A stretch of DNA of 64,000 nt. Origin: Bacteroidetes bacterium SB0662_bin_6. Lineage in GTDB: Bacteria > Bacteroidota > Rhodothermia > Rhodothermales > VXPQ01. The translations under genes and the position numbers were made by a program. The stretch spans positions 186,001 to 250,000 of the forward strand of contig VXPQ01000046.1 in NCBI GenBank assembly GCA_009839485.1, written 5' to 3'. The notes beneath the pieces are model-generated. The model did no database searches and was not told the origin of the DNA. It saw only the letters and a program-made list of their open reading frames with translations. Of the stretch, positions 1-64,000 are shown in pieces (positions within the stretch are counted from its first letter, which is position 1; each line of letters opens with the position of its first letter).

Positions 1-38
1 AAACCTCTCCTTTTGCCAAGCGCTTCCCGGTCATTATT

Positions 39-124
39 GTTCTTTATTTCTGAATACTTATATGAGGCCGCAACACCGTTCGAAAGCTCTCCTCATCCTC
101 TTCCCGAACCATCCCCGATTCCTC
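39..124 (-). pseudogene. Duplicated, decayed 3' end of recA
   Basis: This 86-nt stretch aligns with the 3' end of the intact recA and its downstream flank (3944-4030), with one single-base gap and roughly 78% identity judged by eye. Read on the minus strand it still gives EESGMVREEDEE, against [12 protein letters not shown] in RecA. The stop codon region is altered, so it is non-functional. It lies on the far side of the two permease genes, so recA 3' sequence brackets them as a direct repeat. The 215 bases from here to the first permease hold no gene I can support. Confidence 0.8.
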
Positions 125-339
125 AAGCATTGTGAATCCGATAGCGAACGCTTGTTGAAGGGGCTTGTCGGATCAGTAGTCATATTATAATACCAGTCTC
201 GCAGGAAGTGGTTCGAAAATACTGTATCGCACCCTGTCCGACAATACATATTTCTGATGCCCTTTTGCCTTCGGGCCGCTACTCCATGTATCCTCTCCCG
301 TGTGTAATTGCAGAGGTGTTGAGCATTCACGCCGTGACC

Positions 340-2064
340 TTACGTGCTCACACGCACGGTCACGATATCTGTCTCGTGATATTGCTGGTGGCGAACCGAG
401 GACGCGAGATGTCGCAACAGCCGAAGTGACACTTCCCGCTCCATGGGCGCTTCTTCCGTGTGTTCGCTGAGTAGCGCGATCCGATCCTGAAGATTCTCCT
501 CCCCTGAAGAGACAACGAATTCAAGCACGGCGTCCTCTTCTTCCCTGTACGCCGTAAGACGCAGGTGCCGTGTGCTGTGCACCCCTTCCGCACCCTCTGG
601 TGGAATGAGTGTCAGCAAGGTCTCCTCCGCGGCGGCGTCCAGGCGGCCTGCCATTGCCGTGTCCCAGCCGTTGCGGGACGCGAACGCACCGAGAAAGTCC
701 CTGATCTCTGACAGCGCGGAAATATCGAATACCATCTGTATCCGACTATGGCGGGGCCTCGTGAGCTCCAGGAACAGCGTCAGGAGGATGGCTGTGATAC
801 CGCCGGCGTTCATCCCGTTCCGCAAAAGACCGCCTGCAAACTCCGAGATGTACTCGGGAAATATCATGCCGCTCTGGAAGCCGACCCCGACGAGGAACGA
901 GATGCCGACAACTATGCCTTTGCGATAATCGATTCCGTCCTGAACGACTATTTTAATCCCGACCAGGAAGAGCGCCGCCAGCATTACGATGAAATAAGCG
1001 GCGATGACCGGGCCCGGTATCGCCAGGACGATGGCGAGCACTTTCGGAAGAAACGCCATGATAATGAACACGGCCCCGGTGGCAACCCCGACGTTGCGGG
1101 CGCCGACCCCGGTGAGTTCCGCCATCGATACGCCCAGAGTGTTGGCCGTATTCGGTATCGTACCCGTGAGACCGGAAATCAGGTTGCTTATGCCATCCAC
1201 GGTCATGGCGCCTTCCACCGCCCGGAAATCCACCGCCCGGCTTTTGCGCCACGAGATACGCTGGATGGCGACGGAACTGCTGATCGTGCGGATGGAACTG
1301 ACTACGGCGACAAGCAGGAATGCGGGAAGAAGCGCCCAGAAAGCGGGCCCAAAGTCGAGGGCGAAACCCGGCCATTCGTTCGCCGGCAGGCCAATCCATG
1401 AAGCCGCAGTAATTCGATCAAACTCGTATAGCCCGAAAAAGCCGCCAATTACCGAGCCGGCGACCACACCGATAACCGGCCCCCATAGACGTAACACCCC
1501 GGTCGCCTTTAGTGTGATGCCGCTGATGATGAGCAGCGTTACAAAGGCGCTGAGCGGAGCAGCCAGCGCCGGGGCCCCGGGCACCGGCAACAGATTGAAG
1601 ATGGCCGGCATTATAGTAATCGGTATCAGCATGATTATCGTTCCCGCGATAGCCGGGGTCAGAAACCGCTGAAACAGCGAAAGCCGCCAGGAAAGCACAA
1701 GGGGAACGAAGGATGAGATGACGACCAGGGTGGCGAGCAGTGCCGGTCCGCCTTCGGCGACTGCCGTGATACAGACCGCGATGAAAGCTCCGGACGGCCC
1801 CATAATGAGCAAATAACCCATGCCGATCCGGCCGATGCGAGCCGCCTGCAAAATGGTGGCTACCCCACCAACCGCGACCGTGGCGAACACGGCCCACGAC
1901 ACATAGGCTTCGGTCGTATCCGCCGCGCGCATCACGACGGTCGGGATCAGTATGATGGCGGCTACACTGAGCGCAGCAAGTTGCAAGCCAAGGCCGAAGG
2001 CGAGGGTCGCCGGAGGCTTTTCGTCGGGCTGATAGCGGATGCCCGTGTGACCGTTAGCATTCAT
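340..2064 (-). CDS. NCS2-family (xanthine/uracil-type) permease with C-terminal RsbW-like domain, copy 1
   Basis: This 574-aa protein has two parts. Residues about 15-430 are a polytopic membrane domain whose start (PDEKPPATLAFGLGLQLAAL) and glycine-rich helices match the nucleobase:cation symporter-2 family, which imports xanthine, uracil or related compounds. Residues about 445-574 are soluble. They contain GWDTAMAGRLDAAAEETLLT, which resembles the N-box helix of GHKL/RsbW-type ATPase domains. The substrate is unknown. The neighbour at 2195-3928 is a close paralog along its full length. No Shine-Dalgarno sequence precedes the start. The fused domain may sense or bind nucleotide, which is inference. 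Confidence 0.8.
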   Translation of the reverse strand: MNANGHTGIRYQPDEKPPATLAFGLGLQLAALSVAAIILIPTVVMRAADTTEAYVSWAVFATVAVGGVATILQAARIGRIGMGYLLIMGPSGAFIAVCITAVAEGGPALLATLVVISSFVPLVLSWRLSLFQRFLTPAIAGTIIMLIPITIMPAIFNLLPVPGAPALAAPLSAFVTLLIISGITLKATGVLRLWGPVIGVVAGSVIGGFFGLYEFDRITAASWIGLPANEWPGFALDFGPAFWALLPAFLLVAVVSSIRTISSSVAIQRISWRKSRAVDFRAVEGAMTVDGISNLISGLTGTIPNTANTLGVSMAELTGVGARNVGVATGAVFIIMAFLPKVLAIVLAIPGPVIAAYFIVMLAALFLVGIKIVVQDGIDYRKGIVVGISFLVGVGFQSGMIFPEYISEFAGGLLRNGMNAGGITAILLTLFLELTRPRHSRIQMVFDISALSEIRDFLGAFASRNGWDTAMAGRLDAAAEETLLTLIPPEGAEGVHSTRHLRLTAYREEEDAVLEFVVSSGEENLQDRIALLSEHTEEAPMEREVSLRLLRHLASSVRHQQYHETDIVTVRVST

Positions 2065-2194
2065 GTTAGCAGGAGGCGGACAATTTCGATCATTTCATCG
2101 ATGATCCGGGGAATCACGGCAGGCCCGGCCCGAAGGGTCCCGGACCTGTTTTGCCGGAACTCATAGTGGCTGCTGATCGTTTAAAATGGGGGGT

Positions 2195-3928
2195 TCAGGT
2201 TTTCATGCGCACAGTCACGATATCTGTCTCGTGATATTGCTGGTGGCGAACCGAGGACGCAAGATGTCGCAACAGCCGAAGCGACACTTCCCGCTCCATG
2301 GGTGCTTCCTCCGTGTGTTCGCTGAGCAGGGCGATCTGATCCTGAAGGTTCTCCTCCCCCGACGAGACAACGAATTCAAGCACGGCGTCCTCTTCTTCCT
2401 TGTACGCCGTAAGGCGCAGGTGCCGTTGGGCGTGTTTCTCTCCTGCGTCCCCCTGTGGAATGAGCGTCAGCAAAGTCTCCTCCGCGGCGGCGTCCAGGCG
2501 GGCTGCCATTGCCGTGTCCCAGCCGTTGCGGGATACGAACGCACCCAGAAAGTCCCTGATCTTTGACAGGGCCGACATGTCGAATGTCATCTGCATCCGA
2601 CTGCGGCGGGGCCGCGTGAGCTCCAGGAACAGCGTCAGGAGGATAGCTGTGAGACCGCCGGCGTTCATCCCGTTCCGCAAAAGACCGCCTGCAAAATCCA
2701 GGGTGTACTCGGGAAATACCAGGCCGCTCTGGAAGGCGACTCCGACAAGGAACGAGATACCGACAATCATGCCCTTGCGATAGTCGATTCCATTCTGGAG
2801 AACTATTTTAATGCCGACTACGAAGAGCGCCGCCAGCATTACGGCGAAATAAGCGGCGAAGACCGGGCCCGGTATCGCCAGAACTGCGGCGAGGACTTTC
2901 GGAAGGAACGCCAAAACAATGAACACGGCTCCGGTGGCAATCCCGACACTGCGGGCGGCGACCCCCGTGATTTCGGCCATCGATACGCCCAGCGTGTTGG
3001 CTGTATTGGGCATTGTTCCGAGGAGGCCGGAGATCATGTTGCCTATGCCATCCACGGTTACCGCACCTTCCACCGCCCGGAAATCCACCGCTCTGCTCTT
3101 GTGCCACGACACCCGCTGGATGGCGATGGCACTGCTGATCGTTCGGATGGAACTGATCAGGGCAACGAAGAGGAATCCGGGAAGAAGCGTCCAGAAAGCC
3201 GTCCCGAAATTGATATCGAGTCCCGCCCATTCGTTCGCCGGCAGGCCAATCCACGAAGCCTCAGCGATGCGATCGACCTCGTACAGCCCGAAAAAGCCGC
3301 CCACTACCGAGCCGATAACCACACCGATAACCGGCGCCCAAAAACGCAATATCCCCTTCGCCTTCAGCACGATGCCGCTGACGATGAGCAGCGTTACAAG
3401 GGCGCTCAGCGGAGCAGCCAGGGCCGAGCTCCCGGGCACGGATAGCATATTGATGAGGGCCGGCAATACGGTAATCGGTATCAGCATGATTACCGTTCCC
3501 ACGATAGCCGGGGTCAGGAACCGCTGGAACAGCGAAAGCCGCCTGGCAAGCACAAAGGGAACGAGGGATGAGGCAACAACCAGGGTCGCGAACAGTGCCG
3601 GTCCGCCTTCGATAAGCGCCATGATACACACCGCGATGAAGGCTTCGGACGGCCCCATAACAAGCACAAAACCCGCACCGATTCGGCCAGCGCGGATCGC
3701 TTGCAGCATAGTGGAAACCCCGACGACCGCGACGGAGGCAAACACTGCCCACAACAGATAGGCTTCGCTCACTCCTGCACCGCGCATCACGACGGTCGTG
3801 ATCAGTATGAAGATGGCTATACTGAGCGCAGCGAGCTGCAAGCCAAGGCCAAAGGACAGGGTCACCGGAGGCTTTTCATCGGCCTGGTAGCGGAGGCCCG
3901 TGTGACTGCTGGCGTCCCTGGCATTCAT
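2195..3928 (-). CDS. NCS2-family permease with C-terminal RsbW-like domain, copy 2
   Basis: This 577-aa paralog of the gene at 340-2064 has the same architecture: a nucleobase-type permease core followed by an RsbW/GHKL-like cytoplasmic domain (SRNGWDTAMAARLDAAAEE). The last about 60 residues are almost identical to copy 1, while the core differs at scattered positions, as expected for an older tandem duplication or one with partial gene conversion. It starts 36 nt downstream of the recA stop codon on the same strand, so it could be read through from cinA-recA. Substrate specificity cannot be told from sequence. Confidence 0.8.
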   Translation of the reverse strand: MNARDASSHTGLRYQADEKPPVTLSFGLGLQLAALSIAIFILITTVVMRGAGVSEAYLLWAVFASVAVVGVSTMLQAIRAGRIGAGFVLVMGPSEAFIAVCIMALIEGGPALFATLVVASSLVPFVLARRLSLFQRFLTPAIVGTVIMLIPITVLPALINMLSVPGSSALAAPLSALVTLLIVSGIVLKAKGILRFWAPVIGVVIGSVVGGFFGLYEVDRIAEASWIGLPANEWAGLDINFGTAFWTLLPGFLFVALISSIRTISSAIAIQRVSWHKSRAVDFRAVEGAVTVDGIGNMISGLLGTMPNTANTLGVSMAEITGVAARSVGIATGAVFIVLAFLPKVLAAVLAIPGPVFAAYFAVMLAALFVVGIKIVLQNGIDYRKGMIVGISFLVGVAFQSGLVFPEYTLDFAGGLLRNGMNAGGLTAILLTLFLELTRPRRSRMQMTFDMSALSKIRDFLGAFVSRNGWDTAMAARLDAAAEETLLTLIPQGDAGEKHAQRHLRLTAYKEEEDAVLEFVVSSGEENLQDQIALLSEHTEEAPMEREVSLRLLRHLASSVRHQQYHETDIVTVRMKT

Positions 3929-3964
3929 AGAAATGAATCGTTCGTTCTTTATTCCTGAATATTT

Positions 3965-5008
3965 CTATGAGGCCGCCACGCCATTCGAGGATACCTCCTC
4001 GCCGTCTTCCGGAACCATCCCCAATTCCTCGCGGACCCGCCTCTTGATCTCCTCGCGTTCCTTGTCGTGCTCTCGCAGCCACTCCTTGGTGGCTTCCCGT
4101 CCCTGCCCTACGGATTCGTTGCCGTATGCATACCAGGAACCGGATTTCTGCATGATTTTGCATGCGCAACCCAGATCGATCAACTCGCCGAGCGCGGAAA
4201 TGCCCTCTCCATAGATAATATCGAATTCTGCTTGCCGGAAAGGCGGCGCCGTTTTATTCTTCACGATTTTCACACGCGTCCGGTTGCCGACAACCTCCGT
4301 ACCTTCCTTGATAGCCCCGATGCGACGAATATCCATCCGCACGGATGCGTAGAACTTGAGCGCGCGCCCGCCGGAAGTCGTTTCGGGATTGCCGAACATG
4401 ACCCCGATTTTCTCGCGGATCTGATTGATGAAAATGAGTGAGGTTCGGGTGCGGCTTATCGTACCGGTCAATTTTCGCAGCGCTTTGCTCATCAGCCGCG
4501 CCTGAAGCCCCACCTGGTGGTCGCTCATCTCCCCTTCAATCTCAGCCTGGGGAACAAGCGCCGCTACCGAGTCGATCACCACGACGTCCAACCCCCCGCT
4601 GCGCACGAGCATATCGCAGATGTTGAGCGCCTGCTCCCCGGTATCCGGTTGCGAAACCAGCATACTGTCGACTTTTACGCCGAGCTTCTCCGCGTAATTG
4701 ATGTCGAACGCATGCTCGGCGTCGATGAACGCGCACATGCCGCCCGTTGCCTGCGCCTCCGCAATGATATGCGTAGCCAGCGTGGTCTTGCCCGATGACT
4801 CCGGCCCGTAAATCTCTATGACGCGCCCGCGGGGCACGCCGCCCACGCCGAGCGCAGCATCCAGTGCCAGCGATCCCGTCGAAATAGATTCGATGCGGGC
4901 AATGGGCGCATCGCTCATGCGCATTACCGAACCTTTCCCGTATTGCTTCTCGATTTGCTTCACAGCCAGGTCGAGGGCCCTATTTGTCCCGGAGTCGTTG
5001 GAGCTCAT
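3965..5008 (-). CDS. recA: Recombinase RecA
   Basis: This is the DNA strand-exchange ATPase of homologous recombination and SOS activation, complete at 347 aa. The Walker A motif GPESSGKTT is at about residues 68-76, and the conserved core runs to [18 protein letters not shown]. The C-terminal tail is acidic (PEDGEEV) as usual. It follows cinA on the same strand, a common bacterial order. No Shine-Dalgarno sequence is visible before the ATG. The last codons and downstream flank are duplicated at 39-124. Confidence 0.99.
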
Positions 5009-5043
5009 AATGACGTCAGTCTTTTATGTGAATATGTGCGTTG

Positions 5044-5053
5044 TACATATGTA
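5044..5053. promoter_or_regulatory. Palindrome upstream of recA
   Basis: TACATATGTA is a perfect 10-bp palindrome 36 nt upstream of the recA start, in an AT-rich patch between cinA and recA. It could be part of an SOS (LexA-type) operator, but the LexA motif of this lineage is not known to me and a short AT palindrome can arise by chance. Confidence 0.25.
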
Positions 5054-5133
5054 ATATACACACACAGGGTCGTGGATTCCAATTTATTTACTGCTGCCCC
5101 TTACAGACACATACAATACGCAATTCGTAACCA

Positions 5134-6396
5134 TTATGGGCGCCCTGCAAGCAGATTTTTTCGCACTTTTTCCAGTAAAAAAGTCGCGGTCAGTTGCTTG
5201 TTGAGCATGCGGTCCCGCACAAGCTGCAACCGGTGCGCCTCGACCCCGCCCGCGTCGGCATATCCGATCCACACCGTGCCCACCGGTTTTTCCGGCGTGC
5301 CCCCGTCAGGTCCGGCGATGCCTGTCGTCGAAAGCCCGATATCCGCGCCGAGGCGCCGCCTCACCCCTTCGGCCATTTGCGCCGCAACCTCTTCACTCAC
5401 GGCGCCATGTTGCCGGAGCGCATCCAGCGATACGCCGAGCACATCCATCTTTGCCCGGTTCGAATAGGCCACCACCCCACCCGCCACGTATTCAGACGAT
5501 CCGGGAATATTCGTAAGCACATGCGCCACGTATCCCCCCGTGCAGCTTTCCGCCACCGCCACAGTCAGCGAACGATCCCGGAGCATATGCCCCACGACTT
5601 CTTCGAGCGTCTCGTCGTCCGCCCCGTATATATGTTCGCCGATCCGGTCCCGCAGGTGCGCTTCCAGGGAGGCTATCCGACGTTCGGCCTTTTCCCGGCT
5701 GCCGCCGAATGCCGTCATGCGCAATCGCACGCCCCCGGGCCCGGGCAACCAGGCAAGCCGGAGCGTATCCGAAAGCAGGCCGGACAAATCGCCCACCGTT
5801 TCCTGAAGACCGGATTCTCCGACGCCTGCCGTACGGAGGGTTCGGTGTACGATAGTATGCAATCCTCCCCGGCGCCGCATCCTCGGCAGGACTTCCTCGG
5901 TAAAAAGATGCTTCATCTCGTGCGGTACGCCGGGCAGGACAGCGAGCATGCTTCCTGCCGCCTCCCCCTGCCGGATTTCGCACCACAACCCCGGCGCAGT
6001 CCCCACCTGGTTGGACAACGCTTCGAAACCTGCAGGAACCATGGCCTGAGAGCGGTTGCTTTCCGGCATGGTGCGTCCCCTCAGTTTGAATCGCTCCCGG
6101 ATATCTTCCAGAATTTCGCTCTGGAACGCCAGGTCAACCCCGAACAAGCCTGCTACCGCCTCGCGTGTCCTGTCGTCGCCGGTAGGCCCAAGGCCCCCGG
6201 TCGTAACCACCAGGTCGCTTTCGGCCAGACTCTGCCGGAGTTCGGATTGCAGGGCTTGTTCGTCGTCCCCGACGGTGGCCATGCGGCGCACGACCACGCC
6301 TGCCCGCGTCAACTGCTCGCCAAGCCAGGAAGCGTTCGTATCGCGCACCTGCCCGATAAGCAGTTCGTCGCCAATGGTCAGCACGATGGCCTGCAT
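5134..6396 (-). CDS. cinA: CinA family nicotinamide-nucleotide amidase / competence-damage protein
   Basis: This is a 420-aa full-length CinA. The N-terminal half (residues 1-170) is the molybdopterin-binding-like domain (TIGDELLIGQVRDTNASWLG and TTGGLGPTGDDRT). The C-terminal domain (about 255-415) carries VAESCTGG and TTGIAGPDGG, the signature of nicotinamide-mononucleotide deamidase used in pyridine nucleotide recycling. It lies upstream of recA on the same strand with a 125-nt gap, a linkage frequent in bacteria. Both domains are intact. Confidence 0.96.
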   Translation of the reverse strand: MQAIVLTIGDELLIGQVRDTNASWLGEQLTRAGVVVRRMATVGDDEQALQSELRQSLAESDLVVTTGGLGPTGDDRTREAVAGLFGVDLAFQSEILEDIRERFKLRGRTMPESNRSQAMVPAGFEALSNQVGTAPGLWCEIRQGEAAGSMLAVLPGVPHEMKHLFTEEVLPRMRRRGGLHTIVHRTLRTAGVGESGLQETVGDLSGLLSDTLRLAWLPGPGGVRLRMTAFGGSREKAERRIASLEAHLRDRIGEHIYGADDETLEEVVGHMLRDRSLTVAVAESCTGGYVAHVLTNIPGSSEYVAGGVVAYSNRAKMDVLGVSLDALRQHGAVSEEVAAQMAEGVRRRLGADIGLSTTGIAGPDGGTPEKPVGTVWIGYADAGGVEAHRLQLVRDRMLNKQLTATFLLEKVRKNLLAGRP

Positions 6397-6421
6397 ACTC
6401 CCTGAACCGTTTATATATGCC

Positions 6422-7090
6422 TTATGTATGCCGGATCGACCAGGCTTCCGGGTCGGCCCGCCAGGCCAGAATCGCCTGGGCCGCCGCTCCGGACAGCGTT
6501 TCCCGTTCCCGGGCCGCCTCCAGCAGCACGTCCAGGCCGGTCAACACATGCAGGGGAACCCTGGCCTTTTCGAAATTCTGGCGCGCCGCAGCGAATCCAT
6601 GAGAATAAATGGCGAGAACCGCCTGTACCTCGGCCCCGGCGTCGCGCAACGTTTCCACCACTGCGCAGGAGGATCCGCCGGTCGAAATCGCATCCTCTAC
6701 CACAATCGTTGTCCGGCCCGCGACATTCCCCCCTTCTATACGGCACCCGCGCCCGTGCGCTTTCGATTGCGCCCGCGCATACGCCATGGGCCTTTCCAGA
6801 ATGTCCGCAAGCCATGCCGCGTGCGGAATGCCGGCGGTGGCCGTCCCCGTAATCACCTCGGCGTCCAGCCCCTGCTCGTTCCATACGCGGACGAATCCGT
6901 CCCGTACGGTGCGCCGCGCCGCCGGACTGGAAAGGAGAAGGCGATTGTCGCAATAGACCGGCGCCAGCAGGCCGGATGCAAGCGTAAACGGCTCGTCCGG
7001 GGCAAAGCGAACAGCCCCGACATCCAGCAGGTGTTCCGCCACCTGCCGGGCAAGCGAGCGGTCCGCTTCGTTTTTCGTATTCGTTTCCAT
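6422..7090 (-). CDS. pyrE: Orotate phosphoribosyltransferase
   Basis: This enzyme transfers phosphoribose from PRPP to orotate to give OMP in pyrimidine synthesis. The PRPP-binding motif VVEDAISTGGSS and the TLASGLLAPVYCDNR segment near the start are typical. I chose the ATG at 7090 (METNTKNE, 222 aa) because the in-frame extension to 7201 would overlap the end of pgsA and adds residues not found in the family. It sits between pgsA and cinA, all on the minus strand, and may share their transcript. Confidence 0.93.
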   Translation of the reverse strand: METNTKNEADRSLARQVAEHLLDVGAVRFAPDEPFTLASGLLAPVYCDNRLLLSSPAARRTVRDGFVRVWNEQGLDAEVITGTATAGIPHAAWLADILERPMAYARAQSKAHGRGCRIEGGNVAGRTTIVVEDAISTGGSSCAVVETLRDAGAEVQAVLAIYSHGFAAARQNFEKARVPLHVLTGLDVLLEAARERETLSGAAAQAILAWRADPEAWSIRHT

Positions 7091-7121
7091 GAAAAATTCA
7101 GGCTTTGGCGGCGTCACGCCC

Positions 7122-7691
7122 TTATCCGGTGCGCTTTTCTCTGAACAGGTATATCCATCCGGTCCACAGCGTAAACGCAACGACCAGCAAAAAGGCTGCA
7201 AGCGGGATGGGCGTATCGAGTACCCACCTGGCCCAGGCGCCGGCAGCTCCTTCCAGTTTCTCGAATGTCAGGAGGACCAGTATCCCGCTCAGGTATACGA
7301 TCTGGACAGCCGTTTTCCTCTTGGCGACAGGCAGCGTGAACCCGCCGCCGGATACCCGGGATTGAGAGCGCATCCAGGTCACCGATATATCGCGCAATCC
7401 GATGAGCGCCACGCCCCACCATGGTACAAACTCGGGAACGATCACACAAAGCATTACGAAGGTGCCCAGCACCAGCACCTTGTCGGCAAGCGGGTCAAGC
7501 GCCTGTCCCAGCTCGGACCGGGCTTCGAATTCCCGGGCGATCTTCCCGTCCAGATAATCGGACGCCGCCGCGATCAGGAATAAAACCAACGCAATAGCTA
7601 TTCCAGGTAACGCATTGCTGTACAACAGGATAAGCACCACCGGCGTCACCAGTATACGCACGATCGTAAGGGCGTTCGGAAGATGTTTCAT
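7122..7691 (-). CDS. pgsA: CDP-alcohol phosphatidyltransferase, PgsA-like
   Basis: This 189-aa membrane enzyme most likely makes phosphatidylglycerol phosphate from CDP-diacylglycerol and glycerol-3-phosphate. The full CDP-alcohol phosphatidyltransferase signature D-x2-DG-x2-AR-x8-G-x3-D-x3-D is present at residues 45-70 (SDYLDGKIAR through ALDPLADK). Hydrophobic helices flank it. Length fits PgsA. Its start faces dnaK across a 225-nt divergent intergenic region in which no heat-shock operator was recognised. Confidence 0.9.
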   Translation of the reverse strand: MKHLPNALTIVRILVTPVVLILLYSNALPGIAIALVLFLIAAASDYLDGKIAREFEARSELGQALDPLADKVLVLGTFVMLCVIVPEFVPWWGVALIGLRDISVTWMRSQSRVSGGGFTLPVAKRKTAVQIVYLSGILVLLTFEKLEGAAGAWARWVLDTPIPLAAFLLVVAFTLWTGWIYLFREKRTG

Positions 7692-7883
7692 TTTCCGATC
7701 CCCCGGCGCCGCGCGCCCTCACCCGCAAGATGCTGTTCGGTTCGAATCATATACATATCGCAATGCGTATGGAGCGCCGCCGCGCGACGAAATGTCGCCG
7801 TGAAACCTGTCATTATGGCGGAGAATAAACTCCGGCATCATTCTTGATAGTGTCCTCCGGACACCAAATTCACACCACTGTAA

Positions 7884-9860
<1,977 letters not shown>

Positions 9861-9996
9861 GTGGGTGTGTAAAGGTTTATGCAGACAGCCGGGAGCAAAG
9901 TCCACCAATGCATTCAAAAGGCCTGCCAAGGAGCGGAGAAGAGGAACGATGATTGTTTTTAATTTGGGATTATATACAATGGTGAAAGGTTTCCGG

Positions 9997-10152
9997 TTAG
10001 GGTTCCTTCGGTTTGAGTAAAACCTGCGCCACTTCCAAAGGCGTTTTGCCCTCATACATCGGGGTCTTCGTAGGCGTGTTCTCTCAACGATCAATCAGAT
10101 CAAGGCGTTTCTGTTCACGCTTTGACACACCGTGTTTCTTGGACTTCTTCAT
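9997..10152 (-). CDS. Possible small gene downstream of the CotH gene, split by a frameshift
   Basis: An ATG overlaps the CotH stop codon in the form ATGA (10152-10149) and opens 22 codons (MKKSKKHGVSKREQKRLDLI...) that end at TGA 10084. In the +1 frame immediately after, 28 more codons run from 10083 to a TAA at 9997, including TPMYEGKTPLEVAQVLLKP. Joined, this would be a basic protein of about 50 aa. I do not recognise the family. The break could be a real pseudogene lesion, a sequencing indel or, less likely, programmed frameshifting at CGT-TGA. Confidence 0.35.
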
Positions 10153-12275
10153 CGCACAAGGATCATGGTTCGGGTTTGGGTTTCGGTTCCGGTGCGCAAA
10201 CGGTACAGGTACGTTCCGGTCGGCAGATCACCGGCATCGAAACGGACTTCATGGTTTCCTGCGAGTTGTATCCCGTCCACAAGCGTAGATACGACACGTC
10301 CAGTCAGATCGTACACAGACAACTCAACGGAATCGGAACGGTCCAATGTGTACGTTACGGTTGTAGACGGATTAAACGGGTTCGGATAATTCTGCGAAAG
10401 GGATATGCCACCCGGTAGTTCGTCCGAATCGACGGACACGGACGCATCTATATACAAAGGCGCATACACCAAAGAATTGCCAGGTATTCCGTGCCGATAC
10501 CGCCATGTTCGCTTGAGTTGTTCGATAACCACGGGTGTCCGCGTGGGTAGGAATTCATCACGCACATACGTTACTGCTCGAAGCCAGTCGTCTGGGGTCT
10601 TGGCCGGGGAAGATTTGACATCGCCCCAACGCGCTGATTCCGCAAGGATGATCTGGCGAACTTCATCAACACGGACATCCCAACGAGCAAGTACGGCCTC
10701 GTTGCTCAAGGCTCCGCCATCAGAGAAATGTTGTTGTGCAAGTTCGGAGAACCGCCGCCGATACTGGTTCGATGCCATCAACTGTTGGTGAATCCATTGC
10801 GGATTGCTAAACCTGAATTCGTCTCCCGTGGGAAAGGGGCCGGTCCGGTTGTGAGACTTACCCCATGAGGGTACATGGAAAAGCGAATGCTCCGCATCAT
10901 GTACAAACCATGTAAATCCCCGTTCACCTTCACGATTGCGCATACCGAACCAATTCTTTGTCCCTTTGGCATCCACCTGGGCTGGACCGTCCGTGTTTCC
11001 GGTCCAGAAAATAATGAGCATGTATTGGATCAGGTTGTCCGCATCCAGTAGTACCGGATAATCGGGGTTGCGCGACCCGTCCGGGTTCAGCCCTTGCAGT
11101 TTCATGTACAGTGAATCGCGTTTCCCCCAAGTAGTCAAAGCGGCCAGTTTGTTCGCTTCGTCGTAAAGGGTGCGCCATGCGTCTTCTGTTCCATCCCCGA
11201 CTTCCATGTTATAGGCGTTCGTCTTGATGACATCGTAGTCATCCTTATCCCCGCCGAGGTATAATTCACCGTGCCAGTGATCTGCCCGTTCCTGCGTTTG
11301 GAAAACACCCCAATACTGACCGTTCAGGTATAGATGGTAGTAGCGACTGCGGGTATACGGAACGTTCATATCCCGTTGGGTATCGCGGGAAAACACGTCC
11401 CGGACCATCGTATTGTGTGCAGACCCACTGGCAGACCAAGAAAAGGTTTGTGCAGTGCGCAGGTCGAACTTGTCGAACTCGTCCGTTCCCTCGTCCCCAA
11501 ACAGGTCATACCGCAGGTTCTTCGGCCCATAACTTCCTCGAAAATACAGTCGGAAGGAGTGCTTGGGCATGGTAATTCTGCGACTAAATCCCCCGCGAAT
11601 GCGGATGCCCGCATTGACCGCAAATCCTTCACGATCTCCATGCCTTGCCAATGGTCCGGTTTCCGCCGGAAAGTCTGGGGGATAAATCAGTTCAATGGAA
11701 GCGGGGCGTTCCCAATCTCTCCCGCGTTCCTGTGCATTGGGGTGTATTCCTCGCTGTTCGTCAAAGAGGGAATCGAACGGAAGAACGATGGAAAAGGATG
11801 GAACGGCCAGCAATGCCGCAATGACTTCTTCTTCCCGCCCTTCGACAATCTCCGGGTCCATGCCCATATCCACGGTGTGTCCTCCCCAATATGAAGGCCA
11901 CCCTTTTGCCACCATGTTTTCCTGTGTCTGCCGAATCACGTCTTCCGGGAAGATGTACGTGCGGGTCTCAATGGACGAAGGCTCCGTGCCATCCATGAAA
12001 GTAGCAGCACGCACCACGGTCGTTTCATCTATGTATAGCGGATCGGTGTAGAGTATCCCGTTTTCTTCCGAGGGGTCCGAACTGTCCAGCGTATAGCGGA
12101 CAGTGCCCCCCGACGTTCCGGGTGACAAACTCAACGAAAATGGTTCGTCGAGAACTGTCCCCGGCGCACTGAACGCAGGCGAATCAAGTGTTGTAGATTT
12201 CGACATCTGTGCAAAAACGGGGGACGATATACAAAGGGAAAGGGCTAAAGCCCACAGAAACCATGTGGTTCGCAT
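10149..12275 (-). CDS. CotH kinase-family secreted protein with T9SS sorting tail
   Basis: This is a 708-aa exported protein. Residues 1-22 form a signal peptide ending VFAQ. Residues about 30-110 resemble the chitobiase/beta-hexosaminidase C-terminal fold (GGTVRYTLDSSDPSEENG). The CotH-like atypical kinase domain follows (MPKHSFRLYFRGSYGPKN, YYHLYLNGQYWGVFQTQERA). The last about 85 residues are a type IX secretion sorting domain (SQNYPNPFNPSTTVTYTLD) ending in MILVR. It is therefore predicted to be secreted or surface-attached; its target is unknown. A hairpin-rich leader precedes the start. Confidence 0.88.
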   Translation of the reverse strand: MRTTWFLWALALSLCISSPVFAQMSKSTTLDSPAFSAPGTVLDEPFSLSLSPGTSGGTVRYTLDSSDPSEENGILYTDPLYIDETTVVRAATFMDGTEPSSIETRTYIFPEDVIRQTQENMVAKGWPSYWGGHTVDMGMDPEIVEGREEEVIAALLAVPSFSIVLPFDSLFDEQRGIHPNAQERGRDWERPASIELIYPPDFPAETGPLARHGDREGFAVNAGIRIRGGFSRRITMPKHSFRLYFRGSYGPKNLRYDLFGDEGTDEFDKFDLRTAQTFSWSASGSAHNTMVRDVFSRDTQRDMNVPYTRSRYYHLYLNGQYWGVFQTQERADHWHGELYLGGDKDDYDVIKTNAYNMEVGDGTEDAWRTLYDEANKLAALTTWGKRDSLYMKLQGLNPDGSRNPDYPVLLDADNLIQYMLIIFWTGNTDGPAQVDAKGTKNWFGMRNREGERGFTWFVHDAEHSLFHVPSWGKSHNRTGPFPTGDEFRFSNPQWIHQQLMASNQYRRRFSELAQQHFSDGGALSNEAVLARWDVRVDEVRQIILAESARWGDVKSSPAKTPDDWLRAVTYVRDEFLPTRTPVVIEQLKRTWRYRHGIPGNSLVYAPLYIDASVSVDSDELPGGISLSQNYPNPFNPSTTVTYTLDRSDSVELSVYDLTGRVVSTLVDGIQLAGNHEVRFDAGDLPTGTYLYRLRTGTETQTRTMILVR

Positions 12276-12277
12276 TT

Positions 12278-12445
12278 ATCTGCTCTGACTTGGAGGATTG
12301 AGACCCCGGACCAAAAGGAGCCGGGCCGTTCCTCCATCAGAGCAGATTGCGTGATAGCCCTGCCTATTCGCCTGTCCGGGTGTACGGCCCGGACATTTGG
12401 TGCGGCTATGGTATTCAGCAGGTAACCCGGCGCGGGGTCAACCTG
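12278..12445 (-). promoter_or_regulatory. Structured 5' leader of the CotH-family gene (three stem-loops)
   Basis: Three inverted repeats follow one another in the 170 nt before the CotH start. At 12419-12445 CAGGT pairs with ACCTG. At 12373-12395 a perfect 8-bp stem TGTCCGGG/CCCGGACA encloses a 7-nt loop. At 12278-12347 an 11-bp perfect stem (ATCTGCTCTGA with its complement) encloses an inner TGGAGG/CCTCCA stem and a CCCGG/CCGGG stem; this hairpin ends 2 nt before the start codon. The arrangement suggests translational control. No known riboswitch class is recognised. The 310 bases between this gene and tsaC hold nothing else that I can support. Confidence 0.45.
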
Positions 12446-12585
12446 CCCGATGGAGGTTGCTGCAGTATACGTAATCGTTAATAGGATTGCTATCGCTCTC
12501 ACCCTTGCATTCTAACCTCAACGCCGGATTCCGATTTCTCCACTTCGCGGGACCGGATCCCGATCCTGTTTCGTATGTCTTCCCC

Positions 12586-13569
12586 ATGAAGACCATCGTC
12601 ACAGACTCTCCCGAAGAAGCCGCCTCGTTCATCCGGTCCGGTGAAACCGCTGCCTTTCCGACAGAAACCGTATACGGGCTGGGAGCGGACGCTTTCAACA
12701 CCGTAGCGGTTCGGAAGATATTCGAGGCCAAGGGAAGACCTACGGACAATCCGCTTATTGCTCATATTGCGGATGTTGGAGAGGTGGACCAGATTGCTGA
12801 CTTTTCGTCGATGGTTGCTCAGCGTCTCGCAGAGCGCTTCTTTCCGGGGCCGCTGACCCTTGTGCTCCCCAAACGTCCGGACGTGCCTCCTGTGGTCACT
12901 GCGGGTCTCGATACGATCGCCGTGCGCGCACCGGAGCATAAGATGGCTCGGGCGCTTCTGCGAGCCTGTGCCCGTCCTGTGGCGGCGCCCTCGGCCAATC
13001 GTTCGGGAAGGCCAAGCCCTACCACCTGGCAGGCGGTACTCGAAGACCTTGACGGGCGAATTCCCTGCGTGCTTCGGGGCAAGCCGTCGATTGTCGGCTT
13101 GGAATCGACGGTCATCGACTGTACGACGGATATTCCTCGCGTACTACGGTTGGGGGGCGTATCACTGGAGGCGCTCCGGGAAGTAGTTCCAGATATGCAA
13201 GGCCCTCAGAACAATCCGGTAGGCGTGCCGCGAAGCCCTGGCCTACGACACCGGCATTATGCGCCGACGGCCCGGGTGATACTGGTCGACAAGGCGCCTT
13301 CCAGTCCGCCCAGGGAAAAAGCGGGATATATCGGAATGGAATCCCCTGGAGAAGATACACAGAGCAGCTCCGAAAAAGGCTGGCACCTTGTGGAGCGGGT
13401 CGCCACACCCCAAGCGTACGCACACCACCTCTTCGATTTCATGCGGCGCTGTGACGCAGCGGAGGTAGAGACCATTTACTGCCAGACCGTGGAACCGACC
13501 GGGATTGGGGCAGCCATCATGGACCGCCTGCAACGGGCAGCAAGAGGGAGTGCGGGAAGCCACTCATGA
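12586..13569 (+). CDS. tsaC: L-threonylcarbamoyladenylate synthase, Sua5/YwlC type
   Basis: This enzyme makes threonylcarbamoyl-AMP for the t6A37 modification of ANN-decoding tRNAs. Residues about 5-200 are the YrdC/Sua5 domain (GETAAFPTETVYGLGADAFN, RPTDNPLIAHI, APSANRSGRPSPTTWQAV). The C-terminal about 90 residues form the extra Sua5 domain, so the protein is the long Sua5 form rather than the short TsaC form. I prefer the ATG at 12586 (MKTIVTDSPEEAA, 327 aa) over the in-frame start at 12487, which only adds non-conserved residues. Confidence 0.92.
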   Translation: MKTIVTDSPEEAASFIRSGETAAFPTETVYGLGADAFNTVAVRKIFEAKGRPTDNPLIAHIADVGEVDQIADFSSMVAQRLAERFFPGPLTLVLPKRPDVPPVVTAGLDTIAVRAPEHKMARALLRACARPVAAPSANRSGRPSPTTWQAVLEDLDGRIPCVLRGKPSIVGLESTVIDCTTDIPRVLRLGGVSLEALREVVPDMQGPQNNPVGVPRSPGLRHRHYAPTARVILVDKAPSSPPREKAGYIGMESPGEDTQSSSEKGWHLVERVATPQAYAHHLFDFMRRCDAAEVETIYCQTVEPTGIGAAIMDRLQRAARGSAGSHS

Positions 13570-13588
13570 AACGGTAGAACGGCACCTT

Positions 13589-13900
13589 CTACCCACTCCT
13601 CCTGTACAACACAAAAATCCAGCCGGCGCAGATGACGAGGCCGTAGGCTTCCCGGGCCGTCTCTGAAAACGCTCCTTCGCCGGCGGCTACGAGACTTCCC
13701 AGGAGGATCACTGCCCAGACGACGCACAGCACCATATAGGCCAGGGCAAGCGGCCGGGGAAATCGCCCCAATGCGAAGAGGATGCAGTGAATGGCGGCGG
13801 CGCCGTATACCCCTGCCCAGGCCAGCGCATCCGGATCATTGTGCTGAAATGCCCCCCAGGCGATGAAAAACAGCAGGGCAACCGCATTGGCGATCCGCAT
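13589..13900 (-). CDS. TMEM220-like small membrane protein
   Basis: A protein of about 103 aa with three or four hydrophobic helices and the motif AFQHNDPDALAW near the N-terminus, matching the TMEM220 family of unknown function. The ATG at 13900 lies 3 nt after the stop codon of the upstream isomerase-like gene, and a TTG at 13903 abuts that stop exactly. The two genes are probably co-transcribed. Convergent with tsaC. Confidence 0.75.
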   Translation of the reverse strand: MRIANAVALLFFIAWGAFQHNDPDALAWAGVYGAAAIHCILFALGRFPRPLALAYMVLCVVWAVILLGSLVAAGEGAFSETAREAYGLVICAGWIFVLYRRSG

Positions 13901-13903
13901 CAA

Positions 13904-14914
13904 TCAGGCCTGTTCGTCCTTGGAGAAAGCGGAATCGAACGCTGCGCCGGGTTGCTCAAAGTCGATATCCTTCGTGAAAGCGCATGCCTCGGCGGCACCC
14001 TGCTCCCTTTCCATGCCGCTGTCCTCCCATTCGATGCTGAGCGGGCCCTGGTAGCCGATCCGGTTCAATGCCCGGATGATCTCCTCGAAATTGATCGCTC
14101 CGCGGCCCACCGAACGAAAATCCCAGTACCGGTCTGGATGCCCGAAATCGAGATGCCCCCCGAACACACCGCCTGCGGTGGGCGTCTCAGACCACCACAC
14201 GTCCTTGATATGCGCATGATAGATTCGATCCGGGAACGCGTCGATGAAACGGACATAATCCACGCCCTGGTACCCGAGGTGGCTGGGGTCGTAGTTGAAC
14301 CCGAAGGCTTCCCTGTTATCTAATGCGTCAAGCGCGCGCCGGGAGCTGGCGATGTCGAAGGCGATCTCCGTAGGATGCACCTCCAGTGCGAACCGGATGC
14401 CCTCCTCGTCGAAAACATCCAGAATCGGGTTGAACCGATTGGCAAAATCCTCATATCCCTTGTCGATCATGCCCGGCTTGTTGGGCGGAAAGGAATAGAG
14501 CAGGTGCCAGATGGAACTTCCGGTAAAGCCGTTCACGACCGGCACGCCAAGCCGGGCGGCCGCGCGAGCCGTATTCGCAAGTTCCTCCGCGGCGCGGGTG
14601 CGCACACCTTCCGGATCGCCGTCCCCCCAGACATGCGGGGGCAAAATGGCTTCGTGGCGCTCGTCAATGAGATCGCATACCGCCTGACCGACCAGATGAT
14701 TGCTGATGGCCCAGACTTTCAGCCCGTATTTCGCAAGCAGATCGTGCCGGCCCTGACAATAACCGTCGTCCGACAGCGCCTTGTCCACCTCGAAATGATC
14801 CCCCCAACAGGCCAACTCGAGGCCGTCGTACCCCCAGCCGGAGGCCTTCTCTGCGAGCGTTTCCAGGGGCAAATCGGCCCACTGCCCCGTAAATAAAGTA
14901 ACCGGTCGTGCCAT
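13904..14914 (-). CDS. Sugar phosphate isomerase/epimerase (TIM-barrel, xylose-isomerase-like)
   Basis: A 336-aa protein of the AP-endonuclease-2/xylose isomerase-like TIM-barrel superfamily. Metal-ligand motifs include [13 protein letters not shown] (Glu, His), [14 protein letters not shown] (Asp, His), [10 protein letters not shown] (His, Lys, Asp) and a final Glu in [10 protein letters not shown]. Such proteins isomerise or epimerise sugars or cyclitols, but the substrate cannot be named. It probably forms an operon with the TMEM220-like gene. The 282 bases upstream (14915-15196) hold nothing that I can identify. Confidence 0.85.
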
Positions 14915-15196
14915 GATGCAATAAGGTGTTTTCGGTCTATAATTGTTGCGGTATACGGACTTCGTTGAAGGGTAGAAACCTACCGATAACGCGGTTGCGA
15001 GTCAAGGGATACTTTGATCAAGTTCACTTCGCTCAGCACTGCACGTTCGTAAGTACGGGACGTCATGATTGCATCGTCGGAATCAGTAGGGAACACTGCG
15101 GATTCGGGGCGTCGCGGACGTGAAGCGCCCTTTGGGAGGTAGAGAGGGGCGCGCTGGCCGCATCATTCCTCATTATGTGGGGCCGGTCACGGAGCG

Positions 15197-16564
15197 TTAC
15201 CAGCCGATCCTGCGCTTTTGCGGCTGGGGCCGGGGGTTCGCGGGGGCTTCCGGATTCTCCCTTTCCGAAACCGTCTCGACGGGCGGCGACGAACTCTCTT
15301 CGACCGCCGTGTCGGCAGGCGCTTGCCCTGCAATAACGCCGGACGGAATCCGGGTTGCCGCATCCGTATCCTCAAGACGGGATAGCGTAGTGCCGGTATA
15401 GTAGAAATCCAGAATCTCCTTGTAGGACATGCCGCGCTTCGCCATATCGTGCGCACCCCATTGGCTCAATCCGACACCGTGTCCGTATCCCTGTCCGGTA
15501 AAGATGTATTCGTTGCCTTGCCGCTCGGCATCGAACCGCATGCTGCGGAGCGACCGCGGCCCGAAATGCCAGATTACGACGAGGCGGAACTCGTTTCCGG
15601 TGACGGAACGCCGCTGCCCGTTCTGCATGAGCAGGGAAACCGAGGCGATCCGGCCATCCGGACTGCGCTGGTCCAGAAGGAACCCGACAACTTCCCCGCC
15701 GAATTTTTTACCCAGTTCGGCCAGCAGCTTCGGGCGCGGAACGCGGGTAACCCATTCGGCGTGGGGCGATTGTTTGCCGTACGGATCGGATTTGCCCCGC
15801 AGGTAAGGAACAGGCGACGACGACCACACGGATTCGTTGTCGGCGGTGTGGCCACCGCTGGAGGAATGGTAGACGGCCTGAATGGGTTTGCCGCGATATG
15901 TCAACACCTCCCCTTCCGTACGGCGAGCCGCCTCGAGAGCCAGAGGAAGAATCACGTCCTCTCCCCGGTATACCTGGGAACGGGTGTCGTCTACGAGGTC
16001 GTAGTCCGGTCCGTATTTAGTCGGCGCGTTCAGTACGTAGGTGCGGGCGAGTACGGCCATGGCCTTCGATCCTTCCAGGTCGTCGAGGCCGTATTCCGTG
16101 GATACGACGGAGGCTACATAGGCTTCGAGCGGGACGGCATTGATCAGTTCCAGCGTCTGATCGGTCTGATCCGGCGAGATAAGCAGATTCCCTGCGTACC
16201 GCCTCGGGGCCTGCCCGGCCTCATCTTCTCCTATCCCGATACCGAAAGAGGCGCCGTCCACCGGTTCGGCGCGAAGAGACTCCGCGTACAAGGTGAGCGC
16301 ATCCGACGATATCCGGAGTTCGTTCGAAGGTCCGTACGGGGAGATCAGCACGGTCTGCCCGGTCTCCATCTCCAGAAGGGCGTCGGTGTACTCCCCGGCG
16401 TGAAGCCGCACGACGCCCTCATATGCGGAGAGCGTAATGCTTGTGGGCGCCTGCCTGTCGAGCAGGCGTATCCGCACGTCCTGGGCTTGCGACGGAAGGG
16501 TATAAAGCGCCAGAACCAGGGTCGCTGCTTTGTACGGAAGAATGGAGCGCAACAAGGGGGTCAT
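15197..16564 (-). CDS. SpoIID/LytB domain protein, secreted
   Basis: A protein of about 455 aa. The start at 16564 (MTPLLRSILPYKAATLVLAL) gives a normal signal peptide; the 18-codon extension does not. The SpoIID/LytB core spans about residues 110-410 (LEAYVASVVSTEYG, AVYHSSSGGHTADNESVW, GQGYGHGVGLSQWGAHDMAK). In the family such domains cleave denuded peptidoglycan glycan strands or stimulate amidases. In a non-sporulating lineage it is likely a cell-wall remodelling protein. A short Pro/Glu-rich tail of no known function follows the domain. Confidence 0.85.
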   Translation of the reverse strand: MTPLLRSILPYKAATLVLALYTLPSQAQDVRIRLLDRQAPTSITLSAYEGVVRLHAGEYTDALLEMETGQTVLISPYGPSNELRISSDALTLYAESLRAEPVDGASFGIGIGEDEAGQAPRRYAGNLLISPDQTDQTLELINAVPLEAYVASVVSTEYGLDDLEGSKAMAVLARTYVLNAPTKYGPDYDLVDDTRSQVYRGEDVILPLALEAARRTEGEVLTYRGKPIQAVYHSSSGGHTADNESVWSSSPVPYLRGKSDPYGKQSPHAEWVTRVPRPKLLAELGKKFGGEVVGFLLDQRSPDGRIASVSLLMQNGQRRSVTGNEFRLVVIWHFGPRSLRSMRFDAERQGNEYIFTGQGYGHGVGLSQWGAHDMAKRGMSYKEILDFYYTGTTLSRLEDTDAATRIPSGVIAGQAPADTAVEESSSPPVETVSERENPEAPANPRPQPQKRRIGW

Positions 16565-16750
16565 CAGGTCGCCAACGTATCTCGGAGAGGCTTCCGGCAC
16601 GCCCGACCATGGCCTCATGGCGGTCCGGGGTATTTTCGCTCTCCTCTTTTAAGATAAAGACCTGTTGGGATCAATGAACACGAGGTCGAGAGGTTCCGGG
16701 GGCGGGCTCGCCTCCGACTGTTCACCACCCGGAAGCCTGTGCAGCACATG

Positions 16751-16773
16751 CCGGGAGCGGCAGAGCCTCCCGG
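16751..16773. terminator. Stem-loop downstream of the choice-of-anchor-B gene
   Basis: CCGGGAG and CTCCCGG form a 7-bp GC-rich stem with a 9-nt loop, about 19 nt downstream of the stop codon of the gene at 16792. No T-run follows on the transcribed strand, so it is at best a weak intrinsic terminator or an mRNA 3' stabiliser. Confidence 0.35.
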
Positions 16774-16791
16774 CCCGACGGGTCCTCCCTG

Positions 16792-18474
16792 TTACTTGAC
16801 CAGCGTCATCGTGCGGGCCATGACCTCTTCCCCGACCTGTAAGCGATACACGTACGAACCGCTCGGTAAATTGCCCCCGTCGAACCGCACCGTGTGATGG
16901 CCCGCAGGCAGGGAACCGTCGACGAGCACCGCCACTTCCTGTCCGAGCAAATCGTACACCGTAAGACGAACTCTGCCGGCCTGCGGCAATGCATACCGTA
17001 TCGTCGTCTCCGGATTGAACGGGTTCGGATAATTGCCAAGGAGCACCACTTCGACAGGCAACTCCTCGCTCTCTGCGCTTACGCCTACCGATAAGGACGG
17101 CGGCGCAAGAACAAATAACCCGTCATTGATGCTGGAAACCGCAATGATTCCGCTTTCGAAATAGGGATAACTGCTCCAGGCTCCGTCAAAGCTTGGAGCA
17201 TCCGAGGCAGGATGAACATCGAAGTACGCCACTTCGCGGATATCATCGAGCGACAACTCGCCGTCGTAGGAAATATCCATGACACGCAATCCGGCCGTAT
17301 AGTTCGCTTCGTACAATCTGTCCCCGCGGATGTACAGGTTATGATCTGCAGCGGTGGTCGGCCCGTACCAGGCGCCCACAAAAACGGGATCGTCCAGTTC
17401 CTCTACATCGAAGATCAAGGTACGGGTCTTAGTCTCTTCACCCTCATCCAGTTCGTCGTTTACGAAAAGATAGCGGTGGTCCTCCGTCAGCCATCCCTGA
17501 TGTGTGTAGCGAGGATTCGGGTATCCGAATACACCGAGTTCTTCGGGCGAAGCCGGGTCCGTCACATCCGTAATAGCTCCGCCTGTCTCGTCGGCAGTGA
17601 AGCAAATGTCTTTCCCGGCGTATCTTGCATCCTGTCCGTTGTAACGAACGCATTGCGCATCGTGCGTGTAGCTACTGGTTGTGCGACCTCTTACGGAGGA
17701 ATCGTAGCACCCTGCGAACACGGGCTGCGCCGGATCGCTCATGTCCACGATATGCGGGCCCGCACCACATGAAAATCCGGACGGCGCCTGCTGAGCACCT
17801 ATACCCACGATATATACATGATCCGATATATCGTTGACCACCACATTATGCGCCGACTCGAAGGCGTCGTACAATGCGGTGGGCTCAAAGGTCACCGGGG
17901 CATCGGTCACATCCCGCAGTTGCGCAAGATCGAACACCTGCATGCCGTGCGAGCGGGCAGCATCGGCTACAATGACGGCATGATCGTTCACGACCTTTAT
18001 ATCGCGCCACCAACTGGCCTGGCTGCCAGGCGTCATCGGTAACGTTCCGACGAACAAGGGGTTTTCGGGATCGCGCAGATCGAAAAACGCAGCGCCGTAG
18101 ACCCCCCCGAGCAGCGCGTACTCGACACCCGTAACCGGATCGGTCCACCCCCAGATGTCATTGAAGCAGTCGTACGCAGACGAAGAAGGGCAAAATCCCC
18201 CCATATCCTCCCGGGGGAAAAAAGCCAGCAAATCCAGATCCTTGCAGGGATACCCGGCGGCTTCTCCATCCACGCAGGGCACCCGCCCTGTGATGCGCGC
18301 CCTTCGGGAAACTCCGTCGTGCGCGTCTTCCGCGCGAACCGACGCGGCTTTGCCGTCCCGGACCTGCTGCTGGAAAAATCGAGCCGAAGAAGCTTCTGCG
18401 GAGGAAACCACGAACAGAAATACAAGACCGGCAAGAGCGCCAACACTGGCGATGAACCTGGTGAGGGCCGACAT
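16792..18474 (-). CDS. Choice-of-anchor B family protein with T9SS sorting tail
   Basis: A 560-aa exported protein. The signal peptide covers about residues 1-28. The body matches the choice-of-anchor-B family (CKDLDLLAFFPREDMGG, FNDIWGWTDPVTGVEYALLG), with repeated LVIVD-like beta-propeller units (ADHNLYIRGDRLYEANYTAGL). The C-terminal about 85 residues are a type IX secretion signal (LGNYPNPFNPETTIRYALPQ ending in TMTLVK). It should be secreted or anchored at the surface; the ligand is unknown. Confidence 0.87.
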   Translation of the reverse strand: MSALTRFIASVGALAGLVFLFVVSSAEASSARFFQQQVRDGKAASVRAEDAHDGVSRRARITGRVPCVDGEAAGYPCKDLDLLAFFPREDMGGFCPSSSAYDCFNDIWGWTDPVTGVEYALLGGVYGAAFFDLRDPENPLFVGTLPMTPGSQASWWRDIKVVNDHAVIVADAARSHGMQVFDLAQLRDVTDAPVTFEPTALYDAFESAHNVVVNDISDHVYIVGIGAQQAPSGFSCGAGPHIVDMSDPAQPVFAGCYDSSVRGRTTSSYTHDAQCVRYNGQDARYAGKDICFTADETGGAITDVTDPASPEELGVFGYPNPRYTHQGWLTEDHRYLFVNDELDEGEETKTRTLIFDVEELDDPVFVGAWYGPTTAADHNLYIRGDRLYEANYTAGLRVMDISYDGELSLDDIREVAYFDVHPASDAPSFDGAWSSYPYFESGIIAVSSINDGLFVLAPPSLSVGVSAESEELPVEVVLLGNYPNPFNPETTIRYALPQAGRVRLTVYDLLGQEVAVLVDGSLPAGHHTVRFDGGNLPSGSYVYRLQVGEEVMARTMTLVK

Positions 18475-18566
18475 GATTGGCTTGGGGTATGACCAGCCGT
18501 GGATATGGGAGATTATTACAGATTATCAACACACCAAGTGTTTTACAAGCCATCTATATATTTTAA

Positions 18567-18598
18567 CTGTAACATTACAGACTACATGTGTAACATTA
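18567..18598. promoter_or_regulatory. Direct and inverted repeats upstream of the choice-of-anchor-B gene
   Basis: TGTAACATTA occurs twice, at 18568-18577 and 18589-18598, exactly 21 bp apart, so both face the same side of the helix. The first lies inside the inverted repeat CTGTAACATTACAG. The region is AT-rich and about 100 bp upstream of the gene start, in a 424-bp gap between divergent genes. The rest of the gap shows no gene. A dimeric regulator site is plausible but unproven. Confidence 0.4.
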
Positions 18599-18898
18599 TT
18601 GTAACCTTATAGATAGATCTGTATTCGGAATCGGCGGATTCGTAAACAACCTGCTGAGTTCGGCGATTGGTGGCATGGCCATCGCACACTGGCTCTGGGT
18701 ATGGATCCGGACATGATGGGGCACACGGTGCGGCTATCTGGATCATTTTTAAATATTCAATCACCGAGAAGAGTGCGTTTGAAACACGTAAGGAGCTTGA
18801 ACTCAGGAGAGGAACGGGGCAAACGATGGCTGCTTGGGGATCCCGGGCCTGCGGACTTCGTTCGCAGACGCACCATCCCTCTGCACAAACCTCCCGCC

Positions 18899-19678
18899 AT
18901 GCTTATCGATACGCATGCACACCTGTATCTCGACCGGTTCGAAGGCGATCTGGAGGCCGTGATCGACCGGGCCCGCGAGGCCGGCGTAACGCGGATACTG
19001 CTGCCTGCTATCGACGTGCCATCCGTGCATCGCGCCCTGGAATTGTGCAAGCGGTTTGACGGCCTGTACGCCATGGCCGCCCTGCACCCAACGGAAACGA
19101 AAGAGGCAACCTCTTCGGATTTCGATGCGGTGGCGGCGCTATGCGACGATCCGCATGTGGTGGCCGTAGGCGAATCCGGCCTCGATTACTACTGGGACCG
19201 CTCCTTTGACAACCGGCAGCAGGAATTTCTGCGCCTGCACATCCGGCTGGCTATGGACCGGAAACTGCCTATCGTCTTTCACAACCGGGAAGCCTTCGGC
19301 GATCTGATCCGGATTGTCGAAGAGGAATGGGGGAATTCAAAGGAGATGGACGGCCGGCGAGGCGTGTTTCACTGCTTCACGGGTACGCCCGAAGAGGCCG
19401 CGCGCATCGTGCAGGCCGGGTTTGTGGTCGGTATCGGGGGCATCGTAACCTTCAAAAATGCCGGTCTGGCCGAGTGCGTACGCAGCATCCCCCTCGACCG
19501 GATGGTGCTCGAAACCGATGCGCCCTGGCTTGCGCCTATGCCATACAGAGGCAAACGAAACGAGCCCGCCTATGTACGCTTTGTGGCGGAACGGCTGGCC
19601 TTGGAAAAAGGGGTGTCGCTGGAAAAAGTGGCCGAGGTTACAAGCCGGACGGCCCGGGAGGTTTTCGGGATTGGGTAG
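18899..19678 (+). CDS. tatD: TatD family metal-dependent hydrolase (DNase)
   Basis: A 259-aa TIM-barrel hydrolase. MLIDTHAHLYLDRFEGD gives the first metal-binding HxH; VAVGESGLDYYWDRS supplies the Glu; FHNREAF and HCFTGTPEEA supply His residues; and VLETDAPWLAP carries the catalytic Asp. I prefer the ATG at 18899, because the 66 upstream in-frame codons lack family similarity. Members act as 3'-5' exonucleases or D-aminoacyl-tRNA deacylases. The last about 12 codons plus downstream bases are duplicated at 25590-25632, which marks the far edge of an accessory island. Confidence 0.92.
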   Translation: MLIDTHAHLYLDRFEGDLEAVIDRAREAGVTRILLPAIDVPSVHRALELCKRFDGLYAMAALHPTETKEATSSDFDAVAALCDDPHVVAVGESGLDYYWDRSFDNRQQEFLRLHIRLAMDRKLPIVFHNREAFGDLIRIVEEEWGNSKEMDGRRGVFHCFTGTPEEAARIVQAGFVVGIGGIVTFKNAGLAECVRSIPLDRMVLETDAPWLAPMPYRGKRNEPAYVRFVAERLALEKGVSLEKVAEVTSRTAREVFGIG

Positions 19679-19720
19679 GGCCTTGCAGGCGCCCTCCAGC
19701 TTTGTCAATACGCGCCTTGC

Positions 19721-20287
19721 TTAAAGTCTTATCGACAATTGCCAACCTACATAGTTAAAATTTTGAACCTTGGGTGCGGTACTGTCTATATCCACATAAG
19801 CCTTAATATAGATAGCATTTTTGACCTCCGTTACGTTTCCTAATTTGTACCCGATGCCTATATCCGTATAAAACAGAAGTTCAACGTCACGATCTTCTTT
19901 GTTAGTAATATCCTCCTGCAACTTATGACGAAGGTACGATCCCCCTATGGAGGCAGTCTGAAAAACGCGAATGTTATTATTTATATTTTGATACATGCGA
20001 AATCCACCCAAAATTCCACTAAAACTCATCCATTTCGATCTATCCTGATCCGTACGATAATACGTGAACGAAGCATCGACAATAAGGGCGCTGTTCGTTG
20101 CTATCGGTCTTTCATATTGAAAACCAGCGCCAAAGGGCTCAACTCTGATCTCTTCCGCCAGAGATTCGAGTATAAAGCTTGTATTTTGCCTTGCTATTGT
20201 CGCAGTAACATAAAATTCATTATTTTGCGCAAATACAGGTATGGCAAATAACAAGAACAGAAATGATAAGAAGCATTTCTTTGCCAT
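19721..20287 (-). CDS. Small outer-membrane beta-barrel-like protein
   Basis: A 188-aa protein starting MAKKCFLSFLFLLFAIPVFA, a clear signal peptide. The rest alternates hydrophobic and polar residues in strands with Gly and aromatic residues, and ends WQLSIRL, as in 8-stranded outer-membrane barrels. I chose the ATG at 20287 rather than the upstream in-frame start at 20395 because it begins the signal peptide. The coding sequence is visibly AT-rich compared with neighbours, a sign of recent acquisition. No specific function is recognised. Confidence 0.65.
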   Translation of the reverse strand: MAKKCFLSFLFLLFAIPVFAQNNEFYVTATIARQNTSFILESLAEEIRVEPFGAGFQYERPIATNSALIVDASFTYYRTDQDRSKWMSFSGILGGFRMYQNINNNIRVFQTASIGGSYLRHKLQEDITNKEDRDVELLFYTDIGIGYKLGNVTEVKNAIYIKAYVDIDSTAPKVQNFNYVGWQLSIRL

Positions 20288-20353
20288 GATTCTTGTTTGT
20301 TTTACTAAGAGGGACTTACATCCAATAGTGCCTATCAGGACAGTGACAAGAAC

Positions 20354-20367
20354 GCTCCGGAAATGCT
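20354..20367 (+). repeat. Half copy (3' arm) of the palindromic repeat
   Basis: GCTCCGGAAATGCT is identical to the 3' arm and following bases of the full repeat at 24231-24264. Only the right half is present. It lies at the left end of the repeat-bearing part of the tatD island, while the right end (25576-25592) carries only the left half. Confidence 0.5.
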
Positions 20368-20431
20368 GCCCTGTCCGGAAAACGGATAACCGCATAGACG
20401 AACAGCTCCCTGAAGGCTTGCCAGAAGGTCA

Positions 20432-20725
20432 TTATTCTTCCTCCCATGTACCCCAACGGTCGCCCCAGAGTTCTTTCATGCGGTTTACCAGCCGCTCATG
20501 CTCGGCGTCGTAATCCTCGACGGCACACGGCTCGTCCCATTCCTCATACCCGCGCGGCGGTTCCGCCTCCCCGGTCGTATCCGCTATCCATGCGTCATAT
20601 ATCTCGAACCACGAATCTCCGGCGCCCGGAGGCGTCAGGATATTATCCTCAAGGGACAGGAGCAGCTTGCCGGGCGTGGGATCTGTCCGGTTAGGATCGT
20701 CCAAAGGAAGGAGTATTCTGCTCAT
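20432..20725 (-). CDS. Small acidic protein, unknown
   Basis: A 97-aa highly acidic protein starting MSRILLPLDDPNRTDPTPGK and ending in WGTWEEE. The ATG at 20725 overlaps the stop codon of the upstream frame as ATGA, which implies translational coupling. Not recognised. Its small size, acidity and position directly after the 3' piece of a larger gene resemble an immunity protein next to a toxin tail; this is inference only. Confidence 0.5.
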   Translation of the reverse strand: MSRILLPLDDPNRTDPTPGKLLLSLEDNILTPPGAGDSWFEIYDAWIADTTGEAEPPRGYEEWDEPCAVEDYDAEHERLVNRMKELWGDRWGTWEEE

Positions 20726-21051
20726 CGGCGCCATCCCAGTTTTTTGAACAGTTTCTCGAACTCGGCAAAGATCGGTTTAAAGTCCGCATCATCCCATTGA
20801 GTAGCGAAGTTCGGAGAGTTATTCCGTACGTAATCAAGGGCCTTCAGGACCGGCTGATTACCGCTCTTTTCTGCAATATACTGCAAATACGCACGGGCGA
20901 AAATCTTTTGATCCTGCAGAAGGTACTTCATATGATCTTGGAGATACAGAAAACTGTAGCTTTGCCGAAGGGTAGCATACTGCGGATGCGTAGCCCGCTT
21001 CAATGAGGCCGGAGCGTTAACACTCCGGAAATTGTACGAAAACGACAACAT
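20722..21051 (-). pseudogene. 3' fragment of a larger gene abutting a palindromic repeat
   Basis: The open frame of 109 codons begins outside and reads straight through the palindromic repeat at 20999-21032 (giving FRSVNAPASLK), so its first about 20 residues are not genuine protein. The remainder, including QKIFARAYLQYIAEKSGNQP and ending in LFKKLGWRR, looks like the C-terminal end of a longer protein. It is reminiscent of C-terminal segments in phage head or polymorphic-toxin proteins, but I cannot name a family with confidence. It is translationally coupled to the acidic gene at 20432. Confidence 0.5.
20999..21032 (+). repeat. Solitary CRISPR-like palindromic repeat, copy a
   Basis: A 34-nt repeat beginning TTCAATGAGGCC and ending ACTCCGGAAAT, with CCGGAG and CTCCGG forming the stem. 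Copies b (24231) and c (38072) share the same outer sequence and vary only in the loop and one stem position. The form (TTTCAAT start, central hairpin, GAAAT end) resembles type I/III CRISPR repeats, yet it is single, with no spacers and no cas genes nearby. Confidence 0.75.
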
Positions 21052-21063
21052 GGAGGCATAAAA

Positions 21064-21327
21064 ATGAGATGGATATTCGGCTTACTGCTTTTGCCGTTGC
21101 TGTCGGGCGGACCGGCGCAATTAACGGCGGACGAAACGTGTGTGCGGCAGCTTGTGGAGGCGTTAGAGGCTTCGGCGGACGCATGGGAAGAAACGGCGAG
21201 ATTGTGGCGGCACCCGGAAGATTCAGCGTTTGCCGTCGATCCGGCACGGGCGGCCTCGAATGCGGAGCGAGCGGCCCGGTTACTGGACGCGGCGGCCTGG
21301 GAATGCCGGGCGGAGGCTGCGGAATGA
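21064..21327 (+). CDS. Small secreted protein, unknown
   Basis: An 87-aa protein with a signal peptide (MRWIFGLLLLPLLSGGPAQ) and a helical, Ala/Glu-rich body ending in ECRAEAAE. A good Shine-Dalgarno sequence (GGAGG) lies 8 nt before the ATG, unlike most housekeeping genes here. It starts 32 nt after palindromic repeat copy a, so it would be the first gene of that repeat-bounded segment. No family recognised. Confidence 0.5.
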   Translation: MRWIFGLLLLPLLSGGPAQLTADETCVRQLVEALEASADAWEETARLWRHPEDSAFAVDPARAASNAERAARLLDAAAWECRAEAAE

Positions 21328-21353
21328 GCGGAGCGGACAGCATAGCGGGCTCG

Positions 21354-22249
21354 TCACCTCGGCACCCACCCCGCAATCCTCAGCGGCCCCCCGCTCCCTC
21401 CCACAATCTTCATCGGCAACGCCACGATTCCGGCGCCCGTCGCCGGCAGCGCGTCCAGGTTCGTCAGGTTCTCGAACCCCACGATGTTTGCGCTGTACAG
21501 GATCACGTGTGCGCGGTAGTCGCTCGACTGGCCGTAGTCGATGCTGGGCGTGTCGATCCCGACCGCCGCGACGTTGCGGTTGTCCACCAGCCACTGTGCG
21601 GCTTCCGGGCCGATTCCGGGAAAGTGCAACTCGGGCACGGCCTCGGGGCCCGTGAGATCCGTGCCCAGGTAGGCGGTGCGGTCGTTCCAGCGTGACGACC
21701 ACCCCGTGCGGACGAGTAGCGCGGCGCCGTCGGCAATCTGACCGTGCTCGGTCTCCCACGCGGTGAGATCCTCGACCGACAGCAGGTAATCGGGATCGGC
21801 GTCGGCAGCATCGACTACGGCCAGTCGAGCGACTACCGCGCACACGTGATAAGGCTCGAGAGCGGGATCTCGTCCGCCGTCATGCGCCCCTCCGCAAAGT
21901 GGATCGGCGCGTCGAGGTGGGTGCCGCCGTGCTCGGCGGAGGCGAAGGAGTAGGACGCGTAGAAAAAGCCGGCGTCCGTGTAGCCGTACGCCAGTTCGGT
22001 GAGCTGAAAACCTACCGTGTCGGTAGGCCAGTAGATCGTGGAGGGTCCGAAGGCGTGGGAGAGCTCGACCCATTCGCCCGCGTCGCCGGTGAAGACGGCG
22101 GTGTGGTCAGGGGGCGGGGCATCCTGCAGACACCCCGCGGCGAGAAGGGCCGTGGTGAGTGTGGCCAGCGCGCCCTTGCCGCGCACGGTGGCGAGGGCTG
22201 CCTTCGCCTTGAACGAAGAAGAGTGGGTTCTGCGGGTGCGTCTCGGCAT
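21354..22249 (-). pseudogene. Cyclase-family (kynurenine formamidase-like) lipoprotein, frame broken
   Basis: Two frames together encode one cyclase-family hydrolase. The N-terminal frame (22249-21833) has a lipoprotein signal (LTTALLAAGC) and the metal-binding motif EHGGTHLDAPIHFAEG. The C-terminal frame (to 21354) continues with DPDYLLSVEDLTAWE and GIDTPSIDYGQSSDYRAHVI. At the break, 45 nt (21806-21850) are an exact reverse complement of 21502-21546, which lies in the same gene and encodes the conserved SIDYGQSSDYRAHVI. The middle has thus been replaced by an inverted copy, destroying the frame. Confidence 0.8.
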
Positions 22250-22339
22250 GAGTCTCCTCTGGTTGATCGGGTCGGGACAAGGTCATAACAGTATACCCTA
22301 AATTCCGCAAAATCTGTCCAATCAACCCGAACCACCTTT

Positions 22340-22359
22340 GTTGCCGAGGTTACGAGCCG
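22340..22359 (+). pseudogene. Possible second tatD 3'-end remnant
   Basis: Twenty bases match tatD 19628-19647 at 18 positions, in the same sense, and read VAEVTSR in both. The match does not extend clearly on either side. It would be an internal boundary within the island, but it is short enough to be coincidence. The 246 bases between the cyclase and the next gene hold nothing else recognised. Confidence 0.3.
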
Positions 22360-22495
22360 CCCGTCCGATTGTAACAAGGTTGAGAAGCAAGGAACCGCCA
22401 ACACAGGCATCCGTAACGCACCATTGGAGAGGTAAAGACAACGCAGCAAATCGCCGCCCTGCCCTCTTGTCGGAAAATACAGAACGGGGGATATC

Positions 22496-22834
22496 ATGAT
22501 CAGAACAAAAATATCGGAGCAGGACCTGGACAAGGTCAGGGACATCGTGGCCCGGGACCTGGCGAAACGCTTCAGTCCTGAAGAATTCACCTTCGATCCC
22601 ATCATAGTCAAGCATGATCTTGACCATGACGGAGACGAGATCCTCCGGATAAAGATTATTTTCGATGGCGATCAGAACAACCTCGATACCCGTTGGACGG
22701 CGAGGATAGTCGGGCGCATTTACCCCGAATTGGAAAAGCTGGACATAACCGCTTACCCGATTACCTCGTTCATCGAGAAGTCCGAGTGGGAAGATCCGGC
22801 GTACAACATTCCCTGGTGGGAAGAAGAGACGTAA
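22496..22834 (+). CDS. Small partner protein of HEPN-like module, copy 1
   Basis: A 112-aa protein paralogous to the gene at 38577-38912. Both share the order: N-terminal amphipathic helix, a ...F.D.I..K.... strand, EILRIKIIFDGDQ-like segment, and a C-terminal PITSFIEKSEWE. A G-rich stretch (GGGGG) precedes the ATG. It is always followed by a HEPN-like gene, here 91 nt downstream. Function unknown. The strict pairing suggests a two-component module such as toxin and partner, which is inference. Confidence 0.7.
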   Translation: MIRTKISEQDLDKVRDIVARDLAKRFSPEEFTFDPIIVKHDLDHDGDEILRIKIIFDGDQNNLDTRWTARIVGRIYPELEKLDITAYPITSFIEKSEWEDPAYNIPWWEEET

Positions 22835-22925
22835 GTTGCGGTTGGCGCCGCAGCCTCTGCCCTGTTCTTCTTCGAAGGGCCGAATATGCTATAAATAATT
22901 CTTTACAGCGACCGTCACCAGACTC

Positions 22926-23396
22926 ATGTCTCCGGAAAATTTCATCAGGACGGCATGGGAGTTGATCCCAGTCGGGCAGGGGAAGCCGAGAAACACCGAT
23001 CTCCGCCGCGCTGTTAGTACAACGTACTATGCTCTGTTTCACTGCCTTGCGCGCTCCTGTGCGGATACGCTCATAGGTGGCTCCAGCTCGGTTCGCAAGA
23101 CAAATGCCTGGATACTGACATACCGAGCACTGAATCATCGTCCTACCAAACAACGATGCCGGGATGAAAACAGCCTCGGCCAATTTCCATTAGACATTCG
23201 TGCATTCGCCGAGACGTTCGCTCGAATGCAGGAAAGCCGCCATCGTGCGGATTACGCTCCGGACGAGGTACTGCAAAAGTCGGATGTGATCCGGAGTATT
23301 AAGGAAGCGAAAGATGCTATTTCGGATTTTGAGCAGGTATCATCTGCGGACCGGCGGGCCTTCGCCGCATATATTTTGTTTAAGGGTCGTGAGTAG
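22926..23396 (+). CDS. HEPN-like helical protein, copy 1
   Basis: A 156-aa all-helical protein. DLRRAVSTTYYALFHCLARS is typical of the HEPN superfamily helix, and RHRADYAPDEV follows in a later helix. An R-x5-H spacing (RMQESRH) occurs here, but the first Arg is not kept in the paralog at 38129, so I do not claim the RNase motif. It lies downstream of the partner gene on the same strand and is convergent with the barrel protein at 23430. HEPN proteins are often RNases or scaffolds in toxin-antitoxin and defence systems. Confidence 0.7.
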   Translation: MSPENFIRTAWELIPVGQGKPRNTDLRRAVSTTYYALFHCLARSCADTLIGGSSSVRKTNAWILTYRALNHRPTKQRCRDENSLGQFPLDIRAFAETFARMQESRHRADYAPDEVLQKSDVIRSIKEAKDAISDFEQVSSADRRAFAAYILFKGRE

Positions 23397-23429
23397 GTGA
23401 GAGCGGACCGCTGCCGCCCGTTCCCTAGG

Positions 23430-24167
23430 TCAGAAGCTGACGCTGAATCCGATCGAGATGACGGGGATCACCTGGAACACGCTGATGTCATCGTTGATTT
23501 CGTCCTGCTCCTCTCGCACGTCCGCCTGCAGTTGTGGATCGGTGACAACGCTCCGGCAGTTGTCGCCGGTGCTCTCGCATGCGTGGCCGCGCAAGCTGAG
23601 CGCCGACGGCGGCGCTCTCGAGTAGACGACCCCGAGCTCGAATGGAACGTTCCATCGCCGGTCGCCGCGGGGAATGATGTTGCCCCATCCAATCCGGAAG
23701 CTGGGAGCCACCTTCGTCTCGAACGAGAAGACAGCCGTGCCGACTATCGGATTGGCAGGATCGCTGATCAAATCCTCATCGCCGAGATCGAACGCGTCGC
23801 CGCCAGGCACGCGCGCATCCGCGTTGACCTCGTTGCCGTTGTACAGCATCACTCCGGGACTCAGGTGAAAGCCGCCGCCGAACGGAAACCAGTCGAGGTG
23901 CGCGGAAACCGAGCGCAGCTGCAACTGCGCGTCGAGCACGATCCCGTCATTCTCGGAATCGTAGCTGTAGCTGAAGAGGCTGAAACCGCCGCGGATGTTC
24001 ATCCTCTCGGCGATCGGGACGGCGACATCGGCACCGAGGCCAAGCGTCGAGACGGTGAAGGCCGCGCCGGCCCGCCGCTCCGGCGTTGACGGCGCCTGTC
24101 CGGCGACGGTGCGCGAACCCGCCGTGACCATCAAACAGACGAGCACGCACCGAACGATCGTTTTCAT
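23430..24167 (-). CDS. Outer-membrane beta-barrel-like protein
   Basis: A 245-aa exported protein starting MKTIVRCVLVCLMVTAGSRT (signal peptide). Alternating strands run to a C-terminal VIPVISIGFSVSF, typical of barrels ending in Phe. The ATG at 24167 has AAAAGGAG 8 nt upstream, which decides it over the in-frame ATG at 24185. It is GC-rich, in contrast to the barrel at 19721. Function unknown. Confidence 0.65.
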   Translation of the reverse strand: MKTIVRCVLVCLMVTAGSRTVAGQAPSTPERRAGAAFTVSTLGLGADVAVPIAERMNIRGGFSLFSYSYDSENDGIVLDAQLQLRSVSAHLDWFPFGGGFHLSPGVMLYNGNEVNADARVPGGDAFDLGDEDLISDPANPIVGTAVFSFETKVAPSFRIGWGNIIPRGDRRWNVPFELGVVYSRAPPSALSLRGHACESTGDNCRSVVTDPQLQADVREEQDEINDDISVFQVIPVISIGFSVSF

Positions 24168-24230
24168 TGGCTTGCTCCTTTTCATTCATATCACCTCCGA
24201 GGTGGTGTTTAGGATGCCAAGCCTTCTTAC

Positions 24231-24264
24231 TTCAATGAGGCCGGAGCGCTAAGGCTCCGGAAAT
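24231..24264 (+). repeat. Solitary CRISPR-like palindromic repeat, copy b
   Basis: This 34-nt copy has perfect arms CCGGAGC and GCTCCGG and the same flanks (TTCAATGAGG, GAAAT) as copies a and c. It lies between the barrel gene and the glycosyltransferase. With the half copy at 25576 it brackets the glycosyltransferase gene. Confidence 0.75.
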
Positions 24265-24369
24265 GCTCTTCAAGCAATAGATACCAGCACTCCCACAGCA
24301 TATCCCCGTAGCGCGCCGTCAGTACCCGAAAAAGAACCTCACAAAAAACGTCCAGCCCTCTTCGGTTGG

Positions 24370-25566
24370 TCAGCCCCGCACCCGAATCCGCGCCTTGCGC
24401 AACTTGGAAAACGGGATTGGCGGGCCTCCCCAGATGACTCCGCGGAAGATGGTGAGAAACGTGGAGCGCCACAGCACATAGACGAAAATGAGTACCGCAA
24501 GCGGGAAGGGCAGCGCGCTCCACCAGGGGTAGGAGTCGTCCCGTGAGGCGGTTGTAGCGACTACCCAGTAGATGAGCGGGCAGGCGGCAAAGAGCAGGCC
24601 GGCAAGCGGCTGCCCGTTGGCCAGAAGCAGCGGTGCGAGGACGAGCGGTGCGGCGGCGAGCCAAATTAGCGTGGCGGTGGCGCCCGTCGCCAGGAAGAGA
24701 CTGTAGTCCAGGGCGGCGAACAGATTCTTCTCAAGCCCGCGAACGAAATCGCCGAGCGAGTGGTACCAGGTGCACTCCAGCATCGCCTTTCCTTTCAGGA
24801 AGGCTGATCGCATCCCCCGCATCTTCACGGCCTGGCCCAGCCGGATATCCTCGTCAGGCCGGAGGGCGACCCGTGCGTGTCCCCCGACGGCGCGGTACGA
24901 GTCGGCGCGCATGATCGTGTAGGAGCCCACTCCAATGAAGGCGGAACTGCGCGGATCCTGCACCTTCCAGAGCCGCTGTCTGGCGCCGACCAGGAGGTGA
25001 AATGTAATCGTGCAAGCCTGTAGCATGACGCCAGTGAGCGTGAGTCGCGGCGCCGCAGCCAAGTGATCGAGTCGCTGCCGGACGAGGTAGCGCACGCCAA
25101 GCGCTGCGGCGTCGGGGGCGAAGACCACGTCGGCGTCGGTGAAGAGGAGGACGTCGCCGGTGGCTGCATCCGCGCCGCGTTGGGCCGCGTGAGGCTTGCC
25201 GAACCAACCCGCCGGGAGTTCGTCGATGTGCAGGACGTTGAGACGCGGGTCCCGGGCGCCCAGACGTTCGGCGATTTCTCCCGTACAGTCGGTGGAGCGG
25301 TCGTTGACGAAGACGATTTCGTAGTCGTGGTATCGGAGGGCGAGAAGCGACCGCAGGGCGCCTTCTATCGAGCGCTCCTCGTTATGGGCGGTGACAATGA
25401 TGGAAAGGCGGGGAAGTGGAGAATCGTCGGGGCCTGGTGGGGCCACATCCTCCAGCCGGGGGATCCTGTAATGATCGAACAGGGCGCCGATGGCGAAAGC
25501 CACCCATGCGGCGAGGGTGAGGGCCGCGAGGGCGAGCGCCGAGTGAGCGACCAGAAATGTCGTCAT
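24370..25566 (-). CDS. Membrane-bound glycosyltransferase family 2
   Basis: A 398-aa GT2 enzyme with one N-terminal membrane helix, the GT-A domain (LSIIVTAHNEERSIEGAL, FVNDRSTDCTGE, LLFTDADVVF with its DxD) and the acceptor-side motif RPDEDIRLGQ. Three or four C-terminal membrane helices end at IWGGPPIPFSKL. It resembles carotenoid or lipid glucosyltransferases of the CrtQ/CruC type, but substrate assignment is not possible. The gene is bracketed by palindromic repeats: copy b beyond its stop and the half copy just upstream of its start. Confidence 0.82.
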   Translation of the reverse strand: MTTFLVAHSALALAALTLAAWVAFAIGALFDHYRIPRLEDVAPPGPDDSPLPRLSIIVTAHNEERSIEGALRSLLALRYHDYEIVFVNDRSTDCTGEIAERLGARDPRLNVLHIDELPAGWFGKPHAAQRGADAATGDVLLFTDADVVFAPDAAALGVRYLVRQRLDHLAAAPRLTLTGVMLQACTITFHLLVGARQRLWKVQDPRSSAFIGVGSYTIMRADSYRAVGGHARVALRPDEDIRLGQAVKMRGMRSAFLKGKAMLECTWYHSLGDFVRGLEKNLFAALDYSLFLATGATATLIWLAAAPLVLAPLLLANGQPLAGLLFAACPLIYWVVATTASRDDSYPWWSALPFPLAVLIFVYVLWRSTFLTIFRGVIWGGPPIPFSKLRKARIRVRG

Positions 25567-25575
25567 GCAGGTGGC

Positions 25576-25592
25576 TTCAATGAGGCCGGAGC
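25576..25592 (+). repeat. Half copy (5' arm) of the palindromic repeat
   Basis: TTCAATGAGGCCGGAGC is the 5' half of the repeat. At its last three bases it runs directly into the duplicated tatD 3' end. The 3' arm is absent. Confidence 0.65.
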
Positions 25593-25632
25593 CGGACGGC
25601 CCGGGAGGTTTTCGGGATTGCGTAGGTGCCTT
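25590..25632 (+). pseudogene. Duplicated 3' end of tatD
   Basis: These 43 nt match 19643-19685 at 41 positions, covering the last codons of tatD, its stop and a few downstream bases. They are fused directly to the 5' half of the palindromic repeat and have no upstream tatD coding sequence, so they mark the right edge of the island. Confidence 0.85.
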
Positions 25633-25709
25633 GAATACCCCCTTTTGAGTAAAAAAAGATCATTGAGACCCGGCCAACTCTGCCAGCGCACAGTCGCCGC
25701 GCACGGCCG

Positions 25710-26873
25710 CTACTGCCTGATGCCCCGCTGCGTGGACAGATACGTCGCGAAGCTGCCGAGCCAATGGCTCCCGACGTAGTTGTTTGGATCTACCCCGGCG
25801 AAGCCGGCCTCGGCATTCCGGGCCGCGAGCGCCGCCATCGCTGCCTTTCGGTCGTCATCTTCCGGAAGCGCGCTCATGATGCCCTGCAGCATCCAGGCGC
25901 GGCTCAGGTGCAGGCCGTGCAGATGCCCGAAAGCATCCTCTTCGTCAAAGGGAACGTGTACCGGTTCCAGCATCCTGGGTAGCGGGCCCGGCATAAAGCC
26001 GTCGAGCCAAGCGGCGAACTCTCCGGGCGGCAGCACCCGCCGCATGAAGTCGGCCTCGGCAAGACAGGGCGAAAGGAAGTCCTGCCCCGACGGCTCGTAG
26101 TCCACCGGACAGTCACGGTCGTCGCCGTACCAGGCACCCGCCCGAGCCGCCAGCAGATCCTGCATGGACTGGTCGCCCACGGACATCGCCCAGTCGTGGA
26201 TCAACCCCGCTGAAAAGGCCGTCTGCTCATGCTCGCCCACGCGCACAGGATATTCGAGTTTGTCCAGGAACTCAACGAGCCGCTCCACGGCATTCGCAAC
26301 CAGGGGCGCGAGCGTCTCGCGCCAGCGGGCGGCCCGCCCTCGGTCATCATCCGAGGATTCCGGATCGGCGCTCCACTCGTGAAGCTCCGCGTCGAGCTGG
26401 AGAAGCCAGGCCAGGCCGTAGGGACGCTCGAACCCGCGCCGGCCCTCCTTCGAAACGAAGTCAAGTTCGCCGGCAACCCGCTCATCGGTTAAGTTATGAT
26501 CGAGTGCCATCCGCGCATCGGAAGCGAACTCGGCATCAGGGAACCGGCGGGTCAGGCGCGCCAGCAGCCAGTGTCCGTGGACTGCGGAGTGCCAGTCATA
26601 GCAGCCGTAGAAGACCGGCGTCAGATCCCGGGGCAAGCCGAGGTCGTCGTCGCTCTCCAAGCGCACCCGCAGGCCGTACGGATACTCCTTCGTCACGCAG
26701 TCGAGGGCGAGCGCCGCGAACGCGGACACGCCCGTCTCCTCAAGCTTCGGAGGTGTCAGGTCCACGGGAGCCGCTTCGTCGAAAGGCGCCGGATCGCTGC
26801 TTCCGCAGGCCCCCACCAATCCAGCCACGAGCGCCAGTACGCCGAACCACCGTCTCGGATCGTGGTGAACCAT
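25710..26873 (-). CDS. DUF2891 family lipoprotein
   Basis: A 387-aa protein with a lipoprotein signal (RRWFGVLALVAGLVGACGSS, lipobox VGAC). The family hallmark YGCYDWHSAVHGHWLLARL is present, followed by helical-repeat motifs (HNLTDERVAGEL, RPYGLAWLLQL) and VDPNNYVGSHWLGSFA at the C-terminus. The start at 26873 has a strong Shine-Dalgarno sequence (AAGGAGG), which favours it over 26915. DUF2891 proteins form an alpha/alpha barrel of unknown function. Confidence 0.85.
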   Translation of the reverse strand: MVHHDPRRWFGVLALVAGLVGACGSSDPAPFDEAAPVDLTPPKLEETGVSAFAALALDCVTKEYPYGLRVRLESDDDLGLPRDLTPVFYGCYDWHSAVHGHWLLARLTRRFPDAEFASDARMALDHNLTDERVAGELDFVSKEGRRGFERPYGLAWLLQLDAELHEWSADPESSDDDRGRAARWRETLAPLVANAVERLVEFLDKLEYPVRVGEHEQTAFSAGLIHDWAMSVGDQSMQDLLAARAGAWYGDDRDCPVDYEPSGQDFLSPCLAEADFMRRVLPPGEFAAWLDGFMPGPLPRMLEPVHVPFDEEDAFGHLHGLHLSRAWMLQGIMSALPEDDDRKAAMAALAARNAEAGFAGVDPNNYVGSHWLGSFATYLSTQRGIRQ

Positions 26874-26930
26874 CGCATTCCTCCTTCCTTTCTGGTCAGA
26901 ACTGCCGGGCCTCACTCACCATACACCCCC

Positions 26931-28100
26931 CTACACCGCCTCATACGAAGCATCCACCCAGGCCCGCTTCTTGCCGCTTTCTATCGCCGTATGAATGAAA
27001 TGCACGCCTGTCGCGCCGTCCTGCACGGTAGGAAAGTCCATTGTGATGTCGTCCGCCTCCGCTCCGGTTTGATGTGCGGCTATGGCATGCACCGCATTCA
27101 CGTAGATGTTCGCAAACGCCTCCAGAAACGCTTCGGGGTGCCCTGACGGAAGCCGGGTGCTGCGCTGGGCCGCTTCCACGAGGTAGGGGTTCCCCCGCTT
27201 GTACACCTGCTCCGGCCCGTCGTTGGACAGAAAGCGCAGGTAATTCGGATTCTCCTGCACCCATGCGAGGGAGCCTTTCGCGCCGTAGACGCGAATGTTA
27301 AGGCCGTTTTCCTCCCCTACGGAAATCTGGGAGCAATGCAACACGCCCCGCGCCCCTCCCTTGTAGTGGATCAGCATGTTGGCGTCGTCCTCGAGCGCCC
27401 GTCCCGGCACGAACGTATGAATGTCCGCGCAGAGCGATTCTATTTCGAGGCCGGTGATATAGCGCGCCAGATTTTCCGCGTGCGAACCGATATCCCCCAC
27501 CGCCGATGACACGCCGGCCTTCGAGGGGTCCGTGCGCCACGCGGCCTGCTTACTGCCGGTGTCTTCCAGCTTCGTGGCAAGCCAGCCTTGCGGATACTCC
27601 ACCACCACCTTGTTGATTTCGCCCAGTTCGCCGTTCTGCACCATGGCGCGGGCCTGCTTGACCATCGGATAGCCCGTGTAATTGTGCGTGAGGGCGAAGA
27701 CGACGTCATGCGCCGCTACGAGCCGGCATAATTCCTCCGCTTCCTCGACGGTGGTCGTCATGGGTTTGTCGCACACGACATGGATGCCGCGTTCGATGAA
27801 CGCCTTCGCGACCGGGAAATGCATAAAATTGGGCGTAACGATCGATACGAAGTCGATGCGCTCGTCGTCGGGAAGGGCAGCCTCCCGCTCGGCCATTTCC
27901 GTGAAGGAATCGTACACACGGGCCGGATCCAGATGCAGCGCCTCCCCCTGTTGCCGCGATTTGGCGGGATTCGATGAAAAAGCCCCCGCTACAAGCGTCG
28001 TAAGCCCGTCGAGGGCAGCCGCCTTGCGGTGTACCTCGCCGATGAAGGCGCCGGGGCCGCCGCCCACCATTCCATAACGGAGTTTTCTGCTCAAAGACAT
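26931..28100 (-). CDS. Gfo/Idh/MocA family oxidoreductase, paralog 1
   Basis: A 389-aa NAD(P)-dependent sugar or cyclitol dehydrogenase. [18 protein letters not shown] forms the dinucleotide-binding motif, and the C-terminal domain carries [13 protein letters not shown]. The family's usual EKP reads CDKPMTTT here, whereas paralog 2 keeps CEKPM. It is the downstream member of a tandem pair with highly similar sequence and a duplicated intergenic spacer. Substrate unknown. Confidence 0.9.
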
Positions 28101-28155
28101 AGTGCTGTCGCTGTATGGTATCGTTGGTTTCCTGTGAAAACGAAAGAAACGCCCC

Positions 28156-29328
28156 CTACCCCGGCGGCGCGTACGAAGCGTCCACCCAGGCCCGCTCCTT
28201 GCCGCTTTCTATCGCCGTATGAATGAAATGCACGCCTGCTGCGCCGTCCTGCACGGTAGGGAAGTCCATTGTGATGTCGTCCACCTCCGCTCCGGTGCGG
28301 TGCGCTTCGATGGCGTGCGTCGCATTCACGTAGATGTTCGCAAACGCCTCCAGAAACGCTTCGGGGTGTCCTGAGGGAATCCGGGTGTTGCGCCGGGCCG
28401 CTTCCGCGAGGTAAGGATTTCCTCGCTTGTACACGCGCTCGGGCCCGTCGTTGGACAGAAAGCGCAGGTAATTCGGATTCTGCTGGCCCCACGCGAGCGC
28501 GCCGGCCGCGCCGTAGACGCGGATGTTGAAGTCGTTCTCCTCGCCTACGGAAATCTGGGAGCAATGCAATACGCCGCGCGCGCCTCCCTGGTAGCGAATC
28601 AGCATGCTGGCGTCGTCCTCGAGCGTCCGTCCCGGCACGAACGTATGAATGTCGGCGCAGAGCGACTCCATTTCGAGGCCGGTGATATAGCGCGCAAGGT
28701 TTTCCGCGTGAGAACCGATGTCTCCCACCGACAAGGACACGCCGGCCCTCAAGGAATCCGTGCGCCACTCGGCCTGCTTGTTGCCGGCGTCTTCCAGCTT
28801 CGTGGCAAGCCAGCCTTGCGGATACTCGACCACCACCTTGTGGATTTCGCCAAGTTCGCCGTTCTGCACCATGGCGCGGGCCTGCTTGACCATCGGGTAG
28901 CCCGTGTAATTGTGCGTGAGGGCGAACACGACATCGTGGGCCGCCACGAGCCGGCATAGTTCCTCTGCATCTTCGAGCGTGGTCGTCATGGGTTTTTCGC
29001 ATACGACATGTACGCCGCGTTCGATGAACGCCTTCGCTATCGGAAAATGCAAAAAATTGGGCGTAACGATCGATACGAAGTCGATGCGCTCGTCTTCGGG
29101 AAGGGCCGCCTCCCGCTCGGCCATTTCCTCGAAGGAGTCGTAGAGGCGGGCCGGATCCAGATGCAGCGCCTCCCCATGCTGCCGCGATTTGGCGGGATCC
29201 GTCGAAAAAACTCCCGCTGCGAGCGTCGTAAATCCGTCGAGGGCAGCGGCCTTGCGGTGTATTTTTCCGACGAAGGCGCCGGGACCACCGCCTACCATTC
29301 CGTAACGGAGTTTTCTGCTCAAAGGCAT
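28156..29328 (-). CDS. Gfo/Idh/MocA family oxidoreductase, paralog 2
   Basis: A 390-aa tandem paralog of the gene at 26931, nearly identical over long stretches. It has the NAD-binding motif [18 protein letters not shown], the conserved [15 protein letters not shown], and [20 protein letters not shown]. Probably the ancestral copy since it keeps EKP. Likely co-transcribed with paralog 1, 55 nt downstream. Confidence 0.9.
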
Positions 29329-29424
29329 GATCCTGTCGCCTTTCGATCGACGATTTCCGACGAAAACGGGTGAGAAATCACCCGGAAGGACGGTCTATGC
29401 CGCCAGAAACAACAGTGTATTATG

Positions 29425-29498
29425 TCGGGACGGCGGGATTTGAACCCACGACCCCTTGCACCCCATGCAAGTGCGCTACCGGACTGCGCCACGTCCCG
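29425..29498 (-). tRNA. tRNA-Pro (anticodon GGG)
   Basis: The minus strand folds as a tRNA: 7-bp acceptor stem CGGGACG/CGTCCCG, anticodon stem CTTGC/GCAAG with loop ATGGGGT and anticodon GGG, and a T-arm containing GGGTTCAAATCCC. The discriminator is A, and no CCA is encoded. It reads CCC/CCU proline codons. Confidence 0.95.
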
Positions 29499-29574
29499 AA
29501 AACAGACCCGAAGATAGGATTTTTTTCGATGGCATGATACGCGCGAGTTCAAAATGTTTTCCCGCCCGCCCGAG

Positions 29575-30954
29575 CTACGACAGGACAAAACCCAGCAGCA
29601 GCACAGCCACGATGCCCGTCACGCCCGCCACGGCGGAACCGACCGTATGCAGCTTGTAGGCCTGCGAGACCGTCATCCCGGAAAACTGGCTCACCACCCA
29701 GAAGTAGCTGTCGTTCGCGTGCGAGACTGTCATGGAGCCGGCCCCGATGGCGAGCGTGGTCAGCACCGGCCCGAACGACGACGCCAGCCCCAATGCCGGC
29801 AGCAGCGGAAACATGATGGACGCGGAGGTGATGATGGCCACGGTCGAGGAGCCGAGCGCCGTCTTGAGCGAGGCGGCCAAGAGAAACGGAACGAGCATGC
29901 TGAAAGCCCCCAGCCCTATCGAACCGAGAAGACCTCCGAGGTATTCCCCTATGGGCGTCGCCTGAAGCACCTTGCCGAAAGCGCCCCCTGCCCCGGTGAT
30001 GAGAATAATCAGGCCGCCCGTTCGGAGCGATTCCGATATCCATTCCATGCGTACGCGTCCGCCCGAGCGCCATACCGCCGCACAGGCCGCAGCTACCCCG
30101 AGAAGCAGCGCCGAATTGGGATTCCCGATGAACCGGAGCAGGACAAAGAGATTCCCTTCCCCGAACGGACGCCCGGGCAACGACGCGATGGACTGCGCCG
30201 CAATGAGCGCCACGGGCAGCAGAATGGGCAGAAAGGCCAGCCATGCGGAACGGAGCTGGATATCCCCGGCGGCAGTGTCGACGGGAGAGACGTTTCCAGG
30301 CGCTTCGCCTGCCTGTTCCGCATCATGCTCCCCTTCTATGACGATGCGGCGCCCGGCAACCTGCGCGAAAAACCATGTCGCGGCAATGACAGGTACGCAA
30401 ACAGCGAAGCCGAGCAGCATCACCAGGCCTATGTCCGCTCCCAGCTCTCCTGCGGCGGCAAGGGGGCCCGGCGTGGGGGGGATGAACACATGGCCGGCGT
30501 ACAGCCCCATGCTCAGCGCCACCGTAAAGGAGGCGAGCGATGTGCCGGATTGTCTGGCCAGCGAACGGTTCAGCGGCGACAGCACGACAAACCCGGAATC
30601 GCAGAAAACGGGGATCGACACGAACAGGCCGGTGATGCCCATGGCGAGCAGCGAACGCGCCTTGCCGATCCAGCGCAACACGGAGCGGGCCATGAGCGCC
30701 GCCCCGCCGGTCTTTTCAAGCAGGGCGCCAATGATCGTACCCGCGGCGATGACGATCCCTATGTAGCCGATCGTGCCGCCGAACCCCTCCGTGATAGCTG
30801 TAATGACCTCATTTCCCGGCAATCCCGCTGCAAGCCCGACCAGATAGGCCGCGATCAACAGCACAAGAAACGGATGCGCACGAAAACGGGCCGTCGCCAC
30901 AATGACGAAAACGACGGCCCCGACAAGAATTGCTATGAGGATCGGTCCGGTCAG
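29575..30954 (-). CDS. GntP family permease (gluconate/H+ symporter-like)
   Basis: A polytopic transporter of the GntP family. KTGGAALMARSVLRWIGKAR, SIPVFCDSGFVVLSPL and AGHVFIPPTPGPLAAAGELG are characteristic. A GTG start at 30900 gives 441 aa but lacks the first family membrane helix. In-frame codons upstream (GPILIAILVGAVVFVI) supply that helix, and a CTG at 30954 overlaps the merR stop as CTGA. I therefore give the longer form with a non-standard start. Substrates in the family are gluconate and related sugar acids. Confidence 0.8.
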   Translation of the reverse strand: MTGPILIAILVGAVVFVIVATARFRAHPFLVLLIAAYLVGLAAGLPGNEVITAITEGFGGTIGYIGIVIAAGTIIGALLEKTGGAALMARSVLRWIGKARSLLAMGITGLFVSIPVFCDSGFVVLSPLNRSLARQSGTSLASFTVALSMGLYAGHVFIPPTPGPLAAAGELGADIGLVMLLGFAVCVPVIAATWFFAQVAGRRIVIEGEHDAEQAGEAPGNVSPVDTAAGDIQLRSAWLAFLPILLPVALIAAQSIASLPGRPFGEGNLFVLLRFIGNPNSALLLGVAAACAAVWRSGGRVRMEWISESLRTGGLIILITGAGGAFGKVLQATPIGEYLGGLLGSIGLGAFSMLVPFLLAASLKTALGSSTVAIITSASIMFPLLPALGLASSFGPVLTTLAIGAGSMTVSHANDSYFWVVSQFSGMTVSQAYKLHTVGSAVAGVTGIVAVLLLGFVLS

Positions 30955-31283
30955 TTCGCTTCAAGCTGGTCGAGCGCCTCTTTGAGAAAGCGCCGCAATT
31001 CGGCGAGATTGCGCATGTGCTCGCCCCCCGCCCCGGATTCCTCCGCAGAAAGTACCTTCTTTGCTGCCTTTATCTTTAACCCCCTGTCTTTCAGCAGGTA
31101 CCGGATGCGCTCCACAATGCGGATGTCCTCGCTCGTGTAGGTGCGGCGCCCGGCGCGGTTCTTTCGGGGTTTCAGCTCCCTGAACTCGGTTTCCCAGTAA
31201 CGCAGGACGTGCGTTTCGAGGCCCGTCATCTCACTGACTTCGCCGATCGAATAGTAGAGCTTCTGAATACTCTTTTCCTGCAT
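30951..31283 (-). CDS. MerR family transcriptional regulator
   Basis: A 110-aa regulator with an N-terminal winged helix-turn-helix: YYSIGEVSEMTGLETHVLRY followed by the typical WETEFRELKPRKNRAGRR. The C-terminal part is a short coiled coil (NLAELRRFLKEALDQL) for dimerisation, with no effector-binding domain. This short MerR form is common in Bacteroidota. It is upstream of the GntP permease with overlapping stop and start. Confidence 0.9.
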   Translation of the reverse strand: MQEKSIQKLYYSIGEVSEMTGLETHVLRYWETEFRELKPRKNRAGRRTYTSEDIRIVERIRYLLKDRGLKIKAAKKVLSAEESGAGGEHMRNLAELRRFLKEALDQLEAN

Positions 31284-31341
31284 GAAGCTTCTGCGAACAA
31301 GAACACAACATCGCGGATAAGGTACGAAAACCCGGCAGCGA

Positions 31342-32352
31342 ATGCGAAGGCAAATGTCGCAGGCGAGCCAGAGTATCCTGAAAAATATCAGACTCCATCT
31401 TGCGGCAACGTATTCCGTCTTGCGGGTAAGTGAATCCTCCGGAAAAAAATGGCACGCGGAAGCGGCTCTTCTCTTTGTCGTGACCGTCTGGGGAGTGAAT
31501 TATCCGCTGCTGAAATCGGTCATGGAGGTCATGCATCCGCACATGATCAACAGCTTCCGGTTTTCGATCTCGATTCTCGTGCTCGGCGGGATTTACCTGT
31601 ACCGGCGCCGGCAAACAGGTTTACCCGTCTGGGAGCCCCTCCGAAAATACCCTCTTCGGATCGCCGGACTGGGCGCGCTGGGTTTTATCGTCTACCAGCA
31701 CCTGTTCGTTCACGGCATATATCATACCACGGCGGGCAACGCGGCCCTGATCATGACCAGCGTGCCCCTGTGGACGGTGTTACTGAGCGCTACGCTGGGT
31801 ACAGAGCGAATCCGGGGAAGAACGTGGTTTGCCCTTCCCTTCGTACTGGTCGGCGCCATGGTGATCGTGGTGGGCGGCGCCGGAACGATTTCGTTCGACA
31901 GCGGGATATTCCTCGGGAATGTGCTGATGCTGGGCGCTGCCTGTTCCTGGGGCTGCTATACGGCACTCAATAAACCCATGCTGCGTCATGTCTCCGCAAC
32001 CGGACTGACGTTCCTTGCACTGATGTTCGCCCTTCCCGTACTGATCGGAATGGGCCTGCCGGAGATTGCCCACACGGACTGGAGCGCTGTGACCCCGAGG
32101 CACTGGGCAATCATCGTGTATTCGGGGGGGCTTTCCACGGGCCTGGTCCTGGCGCTGTGGAACAACGCAGTGAACCATGTAGGCGCCTCGCACACGGCTG
32201 CATACGGCAATCTGGTTCCGCTTACGGCACTGACCGCGAGTTACCTTCTGCTGGGCGAAACGGTGAGCCTCATCCAGATTATCGGCGGCGCCACCGTGAT
32301 CGGGGGGCTCCTGATCCTGCGCGGCATGCGCCGGAAAGCGGCCCCGGTGTGA
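31342..32352 (+). CDS. EamA/DMT superfamily transporter
   Basis: A 336-aa membrane protein with ten predicted helices in two EamA repeats. The first begins AALLFVVTVWGVNYPLLKSV and contains HGIYHTTAGNAALIMTSVPL; the second includes GAACSWGCYTALNKPML and AAYGNLVPLTALTASYLLLG. It probably exports metabolites or drugs. The N-terminal about 35 residues are not hydrophobic, so the true start may be downstream of 31342. Confidence 0.87.
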   Translation: MRRQMSQASQSILKNIRLHLAATYSVLRVSESSGKKWHAEAALLFVVTVWGVNYPLLKSVMEVMHPHMINSFRFSISILVLGGIYLYRRRQTGLPVWEPLRKYPLRIAGLGALGFIVYQHLFVHGIYHTTAGNAALIMTSVPLWTVLLSATLGTERIRGRTWFALPFVLVGAMVIVVGGAGTISFDSGIFLGNVLMLGAACSWGCYTALNKPMLRHVSATGLTFLALMFALPVLIGMGLPEIAHTDWSAVTPRHWAIIVYSGGLSTGLVLALWNNAVNHVGASHTAAYGNLVPLTALTASYLLLGETVSLIQIIGGATVIGGLLILRGMRRKAAPV

Positions 32353-32439
32353 CGGAGACGATCAGCGGAACCGCAGACGTACCCCGGCTTTGCCCGATCT
32401 GCAAGACCCGGTCCAAACAGGGGCCGGCGCCATCACCAT

Positions 32440-33861
32440 TCAGGAGAAGACCACCTGGATATCCGTGTATTCCAGCAGGCCTTCTTCGCCGAACTCAACC
32501 CCGAACCCGGAGCTCTTCACCCCGCCGAACGGGGCATTGGGCTGGATCATGCCGTGCTTGTTGATCCAGACCGAACCGCACTCCATGCGATTCGCGATTT
32601 CCCTGGCCTGTGTAATGTCCCGGCTCCAGACGGACCCCCCAAGGCCGCTCGGATTGTCGTTCGCCTTCTCGATGGCCTCCTCGACCTGGCTGTACCGGAT
32701 GACGGGCAGGACAGGACCGAACTGCTCCTCGTCCACCAGCCGGTCGCCGTTGTCGAGATCCGTAATGATCGTCAGCGGATAGAAATATCCCTTGCCGCCC
32801 ATCTTGTCCCGGTATTTCTCCGGATCGTCCCCGAGGAGCACCCGGCCGCCCGCCTTGCCGCTGGCAGCCAGATCCGCCACGATGTCATATTGTTTGGCAT
32901 TCTGAACCGGACCCAGAATCACATCCTCGCCCGTGCCCTCGCCCATTTTCATGTTTTCGGCAACGGCGACGAGTTCGCTGCACACCTCGTCATGCACATC
33001 CTCATGAACGTAGAGCCGCTTCAGCGCAGCGCAGGTCTGGCCGCTATTGATGAAGGCGCCCCAGAACAGCCCTTCGGCGATCTCCTTCGGATCGACATCG
33101 GGCAGCACGATGCCAGCATCGTTTCCCCCGAGTTCAAGCGTAAGCCGCTTCATGGTTTCCGCCGCATTCACCATGACTTTCTTGCCGGTGGCGCAGGAAC
33201 CGGTGAAAATAATCTTGCTGATCCCCTCATGGGCCGTGATTGCCGGTCCGAGCGTGTCCTTTCCGGTAATGCAATTGACCACGCCTTGCGGCAATACCTC
33301 GTTCATGATTTCCACGAGCCGCAGCGTGGACAGGGGCGTGAAAGGCGAAGGCTTGCACACCACAGTATTGCCCGAAAGGATCGCGGGAATGCTGTGCCAG
33401 ACCGCGATCATAACCGGAAAATTCCAGGGGGTGATGGACCCCACGACACCGAGCGGCTTGCGGTGCAGTTCGACCTTGCCCTGTTCGTTGTCCTGAAGGA
33501 CCTTCACCGGCAGGGAAAGGCTCGCCGTATACTGGGCCCAGGCCACAGCTCCGCCGATCTCCCAGCGGGAGCCAAGACCGTTAAGGGGTTTGCCCTGCTC
33601 GGCAGTCAGGAGCTGAGCCAGTTCTTCCGCATTTTCCTCGATTTTTGAGGCGACCTCCATGCAGGCCGCCTGCCGATCGGCTTCGGGCACTTCACGCCAT
33701 TTTCCGAACGCTCTTTTTGCGGCTGCTACGGCATCGTCAAGGTGTTTTTTCTGCCCGAGCGGCGCCAGGCCGGCCGGTTCCTCTTTGGCAGGATTAAGTA
33801 CCTCAAAATGTTCTTCGGTGGACACCCTGCCGCCGTCGATGATCAGACAAAACGGTTCCAT
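32440..33861 (-). CDS. NAD(P)-dependent aldehyde dehydrogenase
   Basis: A 473-aa complete aldehyde dehydrogenase. ITPWNFPVMIAVWHSIPAIL and FTGSCATGKKVM form the cofactor site, ELGGNDAGIVL carries the general-base Glu, and SGQTCAALKRLYV carries the catalytic Cys. The C-terminal MIQPNAPFGGVKSSGFGVEF is typical of the succinate-semialdehyde/aldehyde branch. The substrate is unknown. It could oxidise lactaldehyde from fucose breakdown nearby, but this is inference. Confidence 0.92.
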   Translation of the reverse strand: MEPFCLIIDGGRVSTEEHFEVLNPAKEEPAGLAPLGQKKHLDDAVAAAKRAFGKWREVPEADRQAACMEVASKIEENAEELAQLLTAEQGKPLNGLGSRWEIGGAVAWAQYTASLSLPVKVLQDNEQGKVELHRKPLGVVGSITPWNFPVMIAVWHSIPAILSGNTVVCKPSPFTPLSTLRLVEIMNEVLPQGVVNCITGKDTLGPAITAHEGISKIIFTGSCATGKKVMVNAAETMKRLTLELGGNDAGIVLPDVDPKEIAEGLFWGAFINSGQTCAALKRLYVHEDVHDEVCSELVAVAENMKMGEGTGEDVILGPVQNAKQYDIVADLAASGKAGGRVLLGDDPEKYRDKMGGKGYFYPLTIITDLDNGDRLVDEEQFGPVLPVIRYSQVEEAIEKANDNPSGLGGSVWSRDITQAREIANRMECGSVWINKHGMIQPNAPFGGVKSSGFGVEFGEEGLLEYTDIQVVFS

Positions 33862-33992
33862 GGTTGACCTCTTAACGTTCTTTCGGTTTTCGCGGGGTTA
33901 CGTACCAGACGTGTACAGGCAACAGCAATGTAAAAATTTCTTGCCTTATACGCCTGTTTTCACGTATCGAAAACAACAGGCCCTGGGCGTCA

Positions 33993-34673
33993 CTATTCCC
34001 CCGCCGCTTCGTCTTCGAATCCGGGCAGTGCATCTTCGGATCCGGGCAGTGTGTCGTCGGGTTCGGATAACGCCTCGTCAGGCCCAGGCGTCACACCGTC
34101 GGGTTCAGGCATCATATCCTCGGGTCCGGGTAGCACATCGTCGAACCGCTCCCGGACCTCCTCCCCGAACCGGTCCGACAGATTACGGACGGCAGGAAAT
34201 CTTTCGGCGACAAAGTCCCATGTTGCGGGGAAAACCGCGGCTACCGGCCTGTACAATGCCGAGGCCTCGCGGTTTTCGGGATTCGGGATGTTGAAGAAAT
34301 TCAGCACCAGAAACAGCACACTCAGCAGAAGCGCCGCCTTGCACAGGCCGACTATTGCCCCAGCCGCCCGATTCGCCATGCTCAACCTGAGCATCTTGAG
34401 ACTGGTTTCGATGACCTTCGCAAGCACGTAAAGCGCCAGTTGGACTGCCGCAAACACGACAATGAAGCCCAGAATCGGAACGATGCCTGCCCCGGCGCCC
34501 AAAATCCCGCCGATGGCGTTCCCTACGGGGTGCATCAGTTCAAGAGCAAGTACGATAGCCAGCGCCGTACCCGCAAGCCCCACGATCTGGCGTACCGCCC
34601 CGGTCGACAAGCCGCGCGCCAACCCTATCAGCAAACCGGCGGCGATCAGTATGTCCAGTATGGAGGAAGACAT
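33993..34673 (-). CDS. CvpA family protein with acidic repetitive tail
   Basis: A 226-aa protein. Residues 1-150 contain four membrane helices with the CvpA pattern (ILDILIAAGLLIGLARGLST, SMANRAAGAIVGLCKAALLL). CvpA proteins are linked to colicin V export and envelope maintenance. The last about 45 residues are a low-complexity Pro/Glu/Asp repeat built on a unit like PGPEDxMPEPD, encoded by repeated 9-15-nt blocks and likely disordered. Confidence 0.8.
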   Translation of the reverse strand: MSSSILDILIAAGLLIGLARGLSTGAVRQIVGLAGTALAIVLALELMHPVGNAIGGILGAGAGIVPILGFIVVFAAVQLALYVLAKVIETSLKMLRLSMANRAAGAIVGLCKAALLLSVLFLVLNFFNIPNPENREASALYRPVAAVFPATWDFVAERFPAVRNLSDRFGEEVRERFDDVLPGPEDMMPEPDGVTPGPDEALSEPDDTLPGSEDALPGFEDEAAGE

Positions 34674-34823
34674 GTGGAGCTAAGCGGGAAACGCCCGAAG
34701 AAGCCGGGAAGGAACCAAACAAAGTACGGGCATACCGAAGGGTGCGGCAAAAGGAATACGGATGCTGTGCATTTGAGAATCAGGTCCTTGATTCATGGCA
34801 CGGTCAGGCGCGAAGCGCTCCCG

Positions 34824-36062
34824 TCACTGCGCCGGGCTTTCGCGCAAACGCATCTTCGGAATATACCAGTACGTCAGGGCGCGCCAAGCCCATTCCAGCG
34901 GGCCGTACGCGTAGCGCCGCAACCAGACGGGCGACAGCCACAACTGAATAAGCCATACGGCAAGTACGACAAAGAGTTGCTGATAGCGCTCGACACTCCC
35001 GAAGAGCCCGAACCCGTGCCCATAGAAAAGTAGCGTGCACAAAACGGTTTGCAGGATGTAGTTCGTGAACGCCAGCCGGCCCACAGCGGCAAGACGGCGT
35101 TGCAGGTTCGAAAAGACGCCCTTCTGCACCGCCAGCATGATCAGGCCCAGATAACCGAGCGCCACGCCCGTGCTGCCCCAGTAGTTGAACTGCACCCCTG
35201 TGAAGAAAGAACTCTGCCAGGTCCAACCGCCGGAGAAATTCCACCACACGCCTGCGCCAATCGCCGTCAGGCCCGCCGCCACGCCGATAACGATCATACG
35301 CCGGTAGAACCGGCTGCTCCGCGCTGCGCTCAGCACGCCCCATTTGTAGAGCGCCATGCCCACCAGCATGGCCCCGCCGCACGGCCATAGCATGAACACC
35401 GGCATAACGAAGGTGTGCATTTCAAAGGCTGCACGCACACGGTAGGCCTGCTGGGCCATCCATCCTCCCTGGTACGCAGCCAGTTCCGCCTCAAGCGCGG
35501 CAGCGTCCGGCGTCCAGAAAGACGCCACGCCGGCGACAGCTTCCGGAGACGCATAATTCATCAGTCCCCAGGCAAAAAAGAGATTCAGAAATGTGGCCAC
35601 CGAGAAAACACAAATTCCCAGCACAAGGAGTCTCCGGGGAGAGCGGTTGCGGAACAGGTATATCCCGCAGCCGCATATGGCGTACGGCACCAGAATGTCC
35701 CCCGTCCAAAGGAAATAGACATGGAGCAGGCCGAAAACCAGCAGCCAGAACATCCTCCGGTAGTGTACGGAAGCGGATCGTCCACTGCGGGCCTCAGCCC
35801 GGTCCGCGAACAGGCAGACGCCCGCTCCGAACAGGATCGAAAACAGCGTCATGAATTTCTGATCGGCCAGGACATGGCTGGCCAGCCAAACCATCAGGTT
35901 GATGCCGGTCAGATCACCCCACGCCGTCGGATTCACGTAGGCGGCGGTCGGCATGGAGAACGACTGTACGTTCATGATGAGAATGCCGAGCAAAGCAAAG
36001 CCCCGGAGCACATCGAGACTTTGGATCCGCTCGCCGGGAGCGACCGGCGTATAGGTGGACAT
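34824..36062 (-). CDS. DUF418 family membrane protein
   Basis: A protein of about 412 aa with around ten helices. RIQSLDVLRGFALLGILIMN near the start and KFMTLFSILFGAGVCLFADR are the DUF418/YeiB hallmarks, and PLEWAWRALTYWYIPKMR closes it. I chose ATG 36062 (MSTYTPVAPGER) because the upstream in-frame residues are not part of the family. Function unknown. The 245 bases between this start and the next gene hold nothing recognisable. Confidence 0.87.
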   Translation of the reverse strand: MSTYTPVAPGERIQSLDVLRGFALLGILIMNVQSFSMPTAAYVNPTAWGDLTGINLMVWLASHVLADQKFMTLFSILFGAGVCLFADRAEARSGRSASVHYRRMFWLLVFGLLHVYFLWTGDILVPYAICGCGIYLFRNRSPRRLLVLGICVFSVATFLNLFFAWGLMNYASPEAVAGVASFWTPDAAALEAELAAYQGGWMAQQAYRVRAAFEMHTFVMPVFMLWPCGGAMLVGMALYKWGVLSAARSSRFYRRMIVIGVAAGLTAIGAGVWWNFSGGWTWQSSFFTGVQFNYWGSTGVALGYLGLIMLAVQKGVFSNLQRRLAAVGRLAFTNYILQTVLCTLLFYGHGFGLFGSVERYQQLFVVLAVWLIQLWLSPVWLRRYAYGPLEWAWRALTYWYIPKMRLRESPAQ

Positions 36063-36307
36063 AGCGGAGTGGAAAACAGCGGGAAATGACCGAAAATACA
36101 GGTCCTGTCGCCCCATTGCGACCACCGTGAAACTACCTCTCGCGACGAAACGGCGCAATACGGGCCCTTACGTTCCTGTACGGGATAAAGATACGCGTGT
36201 TGCAGGGTTTGCCGGATGCGCCTTCCACATTCCGGATTTTTCCCGCAGGCGAGTGCAAATCCGTCGAGGCTATGCAAAGACCGAAGCTACAAATCCCTGC
36301 GAGGCGC

Positions 36308-36739
36308 CTATGCATCGTTGCGCTCATGGTGAGGCACAACTTCCCCCCGCTCTATGTACCGGCGCAGCAACCGGAGATACATGCACCACCAGAATGAGCA
36401 CACCCGATAATGGTTAGTTATTTCGGCCCATCCCGTATGATAAAAATCGATCTGCGTGGCATCGCCGACGGTCTTGAGTCGAAAACCGACATGCGTTCCC
36501 ATCCAGTCGTCGGCGGCTTTGATCATTTTCCATTCCAGCACGGCCCCGGGCTCGCACCGGACGACTTCGGCCTGCCACTGATAATCCGGACCGAACCCGA
36601 AATCGTAGATTGCGCCGAATTCGGGAATCCCGCCGGCGGTCAGGGTCCACCAGGAATTAAGGCCTTCGGCGGTGCTGATGGCTTCAAAGATGCGTTCTTT
36701 CGAACCAGCGATCGACAGGGTGTGGTAGATATCCGGCAT
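36308..36739 (-). CDS. SRPBCC domain protein (AHSA1-like)
   Basis: A 143-aa single-domain START/Bet v 1-like protein. It begins DIYHTLSIAGSKERIFEAIS, has GLNSWWTLTAGG and LEWKMIKAADDWMGTHVGF, and ends in the long C-terminal helix (YLRLLRRYIERGEVV). Such domains bind hydrophobic ligands. The start lies 4 nt after the upstream DUF2569 gene, so the two form an operon. Confidence 0.85.
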   Translation of the reverse strand: MPDIYHTLSIAGSKERIFEAISTAEGLNSWWTLTAGGIPEFGAIYDFGFGPDYQWQAEVVRCEPGAVLEWKMIKAADDWMGTHVGFRLKTVGDATQIDFYHTGWAEITNHYRVCSFWWCMYLRLLRRYIERGEVVPHHERNDA

Positions 36740-36743
36740 TCTT

Positions 36744-37166
36744 TTACGAGAAAGTGTTTCTGACGCGCACCGAGTTCCTGAAGTATTTCGTCCAAATGAT
36801 CGCCCATCCCAGCGAGAAAATCACTATTCCCAGAAGAATAGGCAATGCGGCGAGCAATTCCTCACTGTTCAATCGCGGCTGACCCTCTATAATCCGCTGA
36901 AACAACACGCCATATATTATCCGCAGGGTAATCAGGATGGATGCAGCCCACAACGCAGCGATATTCCACTTCGGCGCCCTGGGAGACCCCCTTATAATGA
37001 GCAATAGCGGACTTGCAAGCGCCAGGAAGATCACGGCCATAAGCAACACGGGATAGTCGAAAAACCACCCTGACAAGCCCGCCGAATAGAACAATATGAC
37101 CGGGATCGAGCCAACAACGTAGACCAGTAGCCAACCCCCTATGCCTTTCATACTGTCTCTTTCCAT
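36744..37166 (-). CDS. DUF2569-like membrane protein
   Basis: A 140-aa protein with four hydrophobic helices. KGIGGWLLVYVVGSIPV at the start and WTKYFRNSVRVRNTFS at the end match the DUF2569 pattern. ATG 37166 is preceded by AAAAGGG and fits better than the in-frame start at 37244. It sits between the methyltransferase and the SRPBCC protein on the same strand. Function unknown. Confidence 0.75.
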   Translation of the reverse strand: MERDSMKGIGGWLLVYVVGSIPVILFYSAGLSGWFFDYPVLLMAVIFLALASPLLLIIRGSPRAPKWNIAALWAASILITLRIIYGVLFQRIIEGQPRLNSEELLAALPILLGIVIFSLGWAIIWTKYFRNSVRVRNTFS

Positions 37167-37270
37167 CAGACCCTTTTCTTCCTCGCTGTAAACTCGCCCC
37201 GTCCCGAAATGCAGGCGCGGTGAGCGCGTCACGCCGCCTGGCATCGCTTTCGGTTAGCCCGATACTCCCA

Positions 37271-37774
37271 TCACGACCCGTCCCAAGGCCGGCGGCGGGG
37301 TATCCAGCGCGGCACATTGGCCTTGTAGCGCCGATAGTCTTCGCCGAAGCGCCGTTCGAGGCCCGGCTCTTCAAAAAATACGAAAAAGACCGTGTTGAGC
37401 AGGAAGAAGACGAGCATCCAGCCGACCAGATACCACGAACCGAATAGCAACGACTCGGCGACGAGCATGACATTTACGCTCGTGAGCATGGGGTTCCGGA
37501 CATGGCTGTAGGGACCGCGAACCACCAGCTTCTTCGGCGGCGCCCACGGCGCAGGCGTGCCCTTGCCAACCTTCACAAACAACCTGACCGTCCAGGCGGC
37601 AAAGAAGAGGCCGGTGACTCCCAGTAAAGCACCTATCCAGAACCTGGGATCTTCAGGCCCTGCCAGCGCCATAGCCCCTGGCGAGCCCGCCGAAAGCCAT
37701 AGTATTGCCCCCGGAATAAAAACAAGGGCCGTCCCGGGCAGGATGACAATAGCCTTGATGAGTTGCAGATTCAT
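37271..37774 (-). CDS. Isoprenylcysteine carboxyl methyltransferase-like membrane protein
   Basis: A 167-aa integral membrane protein with four helices. VVRGPYSHVRNPMLTSV and EEPGLERRFGEDYRRYKANV are the SAM-binding signature of the ICMT/phospholipid methyltransferase (PEMT-like) family. Bacterial members methylate lipids or small molecules; the substrate here is unknown. Confidence 0.85.
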   Translation of the reverse strand: MNLQLIKAIVILPGTALVFIPGAILWLSAGSPGAMALAGPEDPRFWIGALLGVTGLFFAAWTVRLFVKVGKGTPAPWAPPKKLVVRGPYSHVRNPMLTSVNVMLVAESLLFGSWYLVGWMLVFFLLNTVFFVFFEEPGLERRFGEDYRRYKANVPRWIPRRRPWDGS

Positions 37775-37829
37775 GCAGGTTCCTTACTCCACATGCGTTC
37801 GGAGAACAGGACCTGATAGAAGCAAGGCG

Positions 37830-37907
37830 TTACGCTTTACGGCAGCAGCAGCAACAAGAGCAGCACTTCTCACAAGAGCAGCACTTGCAGCTTTGGGGAG
37901 TATTCAT
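37830..37907 (-). CDS. Very small Cys-rich (metallothionein-like) peptide
   Basis: A 25-codon frame with 11 cysteines: MNTPQSCKCCSCEKCC followed by Ser, five Cys and RKA. A strong Shine-Dalgarno sequence (GGAGG) sits 6 nt before the ATG, which supports real translation. The coding DNA contains a 15-nt direct repeat (ACAAGAGCAGCACTT twice), so the Cys clusters arose by short duplication. It may bind metal; arsM lies 1.3 kb away. Too short for any family search by eye. Confidence 0.45.
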   Translation of the reverse strand: MNTPQSCKCCSCEKCCSCCCCCRKA

Positions 37908-38003
37908 GGTATCCTCCGGGATGCACAATGATTTGCGTTCCTTCCTGTATGATGACAAAAAACAAACCACATTGTTCCTCCCCGCATCCGGCTTCTCCTT
38001 AGT

Positions 38004-38031
38004 AATCACCGCAAAGTTCTCCCCGTTCAGG
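38004..38031 (-). pseudogene. tpiA-like 3'-end remnant, left
   Basis: Twenty-five of 28 bases match the inner part of the tpiA 3' end at 59674-59716 region and read LNGENFAVI on the minus strand, against LKGEDFAAI in TpiA. The stop codon part is not conserved. It lies 40 nt from palindromic repeat copy c and to the left of the HEPN-like pair. Confidence 0.6.
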
Positions 38032-38071
38032 GCGGGCGTCCCCGGCCCCAGCTTCACCCGCGTAGAAATGT

Positions 38072-38104
38072 TTCAATGAGGCCGGAGCTTAATGCTCCGG
38101 AAAT
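38072..38104 (+). repeat. Solitary CRISPR-like palindromic repeat, copy c
   Basis: A 33-nt copy with perfect arms CCGGAGC/GCTCCGG and the same flanks as copies a and b (TTTCAATGAGG, GAAATC). It lies between the left tpiA-like remnant and the 3' end of the HEPN-like gene, about 14 kb from the copies in the tatD island. Confidence 0.75.
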
Positions 38105-38128
38105 CAGGCTCCTCCCGGGAAACACCCC

Positions 38129-38602
38129 TCACGACCTCAACGGTAACAACACATAAATAGCAAAGGTCCGGCGATCTTGTATCGAAGCCTTCCCGAAGCG
38201 ATCGACACAGTTCTCCACCCTGTCAATGTCGCCGACGACTTCCGACCTGTGCAGCGTAACATGCGGGTCGTAATCCGCTTGATGACGCTGGGCCTGCATC
38301 TCACAGAACACCTCTGCAAAATCCTGAATATCCTGAGAAAATCGCCCAATGATCCCTTTGCGCTGGCATCGCTTCCTTGCATCACCGTGTTGCAATGCCC
38401 GATAAGCCTGATTCCACGCCCGCGTATTACGATTCGAATAGCTACGGCCAGCAAGCGCATCCGCGCAATTCTGCGCCAGACAATGAAACAATGCATAGTA
38501 GGCGGTACTCGTTGCTCGCCGCAGATTCACCTGCCTCGGCTTGCGCTTATCGATATAAGCCAATTCCCTTGATGCATCAAGCATGTTTTTTACGTACCGC
38601 AT
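38129..38602 (-). CDS. HEPN-like helical protein, copy 2
   Basis: A 157-aa paralog of the gene at 22926. NLRRATSTAYYALFHCLAQN matches DLRRAVSTTYYALFHCLARS, RHQADYDPHVTLHRSEV matches RHRADYAPDEVLQKSDV, and both end with a DRR(A/T)FA(A/I)Y motif. The start at 38602 aligns with copy 1 and overlaps the upstream partner gene by 26 nt. The R-x5-H of copy 1 is not kept, which argues against a simple HEPN RNase site at that position. Confidence 0.7.
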   Translation of the reverse strand: MRYVKNMLDASRELAYIDKRKPRQVNLRRATSTAYYALFHCLAQNCADALAGRSYSNRNTRAWNQAYRALQHGDARKRCQRKGIIGRFSQDIQDFAEVFCEMQAQRHQADYDPHVTLHRSEVVGDIDRVENCVDRFGKASIQDRRTFAIYVLLPLRS

Positions 38603-38912
38603 AACTCTCCTCCCACTCTGATTTTTCCACAAAGGTAGTAACCGGAAACGTTTCCATACCGAATTCCTCCAGCCCATTGCGAAGATTCCTGTTCAAGCCC
38701 CTCGCCGTTTTGAGATTCAGCAATTCCTGCTCCCCATCGAAAATAACTCGTATCCGAAGATATTCTTCGACTTCGTCATCGAAATAAAACTTTTCCATCT
38801 TCATGACGATATCGTCGAAGACAACATCCGTCTTCAGGCAATCACGCAGTATTTTTTCGACGGCGGATTTTATTTCCGCCTCTTTTTCCTGCAATAACGC
38901 TACGTTCGTCAT
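38577..38912 (-). CDS. Small partner protein of HEPN-like module, copy 2
   Basis: A 111-aa paralog of the gene at 22496: EYLRIRVIFDGEQELLNLKT matches EILRIKIIFDGDQNNLDTRW, and FPVTTFVEKSEWEESY matches YPITSFIEKSEWEDPA. A strong Shine-Dalgarno sequence (AAGGAGGG) precedes the ATG. Its 3' end overlaps the HEPN-like gene, so the two are translationally coupled. Function unknown. Confidence 0.72.
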   Translation of the reverse strand: MTNVALLQEKEAEIKSAVEKILRDCLKTDVVFDDIVMKMEKFYFDDEVEEYLRIRVIFDGEQELLNLKTARGLNRNLRNGLEEFGMETFPVTTFVEKSEWEESYAVRKKHA

Positions 38913-39028
38913 CCCGAATCCCTCCTTTTTTCGAGCTTCAATGCCCTCCTGTAGACCCGCGATAGCGTATTCCGTAACCCATTACCGGTTCCCGTGCGAC
39001 ATTTTCAGCGAATGCCGCTGACTCCCTC

Positions 39029-39044
39029 CCGGCAATATTGCCGG
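39029..39044. other. Perfect 16-bp palindrome
   Basis: CCGGCAATATTGCCGG is a perfect palindrome in the 330-bp gap between the HEPN-like module and arsM. It could be an operator or part of the module's edge. The rest of the gap holds the right tpiA-like remnant and no gene. Confidence 0.35.
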
Positions 39045-39087
39045 AACGTGCGCCACAGGATTCGCCCTAAACTCCTGCCCGCTTTCC

Positions 39088-39130
39088 CTACCCCACCCGC
39101 ACAATCACCCCAAAATCCTCTCCATTCAGG
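39088..39130 (-). pseudogene. tpiA-like 3'-end remnant, right
   Basis: Thirty-seven of 43 bases match the tpiA 3' end (59674-59716), including the TAG stop. The minus strand reads LNGEDFGVIVRVG-stop against LKGEDFAAIVRAG-stop. With the left remnant at 38004 it brackets the HEPN-like module and its palindromic repeat. Confidence 0.75.
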
Positions 39131-39242
39131 AAGGAAACACGAGCAACGGCTTACTGGTTCTCATCACAATCTTTCTCATTGGACGTATCCTGTTGTAACG
39201 GGTGCGCGATCCAAAGGCGCCCATCCCTCAAGGAGGTACAGA

Positions 39243-40112
39243 TTGACCCTCAATGCCACCGAAAGACGCACCGCCGTGCGCGAACGATACGCCCGCGCAG
39301 CCGTGACGGGAGACACCTGCTGCGAGCCCGCAAACGACGACCCTGGAACCGACGGTTCTGCCGCAACCGCCAGCGGCGCGAAAACTACCGCCGACGAGAT
39401 CAGTTGCGCTGTCGGCTACGGCCAGGACGAACTGAACCGCGTCCCCGAGGGCGCCAACCTCGGTCTCGGATGCGGCAACCCTGTGGCGCTGGCGTCGCTG
39501 GCTCCGGGCGAGACCGTGCTCGACCTCGGTTCGGGCGCCGGCTTCGACTGCTTCCTGGCTGCGGAACGCGTCGGGCCCGAGGGCCGGGTCATCGGGGTGG
39601 ACATGACCTCCGAGATGGTGGAACGGGCGCGCGCCAATGCGCTCAAGGGCGGTTTCGCGAACGTCGAGTTCCGGCTGGGCGAGATAGAGGCTCTGCCGGT
39701 GCCCGACGGCGTCGCGGATATCATCATTTCGAACTGCGTCCTCAACCTGTCGGCCAACCGCCCGCGCGTCCTGGCCGAGGCAATGCGCGCGCTCAGGCCC
39801 GGCGGCCGTGTAATGATCTCGGATCTGGTTTCCGATCACCCCATGCCGGACTTCATCGCGCACTCGAAGGCGTCGCTGGTCGGCTGCCTTCCGGTCCAGG
39901 TCGCCGAGTACGAAGCCGACCTCGCCGCTGCGGGATTCACGGACATCAACGTCGAAAAGCGGCAGCGCTATCCGTCCGAGCACATTCTCGCCGATCCCCA
40001 GGTGCAGGCGGTAATCCGCCGCCAACCCGCGCGCGAGGCAGAGGTCCACGCCTTCCTGGAATCGATACACGGGGGAACGATCTGCGCCACAAAGCCGGAG
40101 GCAGCAGAATAA
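39243..40112 (+). CDS. arsM: Arsenite methyltransferase
   Basis: A 289-aa SAM-dependent As(III) methyltransferase that detoxifies arsenite. The methyltransferase core has VLDLGSGAGFDCFLAAERVG. The conserved arsenic-binding cysteines are in DEISCAVGYG, SNCVLNLS and SLVGCLPVQV. A perfect AAGGAGGT lies 5 nt before a TTG at 39243, so I chose TTG as the start; the upstream in-frame ATG at 38994 would run through the tpiA-like remnant. No arsR or ars pump is adjacent. Confidence 0.9.
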   Translation: MTLNATERRTAVRERYARAAVTGDTCCEPANDDPGTDGSAATASGAKTTADEISCAVGYGQDELNRVPEGANLGLGCGNPVALASLAPGETVLDLGSGAGFDCFLAAERVGPEGRVIGVDMTSEMVERARANALKGGFANVEFRLGEIEALPVPDGVADIIISNCVLNLSANRPRVLAEAMRALRPGGRVMISDLVSDHPMPDFIAHSKASLVGCLPVQVAEYEADLAAAGFTDINVEKRQRYPSEHILADPQVQAVIRRQPAREAEVHAFLESIHGGTICATKPEAAE

Positions 40113-40283
40113 CAGGATTCGCCAGTAAGGTCACATCAACCTCGACGTAGAGCGTCTCGCCGATGCCGAGACCGCCTGGAAATCCCCGGCCTGGAAGGGG
40201 CCTCGCCAAAAACACTGTCGAGTACACGATGATCAAGAAAGCCCGAACCGATCACCCCGTTCAGGAGCCCATCGCCTCCCGCT

Positions 40284-41141
40284 ATGCCTGACCTCAACTT
40301 CATACCCCATCCATTGGTTGGAACGCCTTACGGCGCAGCGCTGGACCTGTGCATTATCCTTGCGATCATCGCCTACCTCTTGTCGGTGATCACACGCGAG
40401 TATTCCTGGGTCGACCGCCTCTGGACGACTTGCCCGCCGATCTACTGTTTGATCGTCGCCGCATCGCTGGATTTCGAATCCGCCCGGGTAAACCTGATGA
40501 CGTTGCTCGTTTTATTGTGGGGAGCACGGCTCACCTTCAACTATGCGCGCAAAGGGGGATTCGCCAAAGGCGGGGAAGATTACCGTTGGCTGGAGATCCG
40601 CAAGCGCATCGGCCCCTTTCGGTTTCAGTTGCTGAACCTGGTGTTCATCGCTCCCGGGCAGATGCTCATCGTCTGGCTGTTCACGGCGCCCATACATATT
40701 GCCTGGATGCATCAGGACGCGCCGCTGAATTGGATCGATATCGTGACGGCGCTGGTGTTTTTCACCCTCTGGATCGGAGAAATCGTGGGCGATGAACAGA
40801 TGTGGCGCTTTCAGCAGGAAAAGAAGCACAAGATCGCGGCCGGCGAACCGGTCGGGCAGGGCTTCATAACGTCGGGCCTGTTCGCCTGGTCCCGGCATCC
40901 GAGCTATTTCTGCGAACTCGGCATGTGGTGGAGTTTCTACTGGTTCACGATCGCGGCCTCGGGGCAACTCGTCAATTGGACCATGCCGGGGTTCATTCTG
41001 CTGACCATGGTTTTCTTCGGCTCGTCACGGCTTGCCGAGTCCATCTCGCTTTCCAAATACCCGTCCTATACGGATTATCAGGCGAGCACTCCGCGCATCA
41101 TCCCGTTCACCGGGATAGGCAAGATCAGGCGGTCAGGGTGA
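40284..41141 (+). CDS. DUF1295 (steroid 5-alpha-reductase-like) membrane protein
   Basis: A 285-aa membrane protein with about six helices. YSWVDRLWTTCPPIYCLI, DEQMWRFQQEKKHKIA and GLFAWSRHPSYFCELGMWWS are typical of DUF1295, which shares a fold with steroid 5-alpha reductases and ICMT. The substrate is unknown. It stands 171 nt after arsM. Confidence 0.87.
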   Translation: MPDLNFIPHPLVGTPYGAALDLCIILAIIAYLLSVITREYSWVDRLWTTCPPIYCLIVAASLDFESARVNLMTLLVLLWGARLTFNYARKGGFAKGGEDYRWLEIRKRIGPFRFQLLNLVFIAPGQMLIVWLFTAPIHIAWMHQDAPLNWIDIVTALVFFTLWIGEIVGDEQMWRFQQEKKHKIAAGEPVGQGFITSGLFAWSRHPSYFCELGMWWSFYWFTIAASGQLVNWTMPGFILLTMVFFGSSRLAESISLSKYPSYTDYQASTPRIIPFTGIGKIRRSG

Positions 41142-41231
41142 AGGCCCGGTCTGTTTGCCGGACATGCTATAGAGGACAGCCCGTTCAATAGATTTTGCGG
41201 GCACATTCCATGCTTTAACTCCCCCATGCTA

Positions 41232-41260
41232 TTGACATCATGCCAGCTTCTTCGTAAATG
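41232..41260 (+). promoter_or_regulatory. Candidate sigma-70-type promoter before the sulfatase region
   Basis: TTGACA at 41232-41237 is followed after 17 nt by TAAATG at 41255-41260. The -10 is weak, but the -35 and spacing repeat the layout before the isomerase and TonB genes, and a LacI-like palindrome overlaps the -10. Confidence 0.4.
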
Positions 41261-41272
41261 TTATCGATAACA
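41259..41272. promoter_or_regulatory. LacI-type operator, site A
   Basis: TGTTATCGATAACA is a perfect 14-bp palindrome with a central CG, the usual form of LacI-family operators. It overlaps the -10 of a candidate promoter upstream of the sulfatase fragment, ankyrin, sulfatase and maturase genes. Sites B (47602) and C (59481) share the consensus TGTTANCGNTAACA with one mismatch each. Confidence 0.6.
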
Positions 41273-41295
41273 CCCGCTCTCTGCGAATCGCCACG

Positions 41296-41406
41296 ATGGA
41301 GCGGAGAACATTCTTGCGGCTAACAGGCGCCGACACAACCGCCTTCGTGCTGTCGCAAGGCCTGTCGTGCACTGCAAGAGCAGCTGGTGTCCCAATATCG
41401 TTCTGA
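41296..41406 (+). pseudogene. Orphan Tat signal peptide, remnant of a sulfatase-like gene
   Basis: A 36-codon frame, MERRTFLRLTGADTTAFVLS followed by QGLSCTARAAGVPISF-stop, is a twin-arginine signal peptide (RRTFLR) with no mature protein behind it. The form resembles the signal of Tat-exported sulfatases. It lies 24 nt after operator site A. Most likely the body of a sulfatase gene was deleted, leaving the promoter, operator and signal. Confidence 0.55.
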
Positions 41407-41415
41407 TCAACACCT

Positions 41416-42099
41416 ATGGAAAAGATGCACAGGATCAGGGAAATACGATACGTGGCCGTGATGCTGGTAACCTGCATGCTTGTGGCGGCCCTGACTATCC
41501 AGAATCGCCCTGATGACCTGCTTCATCGCGCCGCGGAGGCGGGAGACCTCGAGACGGTCTCCACGCTCATCGAACAGGGCGCCGACGTGAATGCTCGTAT
41601 AGGCGATTGGACCCCCTTGCATCGCGCGGCGGTGGCGGGGCACGTAGCGATCGCCCGGCGGCTCCTTGCGGCAGGCGCCGAAGTAGATGCCCGGGGCACG
41701 GCCGGATGGACGCCGCTGCACCGGGCAGTGAAGATGGGGCAGGTGGAGATGGCGAGGCTGCTCCTGGCAAGCGGGGCGGATGTACACGCGAAGGGCATCC
41801 ACGGTTGGACGCCACTGCTTCGGGCAGCAATGGCCGGACGGGCTGAAACAGGGCATCTCCTGATTCAAGCCGGAGCCGGGGTCAACCAGAGAAGCATCCA
41901 CAACGGCTGGACCGTGCTGCACTGGACGGCCTTTAGCGGTAGCCTGGAACTGGTCCGATATCTGATCGATGCCGGTGCAGAGGTTCATGCCAGGGCCGGG
42001 ACAGGGCCCACGCCGCAGGGAAATACACCCATGTGGTTGGCAACGCACTACGGCCACGATGAAATCAGAGCACTGCTTCTTGAACAGGCAGGACCGTAA
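41416..42099 (+). CDS. Ankyrin repeat protein, membrane-anchored or exported
   Basis: A 227-aa protein. One N-terminal hydrophobic helix (VAVMLVTCMLVAALTI) is followed by about six ankyrin repeats of the form DLLHRAAEAGDLETVSTLIE, WTPLHRAAVAGHVAIARRLL and WTPLHRAVKMGQVEMARLLL. Such repeats mediate protein-protein contacts. It ends 17 nt before the sulfatase start, so the genes are probably co-transcribed. Confidence 0.87.
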   Translation: MEKMHRIREIRYVAVMLVTCMLVAALTIQNRPDDLLHRAAEAGDLETVSTLIEQGADVNARIGDWTPLHRAAVAGHVAIARRLLAAGAEVDARGTAGWTPLHRAVKMGQVEMARLLLASGADVHAKGIHGWTPLLRAAMAGRAETGHLLIQAGAGVNQRSIHNGWTVLHWTAFSGSLELVRYLIDAGAEVHARAGTGPTPQGNTPMWLATHYGHDEIRALLLEQAGP

Positions 42100-42116
42100 A
42101 ACGAGAGGGGGTATCG

Positions 42117-43673
42117 ATGAACGAACCACGTGATATATCGGGAGGCGCCTTCCGAAAGAACAAACCGGGGGAGCAAAGCCGGCGGGAATTCCTGAAACTG
42201 GCGGCAACCGCCGGTGTGGCCGCTACCGTGCCGGGTCTTTCTGCCTGCCTGGACGATACACCGGACGGACGACCACCCAACGTCATTGTTATCTTCGCCG
42301 ACGACCTGGGCTATGGCGACCTGGCCTGTTACGGCTCGGAAACCATCCGCACGCCCAATCTGGACGGCCTTGCTGCTGAGGGCATGCGCTTCACGGATTT
42401 TCGCGTGACGTGCTCCGTGTGCAGCCCCTCCAGAGCTTCCCTGTTGACCGGGCGCTATCCGTCTCGCTGCGGGATGCCCTATGCTGTGGGCGGGGTCTAT
42501 TCGGACCTGGGCCTGCAAGAAAGCGAAATCACGGTAGCCGGGTTACTTAAGGACGAAGGGTATGCGACGGCCTGTATCGGCAAATGGCACCTCGGCGTAC
42601 CCCAGGGCTTCAATTACCAGACCCACGAGGGATTTACGTCTTCTTCGGAGTTCCACCCGAACCGGCATGGCTTCGACCTCTTCTACGGCATGGTGGGTAA
42701 CTCGAACCCGGATGGATCCACCCCGCTCCTTGAGAACGATGGCATCGTGGATCCGGATGCTCATATCACGACGATTACGGAGCATTTCACCCGACGCGCG
42801 ACCGACTTCATCCGTGCGCACCAGGATCGGCCGTTCTTCATCTATCTCCCCCACACCCGGTCGCACGCCCCGTGGATGGCGAATCCGAGGTTTGCGGGGC
42901 AATCCCGGGACGGTGTCTACGGAGATATGGTGGAGGAGATCGACTGGAGTACGGGCGAGGTGCTGAAAACACTGGACGAGCTCGGCCTCACGGAAAACAC
43001 CCTCGTGATCTTTGCCTCGGATAATGGAGCCAGTCCGTCGCCTACGCATGGATCGAACGCACCGCTGCGCGGCGGGAAAGGCTCTACCTTCGAGGGGGGC
43101 ATGCGCGTACCCTGCATCATGCGCTGGCCCGGTGGGGTCCTTGCCGGGCGAACGAACGCCGCAATGATAAATGTGATGGACCTGTTACCGACGATAGCCG
43201 GCCTGGCAGGGGCCCGCCTGCCGGAAGACCGGGTAATCGACGGAATGGACCTCCGGCCGGTGCTTTCCGGCGCCGAAGAGACCATAGCTCCTGACCGGAT
43301 GTTTTATTACTACAACGGGCTGAACCTGCAAGCCGTGCGTGAGGGCCGGTGGAAGTTGCATCTGCCGCGTCGGTCCGAGATGCTTGTGTGGTGGGATTCA
43401 GGATTGGACGAACTCGAAGCGCCCATGCTTTTCGATCTGGAAACGGATCCCGGCGAAACGAACGACCTGGCTGCGCAGCGCCCGGAGGTTGTTGAGCGGC
43501 TACTGGCGAAGGCCGAACAAATTCGAGCCGAATTGGGATCGTGGGAGCAAGAGGGCAGGGATCAGAAACCCATTGAACACTTGATGGACGACCGCCGCCG
43601 TCTGCGGCACCTGCGAACGCAACAGAGACATCAGGATATGGGAAGGGATGTACCGTCTACCCGATATCGCTAA
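42117..43673 (+). CDS. Sulfatase (formylglycine-dependent), Tat lipoprotein
   Basis: A 518-aa type I sulfatase. A Tat/lipoprotein signal (SRREFLKLAATAGVAATVPG then LSAC) precedes NVIVIFADDLGYGDLACYGS with metal-binding Asp residues. CSVCSPSRASLLTGRYPSR carries the C-x-P-S-R core whose Cys becomes formylglycine, and GKWHLGVP and YLPHTRSHAPW follow. It should remove sulfate from a glycan in the periplasm. The maturase directly downstream would install the formylglycine. Confidence 0.93.
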   Translation: MNEPRDISGGAFRKNKPGEQSRREFLKLAATAGVAATVPGLSACLDDTPDGRPPNVIVIFADDLGYGDLACYGSETIRTPNLDGLAAEGMRFTDFRVTCSVCSPSRASLLTGRYPSRCGMPYAVGGVYSDLGLQESEITVAGLLKDEGYATACIGKWHLGVPQGFNYQTHEGFTSSSEFHPNRHGFDLFYGMVGNSNPDGSTPLLENDGIVDPDAHITTITEHFTRRATDFIRAHQDRPFFIYLPHTRSHAPWMANPRFAGQSRDGVYGDMVEEIDWSTGEVLKTLDELGLTENTLVIFASDNGASPSPTHGSNAPLRGGKGSTFEGGMRVPCIMRWPGGVLAGRTNAAMINVMDLLPTIAGLAGARLPEDRVIDGMDLRPVLSGAEETIAPDRMFYYYNGLNLQAVREGRWKLHLPRRSEMLVWWDSGLDELEAPMLFDLETDPGETNDLAAQRPEVVERLLAKAEQIRAELGSWEQEGRDQKPIEHLMDDRRRLRHLRTQQRHQDMGRDVPSTRYR

Positions 43674-43732
43674 CCCGCATTTTGTCCGGAAGGCCCTCGG
43701 ACATGTGGATAATGGTTGGAAAAGACATCCTC

Positions 43733-45124
43733 ATGAAAAAGGAACATGATCTGAATCCCGTTATGGAGCCTGTAGCGAACGATTCGAAGACGGCCTTCCA
43801 TGTGATGACGAAACCCATCGGGCCGCTTTGCAATCTGGACTGCACATATTGTTTCTATCTGGAGAAGGAAAACCTCTATCCTCAAGCGCAGAAGAAAGCA
43901 GTCTGGTCGATGCAGGACGACGTCCTGGAAACCTATATTCGGCAATACATTGCATCGCAGGACACGCCGGTCGTCAGCTTTGCCTGGCAGGGAGGTGAGC
44001 CCACGCTGCTGGGGGTGGAATATTTCCGAAAGGTCGTAGCTCTCCAGGAAGAATACGCAGACGGCAGGAAAGTCGAGAATGCTTTCCAGACCAACGGGGT
44101 AATTCTTGATGATACGTGGTGCGCTTTCTTTGCGGAGCACAACTTTCTGATCGGGCTTTCCATCGACGGCCCGCGCGCGCTACACGACAGATACCGGGTG
44201 GACAAGGGGGGGCAGCCTACTTTCGATCGGGTGATACAGGGGCTTTCCTATCTGAAGAAATACGACGTGGCCTTTAACACGCTGACGGTCGTCCAGCGTC
44301 ATAACGGAGACTATCCACTTGAGGTCTACCGGTTTTTGAAGGAGATCGGCAGCGGGTTTATGCAATTCATCCCGATTGTAGAGCGTGTGGCAACCGAGCC
44401 GGGGTTGGATCACTTGTCGCTTGTTTCCCCTGATTTTACCTATGAGGCCGTTGTTTCCGAGTGGTCGGTCGAGCCGGAGCAGTATGGCCGGTTCCTGTGC
44501 ACCATCTTCGATGAATGGGTGCGCAATGATGTCGGTCAATACTTCGTCCAACTCTTTGATGTGGCGCTTGAATCCTGGATCGGGAGGCAACCAGGCCTTT
44601 GTGTGTTTCGCGAAACGTGCGGCGATGCGCTCGCGCTCGAGCACAATGGGGATCTCTATTCCTGTGATCACTTCGTCTACCCTGCCAACAAGCTGGGCAA
44701 CATCATGGATAAGCCGCTGCTATCCATGACGAATTCTCTCCAGCAGCAATCATTCGGAGCCGCCAAACAAGACACGCTGCCGGATTACTGCCGTCGGTGT
44801 GACGTGCGTTTCGCCTGCAACGGTGAATGCCCCAAAAAGCGTTTTATGAAGACACCTGACGGCGAAGCAGGATTAAACTACCTGTGTGCCGGTTACAAGA
44901 TGTTCTTCAGGCACATCGACCCCTACATGAGATTCATGGCCGGTCAGCTTTACCGGAGAAGGGCGCCTGCTGACGTCATGGCGTGGTCGCGTTGGCGGGA
45001 TTTTCACGCCAGTGGCAGGCGCATAGGCCGGAATACGCCCTGTCCCTGCGGCAGCGGCAGGAAATACAAGGCGTGTTGCGGCACTTTGAGGAATGGTGGT
45101 GATCAGTTTGCCGGATCTGCATGA
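43733..45124 (+). CDS. Anaerobic sulfatase maturase (radical SAM, SPASM and SEC-C)
   Basis: A 463-aa radical SAM enzyme that converts the sulfatase active-site Cys or Ser to formylglycine. GPLCNLDCTYCFYLEKE gives the CX3CX2C cluster, and SFAWQGGEPTLLG and FQTNGVILDD are family motifs. The Cys-rich SPASM region follows (LPDYCRRCDVRFACNGECPK), and the C-terminus is a SEC-C zinc motif (NTPCPCGSGRKYKACCG). The start is uncertain: ATGs exist at 43703, 43712 and 43733. Its 3' end overlaps the convergent aldolase gene by 22 nt. Confidence 0.92.
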   Translation: MKKEHDLNPVMEPVANDSKTAFHVMTKPIGPLCNLDCTYCFYLEKENLYPQAQKKAVWSMQDDVLETYIRQYIASQDTPVVSFAWQGGEPTLLGVEYFRKVVALQEEYADGRKVENAFQTNGVILDDTWCAFFAEHNFLIGLSIDGPRALHDRYRVDKGGQPTFDRVIQGLSYLKKYDVAFNTLTVVQRHNGDYPLEVYRFLKEIGSGFMQFIPIVERVATEPGLDHLSLVSPDFTYEAVVSEWSVEPEQYGRFLCTIFDEWVRNDVGQYFVQLFDVALESWIGRQPGLCVFRETCGDALALEHNGDLYSCDHFVYPANKLGNIMDKPLLSMTNSLQQQSFGAAKQDTLPDYCRRCDVRFACNGECPKKRFMKTPDGEAGLNYLCAGYKMFFRHIDPYMRFMAGQLYRRRAPADVMAWSRWRDFHASGRRIGRNTPCPCGSGRKYKACCGTLRNGGDQFAGSA

Positions 45125-45891
45125 TCTGATCGGGGCAGATGACGCGCAAGCATGCGCTGCCGATAGTGTTCATCGGTGCGTCCGGCAATGCGATACACCT
45201 CGGATTCATCCATGAAAACCGGCCCTCCGAGGGTCGCGGCGCCGACGAAGATGCGGGCTGCCTTCTCTGCCATGGCCAGCGCCGCGATGACCTCCGTGTG
45301 CTGCGCTCCCAGGGCGATGACACCATGGTTCTCAAGCAAAATGGTCTTGGGCAGTACTCCCGTTATTTTTCTAAACGTCTCTACTTCCCTGGCCATGTAC
45401 CGGGCCAGCGTAAAGCCAGGATCCACGTAGGGTATCAGAACGGATTCCACCCCGCAGTAGACGACTTGGTCGGGAATCACGCGCCGGACGGCAAAGTCCC
45501 GCTTTCGCGGGGAACAGAGCACCTGGTTGACGGCGATAGCATGGGTGTGCCCGATGATCCGGATGCCCGGCAGAGTCAGCAACCAGGCGTGAAACAGGCT
45601 CTCGACCGAGGGCTTGAGCGCGTCCGGATCCGTGCGCACTTCCAATAGCAACCTCTCTATTTCCTCGTCCGTAAGGTCTTTCCCTCCTTCCAGAGCCGCC
45701 AGCAACGGCCGGGCATCAACCCCTACCAGTTCTTCGGGTTTCAGCGTGGACATCCGGGTGCCGCTGGCTTTAATAAGGAAGTGGTGGTCATCCAGCTTGC
45801 CCGAGACATTCCCCTCCCCGGCGATAGCCATATGCCGCCCGTCCCCGAGATCGTGCGCGAGGTCAAGTAACAGGCGACGGATATCTTCCAT
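45103..45891 (-). CDS. Class II aldolase/adducin family protein
   Basis: A 262-aa zinc-dependent aldolase-like protein. AIAGEGNVSGKLDDHHFLIK and KASGTRMSTLKPEEL bind phosphate, GHTHAIAVNQVLCSP supplies the HxH zinc ligands, and LLENHGVIALG supplies the third His. Family members cleave fuculose- or rhamnulose-phosphate, or decarboxylate. It is downstream of the fucose-isomerase-like gene on the same strand, with a 53-nt gap, which supports a role in deoxysugar breakdown. Confidence 0.87.
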   Translation of the reverse strand: MEDIRRLLLDLAHDLGDGRHMAIAGEGNVSGKLDDHHFLIKASGTRMSTLKPEELVGVDARPLLAALEGGKDLTDEEIERLLLEVRTDPDALKPSVESLFHAWLLTLPGIRIIGHTHAIAVNQVLCSPRKRDFAVRRVIPDQVVYCGVESVLIPYVDPGFTLARYMAREVETFRKITGVLPKTILLENHGVIALGAQHTEVIAALAMAEKAARIFVGAATLGGPVFMDESEVYRIAGRTDEHYRQRMLARHLPRSDHADPAN

Positions 45892-45944
45892 GGGGGGCAT
45901 AGGCTTGATGTTCCTTGTTCCCGAAGGGGCCCGCAAACATTCCT

Positions 45945-47552
45945 TCAAGAGGCGATCCTCTCATGCAAGCCGCATACGAAGGTTTCGATGCCCATGTTCT
46001 GGAACGCCGCTACTTTCGAGATCAGCGCCTTCCGTGCCGCGTCGTCATCGGGCGCATAGGCTACCTGGATGTGATTCGACTTGTGGCGGGCCATCATCTG
46101 GTCACGCGAAACACCATGCAGCACGGCGTGCATGATCGGCCACTGCGATGTGGTAAGCCGCCACCGGCGCTCCGTCTCTTCCCGTGGTAATTCCACGACC
46201 GTGCCCCGCCCCACGTCTGCCTTGAGGCGGCCGTCCTCGGCAAAAACACGGCTCCAGATTATCTCGCCCGGCTTGCTGATTCCTTTCAGCGTTCCCCCTC
46301 CCAACCGGAAATACATGGGTGGCTGGCGTTCACTACTCGTCCCCGAATAGCCTCCTGTGAAATGTGCGGGCGGCGCAGCCCCGGAAATCTCGAAGACCCA
46401 CACGAAATCTCCGTCATAGGGCTCGCCCCAGCGAAGGTCATGCAGGGTGGTCTCCGGTGAATACCCGAGCGCGCGCCAGAGGCGATGGGTCACCAGGGCA
46501 TCCAGCCCGGCACACTCATCGACCTCGTTGAAGTGTGGAAGCGCCGTTCCGGGATAGAGCTCGCGGGCGCCGTCGCGCGAATATACCGGCGGGCGTTCCG
46601 TGTTGTTCAGAAGGCCTTCCGCCAGATCGGAGGCGGGCAGCAGATCCTTGAGCCCCTGCTGGTATTGGATTCCGACGAGATCGCAACCGAAATCATCGGC
46701 GATGCGGAGCACGGCAATGTACATCTTGCACTGCTGCAACACCTGTGCTTCCGTGAGATGTTCGTCTTCGTCCGGCCCCAACTGAAAACGCACGCCACGA
46801 TCTTTGAGCCACTCGAAACAGGCCTGCGCCTCTTCCTCGGAAACCCGAGTGGCTTCGTAGTACAGAGCGCTCTGGCTGAGACGTTCTTTGAAAATCCCGA
46901 CCGGGTGCAACAGTTCGTCGGGGATGATTGCATTATACATCCCCATGCATCCCTCGTCAAAAACCCCCATGATAGCCTTGTCCCGTCGAAGCTCCCCGGC
47001 CAGGCGGCGGCCAAGCTCAGACTCCGCATCCGTAAAATCCAGTTCGGATGCGGGAAGCACGTGGCTCAGATCGTGCGCTACGCTACCTGTTTCGAGCCAG
47101 ACGCGAAGCCCCTGCCTGAACTTCTCGTCGGTGAAATCATCGCTCCAGAGCGTGCTGTATGGTACGCCGGCCTTGGTCAGGCAACCGTTCATGTTAAGCA
47201 TGCCGACAAGACCGGGCCAGGTTCCGCTCCAGTTGGCTACGGTCAGAATCGGCCCGCGATGGGTCGACAAACCGGGCAGGACGTGATGTGAGTACTGCCA
47301 CGCCGCAAAGGCGATCACGAGAGGATTGTCAGGATCTATTTGCCGAAAGACTGTCCGGCCGTGCTTCTGGCTGTCGATGAAGCCATGTTTCTTTTCGGGG
47401 AGTTCCTCGTGGGCGCGCACTACCTGATGCCCTTCCGCTTCGATGACTCGTATGATGGCCCGTTCGACCTTCTGCTGCTCAGGCCAGCATCTTTGATTGG
47501 CTGCAAGGCGCAGATCTCCGTTGGCGATAAGCGTAACAGCGTTCGTGCTCAC
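45945..47552 (-). CDS. L-fucose/L-arabinose isomerase family protein
   Basis: A 535-aa protein of the fucose/arabinose isomerase superfamily: VANWSGTWPGLVGMLNMNGC, FDEGCMGMYNAIIPDELL, the active-site Glu-Asp segment NEVDECAGLDALVTHRLWRA, and HAVLHGVSRDQMMARHKSNH. It probably isomerises an aldose to a ketose. It is followed by the class II aldolase and diverges from lacI. Operator site B and a TTGACA promoter lie just upstream. Confidence 0.85.
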   Translation of the reverse strand: MSTNAVTLIANGDLRLAANQRCWPEQQKVERAIIRVIEAEGHQVVRAHEELPEKKHGFIDSQKHGRTVFRQIDPDNPLVIAFAAWQYSHHVLPGLSTHRGPILTVANWSGTWPGLVGMLNMNGCLTKAGVPYSTLWSDDFTDEKFRQGLRVWLETGSVAHDLSHVLPASELDFTDAESELGRRLAGELRRDKAIMGVFDEGCMGMYNAIIPDELLHPVGIFKERLSQSALYYEATRVSEEEAQACFEWLKDRGVRFQLGPDEDEHLTEAQVLQQCKMYIAVLRIADDFGCDLVGIQYQQGLKDLLPASDLAEGLLNNTERPPVYSRDGARELYPGTALPHFNEVDECAGLDALVTHRLWRALGYSPETTLHDLRWGEPYDGDFVWVFEISGAAPPAHFTGGYSGTSSERQPPMYFRLGGGTLKGISKPGEIIWSRVFAEDGRLKADVGRGTVVELPREETERRWRLTTSQWPIMHAVLHGVSRDQMMARHKSNHIQVAYAPDDDAARKALISKVAAFQNMGIETFVCGLHERIAS

Positions 47553-47601
47553 AAGCTTCTGCTTCTTCTTTCTGCGGCGTGCCGGGAAATCCGACGAGAA
47601 A

Positions 47602-47615
47602 TTTTAGCGTTAACA
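47602..47615. promoter_or_regulatory. LacI-type operator, site B
   Basis: TTTTAGCGTTAACA on the plus strand reads TGTTAACGCTAAAA toward the isomerase gene. It matches the palindromic consensus TGTTANCGNTAACA with one mismatch and is 12/14 identical to site C. It lies about 50 nt upstream of the isomerase start and just downstream of the candidate -10. Confidence 0.6.
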
Positions 47616-47623
47616 TCTAAAGA

Positions 47624-47652
47624 AAAGTAGCGATTCAGGCCCACCATGTCAA
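47624..47652 (-). promoter_or_regulatory. Candidate promoter of the isomerase-aldolase operon
   Basis: On the minus strand TTGACA (47652-47647), a 17-nt spacer and TACTTT (47629-47624) form a sigma-70-like promoter. Site B begins 8 nt downstream, about where transcription would start. The remainder of the 370-bp divergent region up to lacI shows no gene. Confidence 0.5.
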
Positions 47653-47922
47653 GCAGATCGACGATGGATAACGTAGCGCTCTGACGGCCATGAACAGAGC
47701 TTTTCAGAGCCATTCTCCGCCGAGGAACCGGCGCCCGGGCAAAGCGGAGAAATACAAGGCGATTTGGCGAGCGGCAACGCATCGCGGCATATCCGGTGCG
47801 AGGCAAAGCGGATCGAAACGGATACTTCGGGAACCTGCACCACAGGCAATCATGGAAGAAATACCGATGCGGGTTGCTGATCCACACTCCTTATTCTTTC
47901 CTTTGATCGACTGCAAAGTTTA

Positions 47923-48918
47923 ATGAGCACTATCCTGGATGTCGCCAATCAGGCGGGTGTCAGTGCGATGACCGTCTCGCGCTACTTTAACCAACCCGAC
48001 ATGCTTGCGCCTGCCACGCACAGAAAAGTGCGCGCCGCTATCGAAGAGCTCCAGTATGTCCCCAATGCAGCCGCCCGCAGCCTTGTCAACGGCTGCACGA
48101 ACGCCATTGCCCTGATTCTGTCCGACATTACCAACTCGTTTTATACCACGGTAGCCCGAGGAGTAGAAGACAAGGCGCAACAACACGGATACGCTCTCAT
48201 TCTCGGCAATTCCGATGAATCGCTGGAGAAAGAACGCCTTTATCTGGACGTGCTCATTTCGCGCCGCGTGGATGGCGTGTTAATTTCTTCCGCCCCGGGA
48301 AACAACCGCCACCTCGATATGCTGCGCCACCACGACATCCCGGTGGTGTTGATCGACCGTACCGTGGAGGAAATCGACGCCGACGCGGTATGGGGCGATA
48401 CATTCACCGGGGCCATCCATCTGACCGGTCATCTCGTCGAGCAGGGGTTCCGGGACATTGCCCTCGTGGGTGGTTGGCCCGGGGTTTCTTCCCTGGAAGA
48501 ACGCCAGGCCGGATACCTTCGCGCCATGAAGGAAGCCGGTCTCGTTCCTCACGTATATCCGGGACGTACGAGCCGCCAAAGCGGCGAGGAGATCACGGAA
48601 CAACTGTTCAGGAAGAACTTGCTTCCTCGGGCCATTATCGCTGCAAACAACCATGTGGCGGTGGGGGTACTGGTTAGTCTGAGACGCCATGGGGTACGTG
48701 TGCCGGAGGACGTAGCGGTGGCCTGTTTCGACGATATCGAAATCGCTGCCCAGATAAATCCTTTTCTGACCGTCGTCGCCCAGCCGGCTTACGAAATGGG
48801 GGCTCTTGCCATGGACATGCTCCTCGAACGGATGCAGGGCTTCGACGGCGCTCCGCGCCATCGTGCGTTGCCTACGAAGATGATCGTACGGTCCTCTTCC
48901 CTCGTCCCGGCGCCTTGA
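47923..48918 (+). CDS. LacI family transcriptional regulator
   Basis: A 331-aa regulator. The N-terminal helix-turn-helix TILDVANQAGVSAMTVSRYF and hinge helix YVPNAAARSLVNGCTNAIAL are followed by a periplasmic-binding-protein-like sugar sensor (LILSDITNSFYTTVARGVED, RRVDGVLISSAPGNN, DVAVACFDDIEIAAQINPFL). It diverges from the isomerase operon, the common place for a local repressor. Three matching LacI-type palindromes at 41259, 47602 and 59481 are its likely targets. Confidence 0.93.
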   Translation: MSTILDVANQAGVSAMTVSRYFNQPDMLAPATHRKVRAAIEELQYVPNAAARSLVNGCTNAIALILSDITNSFYTTVARGVEDKAQQHGYALILGNSDESLEKERLYLDVLISRRVDGVLISSAPGNNRHLDMLRHHDIPVVLIDRTVEEIDADAVWGDTFTGAIHLTGHLVEQGFRDIALVGGWPGVSSLEERQAGYLRAMKEAGLVPHVYPGRTSRQSGEEITEQLFRKNLLPRAIIAANNHVAVGVLVSLRRHGVRVPEDVAVACFDDIEIAAQINPFLTVVAQPAYEMGALAMDMLLERMQGFDGAPRHRALPTKMIVRSSSLVPAP

Positions 48919-48993
48919 CGGGCAGGCACAGATAAAGCCCCGGCGAGGCTGCACTGCAGAAAATCATGAAAGAAGGTTTCTGCGGTACCGGCC

Positions 48994-50235
48994 TTACGGT
49001 GCAAACGCGCTGCGTATTTCGTTCAGTGTTTTCCCGAGGGTTCCCACAGCGATCCGATCGAGCGCTTCTTCGCTCCCCTGCAAATGGATCGTACGGTGCA
49101 CGTGCGTCAGGGAGTCCCCGGGCGCCAGCGCCATAGCCGGGGAAGAGCTTTCGAGTTCATAGAATGGGCCGAGTGGTTCAGCGCCCGGCTCGGGCGGCCC
49201 ATCGTTGTAACTGTTTATGATATCGCCCGCGTAGGGGTCCTCCTGGATTTCCCACATCGAGTTTACATAGTCCGCCGCCGTCTCCGACATCGTATATTGC
49301 ACCAGCGTGAGCACGCGGTTGTCCGCATCGTAGCTCCCGAACACGGGCTTGCTACGCTTGCTGGTCAGGCCGATCTTGCTGCGATATTTTCCGTCGCCGC
49401 TGAAGTAGATCACATCGTCCTCGATGATCAGCCGGTCCGGAGGCGGTTCGCCAAAATAGGCTGCGTTGACGATGGGGCCCAGTACCTCCTCATCACCGGA
49501 CTGATAAGGAATCACGACTGTGGTCGCCGGGGAAGGGGTGAACATGCCGAGAATCCAGATCGACAAGAGGCCTCCTTCTTTGGTCCAGGCCTCATCACCC
49601 ACGTTCGTGATACTGTTGACGGATTCGAAGGCGACAACCTGGACGACGGAATCCAGCGCCACGCCCAACCCCTCGGCGACCTCAGCCCTGCCTGACAGCC
49701 GGACCTCACGGTCCACTTCGAGATCGAACGTCGTACCGGAAAAGTTTGTCAGGCGCATTGCTTTTTCGAAGACAATCCTGTCGCGCTCCTGCGCCGCCAC
49801 GGGAAACGGATCCCAGTCTATGGCGGCAGGCACGTACCAGTGTTCCATTTCGAACGGGTCGCCTCCCTGGAAATAGATGGAGAACTGTCCGCCTTCGGGC
49901 CCCAACCAGAAGCGATCTTCGCCCCCGAACACATTGATGTGTTCCTGCCGCTCGCCTGAGGCGATAAGCTCCCGATTGATCCAGCCGTAGCTCATTCCAT
50001 CGCTACCGGCAGCAGTACTCGTCAGGACGCGTCCTTGCATGGGCGGGCTGACTACGACCTGGGCCTGCCCTGCTTCATCAGATAACACAACCACTTCGGT
50101 ATGCTCGTTGAGAAAAGCAAGATCTTCCCCAAAGGTTGCGGTCTCCGTCACGGTGTTTTCCATCTCATCATCCGACCGGTTGCAGGATGTCGACAGTACT
50201 GCAAGTAATATGCTTCCCATGATGACCTTCTTCAT
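48994..50235 (-). CDS. DUF6786-like lipoprotein
   Basis: A 413-aa lipoprotein (MKKVIMGSILLAVLSTSC, lipobox STSC). VVVLSDEAGQAQVVVSPPMQ and GRVLTSTAAGSDGMSYGWIN begin a beta-rich domain that looks like the DUF6786 family and the galactose-mutarotase-like superfold, and FGGEDRFWLGPEGGQFSIYF fits carbohydrate-binding epimerase-like sheets. Assignment is from memory of the family style. AAGGAGG precedes the start. It is the last gene of the minus-strand carbohydrate cluster. Confidence 0.65.
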   Translation of the reverse strand: MKKVIMGSILLAVLSTSCNRSDDEMENTVTETATFGEDLAFLNEHTEVVVLSDEAGQAQVVVSPPMQGRVLTSTAAGSDGMSYGWINRELIASGERQEHINVFGGEDRFWLGPEGGQFSIYFQGGDPFEMEHWYVPAAIDWDPFPVAAQERDRIVFEKAMRLTNFSGTTFDLEVDREVRLSGRAEVAEGLGVALDSVVQVVAFESVNSITNVGDEAWTKEGGLLSIWILGMFTPSPATTVVIPYQSGDEEVLGPIVNAAYFGEPPPDRLIIEDDVIYFSGDGKYRSKIGLTSKRSKPVFGSYDADNRVLTLVQYTMSETAADYVNSMWEIQEDPYAGDIINSYNDGPPEPGAEPLGPFYELESSSPAMALAPGDSLTHVHRTIHLQGSEEALDRIAVGTLGKTLNEIRSAFAP

Positions 50236-50431
50236 AGGTAATCCTCCTTTTCGTCAAAAAAACCGACATGCCTTCCGTATTTACGCACAAAAGTCCCTGG
50301 AGTCAGCCGTCTTTTCACCATGCATTTCGGACGGCGCCACTCGGATGATACGATGAAAAACACCAAACAGATAATACTCCCCCTACCCCGCACACCCGCC
50401 AGGGGACGTATGCATCTTATCACCGCGCCTG

Positions 50432-53113
50432 TCATGGACGAATTTCCAGCGGATAGCGGGCCAGTTCCGCCGCCGACCTTTCAAGGGGCGCTTCGTTACC
50501 CAAAACCAGCGTATAAGAGCCGTCATCCGGTAACCCCTCGACCTTCAGGAGCACCTCATACGGCTCGTCGTAGGGTACCGGCAACGCGGTAAGCAGCTTT
50601 TCGACGTTCACCCGGAGCGTCCGTCCGTCGAGAGAATAACTTTGGGCAGCAATTCCATCAACCCCCACGACCATATCCCGCTCCACATTGACATAGAGGC
50701 CGCCGAGTTGACGCAGTACGTCGGCGGCAGCGGCCAATCCGCCCACCTCGGCCCAACTCGGCCCGGAGCGGAGCGGGGTTTGTGGAAACCCTTCATGATC
50801 GATGTTTTCCGGCCCCAGCCCCAGGGGAAACGTCGGAGCATTGTATATCCCGTTCTCGACGTGCTGAGGAAGGGTAATCAGCGCAAGCGAGGAACGGGCG
50901 GCTGCCACCCCTCGCTCGACCAGGTCCTGCCGCCCGGTAAGCAGCCCGAGTCGGACCAGTATCCCGGCGAACCGGTGGTCACGCTGATCCAGCCATTCGG
51001 CATCGCCGATCTGTGAAGAGAAGCCTCCGAAGGGATAGGCCGTAATGATATAATGCGGCGCCCATACCGTTTGCAGAAAACTGGCATAGTCCGCGACGGC
51101 CTCGGCCGCTTCAAGGTAACGCGATTCCCCGGTTGCTTCGTAGAGCGAAACAAAACCCTGCAAGGCCCACGACATCGACATGGCGTTGCGCGGCGGCTGG
51201 CCTGTCCGCGGATCGAAGAAGGTCTCGGCCTTGACGGCACAGGAGTATAGCGCCTCGAAATCCACCCATCTTTGTTGAGGCATTACGTCATCTATCAGAA
51301 ACTGTGCGGCGCGTTTGGCTGCTTGCAGGAATTTATCTTCGCCGGTAGCGCGATACAGCTCACTGAGTACCCACGCATGCGCTCCGCCATCGGCGTTCCA
51401 GCGCATGCTCGGACGAGGTTCAAGATGCTCGGTGAACCAGGCGGGCACACTGCCTTCGGGCTGCATACGTGCTATGAGAAAGTCGCCATACCGCTGGACG
51501 TAATCCAGAATACGCGGGTCTTTCTGATAGAGACGATAGACCTCCATCAGATAACCCGCTGTCACACTGGCCGATGCCGTCTGATAGTCCCCCTCTTCCC
51601 AGTTCCAGTAGGTCCGTGTTTCGTCCGGATCGTACCCCTCGGTCGGAAATCGCCAGAGGCTGCCTATCCAATGCTTCTCGTTCAGATCGTAAAGGGAAGG
51701 AAACAAACCCTCATGCTGCGGCGCCATGAGGGCCAGGTTGACCATGCGGCGGGCCTTGTCGATGAGTGAAGGATCCCCAAGCCGCTCGCCCCAATAATAG
51801 AATCCGGTGGCGTCCGCTACGTTATTCCACCAGGCCGTATTGTATGTCAGATGAAACCACTGCGGCGCCGTGAGCCGCAGCGCCCCGACCGGCTGCCCCT
51901 CCATTTCCCACTGCTGCCAGGAATTCCAGGCATCCGGTCCTTCAGGGTCCCGGTGGACCATGACGGGCTTCCCGTCTTCATACTCGACAGTAAAACCTTT
52001 ATAGGCCAAAGATGCCGGATACGCAATCGAGGCATACTCGGCGAATGGCATCGCCTGGGGGCGGGGACGCTGGAAATAGTGCCTCCCGTAACGGTCCCAG
52101 AGATACGTAGCCGCCCCCTGGTATCCCCGGTAAGGCGAGGCTTCGGCGTCCAGGATGAGATCCATCCCGTAACGCACCTCGTTGTCGGAAAGCGTACGAA
52201 CGAGGGTTCCACCCGCGTTTTCATGGCGCCAGTAAACGTGCTGCTCCGTGATCGCGTCCATGACGCCATACGCCAGCAGCGGGTGATTCGTCATCCCGGA
52301 GGCAAGTTCCAGATCCAGCACGGCCGGCATGGATATCCTGGACGAGTCGATAGGAACGCCGAAAATCCAGGGATGCTTTTGAGGTCGCGCGTGCTGCCCG
52401 TATACAATGTGCTCGTTGATCTGGTCAAGATCGGGTACCAAGGCTGCAAACACGCTCCCGGTCTGCACGATGGCCGCGGGCGCAAAGAAGGCGCGATCGC
52501 CGATGACATCGCCGGGAGATCGCTTGTAGGCCGGCGCATGGCTGAAATCCGGGGATCCCGCCTCGGCAAAGGAAAATGGGGAAAACAGATATTCCAATTG
52601 CGGCGGATCGCCCCGGAGCACCCCCTGCACGTCGACGTGAATGATGTTTCTTCCCCGTTGCAGGCTCACGGTCTGCTCGACGCGCACCATAGGGGTCTCC
52701 CCGGTAAGCACCACCTGTACTTCCTCGGGAGTTTTTTGGCTCACGTGCACCGTACGGAGTACTTCGGGAACGATCACGCGGTACTCCTCCGCAATGCGCA
52801 GGGCCCGACCCTGCTCGTTGGAGCGATCCAGGTACAGTGCAGTGGTAGTGTGCGGGCGCGGGTTGGGAGGACGAAACGCCTCAGCCACAAGCACCCATTG
52901 CCCGGCCTGCGCGGCAAAGAAGGCCTGATCAACGCCTTCGGGGCTCGGCGTGAATCGGGCTTTGACGAGGCCGTTGTCGATCTCGATGTACCCGTCGATC
53001 TCACGTACCTCGACCGGGTTGGTCTGAGACGCCGCCCGTTGAGCAGATCCGCCAAATACCGTGGCGGCAAGAAGAAGGACGGCAACGGCGCTTCGCCATC
53101 GAGGCCCCGCCAT
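50432..53113 (-). CDS. Large secreted helical-barrel protein, putative glycan-active enzyme
   Basis: A protein of about 893 aa. The start at 53113 gives a signal peptide (SAVAVLLLAATVFGGSAQRA). Residues about 50-330 are beta-sandwich-like (GYIEIDNGLVKARFTPSPEG). Residues about 400-820 form helical repeats with aromatic pairs typical of (alpha/alpha)6 barrels (FHLTYNTAWWNNVADATGFY, WNWEEGDYQTASASVTAGYL, GAHAWVLSELYRATGEDKFL, YPFGGFSSQIGD). I do not recognise a defined GH or PL family. Position downstream of PorV and the TonB receptor suggests a glycoside hydrolase or lyase. Confidence 0.65.
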   Translation of the reverse strand: MAGPRWRSAVAVLLLAATVFGGSAQRAASQTNPVEVREIDGYIEIDNGLVKARFTPSPEGVDQAFFAAQAGQWVLVAEAFRPPNPRPHTTTALYLDRSNEQGRALRIAEEYRVIVPEVLRTVHVSQKTPEEVQVVLTGETPMVRVEQTVSLQRGRNIIHVDVQGVLRGDPPQLEYLFSPFSFAEAGSPDFSHAPAYKRSPGDVIGDRAFFAPAAIVQTGSVFAALVPDLDQINEHIVYGQHARPQKHPWIFGVPIDSSRISMPAVLDLELASGMTNHPLLAYGVMDAITEQHVYWRHENAGGTLVRTLSDNEVRYGMDLILDAEASPYRGYQGAATYLWDRYGRHYFQRPRPQAMPFAEYASIAYPASLAYKGFTVEYEDGKPVMVHRDPEGPDAWNSWQQWEMEGQPVGALRLTAPQWFHLTYNTAWWNNVADATGFYYWGERLGDPSLIDKARRMVNLALMAPQHEGLFPSLYDLNEKHWIGSLWRFPTEGYDPDETRTYWNWEEGDYQTASASVTAGYLMEVYRLYQKDPRILDYVQRYGDFLIARMQPEGSVPAWFTEHLEPRPSMRWNADGGAHAWVLSELYRATGEDKFLQAAKRAAQFLIDDVMPQQRWVDFEALYSCAVKAETFFDPRTGQPPRNAMSMSWALQGFVSLYEATGESRYLEAAEAVADYASFLQTVWAPHYIITAYPFGGFSSQIGDAEWLDQRDHRFAGILVRLGLLTGRQDLVERGVAAARSSLALITLPQHVENGIYNAPTFPLGLGPENIDHEGFPQTPLRSGPSWAEVGGLAAAADVLRQLGGLYVNVERDMVVGVDGIAAQSYSLDGRTLRVNVEKLLTALPVPYDEPYEVLLKVEGLPDDGSYTLVLGNEAPLERSAAELARYPLEIRP

Positions 53114-53215
53114 GCACCGACGCCCCGGTCGCGCGGCGGCGCGGGATGCGTTCGCCAGTGGGGTGGGTTCCATACGTGCTCGGAGTTGGTTGGCTGTGTC
53201 TTGAGGACAGGAGCC

Positions 53216-54259
53216 CTACCGTCCGAAAGCCAGTGAGAACATATGGGTGTATCCGAGAACGCCGAAGTCCCACCATGCATAGTTGACGGCGATGCCCCCG
53301 GCACTGGTGGTAACTTTCAGACCGGCCCCAAGGGTAATACCTTCCTCGTCGTAATTGAACCGGTACCCTGCCCGTAGCGCAAGCAGGTCCCGAAAGACGT
53401 ACTCCGTCCCTGTGTTCACTTTTTCGGGGCCGTCGTTCGGATGAACGAACTCGCCGGCGAAGGTCCAGGCATGCGGGCTGCCCTCCCCGGCCTCAATCAC
53501 GTCGTAGGCAGCGCCTATGCTGAAATTCACAGGCATCCGCACGTTGGCGGGTTCGTAGCCTATGCGCTCGTCGAACTGGGCGATTTGGGTGTCGGGGCCG
53601 ATATTTTTGCCGACCATGGTTAGACGGAGACTGCGGAGACCTGTGTAAAAGACCGTACCCACATCGACGGCCCAGGCGCCGACGTTGGCGTCATCGAGCG
53701 TCTCGGAAATGTATTTGGCGTTGGCGCCAAAATAAAGGCGGTCCGTGATGCGGCGGGCATAGCTGACCCCCGCCACGAGATTATGGGCGGAAACCGTACC
53801 CAGGTCGGTGAGCACCTCCGAGCGCCCGGTAGGCACCCCCTGGTCCAGAATGGGACGGTTTTCGGTCCTCGGCATGTCTCCGTAATCAAGGTAGAAGACG
53901 TGAACGCCTACGGTGCCTATGCCCTCGAATTGCTTGAGAGCGGCGGCGCTCTGATAAGCAATATCGGCAAACCATTGCACGTGAGAAATCGCCACATTGA
54001 AATTCTCGACGTTCACGGTCGAGGCCGGATTGGTGAATACCGTGGCGGCGTCCGCGTAGCCTGCGGAAGACAGAATGCCGCCGATGCCCGCCTGGCGTGC
54101 GCTTGTGGGCAGTTTCAAAAACTGAAAACCGGATTGCCCGACCCGCTGAAAAGAGGGCGATTCGACACCAGTGCCTACGTCAGGCTCGATTTGCCCATGG
54201 GCCGGATGCACCGCCAGAAACAGGATCGATGCACAGGCGAGTGAGGCATATTTTTTCAT
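53216..54259 (-). CDS. PorV/PorQ family outer-membrane protein
   Basis: A 347-aa outer-membrane barrel. The start at 54259 (MKKYASLACASILFLAVHPA) gives the signal peptide. FQFLKLPTSARQAGIGGILS and YADAATVFTNPASTVNVENF are the PorV/PorQ hallmark. In the type IX system PorV shuttles cargo to the attachment complex, but many paralogs sit in carbohydrate loci with unknown roles. It follows the secretion-tail protein at 54313. Confidence 0.85.
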   Translation of the reverse strand: MKKYASLACASILFLAVHPAHGQIEPDVGTGVESPSFQRVGQSGFQFLKLPTSARQAGIGGILSSAGYADAATVFTNPASTVNVENFNVAISHVQWFADIAYQSAAALKQFEGIGTVGVHVFYLDYGDMPRTENRPILDQGVPTGRSEVLTDLGTVSAHNLVAGVSYARRITDRLYFGANAKYISETLDDANVGAWAVDVGTVFYTGLRSLRLTMVGKNIGPDTQIAQFDERIGYEPANVRMPVNFSIGAAYDVIEAGEGSPHAWTFAGEFVHPNDGPEKVNTGTEYVFRDLLALRAGYRFNYDEEGITLGAGLKVTTSAGGIAVNYAWWDFGVLGYTHMFSLAFGR

Positions 54260-54312
54260 CTTGGCTACCCCCGGTAGAAAGTCTCGGCGTTCGGACGACG
54301 TTACGGTTTTAC

Positions 54313-56298
54313 TCACTTGATGATGATGAACTTGCCCATGTCCGCCTCCCCTTCGTGGCCGGACACATGCGACTCGATGTGGTAGATGTACACCCCGGGC
54401 TGCACGTTTTGAAAGAAGCGAGTCAGCAGGTAGTCGCCTTCGAGCGCACTTCCCCAGGCTTCCTCCCCGAAACCGTCATTGTGCTCAATGGTGCGAATCA
54501 GCTCTCCAGCGACATTGAAAATGCGGATCGTACAAATCCCCGGAATGTTCAGAAAACTGATTCTCTTTTCTTCGGAGGGATCGGCAAGACCACTGACCTG
54601 CCGGAAAGGATTAGGGATAACCAGCACATCCGACAGGCTGTTGCTTGGCGCCGGCTTGGCGGCCAGCGCGTTGTATGTGTAGGCGGTAAACCCGCTTTCC
54701 AGCCCATCCTCGTCATAGGAAGTGACCCAGTAGCGATACGGGATGCCCGCTTTCGTTGCAAGGCGGTAGGTGACCTTGTTGCCGGTGGTCAACCCGGCAG
54801 CCTGGTCCCGGGAAATGTTCGCCACCTCCTCCCAGGGCCCCTCTATGCGCGACTCGGACTGGTATATTTTGTACCCGGCCCAATCGTTGCGTCCCTTGAT
54901 CGGATCAACGTAGCCGTTCGGCACGGCCGTGAAGGTAATATCGAACCCCTGCGTGAGCGTCTCGGGATCGGCAAACAACTCGACCTGGATCATGTCGTCG
55001 TTGCTGGCGAAAGGAGCATCGCCGACGGTAGGCGGCGGATAGGCGGTGATGCCGGCATTCCAGTTCCCGGTGCGTTGCCAGGCCTCTACGATCCCCAGAG
55101 CGGCCGCCCAGTTTTCCTTCAGATTGGCCATTCCCGCCGCAAGGTAGTTCTGCGTGGCCTCCAGGCCGCCCCGCTCGGTAACGTTGCGGTCCATCTCCCC
55201 GAGCGCGATCACCCGGATCAGCTCGACGGAATCTCCGGGGGCAATGTCATAGGGGCCGATGCCCAGGTTGAAAGCGCCAAGGCGTTCATAGATATTGCCA
55301 TCGACGGTGGACGCGTCGGCGTTCGCCTCGCGCCAGCTCATCCGCGGCTGCTCGGGGGTCATGCGCGTGAGAACATAGTCCGGGTCCCTGTTCGTGGGCT
55401 GCCAGAATTCTTCGTCGGGCGCGCCCGGGTTCTCATTCAGAATCCGGTGATAGATTCCTTGATAAACCTTCTTCTCACCGAACTTGTTGGGCGTCACGTC
55501 CACGATGTTGTCGGTGAATATCTGGGGCGAATAGAGCCTGCGGTCGATCGAATTCTGGATGGTGATATTGCCCGGATCCCCCCGGTCGCCCGTGACGTCG
55601 CCGGGAGAAATGTCATAGGTCACGGGACTCTGGTTCGGCGGCATGGAGGTGTCGTCGTAGAACACGAAGTTCCCCTGTTCTTCCCGGGAATTGCTGAAGG
55701 AAGCATCCCAGACATATTCGTCATCGAACGGAGTCCCATACGGCACGCCCGTTGCGATATTGATGCTGTAGGTAACAGCGTGATACCAGTCCTGGATGGT
55801 GGTGCCGCCCTCGTTCGTGTACACCTCGCGCTGTATGATGAAGTCGTCGTACTGCGGCAGGCTCCAGACCATCCTCTTTCGGGATACCCGCAAAGGGATA
55901 GTCGGCACCCCAGGTGCTGACGGATCAATGGAAGTAACCACATCGAAGGAATACTCCTCGGCTTCCTGTGCGCTTTGGCTGAAGTTGTAGTTCTTCACCA
56001 AAGTGTGCCCGACGACGTTGAAGGTGGGCGGACCGGCAACGATCAGATCCCCGTCGACGAGAGCGACCCAGTTTTCGAAGGTGTTGAACCAACTCGTAGG
56101 GGCCTCGAAGTAGCCGGGGTAGGCGGACCTCCAGGCGGCCGGGTTGGGAACTGCCTCACTGACAATGGTCCAGAACTTGCCCCGCGTGAGTTGGTGGTCG
56201 GTGATGGCCTGCGCAGCGACCGGGGCGGGGAACGCAGCCAGGACAGCGCCTATCACGAAGGCTGTGAAAAAGGAGACTTGCCGTGTCGTTATGCTCAT
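54313..56298 (-). CDS. Exported protein paired with the TonB receptor, C-terminal secretion-like tail
   Basis: A 661-aa exported protein with signal peptide MSITTRQVSFFTAFVIGAVL. The body has beta-rich, fibronectin-like segments (WAGYKIYQSESRIEGPWEEV, YRYWVTSYDEDGLESGF). The last about 90 residues (LVIPNPFRQVSGLADPSEE to MGKFIIIK) resemble a type IX sorting domain. Its position 46 nt after the SusC-like receptor matches the place of a SusD-like or surface glycan-binding partner, but it is not a recognisable SusD. Confidence 0.72.
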   Translation of the reverse strand: MSITTRQVSFFTAFVIGAVLAAFPAPVAAQAITDHQLTRGKFWTIVSEAVPNPAAWRSAYPGYFEAPTSWFNTFENWVALVDGDLIVAGPPTFNVVGHTLVKNYNFSQSAQEAEEYSFDVVTSIDPSAPGVPTIPLRVSRKRMVWSLPQYDDFIIQREVYTNEGGTTIQDWYHAVTYSINIATGVPYGTPFDDEYVWDASFSNSREEQGNFVFYDDTSMPPNQSPVTYDISPGDVTGDRGDPGNITIQNSIDRRLYSPQIFTDNIVDVTPNKFGEKKVYQGIYHRILNENPGAPDEEFWQPTNRDPDYVLTRMTPEQPRMSWREANADASTVDGNIYERLGAFNLGIGPYDIAPGDSVELIRVIALGEMDRNVTERGGLEATQNYLAAGMANLKENWAAALGIVEAWQRTGNWNAGITAYPPPTVGDAPFASNDDMIQVELFADPETLTQGFDITFTAVPNGYVDPIKGRNDWAGYKIYQSESRIEGPWEEVANISRDQAAGLTTGNKVTYRLATKAGIPYRYWVTSYDEDGLESGFTAYTYNALAAKPAPSNSLSDVLVIPNPFRQVSGLADPSEEKRISFLNIPGICTIRIFNVAGELIRTIEHNDGFGEEAWGSALEGDYLLTRFFQNVQPGVYIYHIESHVSGHEGEADMGKFIIIK

Positions 56299-56344
56299 CG
56301 GTCTGGGCTCCGGTTAGGCTGAAAAAAACTTGCTTCCTGGGCGA

Positions 56345-59300
56345 TTAAAAGTTCAATTGTACCCCGAAAAACATCTGCCGGGGAAGCTGAACGAGATCGT
56401 ACCAGTCCCATTCGCTTTCTTCCCCCGTTGTTGGATTCACCGGGAGTTGATCTTCTTCGTGGTAAGCAACCAAGGCATCCTGTGAGGTGGGGAACCTGAT
56501 GCGGTTGGTATTGAGCACATTATGAACGTCCACGCTGAACTCAATCTCCGAAGAGCCAACCAGGCCAATGGCTTTCGAGATACGCAGGTTAGTGTTGTGG
56601 TAGGGTTTCCACCGCCTGTTATTGGGCTCGGTCGAGAAATCTCCCGGGGAGTGATAGGTGTAGCGGTGGCCGCTGGCGAAATTGTAAAAGGCGTTCACAT
56701 GCCATCCTCCCAACGGGTAAAAACTTCCAAGGTCAGGGCCGAATTGTTCCGGCGTGAACAAGTTCAGGATTGCCTTGAAGCTCGTAGTCGGGTTCCATTG
56801 GTCGTTGTTCTGCCCGGAGGTCCCCCGGTCTCTCAGGCTCACGCCGTGCAATCGGTTTGGCCGTACGGGGTTGCCATCCACTTCGACGAATATCTGTCTG
56901 AAACCGTATTGGCCGGAGCGCACGAAAGAGCGGTTGAAAACAAGCTTCAGGCGTGCGTTCCGCAAAAAGAGCGTCTCGATGGACGCTTCGAGGCCTCTCA
57001 CATCGACGAACCCGCCATTGGTCGTTACCCGGCTGCGGCCGCCTCCCGGCGCGAACCCAAGGGTGGCCACCGGGTCGGTATACACCTCGGTGTTTACCGA
57101 ACCCCCGAGGCCGAAAAGGTTGGCGTGCGATCCGAATCCCACAAAGTCGACCCGCCCCTGGCTCACTCCGAGAGAAGTCAGATTCTTGCCGTCCTTGTAA
57201 TAGGCGGTCACGTCGAGTTGGGCCAACCGGGGAATATGCTGATCGAAGCCAATCTCGTACTGAATGATCTTCTCGAAGGTGAGCTCCGGGTTGGCCGTGT
57301 TGGTGTTGGGGTGATAGAAACCGAACGCCTCCTCAGGTGAAGCATCCGGATTGCCTTCCGAACTGGACGTGATGTGAAAAATCGTCGGGCCGCCACCGAT
57401 CAGTTGCCACGCCGGGCGCTGGTTGAAGTGACCGTAGGAAAAGTGCAGCACGGTCAACTCCGTGATCGGATGGGATATGCCGAAACGCGGTGAAAGCACG
57501 GCCCGAGAACGGGTTTGCACACCGTGCGTTTCCGCATCGTAGCTGGGCACGTGGGCCTCGTCGAACACGCCCGGATCGAATATCGAGGGCGCCACTTTCG
57601 TGTTCGCATCAAAGGCGTCGAAACGCAGCCCCGCGTTGACCACCATGCCGTTCAGCTCCACCTTCCCCTGCACATAGGCTGCCGCATCCCACGGCTTGAA
57701 ATCGGGCTTCGTCGCCAAATTGGAGTAGACGGCGCCCGGCATGTCTCCGGCCTTAAAGGTCTTCGACACGTACTGTGGGGAGATGAACACACCGGCCTTC
57801 AATTGAAACTCCTGGCTTACCTGATTCGTGTAGTCCACCTTGGCTACAGCGGCCTCTGAGCGCACCTTGAGTTGAAAAATGCCCGGGTGGCGGCGATGAA
57901 AAATGGGAGGCAGCAAAAACAGCGGGTTGCCCGGAATCATTGTTTCGTCCCAGTGGGTGCCAAACTCCTCTGACTCGGGATCATAGAATTCGCTGTCCTC
58001 GAGTTGGCCGAAGTTGTCCCGATCCAGACGCATGGTGGTGTAGCTCACCTTGGCGTCGAGAAAAGATGAAGGATTGAATACGTGCGTCCAGGCCAGTTGT
58101 CCACTCCGCATCCGCATGTATTCCGGCGGCGTCGGAACCTGAAAGATGTTCGAGGTGCCGTAGGGCCAGTACTTGAACGTGGAATAACCGGAGTGATAGT
58201 ACGGCGGAGGGCCCCAGAACCCCGAAACGAATGCATCTTCACTGGACCAGTAGCTCAACCGCGGGCCATCCGTGTTGTCGAAACCCTGGTAAAGGCCCGA
58301 AAGCTCAAGCCGGTTGCTGGAGCCGAGCCGGTAATGCAGCTTGCCCTGGTAATTCCAATCCTGAGTATACTCCAGATAAGCCGGGAAATTCGGGGCGCTC
58401 CGCACGTACTTCCCCGAAGCAAGAAACCCCAGGTCTTCCGTGATCGGCCCATAGAACGTTCCCTCGCCCTCCCAGGTAGCGCGCTCGGCATAATCCTGCA
58501 TGCGGCGTGAAACGTCCCCGAAAAGATCCCCCGTGATGAAATTCGTCCACGCATCGAGGCGCTCCTGCGGGGTTCGCGCGGCCCACGCGCCTCCCCCGGT
58601 GTTCTCGGTCCAGTAGTCGAGCGTAGCCATCACCTTCCATTCATAATTCTCTTTACTGTAAATATTCCGGCCCCAATGATATTGTCCCGCGGGGCGATAT
58701 CGGGAACGTATCGTGCCGCGAATGCGGTCTGAAGCAGAACGGGTGACAATGTTGATTACCGAACCCGTCGCGCGCCCGTACTCTGCGCTCCAGCCACCGG
58801 TAAGGACCTCCAGTTCCGCGATGGTCGTGGTGTTGACGCCTGCCAAATTACCCCCTGAAACATTGTCGCGCAGGCTGAGCCCATCAATGAAATAGCTGTC
58901 CTCGAGTCCAAAGCCCCCGCGAATACCGCCGTGGATGTTCGTTCCCGTCTGAATCAGAAGCGCCTCAGAGAGTGTCTTCACCCAACTGTTATCAAGCTCC
59001 TCACCGCTCATGCGCTGTTTGCTGCCCGTGAGATCCACCTCTACAGGCGGACGCTCCGCAACCACCACCACCTCTTCTGCTTGCACCGCAGAGGGGGAAA
59101 GCGAAAAATTCAACGGGGCCGTTTGATTAATGTAGACCCGCACGTCGGTCTGCGTCACCGTTGCAAAACCGATCATCGTCGACTGTACGACATGCGTACC
59201 CGGGGGCACCTGTAAAATGAAGTAGTTGCCCTCGGCGTCGGCGGCGGCCCCCAACCGGGTGCCCTCGACCACCACATTTGCCCCGGACAAGGGTTCTCCC

Positions 59301-59413
59301 GTGACCGCGTCGGTGACGGTACCTGCTATCTTACCCGTCTGCGCATGGACGAGACCTGTAGAGAGAAGCAAACCTCCAAGGACGAGAAGCGAAGAAGCGT
59401 ATCTCCTGATCAT
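56345..59413 (-). CDS. SusC-like TonB-dependent receptor
   Basis: A 1022-aa outer-membrane receptor. The signal peptide is followed by a carboxypeptidase-regulatory-like beta domain (GKIAGTVTDAVTGEPLSGAN) and a plug domain (DNSWVKTLSEALLIQTGTNI, TTTIAELEVLTGGWSAEYGR). The long barrel ends LPRQMFFGVQLNF with a terminal Phe. It would import a glycan oligomer, driven by TonB. It is first in a minus-strand cluster and has a canonical promoter and operator site C upstream. Confidence 0.92.
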   Translation of the reverse strand: MIRRYASSLLVLGGLLLSTGLVHAQTGKIAGTVTDAVTGEPLSGANVVVEGTRLGAAADAEGNYFILQVPPGTHVVQSTMIGFATVTQTDVRVYINQTAPLNFSLSPSAVQAEEVVVVAERPPVEVDLTGSKQRMSGEELDNSWVKTLSEALLIQTGTNIHGGIRGGFGLEDSYFIDGLSLRDNVSGGNLAGVNTTTIAELEVLTGGWSAEYGRATGSVINIVTRSASDRIRGTIRSRYRPAGQYHWGRNIYSKENYEWKVMATLDYWTENTGGGAWAARTPQERLDAWTNFITGDLFGDVSRRMQDYAERATWEGEGTFYGPITEDLGFLASGKYVRSAPNFPAYLEYTQDWNYQGKLHYRLGSSNRLELSGLYQGFDNTDGPRLSYWSSEDAFVSGFWGPPPYYHSGYSTFKYWPYGTSNIFQVPTPPEYMRMRSGQLAWTHVFNPSSFLDAKVSYTTMRLDRDNFGQLEDSEFYDPESEEFGTHWDETMIPGNPLFLLPPIFHRRHPGIFQLKVRSEAAVAKVDYTNQVSQEFQLKAGVFISPQYVSKTFKAGDMPGAVYSNLATKPDFKPWDAAAYVQGKVELNGMVVNAGLRFDAFDANTKVAPSIFDPGVFDEAHVPSYDAETHGVQTRSRAVLSPRFGISHPITELTVLHFSYGHFNQRPAWQLIGGGPTIFHITSSSEGNPDASPEEAFGFYHPNTNTANPELTFEKIIQYEIGFDQHIPRLAQLDVTAYYKDGKNLTSLGVSQGRVDFVGFGSHANLFGLGGSVNTEVYTDPVATLGFAPGGGRSRVTTNGGFVDVRGLEASIETLFLRNARLKLVFNRSFVRSGQYGFRQIFVEVDGNPVRPNRLHGVSLRDRGTSGQNNDQWNPTTSFKAILNLFTPEQFGPDLGSFYPLGGWHVNAFYNFASGHRYTYHSPGDFSTEPNNRRWKPYHNTNLRISKAIGLVGSSEIEFSVDVHNVLNTNRIRFPTSQDALVAYHEEDQLPVNPTTGEESEWDWYDLVQLPRQMFFGVQLNF

Positions 59414-59480
59414 GATTAACCTGCGTCGTGTGCTTGCATGAACCGCGAAAACCGCCGGGGGGTCACGCGGAAAGGAGGAA

Positions 59481-59494
59481 TGTTAGCGTTATCA
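59481..59494. promoter_or_regulatory. LacI-type operator, site C
   Basis: TGTTAGCGTTATCA (TGATAACGCTAACA toward the TonB gene) matches the consensus TGTTANCGNTAACA with one mismatch. It lies between the candidate promoter and the receptor start, in the untranslated leader, where a bound repressor would block elongation. Confidence 0.6.
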
Positions 59495-59546
59495 TTTTCT
59501 GGCAAAAAAACACGTCGGGATACTTCAAAAGCGATACCCCATGCTC

Positions 59547-59575
59547 AGTATAAACGTGTGCCTGCTCTTTGTCAA
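59547..59575 (-). promoter_or_regulatory. Promoter of the TonB receptor cluster
   Basis: On the minus strand TTGACA (59575-59570), exactly 17 nt, then TATACT (59552-59547): a near-perfect sigma-70 promoter in an AT-rich gap of 260 bp. Nothing else is seen in that gap except operator site C. Confidence 0.65.
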
Positions 59576-59673
59576 GAAATCGTGAAATATTTTTAAAAAT
59601 AATCCGAAATACCGAGTGAATACTCGAGAAAAACACAATCCGGAGCAACGTTGACAGGGCCTGCCCGGACCCA

Positions 59674-60417
59674 CTACCCCGCCCGCACAATCGCCGCAAA
59701 GTCCTCCCCCTTCAGGCTGGCGCCGCCGATCAATCCGCCATCCACATCCGCCCGCCCGAACAGCTCGGCGGCGTTGCCCGGTTTGACGCTGCCTCCGTAC
59801 AGAATATGCAGGGCGCGACCCGTCTCTTCCCCGAATTGTTCATTCAGCCGCCCCCGGATGAAAGCATGCATTTCCTGCGCCTGATCGGGCGTGGCCGTTT
59901 CACCCGTACCGATCGCCCAGACCGGTTCGTAGGCGATCACCAGATGATCCGGAGTATCCGGCGCTGCGCCATGCAGACTGTGCACCAGTTGCCGACCCAC
60001 GACCTCTTCGGCCTTGCCCGCCTTGCGCTCTTCCAGGGTCTCGCCCACACACACGATCGGCACAAGACCGTGGGCATGCGCCTGTTCGATTTTCGCGCAT
60101 ACCCCCGCGTCCGTCTCCCCGAAGTACTGCCGGCGTTCGGAATGCCCCAGAATCACGTACCGGCATCCCGCCGACGTCAGCATTGGAGCCGATACCTCGC
60201 CGGTAAAGGCGCCCGCATCCTGCATATGCATGTTCTGGGCTCCGAGACCCACCGGCGTACCGGCAATCTCCGCGGCCACAGCGGACAGGCTCACGAAAGG
60301 CGGGCACACCACGACCGTTACATCCCCGGGGTCTCCCACCGTATCCACGACATTGCGCGCAAGGGTACGCGCCGCATCAATATCCGTGTGCATTTTCCAG
60401 TTACCGGCAACAAGCAT
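59674..60417 (-). CDS. tpiA: Triosephosphate isomerase
   Basis: A 247-aa glycolytic TIM barrel that interconverts dihydroxyacetone phosphate and glyceraldehyde-3-phosphate. GNWKMHTDID carries the catalytic Lys, ILGHSERRQYFGETD the His, and VIAYEPVWAIGTGETATPDQ the Glu and loop 6; the end is LKGEDFAAIVRAG. Fragments resembling its 3' end occur at 38004 and 39088. No Shine-Dalgarno sequence is visible. Confidence 0.98.
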   Translation of the reverse strand: MLVAGNWKMHTDIDAARTLARNVVDTVGDPGDVTVVVCPPFVSLSAVAAEIAGTPVGLGAQNMHMQDAGAFTGEVSAPMLTSAGCRYVILGHSERRQYFGETDAGVCAKIEQAHAHGLVPIVCVGETLEERKAGKAEEVVGRQLVHSLHGAAPDTPDHLVIAYEPVWAIGTGETATPDQAQEMHAFIRGRLNEQFGEETGRALHILYGGSVKPGNAAELFGRADVDGGLIGGASLKGEDFAAIVRAG

Positions 60418-60503
60418 GAGATTTAGCGTATGGTTGGATGAAAACGAAAAGAGAAAAAGATCGGCGCGAAAATACCGCCGGGCGCAGTGCAGTCGGCAAG
60501 AAT

Positions 60504-61997
60504 CTACTCGCGGCGGGCTTCAAGGCCCTCGAGCAGCAGCTTACGCACAAGTTTGGGATCGGGCGAACCCTCGAAGCGCCGCATCGCCTGCCCGATGAAG
60601 TACCCGATGAGGCCCTCCTTGCCTCCAAGATACGCCGCCACTTGCTGCGGGTGATCGTCCAGTACGTTTTCCACGACGGGCGCAAGGGAAGTCACGTCAG
60701 AGACCTGGATGAGGTCCTGTTCCTCCGCAATGGCCTCCGGCGCATCGTCCCGCTCCAGCATGGCTTCGAAAATTTCCTGGGCCGCCGTGGAAGATATCCG
60801 GTCGCCAAGACGCAACCGGACCAGCGCGGCAAGGCGCGGAGGGCGAATGGGAAGTTCCTCGATGGACGTGGCGTTCTCCTTGAGCACGCGGAGCACATCG
60901 CCCATGATCATGTTGGAGACGCTTTTCGCCGGGCCATGCGTTTCCTTGCCGTTTCCTTCCACCCCTAACGCCGTCAAGGTTTCCTCGAAATAGTCGGCCA
61001 GTTCGCGTTCCTCAGTGAGAATCGCTGCATCATAGGCGGGCAATCCCCACGCATCCTGGAAACGGGTGCTGCGCGCCTCCGGCATTTCCGGGAGTTCGCC
61101 GCGGATGCGGTCGAGTTCTTCGTCCGTCACGAACACCGGCGCCAGATCGGGGTCCGGAAAATACCGGTAATCATGCGCTTCCTCCTTGGAACGCATGGGC
61201 CGGGTCTCCTGCCGGTCCGCATCCCAGAGCAGCGTTTGCCGCACAACCTTCCCGCCCCCCTGGACCAGTCGTATCTGCCGGCCGATTTCATAATCGAGGG
61301 CGCGCTCCACGTTTCGAAACGAGTTCATATTCTTGATTTCGGTGCGCTCGCAGAGGTCCTTGCTCCCCAGGGGGCGAATCGACACGTTTGCGTCGCAGCG
61401 CAGCGATCCCTCCTCCATGTTGCCGTCGGAAATGCCGAGATACCGCACGATCTGGCGGATTTTCCGCATGTACAGGTAAGCTTCCCGGGGCGACCGCAGG
61501 TCCGGTTCGGAAACGATTTCGATGAGCGGCGTGCCGCAGCGATTATAGTCGAGGAGCGTATCGTACGGATCCTGATCGTGGATGGATCGCCCTGCGTCCT
61601 CCTCCATGTGAATGCGCGTCAGCCCTATGCGCCTGATGACGGGCGGCGCATCCTTCTCCTGCAAAACGATGTCCACATGCCCTCCGGCGCAGATAGGCGT
61701 CTCGTACTGCGATATCTGGTAGCCCTTCGGCAGGTCGGGATAGAAGTAATGCTTGCGGGCCAGTACGGAGCGGGGCGCGATCCGGCAATGGGTGGCAAGC
61801 CCCATGCGCAGGGTATAATCGACCATTCGCCGGTTCAGCACGGGCAGCGTGCCGGGATGGCCGAGACTGACCGGATCCACATGCACATTCGGCCCGGCGC
61901 CGAACCGGGCGGAATCAGAACTGAACGCCTTGGAATCGGTAAGAAGCCGGCAATGCACTTCCAGGCCGATAACCGGCTCGTACGTAGCGTGCGGCAT
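60504..61997 (-). CDS. gatB: Aspartyl/glutamyl-tRNA(Asn/Gln) amidotransferase subunit B
   Basis: A 497-aa complete GatB. YEPVIGLEVHCRLLTDSKAF at the start, GHPGTLPVLNRRMVDYTLRM, YFYPDLPKGYQISQYETPIC and EDAGRSIHDQDPYDTLLDYN form the kinase-like catalytic domain. The C-terminal YqeY-like tail ends GQAMRRFEGSPDPKLVRKLL. With GatA and GatC it amidates misacylated tRNAs. It diverges from the lipoprotein gene at 62004 with a 6-nt gap. Confidence 0.97.
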   Translation of the reverse strand: MPHATYEPVIGLEVHCRLLTDSKAFSSDSARFGAGPNVHVDPVSLGHPGTLPVLNRRMVDYTLRMGLATHCRIAPRSVLARKHYFYPDLPKGYQISQYETPICAGGHVDIVLQEKDAPPVIRRIGLTRIHMEEDAGRSIHDQDPYDTLLDYNRCGTPLIEIVSEPDLRSPREAYLYMRKIRQIVRYLGISDGNMEEGSLRCDANVSIRPLGSKDLCERTEIKNMNSFRNVERALDYEIGRQIRLVQGGGKVVRQTLLWDADRQETRPMRSKEEAHDYRYFPDPDLAPVFVTDEELDRIRGELPEMPEARSTRFQDAWGLPAYDAAILTEERELADYFEETLTALGVEGNGKETHGPAKSVSNMIMGDVLRVLKENATSIEELPIRPPRLAALVRLRLGDRISSTAAQEIFEAMLERDDAPEAIAEEQDLIQVSDVTSLAPVVENVLDDHPQQVAAYLGGKEGLIGYFIGQAMRRFEGSPDPKLVRKLLLEGLEARRE

Positions 61998-62003
61998 GAT
62001 CTA

Positions 62004-62450
62004 ATGAAGCATAGGGTTCGAAAAATAACGCACGACCGGGTCCTTGCGGGCCTTTGCGTTCTTTTGATCGGCGCATGGGCAGGGTGCAATTCGCCGGAGG
62101 CCCCTCCAGGCCCGGAAAGGTTCGGCGACCCGTATGAGATTCTCACCAACCTTTCGCCCAATTCCCCGGACGAGCCGCCGGCCATCGTCTCGGATTCGCT
62201 CTCGGTGCTGATCGCCTATACGGGCGGCTGCACCGAACATACGTTCGAGCCGCACACCCAGGTGACGGGGCGGGCCGCAGCAATCCTGCTGCGCCACGAC
62301 AACGGCAGCGACTCCTGCGAGGCATACCTGTATGACCGGATCGTGCTGCCTCTTCCGGAAAACGTACTGGAAGCTCCTGAAATTCATCTCCTTAACCCCA
62401 ACAACGCGGATGCGCCGTTCGTGCTTCGATGGGACCTTACGCAAGATTGA
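62004..62450 (+). CDS. Small lipoprotein, unknown
   Basis: A 148-aa lipoprotein (VLAGLCVLLIGAWAGCNSPE, lipobox AWAGC). The mature part contains SVLIAYTGGCTEHTFEPHTQ and LLRHDNGSDSCEAYLYDRIV, suggesting a small beta domain with a possible Cys pair. Longer in-frame extension to the left is antisense to gatB and not real. The 3' end overlaps bcp by 14 nt. Confidence 0.7.
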   Translation: MKHRVRKITHDRVLAGLCVLLIGAWAGCNSPEAPPGPERFGDPYEILTNLSPNSPDEPPAIVSDSLSVLIAYTGGCTEHTFEPHTQVTGRAAAILLRHDNGSDSCEAYLYDRIVLPLPENVLEAPEIHLLNPNNADAPFVLRWDLTQD

Positions 62451-62919
62451 ATTTTTCCATGATTTCGCGCTTGTGGTTTAATACTTTCGGGCGCTTGAAC
62501 ACATGGACGATGCACCCCTCTTCATCGATTAGAAACGTCGTGCGCTTTAACCCCATCGTCTTCTTGCCATAGAGATTCTTCTCGCCCCACACGCCGTATC
62601 GCCCGATAATATCCTTGTCCGGGTCGGCAAGCAGCGGAAACGGCAAGTCATACTTTCCGGCGAATTTTGCGTGGGATGCTTCGTCGTCGGGAGATACGCC
62701 GATCACAACGATTCCCTCGTTCAACAGGTCCTGGTGGCCGTCGCGCAGGTTGCAGGCCTGCTTGGTACAGCCCGGCGTATCGTCTTTCGGGTAGAAATAC
62801 AGGGCTATCTTGCGGCCTCGCAAATCGGCGAGGCGCACGCGTTGGCCGCCCTGCGCCGATCCCTCGAAGTCGGGGGCCGCTTCTCCTTTTTCAGGCATGC
62901 TCGTCGTGGTGTCCGCCAT
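62437..62919 (-). CDS. bcp: Thiol peroxidase Bcp (peroxiredoxin)
   Basis: A 160-aa peroxiredoxin of the BCP/PrxQ class. ALYFYPKDDTPGCTKQACNL carries the peroxidatic Cys and the resolving Cys five residues later. VVIGVSPDDEASHAKFAGKY and GVWGEKNLYGKKTMGLKRTT are typical. The start at 62919 (MADTTTSMPEKGEAAPDFEG) is preferred over 63000, whose extra residues lack family similarity. Confidence 0.93.
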   Translation of the reverse strand: MADTTTSMPEKGEAAPDFEGSAQGGQRVRLADLRGRKIALYFYPKDDTPGCTKQACNLRDGHQDLLNEGIVVIGVSPDDEASHAKFAGKYDLPFPLLADPDKDIIGRYGVWGEKNLYGKKTMGLKRTTFLIDEEGCIVHVFKRPKVLNHKREIMEKFNLA

Positions 62920-63010
62920 GTCCGGATGGAATGTTCTGATGGGTGATGAGAGTGGGCTGCGCAGGATCGCCGGCGATCCGCTATGATGCGCCGGCAGCAA
63001 GTCTTGTCAA

Positions 63011-63053
63011 TACGCCAGTAGGCTGGTTGTTTGATTAGTACGCCAGTAGGCTG
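63011..63053. repeat. 15-bp direct repeat at the end of the E1-beta gene
   Basis: TACGCCAGTAGGCTG occurs at 63011-63025 and 63039-63053, 28 bp apart. The second copy encodes the final residues of the E1-beta protein and the first lies just past the stop, so the gene's 3' end has been tandemly copied. Confidence 0.7.
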
Positions 63054-64000
63054 TGCAACGCTTCGTCCAGTTTTGCGCGAGCGGAATATAGGGTTTCTTC
63101 GAGACGGATGGAAAACGGAACCGGCATGTTTTCCGCACCGACCCGTACCGGCGGCGCATCGAGTTGCCCGAAAGCCTCCTCGGTAATGCGGGCGACCACC
63201 TCTCCGCCGAATCCGCCTTGCAGCGGCGCCTCGTGGAACACGAGCACCCGGTTTGTTTTTCGCACGGATCCCAGCACCGCTTCTATATCCCAAGGCACGA
63301 GCGTACGCAGATCCACCACTTCAAGTTCGTATCCCCGCCCGGCCCACTGTTCCGCCGCATCGAGCGCCCAGGGCACGCCTCCTCCCCAGGTGACTATGGT
63401 GGCTGCCGTCCCCTCGCGGGCAATGCGCGCCTTGCCGAACGGAATCTCGTACGGCGCATCGGGGACCAACTCCTTCAGGGAACGGTACAGGCGCTTGTGC
63501 TCCAGGAAAAGAACGGGGTTCGGATCCCGAACGGCCCGCATCAAGAGTCCCTTGGCGTCGTACGGCGTGGCCGGAAACACCACTTTCAGACCGGGTATGT
63601 GGCAAAACCAGGCTTCGTTCGACTGCGAATGAAAAGGGCCCGCACCAATGCCGCCCCCGATGGGCGCGCGTATCGTAACCGGCAAGGACTGCCCCCATCT
63701 ATAATGGGTGGTGGCCAGATTATTGACGATCTGGTTGAATCCGCAGGCAATGAAATCCGCATACTGTATTTCCAGAATGGGCCGGAAGCCCTCGATCGCC
63801 AGTCCCATACAGGCTCCGACGGCTCCGCTTTCGATAATGGGGGTATTTCGCACCCGGCCGGGGCCGAATGCTTCCAGAAATCCCTTGGTGACCTTGAATA
63901 CGCCCCCGTATTCGGCAATATCCTGCCCCAGAAGCAGTACGGAGGCATCTTCCTCCATAGCCTGCCGGAGCCCCTCTGAAACAGCGTCTATGTACCGCTT
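63035..64000 (-). CDS. 2-oxoacid dehydrogenase E1 component, beta subunit (partial)
   Basis: The beta subunit of a thiamine-diphosphate-dependent pyruvate or branched-chain 2-oxoacid dehydrogenase. LLGQDIAEYGGVFKVTKGFL, NTPIIESGAVGACMGLAIEG and IQYADFIACGFNQIVNNLAT are characteristic, and PVTIRAPIGGGIGAGPFHSQ and LVFHEAPLQGGFGGEVVARI follow. The frame continues past the right edge (KRYIDAVSEGLRQAMEED), so the N-terminus lies outside. It could be a separate beta subunit or the end of an alpha-beta fusion. Confidence 0.9.
   Translation of the reverse strand, partial: KRYIDAVSEGLRQAMEEDASVLLLGQDIAEYGGVFKVTKGFLEAFGPGRVRNTPIIESGAVGACMGLAIEGFRPILEIQYADFIACGFNQIVNNLATTHYRWGQSLPVTIRAPIGGGIGAGPFHSQSNEAWFCHIPGLKVVFPATPYDAKGLLMRAVRDPNPVLFLEHKRLYRSLKELVPDAPYEIPFGKARIAREGTAATIVTWGGGVPWALDAAEQWAGRGYELEVVDLRTLVPWDIEAVLGSVRKTNRVLVFHEAPLQGGFGGEVVARITEEAFGQLDAPPVRVGAENMPVPFSIRLEETLYSARAKLDEALHSLLAY

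What the first reader, a model, noticed from the sequence alone, without database searches (positions are those of the whole stretch)
38004..39130. tpiA-like 3' ends on both sides of the second HEPN-like module
39088-39130 matches the tpiA 3' end at 37 of 43 bases, including the stop codon, and 38004-38031 matches it at 25 of 28. The intact tpiA is 21 kb away. The fragments share LNGE where the local TpiA has LKGE, so they may come from another genome's tpiA and have been carried in with the module.
Basis: partly seen in the sequence, partly recalled or inferred. Interest (0 to 1): 0.55.

Follow-up and report, generated by a model that had tools for sequence, protein, structure and literature searches.

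The report
Leftover tpiA ends marking insertion scars
Two short copies of the end of a housekeeping gene beside a toxin-like gene pair are most likely scars of DNA insertions next to that gene, beside a decayed CRISPR locus, and not imports from another species.

Summary
In detail: 39088-39130 matches the tpiA 3' end at 37 of 43 bases and 38004-38031 at 25 of 28, both in tpiA's orientation, and both exceed chance. In two congeners (G001, G002) the same gene pair lies directly behind intact tpiA, on the same strand, and its leader is homologous to ours. Fragment 39074-39130 therefore looks like tpiA's own tail at an old tpiA-module junction, left behind when a 20.5-kb block came between. The second fragment occurs at the same place in congener G003, which has no module there, so it did not travel with the module. 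Of 29 tpiA ends tested, both fragments match this genome's and its sister's (G004) best; LNG is also found in congeneric TpiA. In G001/G002 the module leads into a type I-G CRISPR-Cas locus; here only an orphan CRISPR repeat remains beside the second fragment. The first HEPN module shows the same pattern with tails of a TatD-like gene. I read the fragments as insertion scars at an old HEPN/CRISPR island. How the 3' end came to be duplicated is unresolved: no recombinase was found among the genes scanned, and a congener's array end shows no tpiA copy.

The parts
59674..60417 (-). intact tpiA, the only copy in the genome
   Evidence: PF00121 search of own genome, E 1.2e-94, 1 match; translation
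59660..59716 (-). tpiA 3' end plus 14 nt: reference copy of the duplicated stretch
39074..39130 (-). tpiA 3'-end remnant ('stubR') on the promoter side of HEPN module 2; includes the stop codon at 39088-39090
   Evidence: 57 nt, 80.7%, E 7e-9; score 70 against shuffle maximum 36
38004..38031 (-). tpiA 3'-end remnant ('stubL') on the far side of the module; HMM extent 37977-38031
   Evidence: 25 of 28; HMM hit; ortholog in G003 C1:1891909-1891994
38577..38912 (-). small partner protein, 111 aa, predicted alpha/beta, no family match: presumed antitoxin
38129..38677 (-). HEPN-fold protein, 182 aa
   Evidence: profile match to solved HEPN proteins; predicted model pLDDT 84.3, best VIA match 2hsb, Z 11.5
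38070..38104 (.). orphan CRISPR repeat of the type I-G kind used in G003
   Evidence: 91% over 33 to the G003 array repeat
38032..38069 (.). 38 nt between the orphan repeat and stubL, one spacer length
37830..37907 (-). 25-aa Cys-rich ORF, flank shared with G003 and G005
37271..37774 (-). PEMT methyltransferase, flank shared with G003 (partial), G004 and G005
39131..59659 (.). 20,529-bp block lying between tpiA and stubR: methyltransferase 39179-40112, DUF1295 gene 40284-41141, sulfatase/TonB/LacI carbohydrate cluster 41416-59413
   Evidence: synteny with G003 and G004; Pfam; length
18701..19678 (+). intact TatD-like gene (name recalled from its sequence, no family search)
22340..22366 (+). 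remnant of the TatD-like 3' end before HEPN module 1; fuller ortholog in G003
   Evidence: 22 of 27; G003 ortholog 59 nt, 79.7%, E 3e-9
22496..23396 (+). HEPN module 1: partner 22496-22834 and HEPN 22926-23396
25590..25633 (+). remnant of the TatD-like 3' end, directly after half a CRISPR repeat and followed by the flank seen behind that gene in G005
   Evidence: 44 nt, 95.5%, E 1e-13; flank
20997..21032 (.). orphan CRISPR repeat
24229..24264 (.). orphan CRISPR repeat
25574..25592 (.). half CRISPR repeat

Best explanation
Both pieces are this lineage's own tpiA 3' end, left as scars at the edges of a worn-down HEPN/type I-G CRISPR island that sat directly behind tpiA. In an ancestor the order was tpiA, HEPN partner, HEPN, (cas genes,) CRISPR array, as still seen in G001 and G002. 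In this lineage a block (now 20.5 kb) came to lie between tpiA and the module; tpiA kept a complete 3' end and the last 43 bases plus 14 more stayed beside the module as stubR. stubL is an older copy of the same end at the far edge of the island, followed by the Cys-rich/PEMT flank. The cas genes were lost, leaving the HEPN pair and one CRISPR repeat. Shown: the sequence matches, the synteny in congeners, the orthologous stubL, the absence of cas1. Inferred: the order of events, and that insertion at the 3' end made the duplications (attachment-site-like integration, or recombination anchored in tpiA).
For: Only the tpiA 3' side varies: gatB-tpiA upstream order is conserved in 5 of the 5 genomes of the genus with a tpiA match (the sixth, G005, has none), while downstream lies HEPN (G001, G002), DUF1295 (G003) or the carbohydrate cluster (G000, G004). 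Module leader homologous to the tpiA-module spacer of G001: 64 against a maximum of 43 in 2000 shuffles. Orthologous stubL in G003 with a degenerate CRISPR repeat on the same side and no module. G001/G002 continue from the module into type I-G cas genes and an array; this genome has no cas1 match and no cas relic in the window. All stubs start at the same tpiA position and nothing tpiA-like precedes them. Parallel case at module 1: TatD-like 3' ends at 22340 and 25590; G005 has that gene followed directly by module 1. In G002 a 2.4-kb block lies between two 55-nt copies of a gene junction that is uninterrupted in 4 of the 4 relatives with enough sequence. No tpiA-end copy at E < 0.01 within about 20 kb downstream of tpiA in 20 of 20 relatives of other families.
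Against: G002's array-distal end carries no tpiA end; another gene follows. No stub between modules A and B in G001/G002. G004 has the block but no stub. No recombinase among the genes of the block that were scanned, so the insertion mechanism is inferred. stubL is short (25 of 28). G003's own tpiA, whose tail is altered, did not find its stubL at E 0.05. At module 1 the stub's edge coincides with an IS3-like remnant, so that case may have another cause. HEPN identity to G001 (69-70%) fits vertical descent but does not prove it.
Confidence: 0.7

Rival explanations
1. One reading: the module was transferred from another species with pieces of that species' tpiA.
For: The module is absent at this place in the closer relatives G003 and G004, and its best relative is in G001 (69%), next to tpiA.
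Against: stubR fits this genome's and G004's tpiA (70, 65) better than G002's and G001's (44, 37). stubL exists in G003 without the module. Module 1 is bordered by tails of its own local gene, not of tpiA.
Confidence: 0.12
2. Site-specific integration: integrative elements repeatedly used the 3' ends of tpiA and the TatD-like gene as attachment sites, restoring the gene and displacing the old end.
For: Stubs start at one fixed tpiA position and run past the stop; duplications of 44-59 nt at three unrelated sites.
Against: No integrase seen among the scanned genes; the tpiA and TatD-like ends are not convincingly alike (p from below 0.001 to 0.74 over 12 comparisons); one stub edge is half a CRISPR repeat and another an IS3-like end.
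Confidence: 0.25
3. The pieces are chance or a small repeat element unrelated to tpiA.
For: stubR and the G003 stubL share a 10-mer upstream that is not tpiA (p 0.012).
Against: Scores beyond all shuffles, best non-tpiA HMM hits in 316 kb, same locus and orientation, no further copies in the genome.
Confidence: 0.03

Closest known systems
Genomic islands integrated at the 3' end of a housekeeping gene (e.g. SGI1 at trmE; PMC8409611, abstract read in the search listing)
   Same: Cargo lies behind the 3' end of a conserved gene, with partial copies of that end at block edges.
   Different: No integrase found among the genes scanned; copies are old (about 81-89% identical), and similar scars occur at two different genes.
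Type I-G CRISPR-Cas loci
   Same: G001, G002, G003 and G005 carry type I-G cas genes beside HEPN modules; the orphan repeats here match the G003 array.
   Different: This genome has no cas1 match: only orphan repeats remain.
HEPN-MNT toxin-antitoxin dyads (PMC3710099, passages read)
   Same: Small partner gene in 5' position, HEPN gene behind it; HEPN fold predicted.
   Different: The partner has no nucleotidyltransferase match; its predicted fold is another alpha/beta arrangement.
Homology-facilitated illegitimate recombination (PMC3240628, abstract read in the search listing)
   Same: One end of an insertion anchored by homology could leave a partial copy of the anchor gene.
   Different: Not shown here; proposed as a possible route only.

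Membership tests
tpiA 3' end (homology of the fragments) | significant match to tpiA ends without using the fragments in the model | tested here: met
   tpiA-only HMM: E 0.0037 and 0.011, next unrelated hit 0.67
Integrative element at a gene 3' end | direct repeat of the gene end at block edges | tested here: met
   39074-39130 and 59660-59716 border the block
Integrative element at a gene 3' end | integrase or other recombinase in the element | tested here: not met
   none among the block's genes scanned by Pfam/NCBIfam
Integrative element at a gene 3' end | uninterrupted site in a relative | tested here: inconclusive
   G001/G002 have tpiA directly before the module; G003 has a smaller block
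HEPN toxin | HEPN fold | tested here: met
   (2hsb Z 11.5, rmsd 3.8, 121 aligned; helical bundle, so fold only)
HEPN-MNT toxin-antitoxin | MNT nucleotidyltransferase partner | tested here: inconclusive
   no Pfam match for the partner; Foldseek list headed by OsmC-like proteins at weak E
HEPN toxin-antitoxin | toxicity and neutralisation | not testable with these tools
   needs expression
Type I-G CRISPR-Cas system in this genome | cas genes | tested here: not met
   no cas1 match in the genome, no cas relic in the window

The most novel reading that the evidence does not exclude
In this genus DNA blocks enter directly at gene ends by one shared route that leaves direct copies of about 45-59 nt of the neighbouring gene, and this route has repeatedly built and dismantled islands made of HEPN pairs and type I-G CRISPR-Cas loci at tpiA and at a TatD-like gene.
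Probability: 0.2. Interest if true: 0.55.

Novelty: new member of a known kind. Interest (0 to 1): 0.35.

Why it matters
The scars turn an odd match into a readable history: they show which block came late, that the HEPN pair was originally tpiA's neighbour, and that a type I-G CRISPR locus has decayed to its HEPN pair and orphan repeats. If the equal-sized duplications at several sites share one cause, they would point to an insertion route that could be followed in strains of this genus.

Tried and rejected
A third tpiA-like piece before the DUF1295 gene (around 40249-40272) was seen by eye but is not found by the HMM and was dropped. A duplicated 59-nt stretch in G004 turned out to be the end of an IS3-like element and was dropped as a scar. 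Tandem duplication of tail plus module: no stub lies between modules A and B in G001/G002. A shared target sequence in tpiA and the TatD-like gene: 12 comparisons gave p from below 0.001 to 0.74, not convincing. An off-target Cas1-Cas2 spacer event was considered: the 38-nt gap fits a spacer, but the tpiA copies are 1.1 kb apart and 57 nt long, so not supported. HEPN pair on phages: no match by tblastn of the HEPN protein; module on plasmids: no match. PADLOC: no match for 4 of 4 module proteins. Six of the HEPN-neighbourhood stretches outside the genus (L127, L147-L151) hold no type I-G cas gene. Promoter scan: nothing above shuffles. In the 29-end comparison G019 appears through L127 only; other relatives with tpiA were not all fetched. 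In one search the printed peptide is stale for 5 of 20 rows; their anchors were checked.

Full report
The observation. 39088-39130 equals the tpiA 3' end at 37 of 43 bases and 38004-38031 at 25 of 28; the first extends to 57 nt (39074-39130), past the stop codon. tpiA is present once in the genome, on the minus strand at 59674-60417. Scores exceed every shuffle. An HMM made only from five congeneric tpiA ends puts the two pieces and a G003 piece right behind the real genes in 315,869 bases. All three begin at the same tpiA position, and upstream of it nothing resembles tpiA.

Surroundings. Between the pieces lie, on the minus strand, a 111-aa protein and a 182-aa protein. The larger has a HEPN fold by profile and by predicted structure; the smaller has no family match. 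Beside the second piece is a single CRISPR repeat of the kind found in a 21-repeat array of G003, 38 nt from the piece.

Relatives. Six genomes of the genus were available (G000 and five others). In G001 (a Rhodothermales MAG) and G002 the same pair follows intact tpiA directly and leads into type I-G cas genes and an array. The pair's leader in our genome aligns with the tpiA-module spacer of G001, score 64 against a shuffle maximum of 43. The gene order upstream of tpiA is the same in 5 of the 5 genomes with a tpiA match; what follows tpiA differs. In our genome and G004 the carbohydrate cluster follows, in G003 the DUF1295 gene. In G003 a counterpart of the second piece stands before the same Cys-rich/PEMT flank, with a degenerate CRISPR repeat but no HEPN module beside it.

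Reading. The first piece stands to the module as the tpiA 3' end stands to it in G001/G002: same side, same strand, 176 bases from its stop to the partner's start. The simplest history is that the module stayed and a block came in between, leaving a copy of tpiA's end. The second piece is older, since G003 shares it. Our genome has no cas1 match and no cas relic in the window, so the CRISPR part has decayed.

Donor. Of 29 tpiA ends, the pieces match this genome and G004 best. Asn in LNGE is also in TpiA of G001/G002. A foreign donor is not needed.

A parallel. The first HEPN module (22496-23396) is bordered by remnants of the 3' end of a TatD-like gene (18701-19678): one at 22340-22366, whose fuller ortholog in G003 spans 59 nt, and one at 25590-25633, 95.5% identical over 44 nt, directly after half a CRISPR repeat. 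In G005 the TatD-like gene is followed directly by module 1. An IS3-like remnant touches the remnant at 22340, so its origin may differ. An unprompted scan of 16 HEPN-bearing stretches for direct repeats at gene ends found the tpiA and TatD-like cases, some gene-internal or unrelated repeats, and a 55-nt case in G002, where a 2.4-kb block lies between the copies and the junction is uninterrupted in G000, G001, G003 and G004.

Against. G002's far array end has no tpiA copy; G004 has the block without a stub; no recombinase was found among the genes scanned. The mechanism of duplication is therefore inferred.

Literature. Searches for tpiA with attB, genomic island and integrase, for HEPN with type I-G CRISPR and for HEPN beside CRISPR loci with toxin-antitoxin listed no paper on a tpiA 3'-end island or a HEPN pair bordering type I-G loci, as far as titles and abstract starts show; the one tpiA mention opened concerns phage WO flanks (PMC9203015). 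Rhodothermales with CRISPR and genomic island gave no paper.

Noticed in passing
L047:5194-6239 and L048:4724-5767 (G003): Two HEPN modules, direct copies of 1,046 bp at 97.3%, border the type I-G CRISPR-Cas locus; G005 C660 also has a HEPN module on each side of type I-G interference genes.
   Followed up: partly
window 20997-21032, 24229-24264, 25574-25592, 38070-38104: Orphan CRISPR repeats in a genome without a cas1 match.
   Followed up: partly
L152:6558-6612 and 9038-9092 (G002): A 2.4-kb insert bordered by 55-nt copies (93%) of a gene junction that is uninterrupted in four relatives.
   Followed up: partly
window 22154-22344: IS3-like element remnant (84% to a G004 copy; family name recalled) touching the TatD-like remnant.
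   Followed up: no
L045/L046 against L153 (G001/G002 against G003): Type I-G adaptation proteins are about 86-89% identical while Cas3 proteins are about 25% identical, as if the interference part had been exchanged.
   Followed up: no
window 39029-39044: Perfect 16-nt palindrome between stubR and the module's first gene, possibly an operator.
   Followed up: no
window 26931-29328: Two neighbouring paralogous ORFs with a 300-nt stretch at 89%.
   Followed up: no
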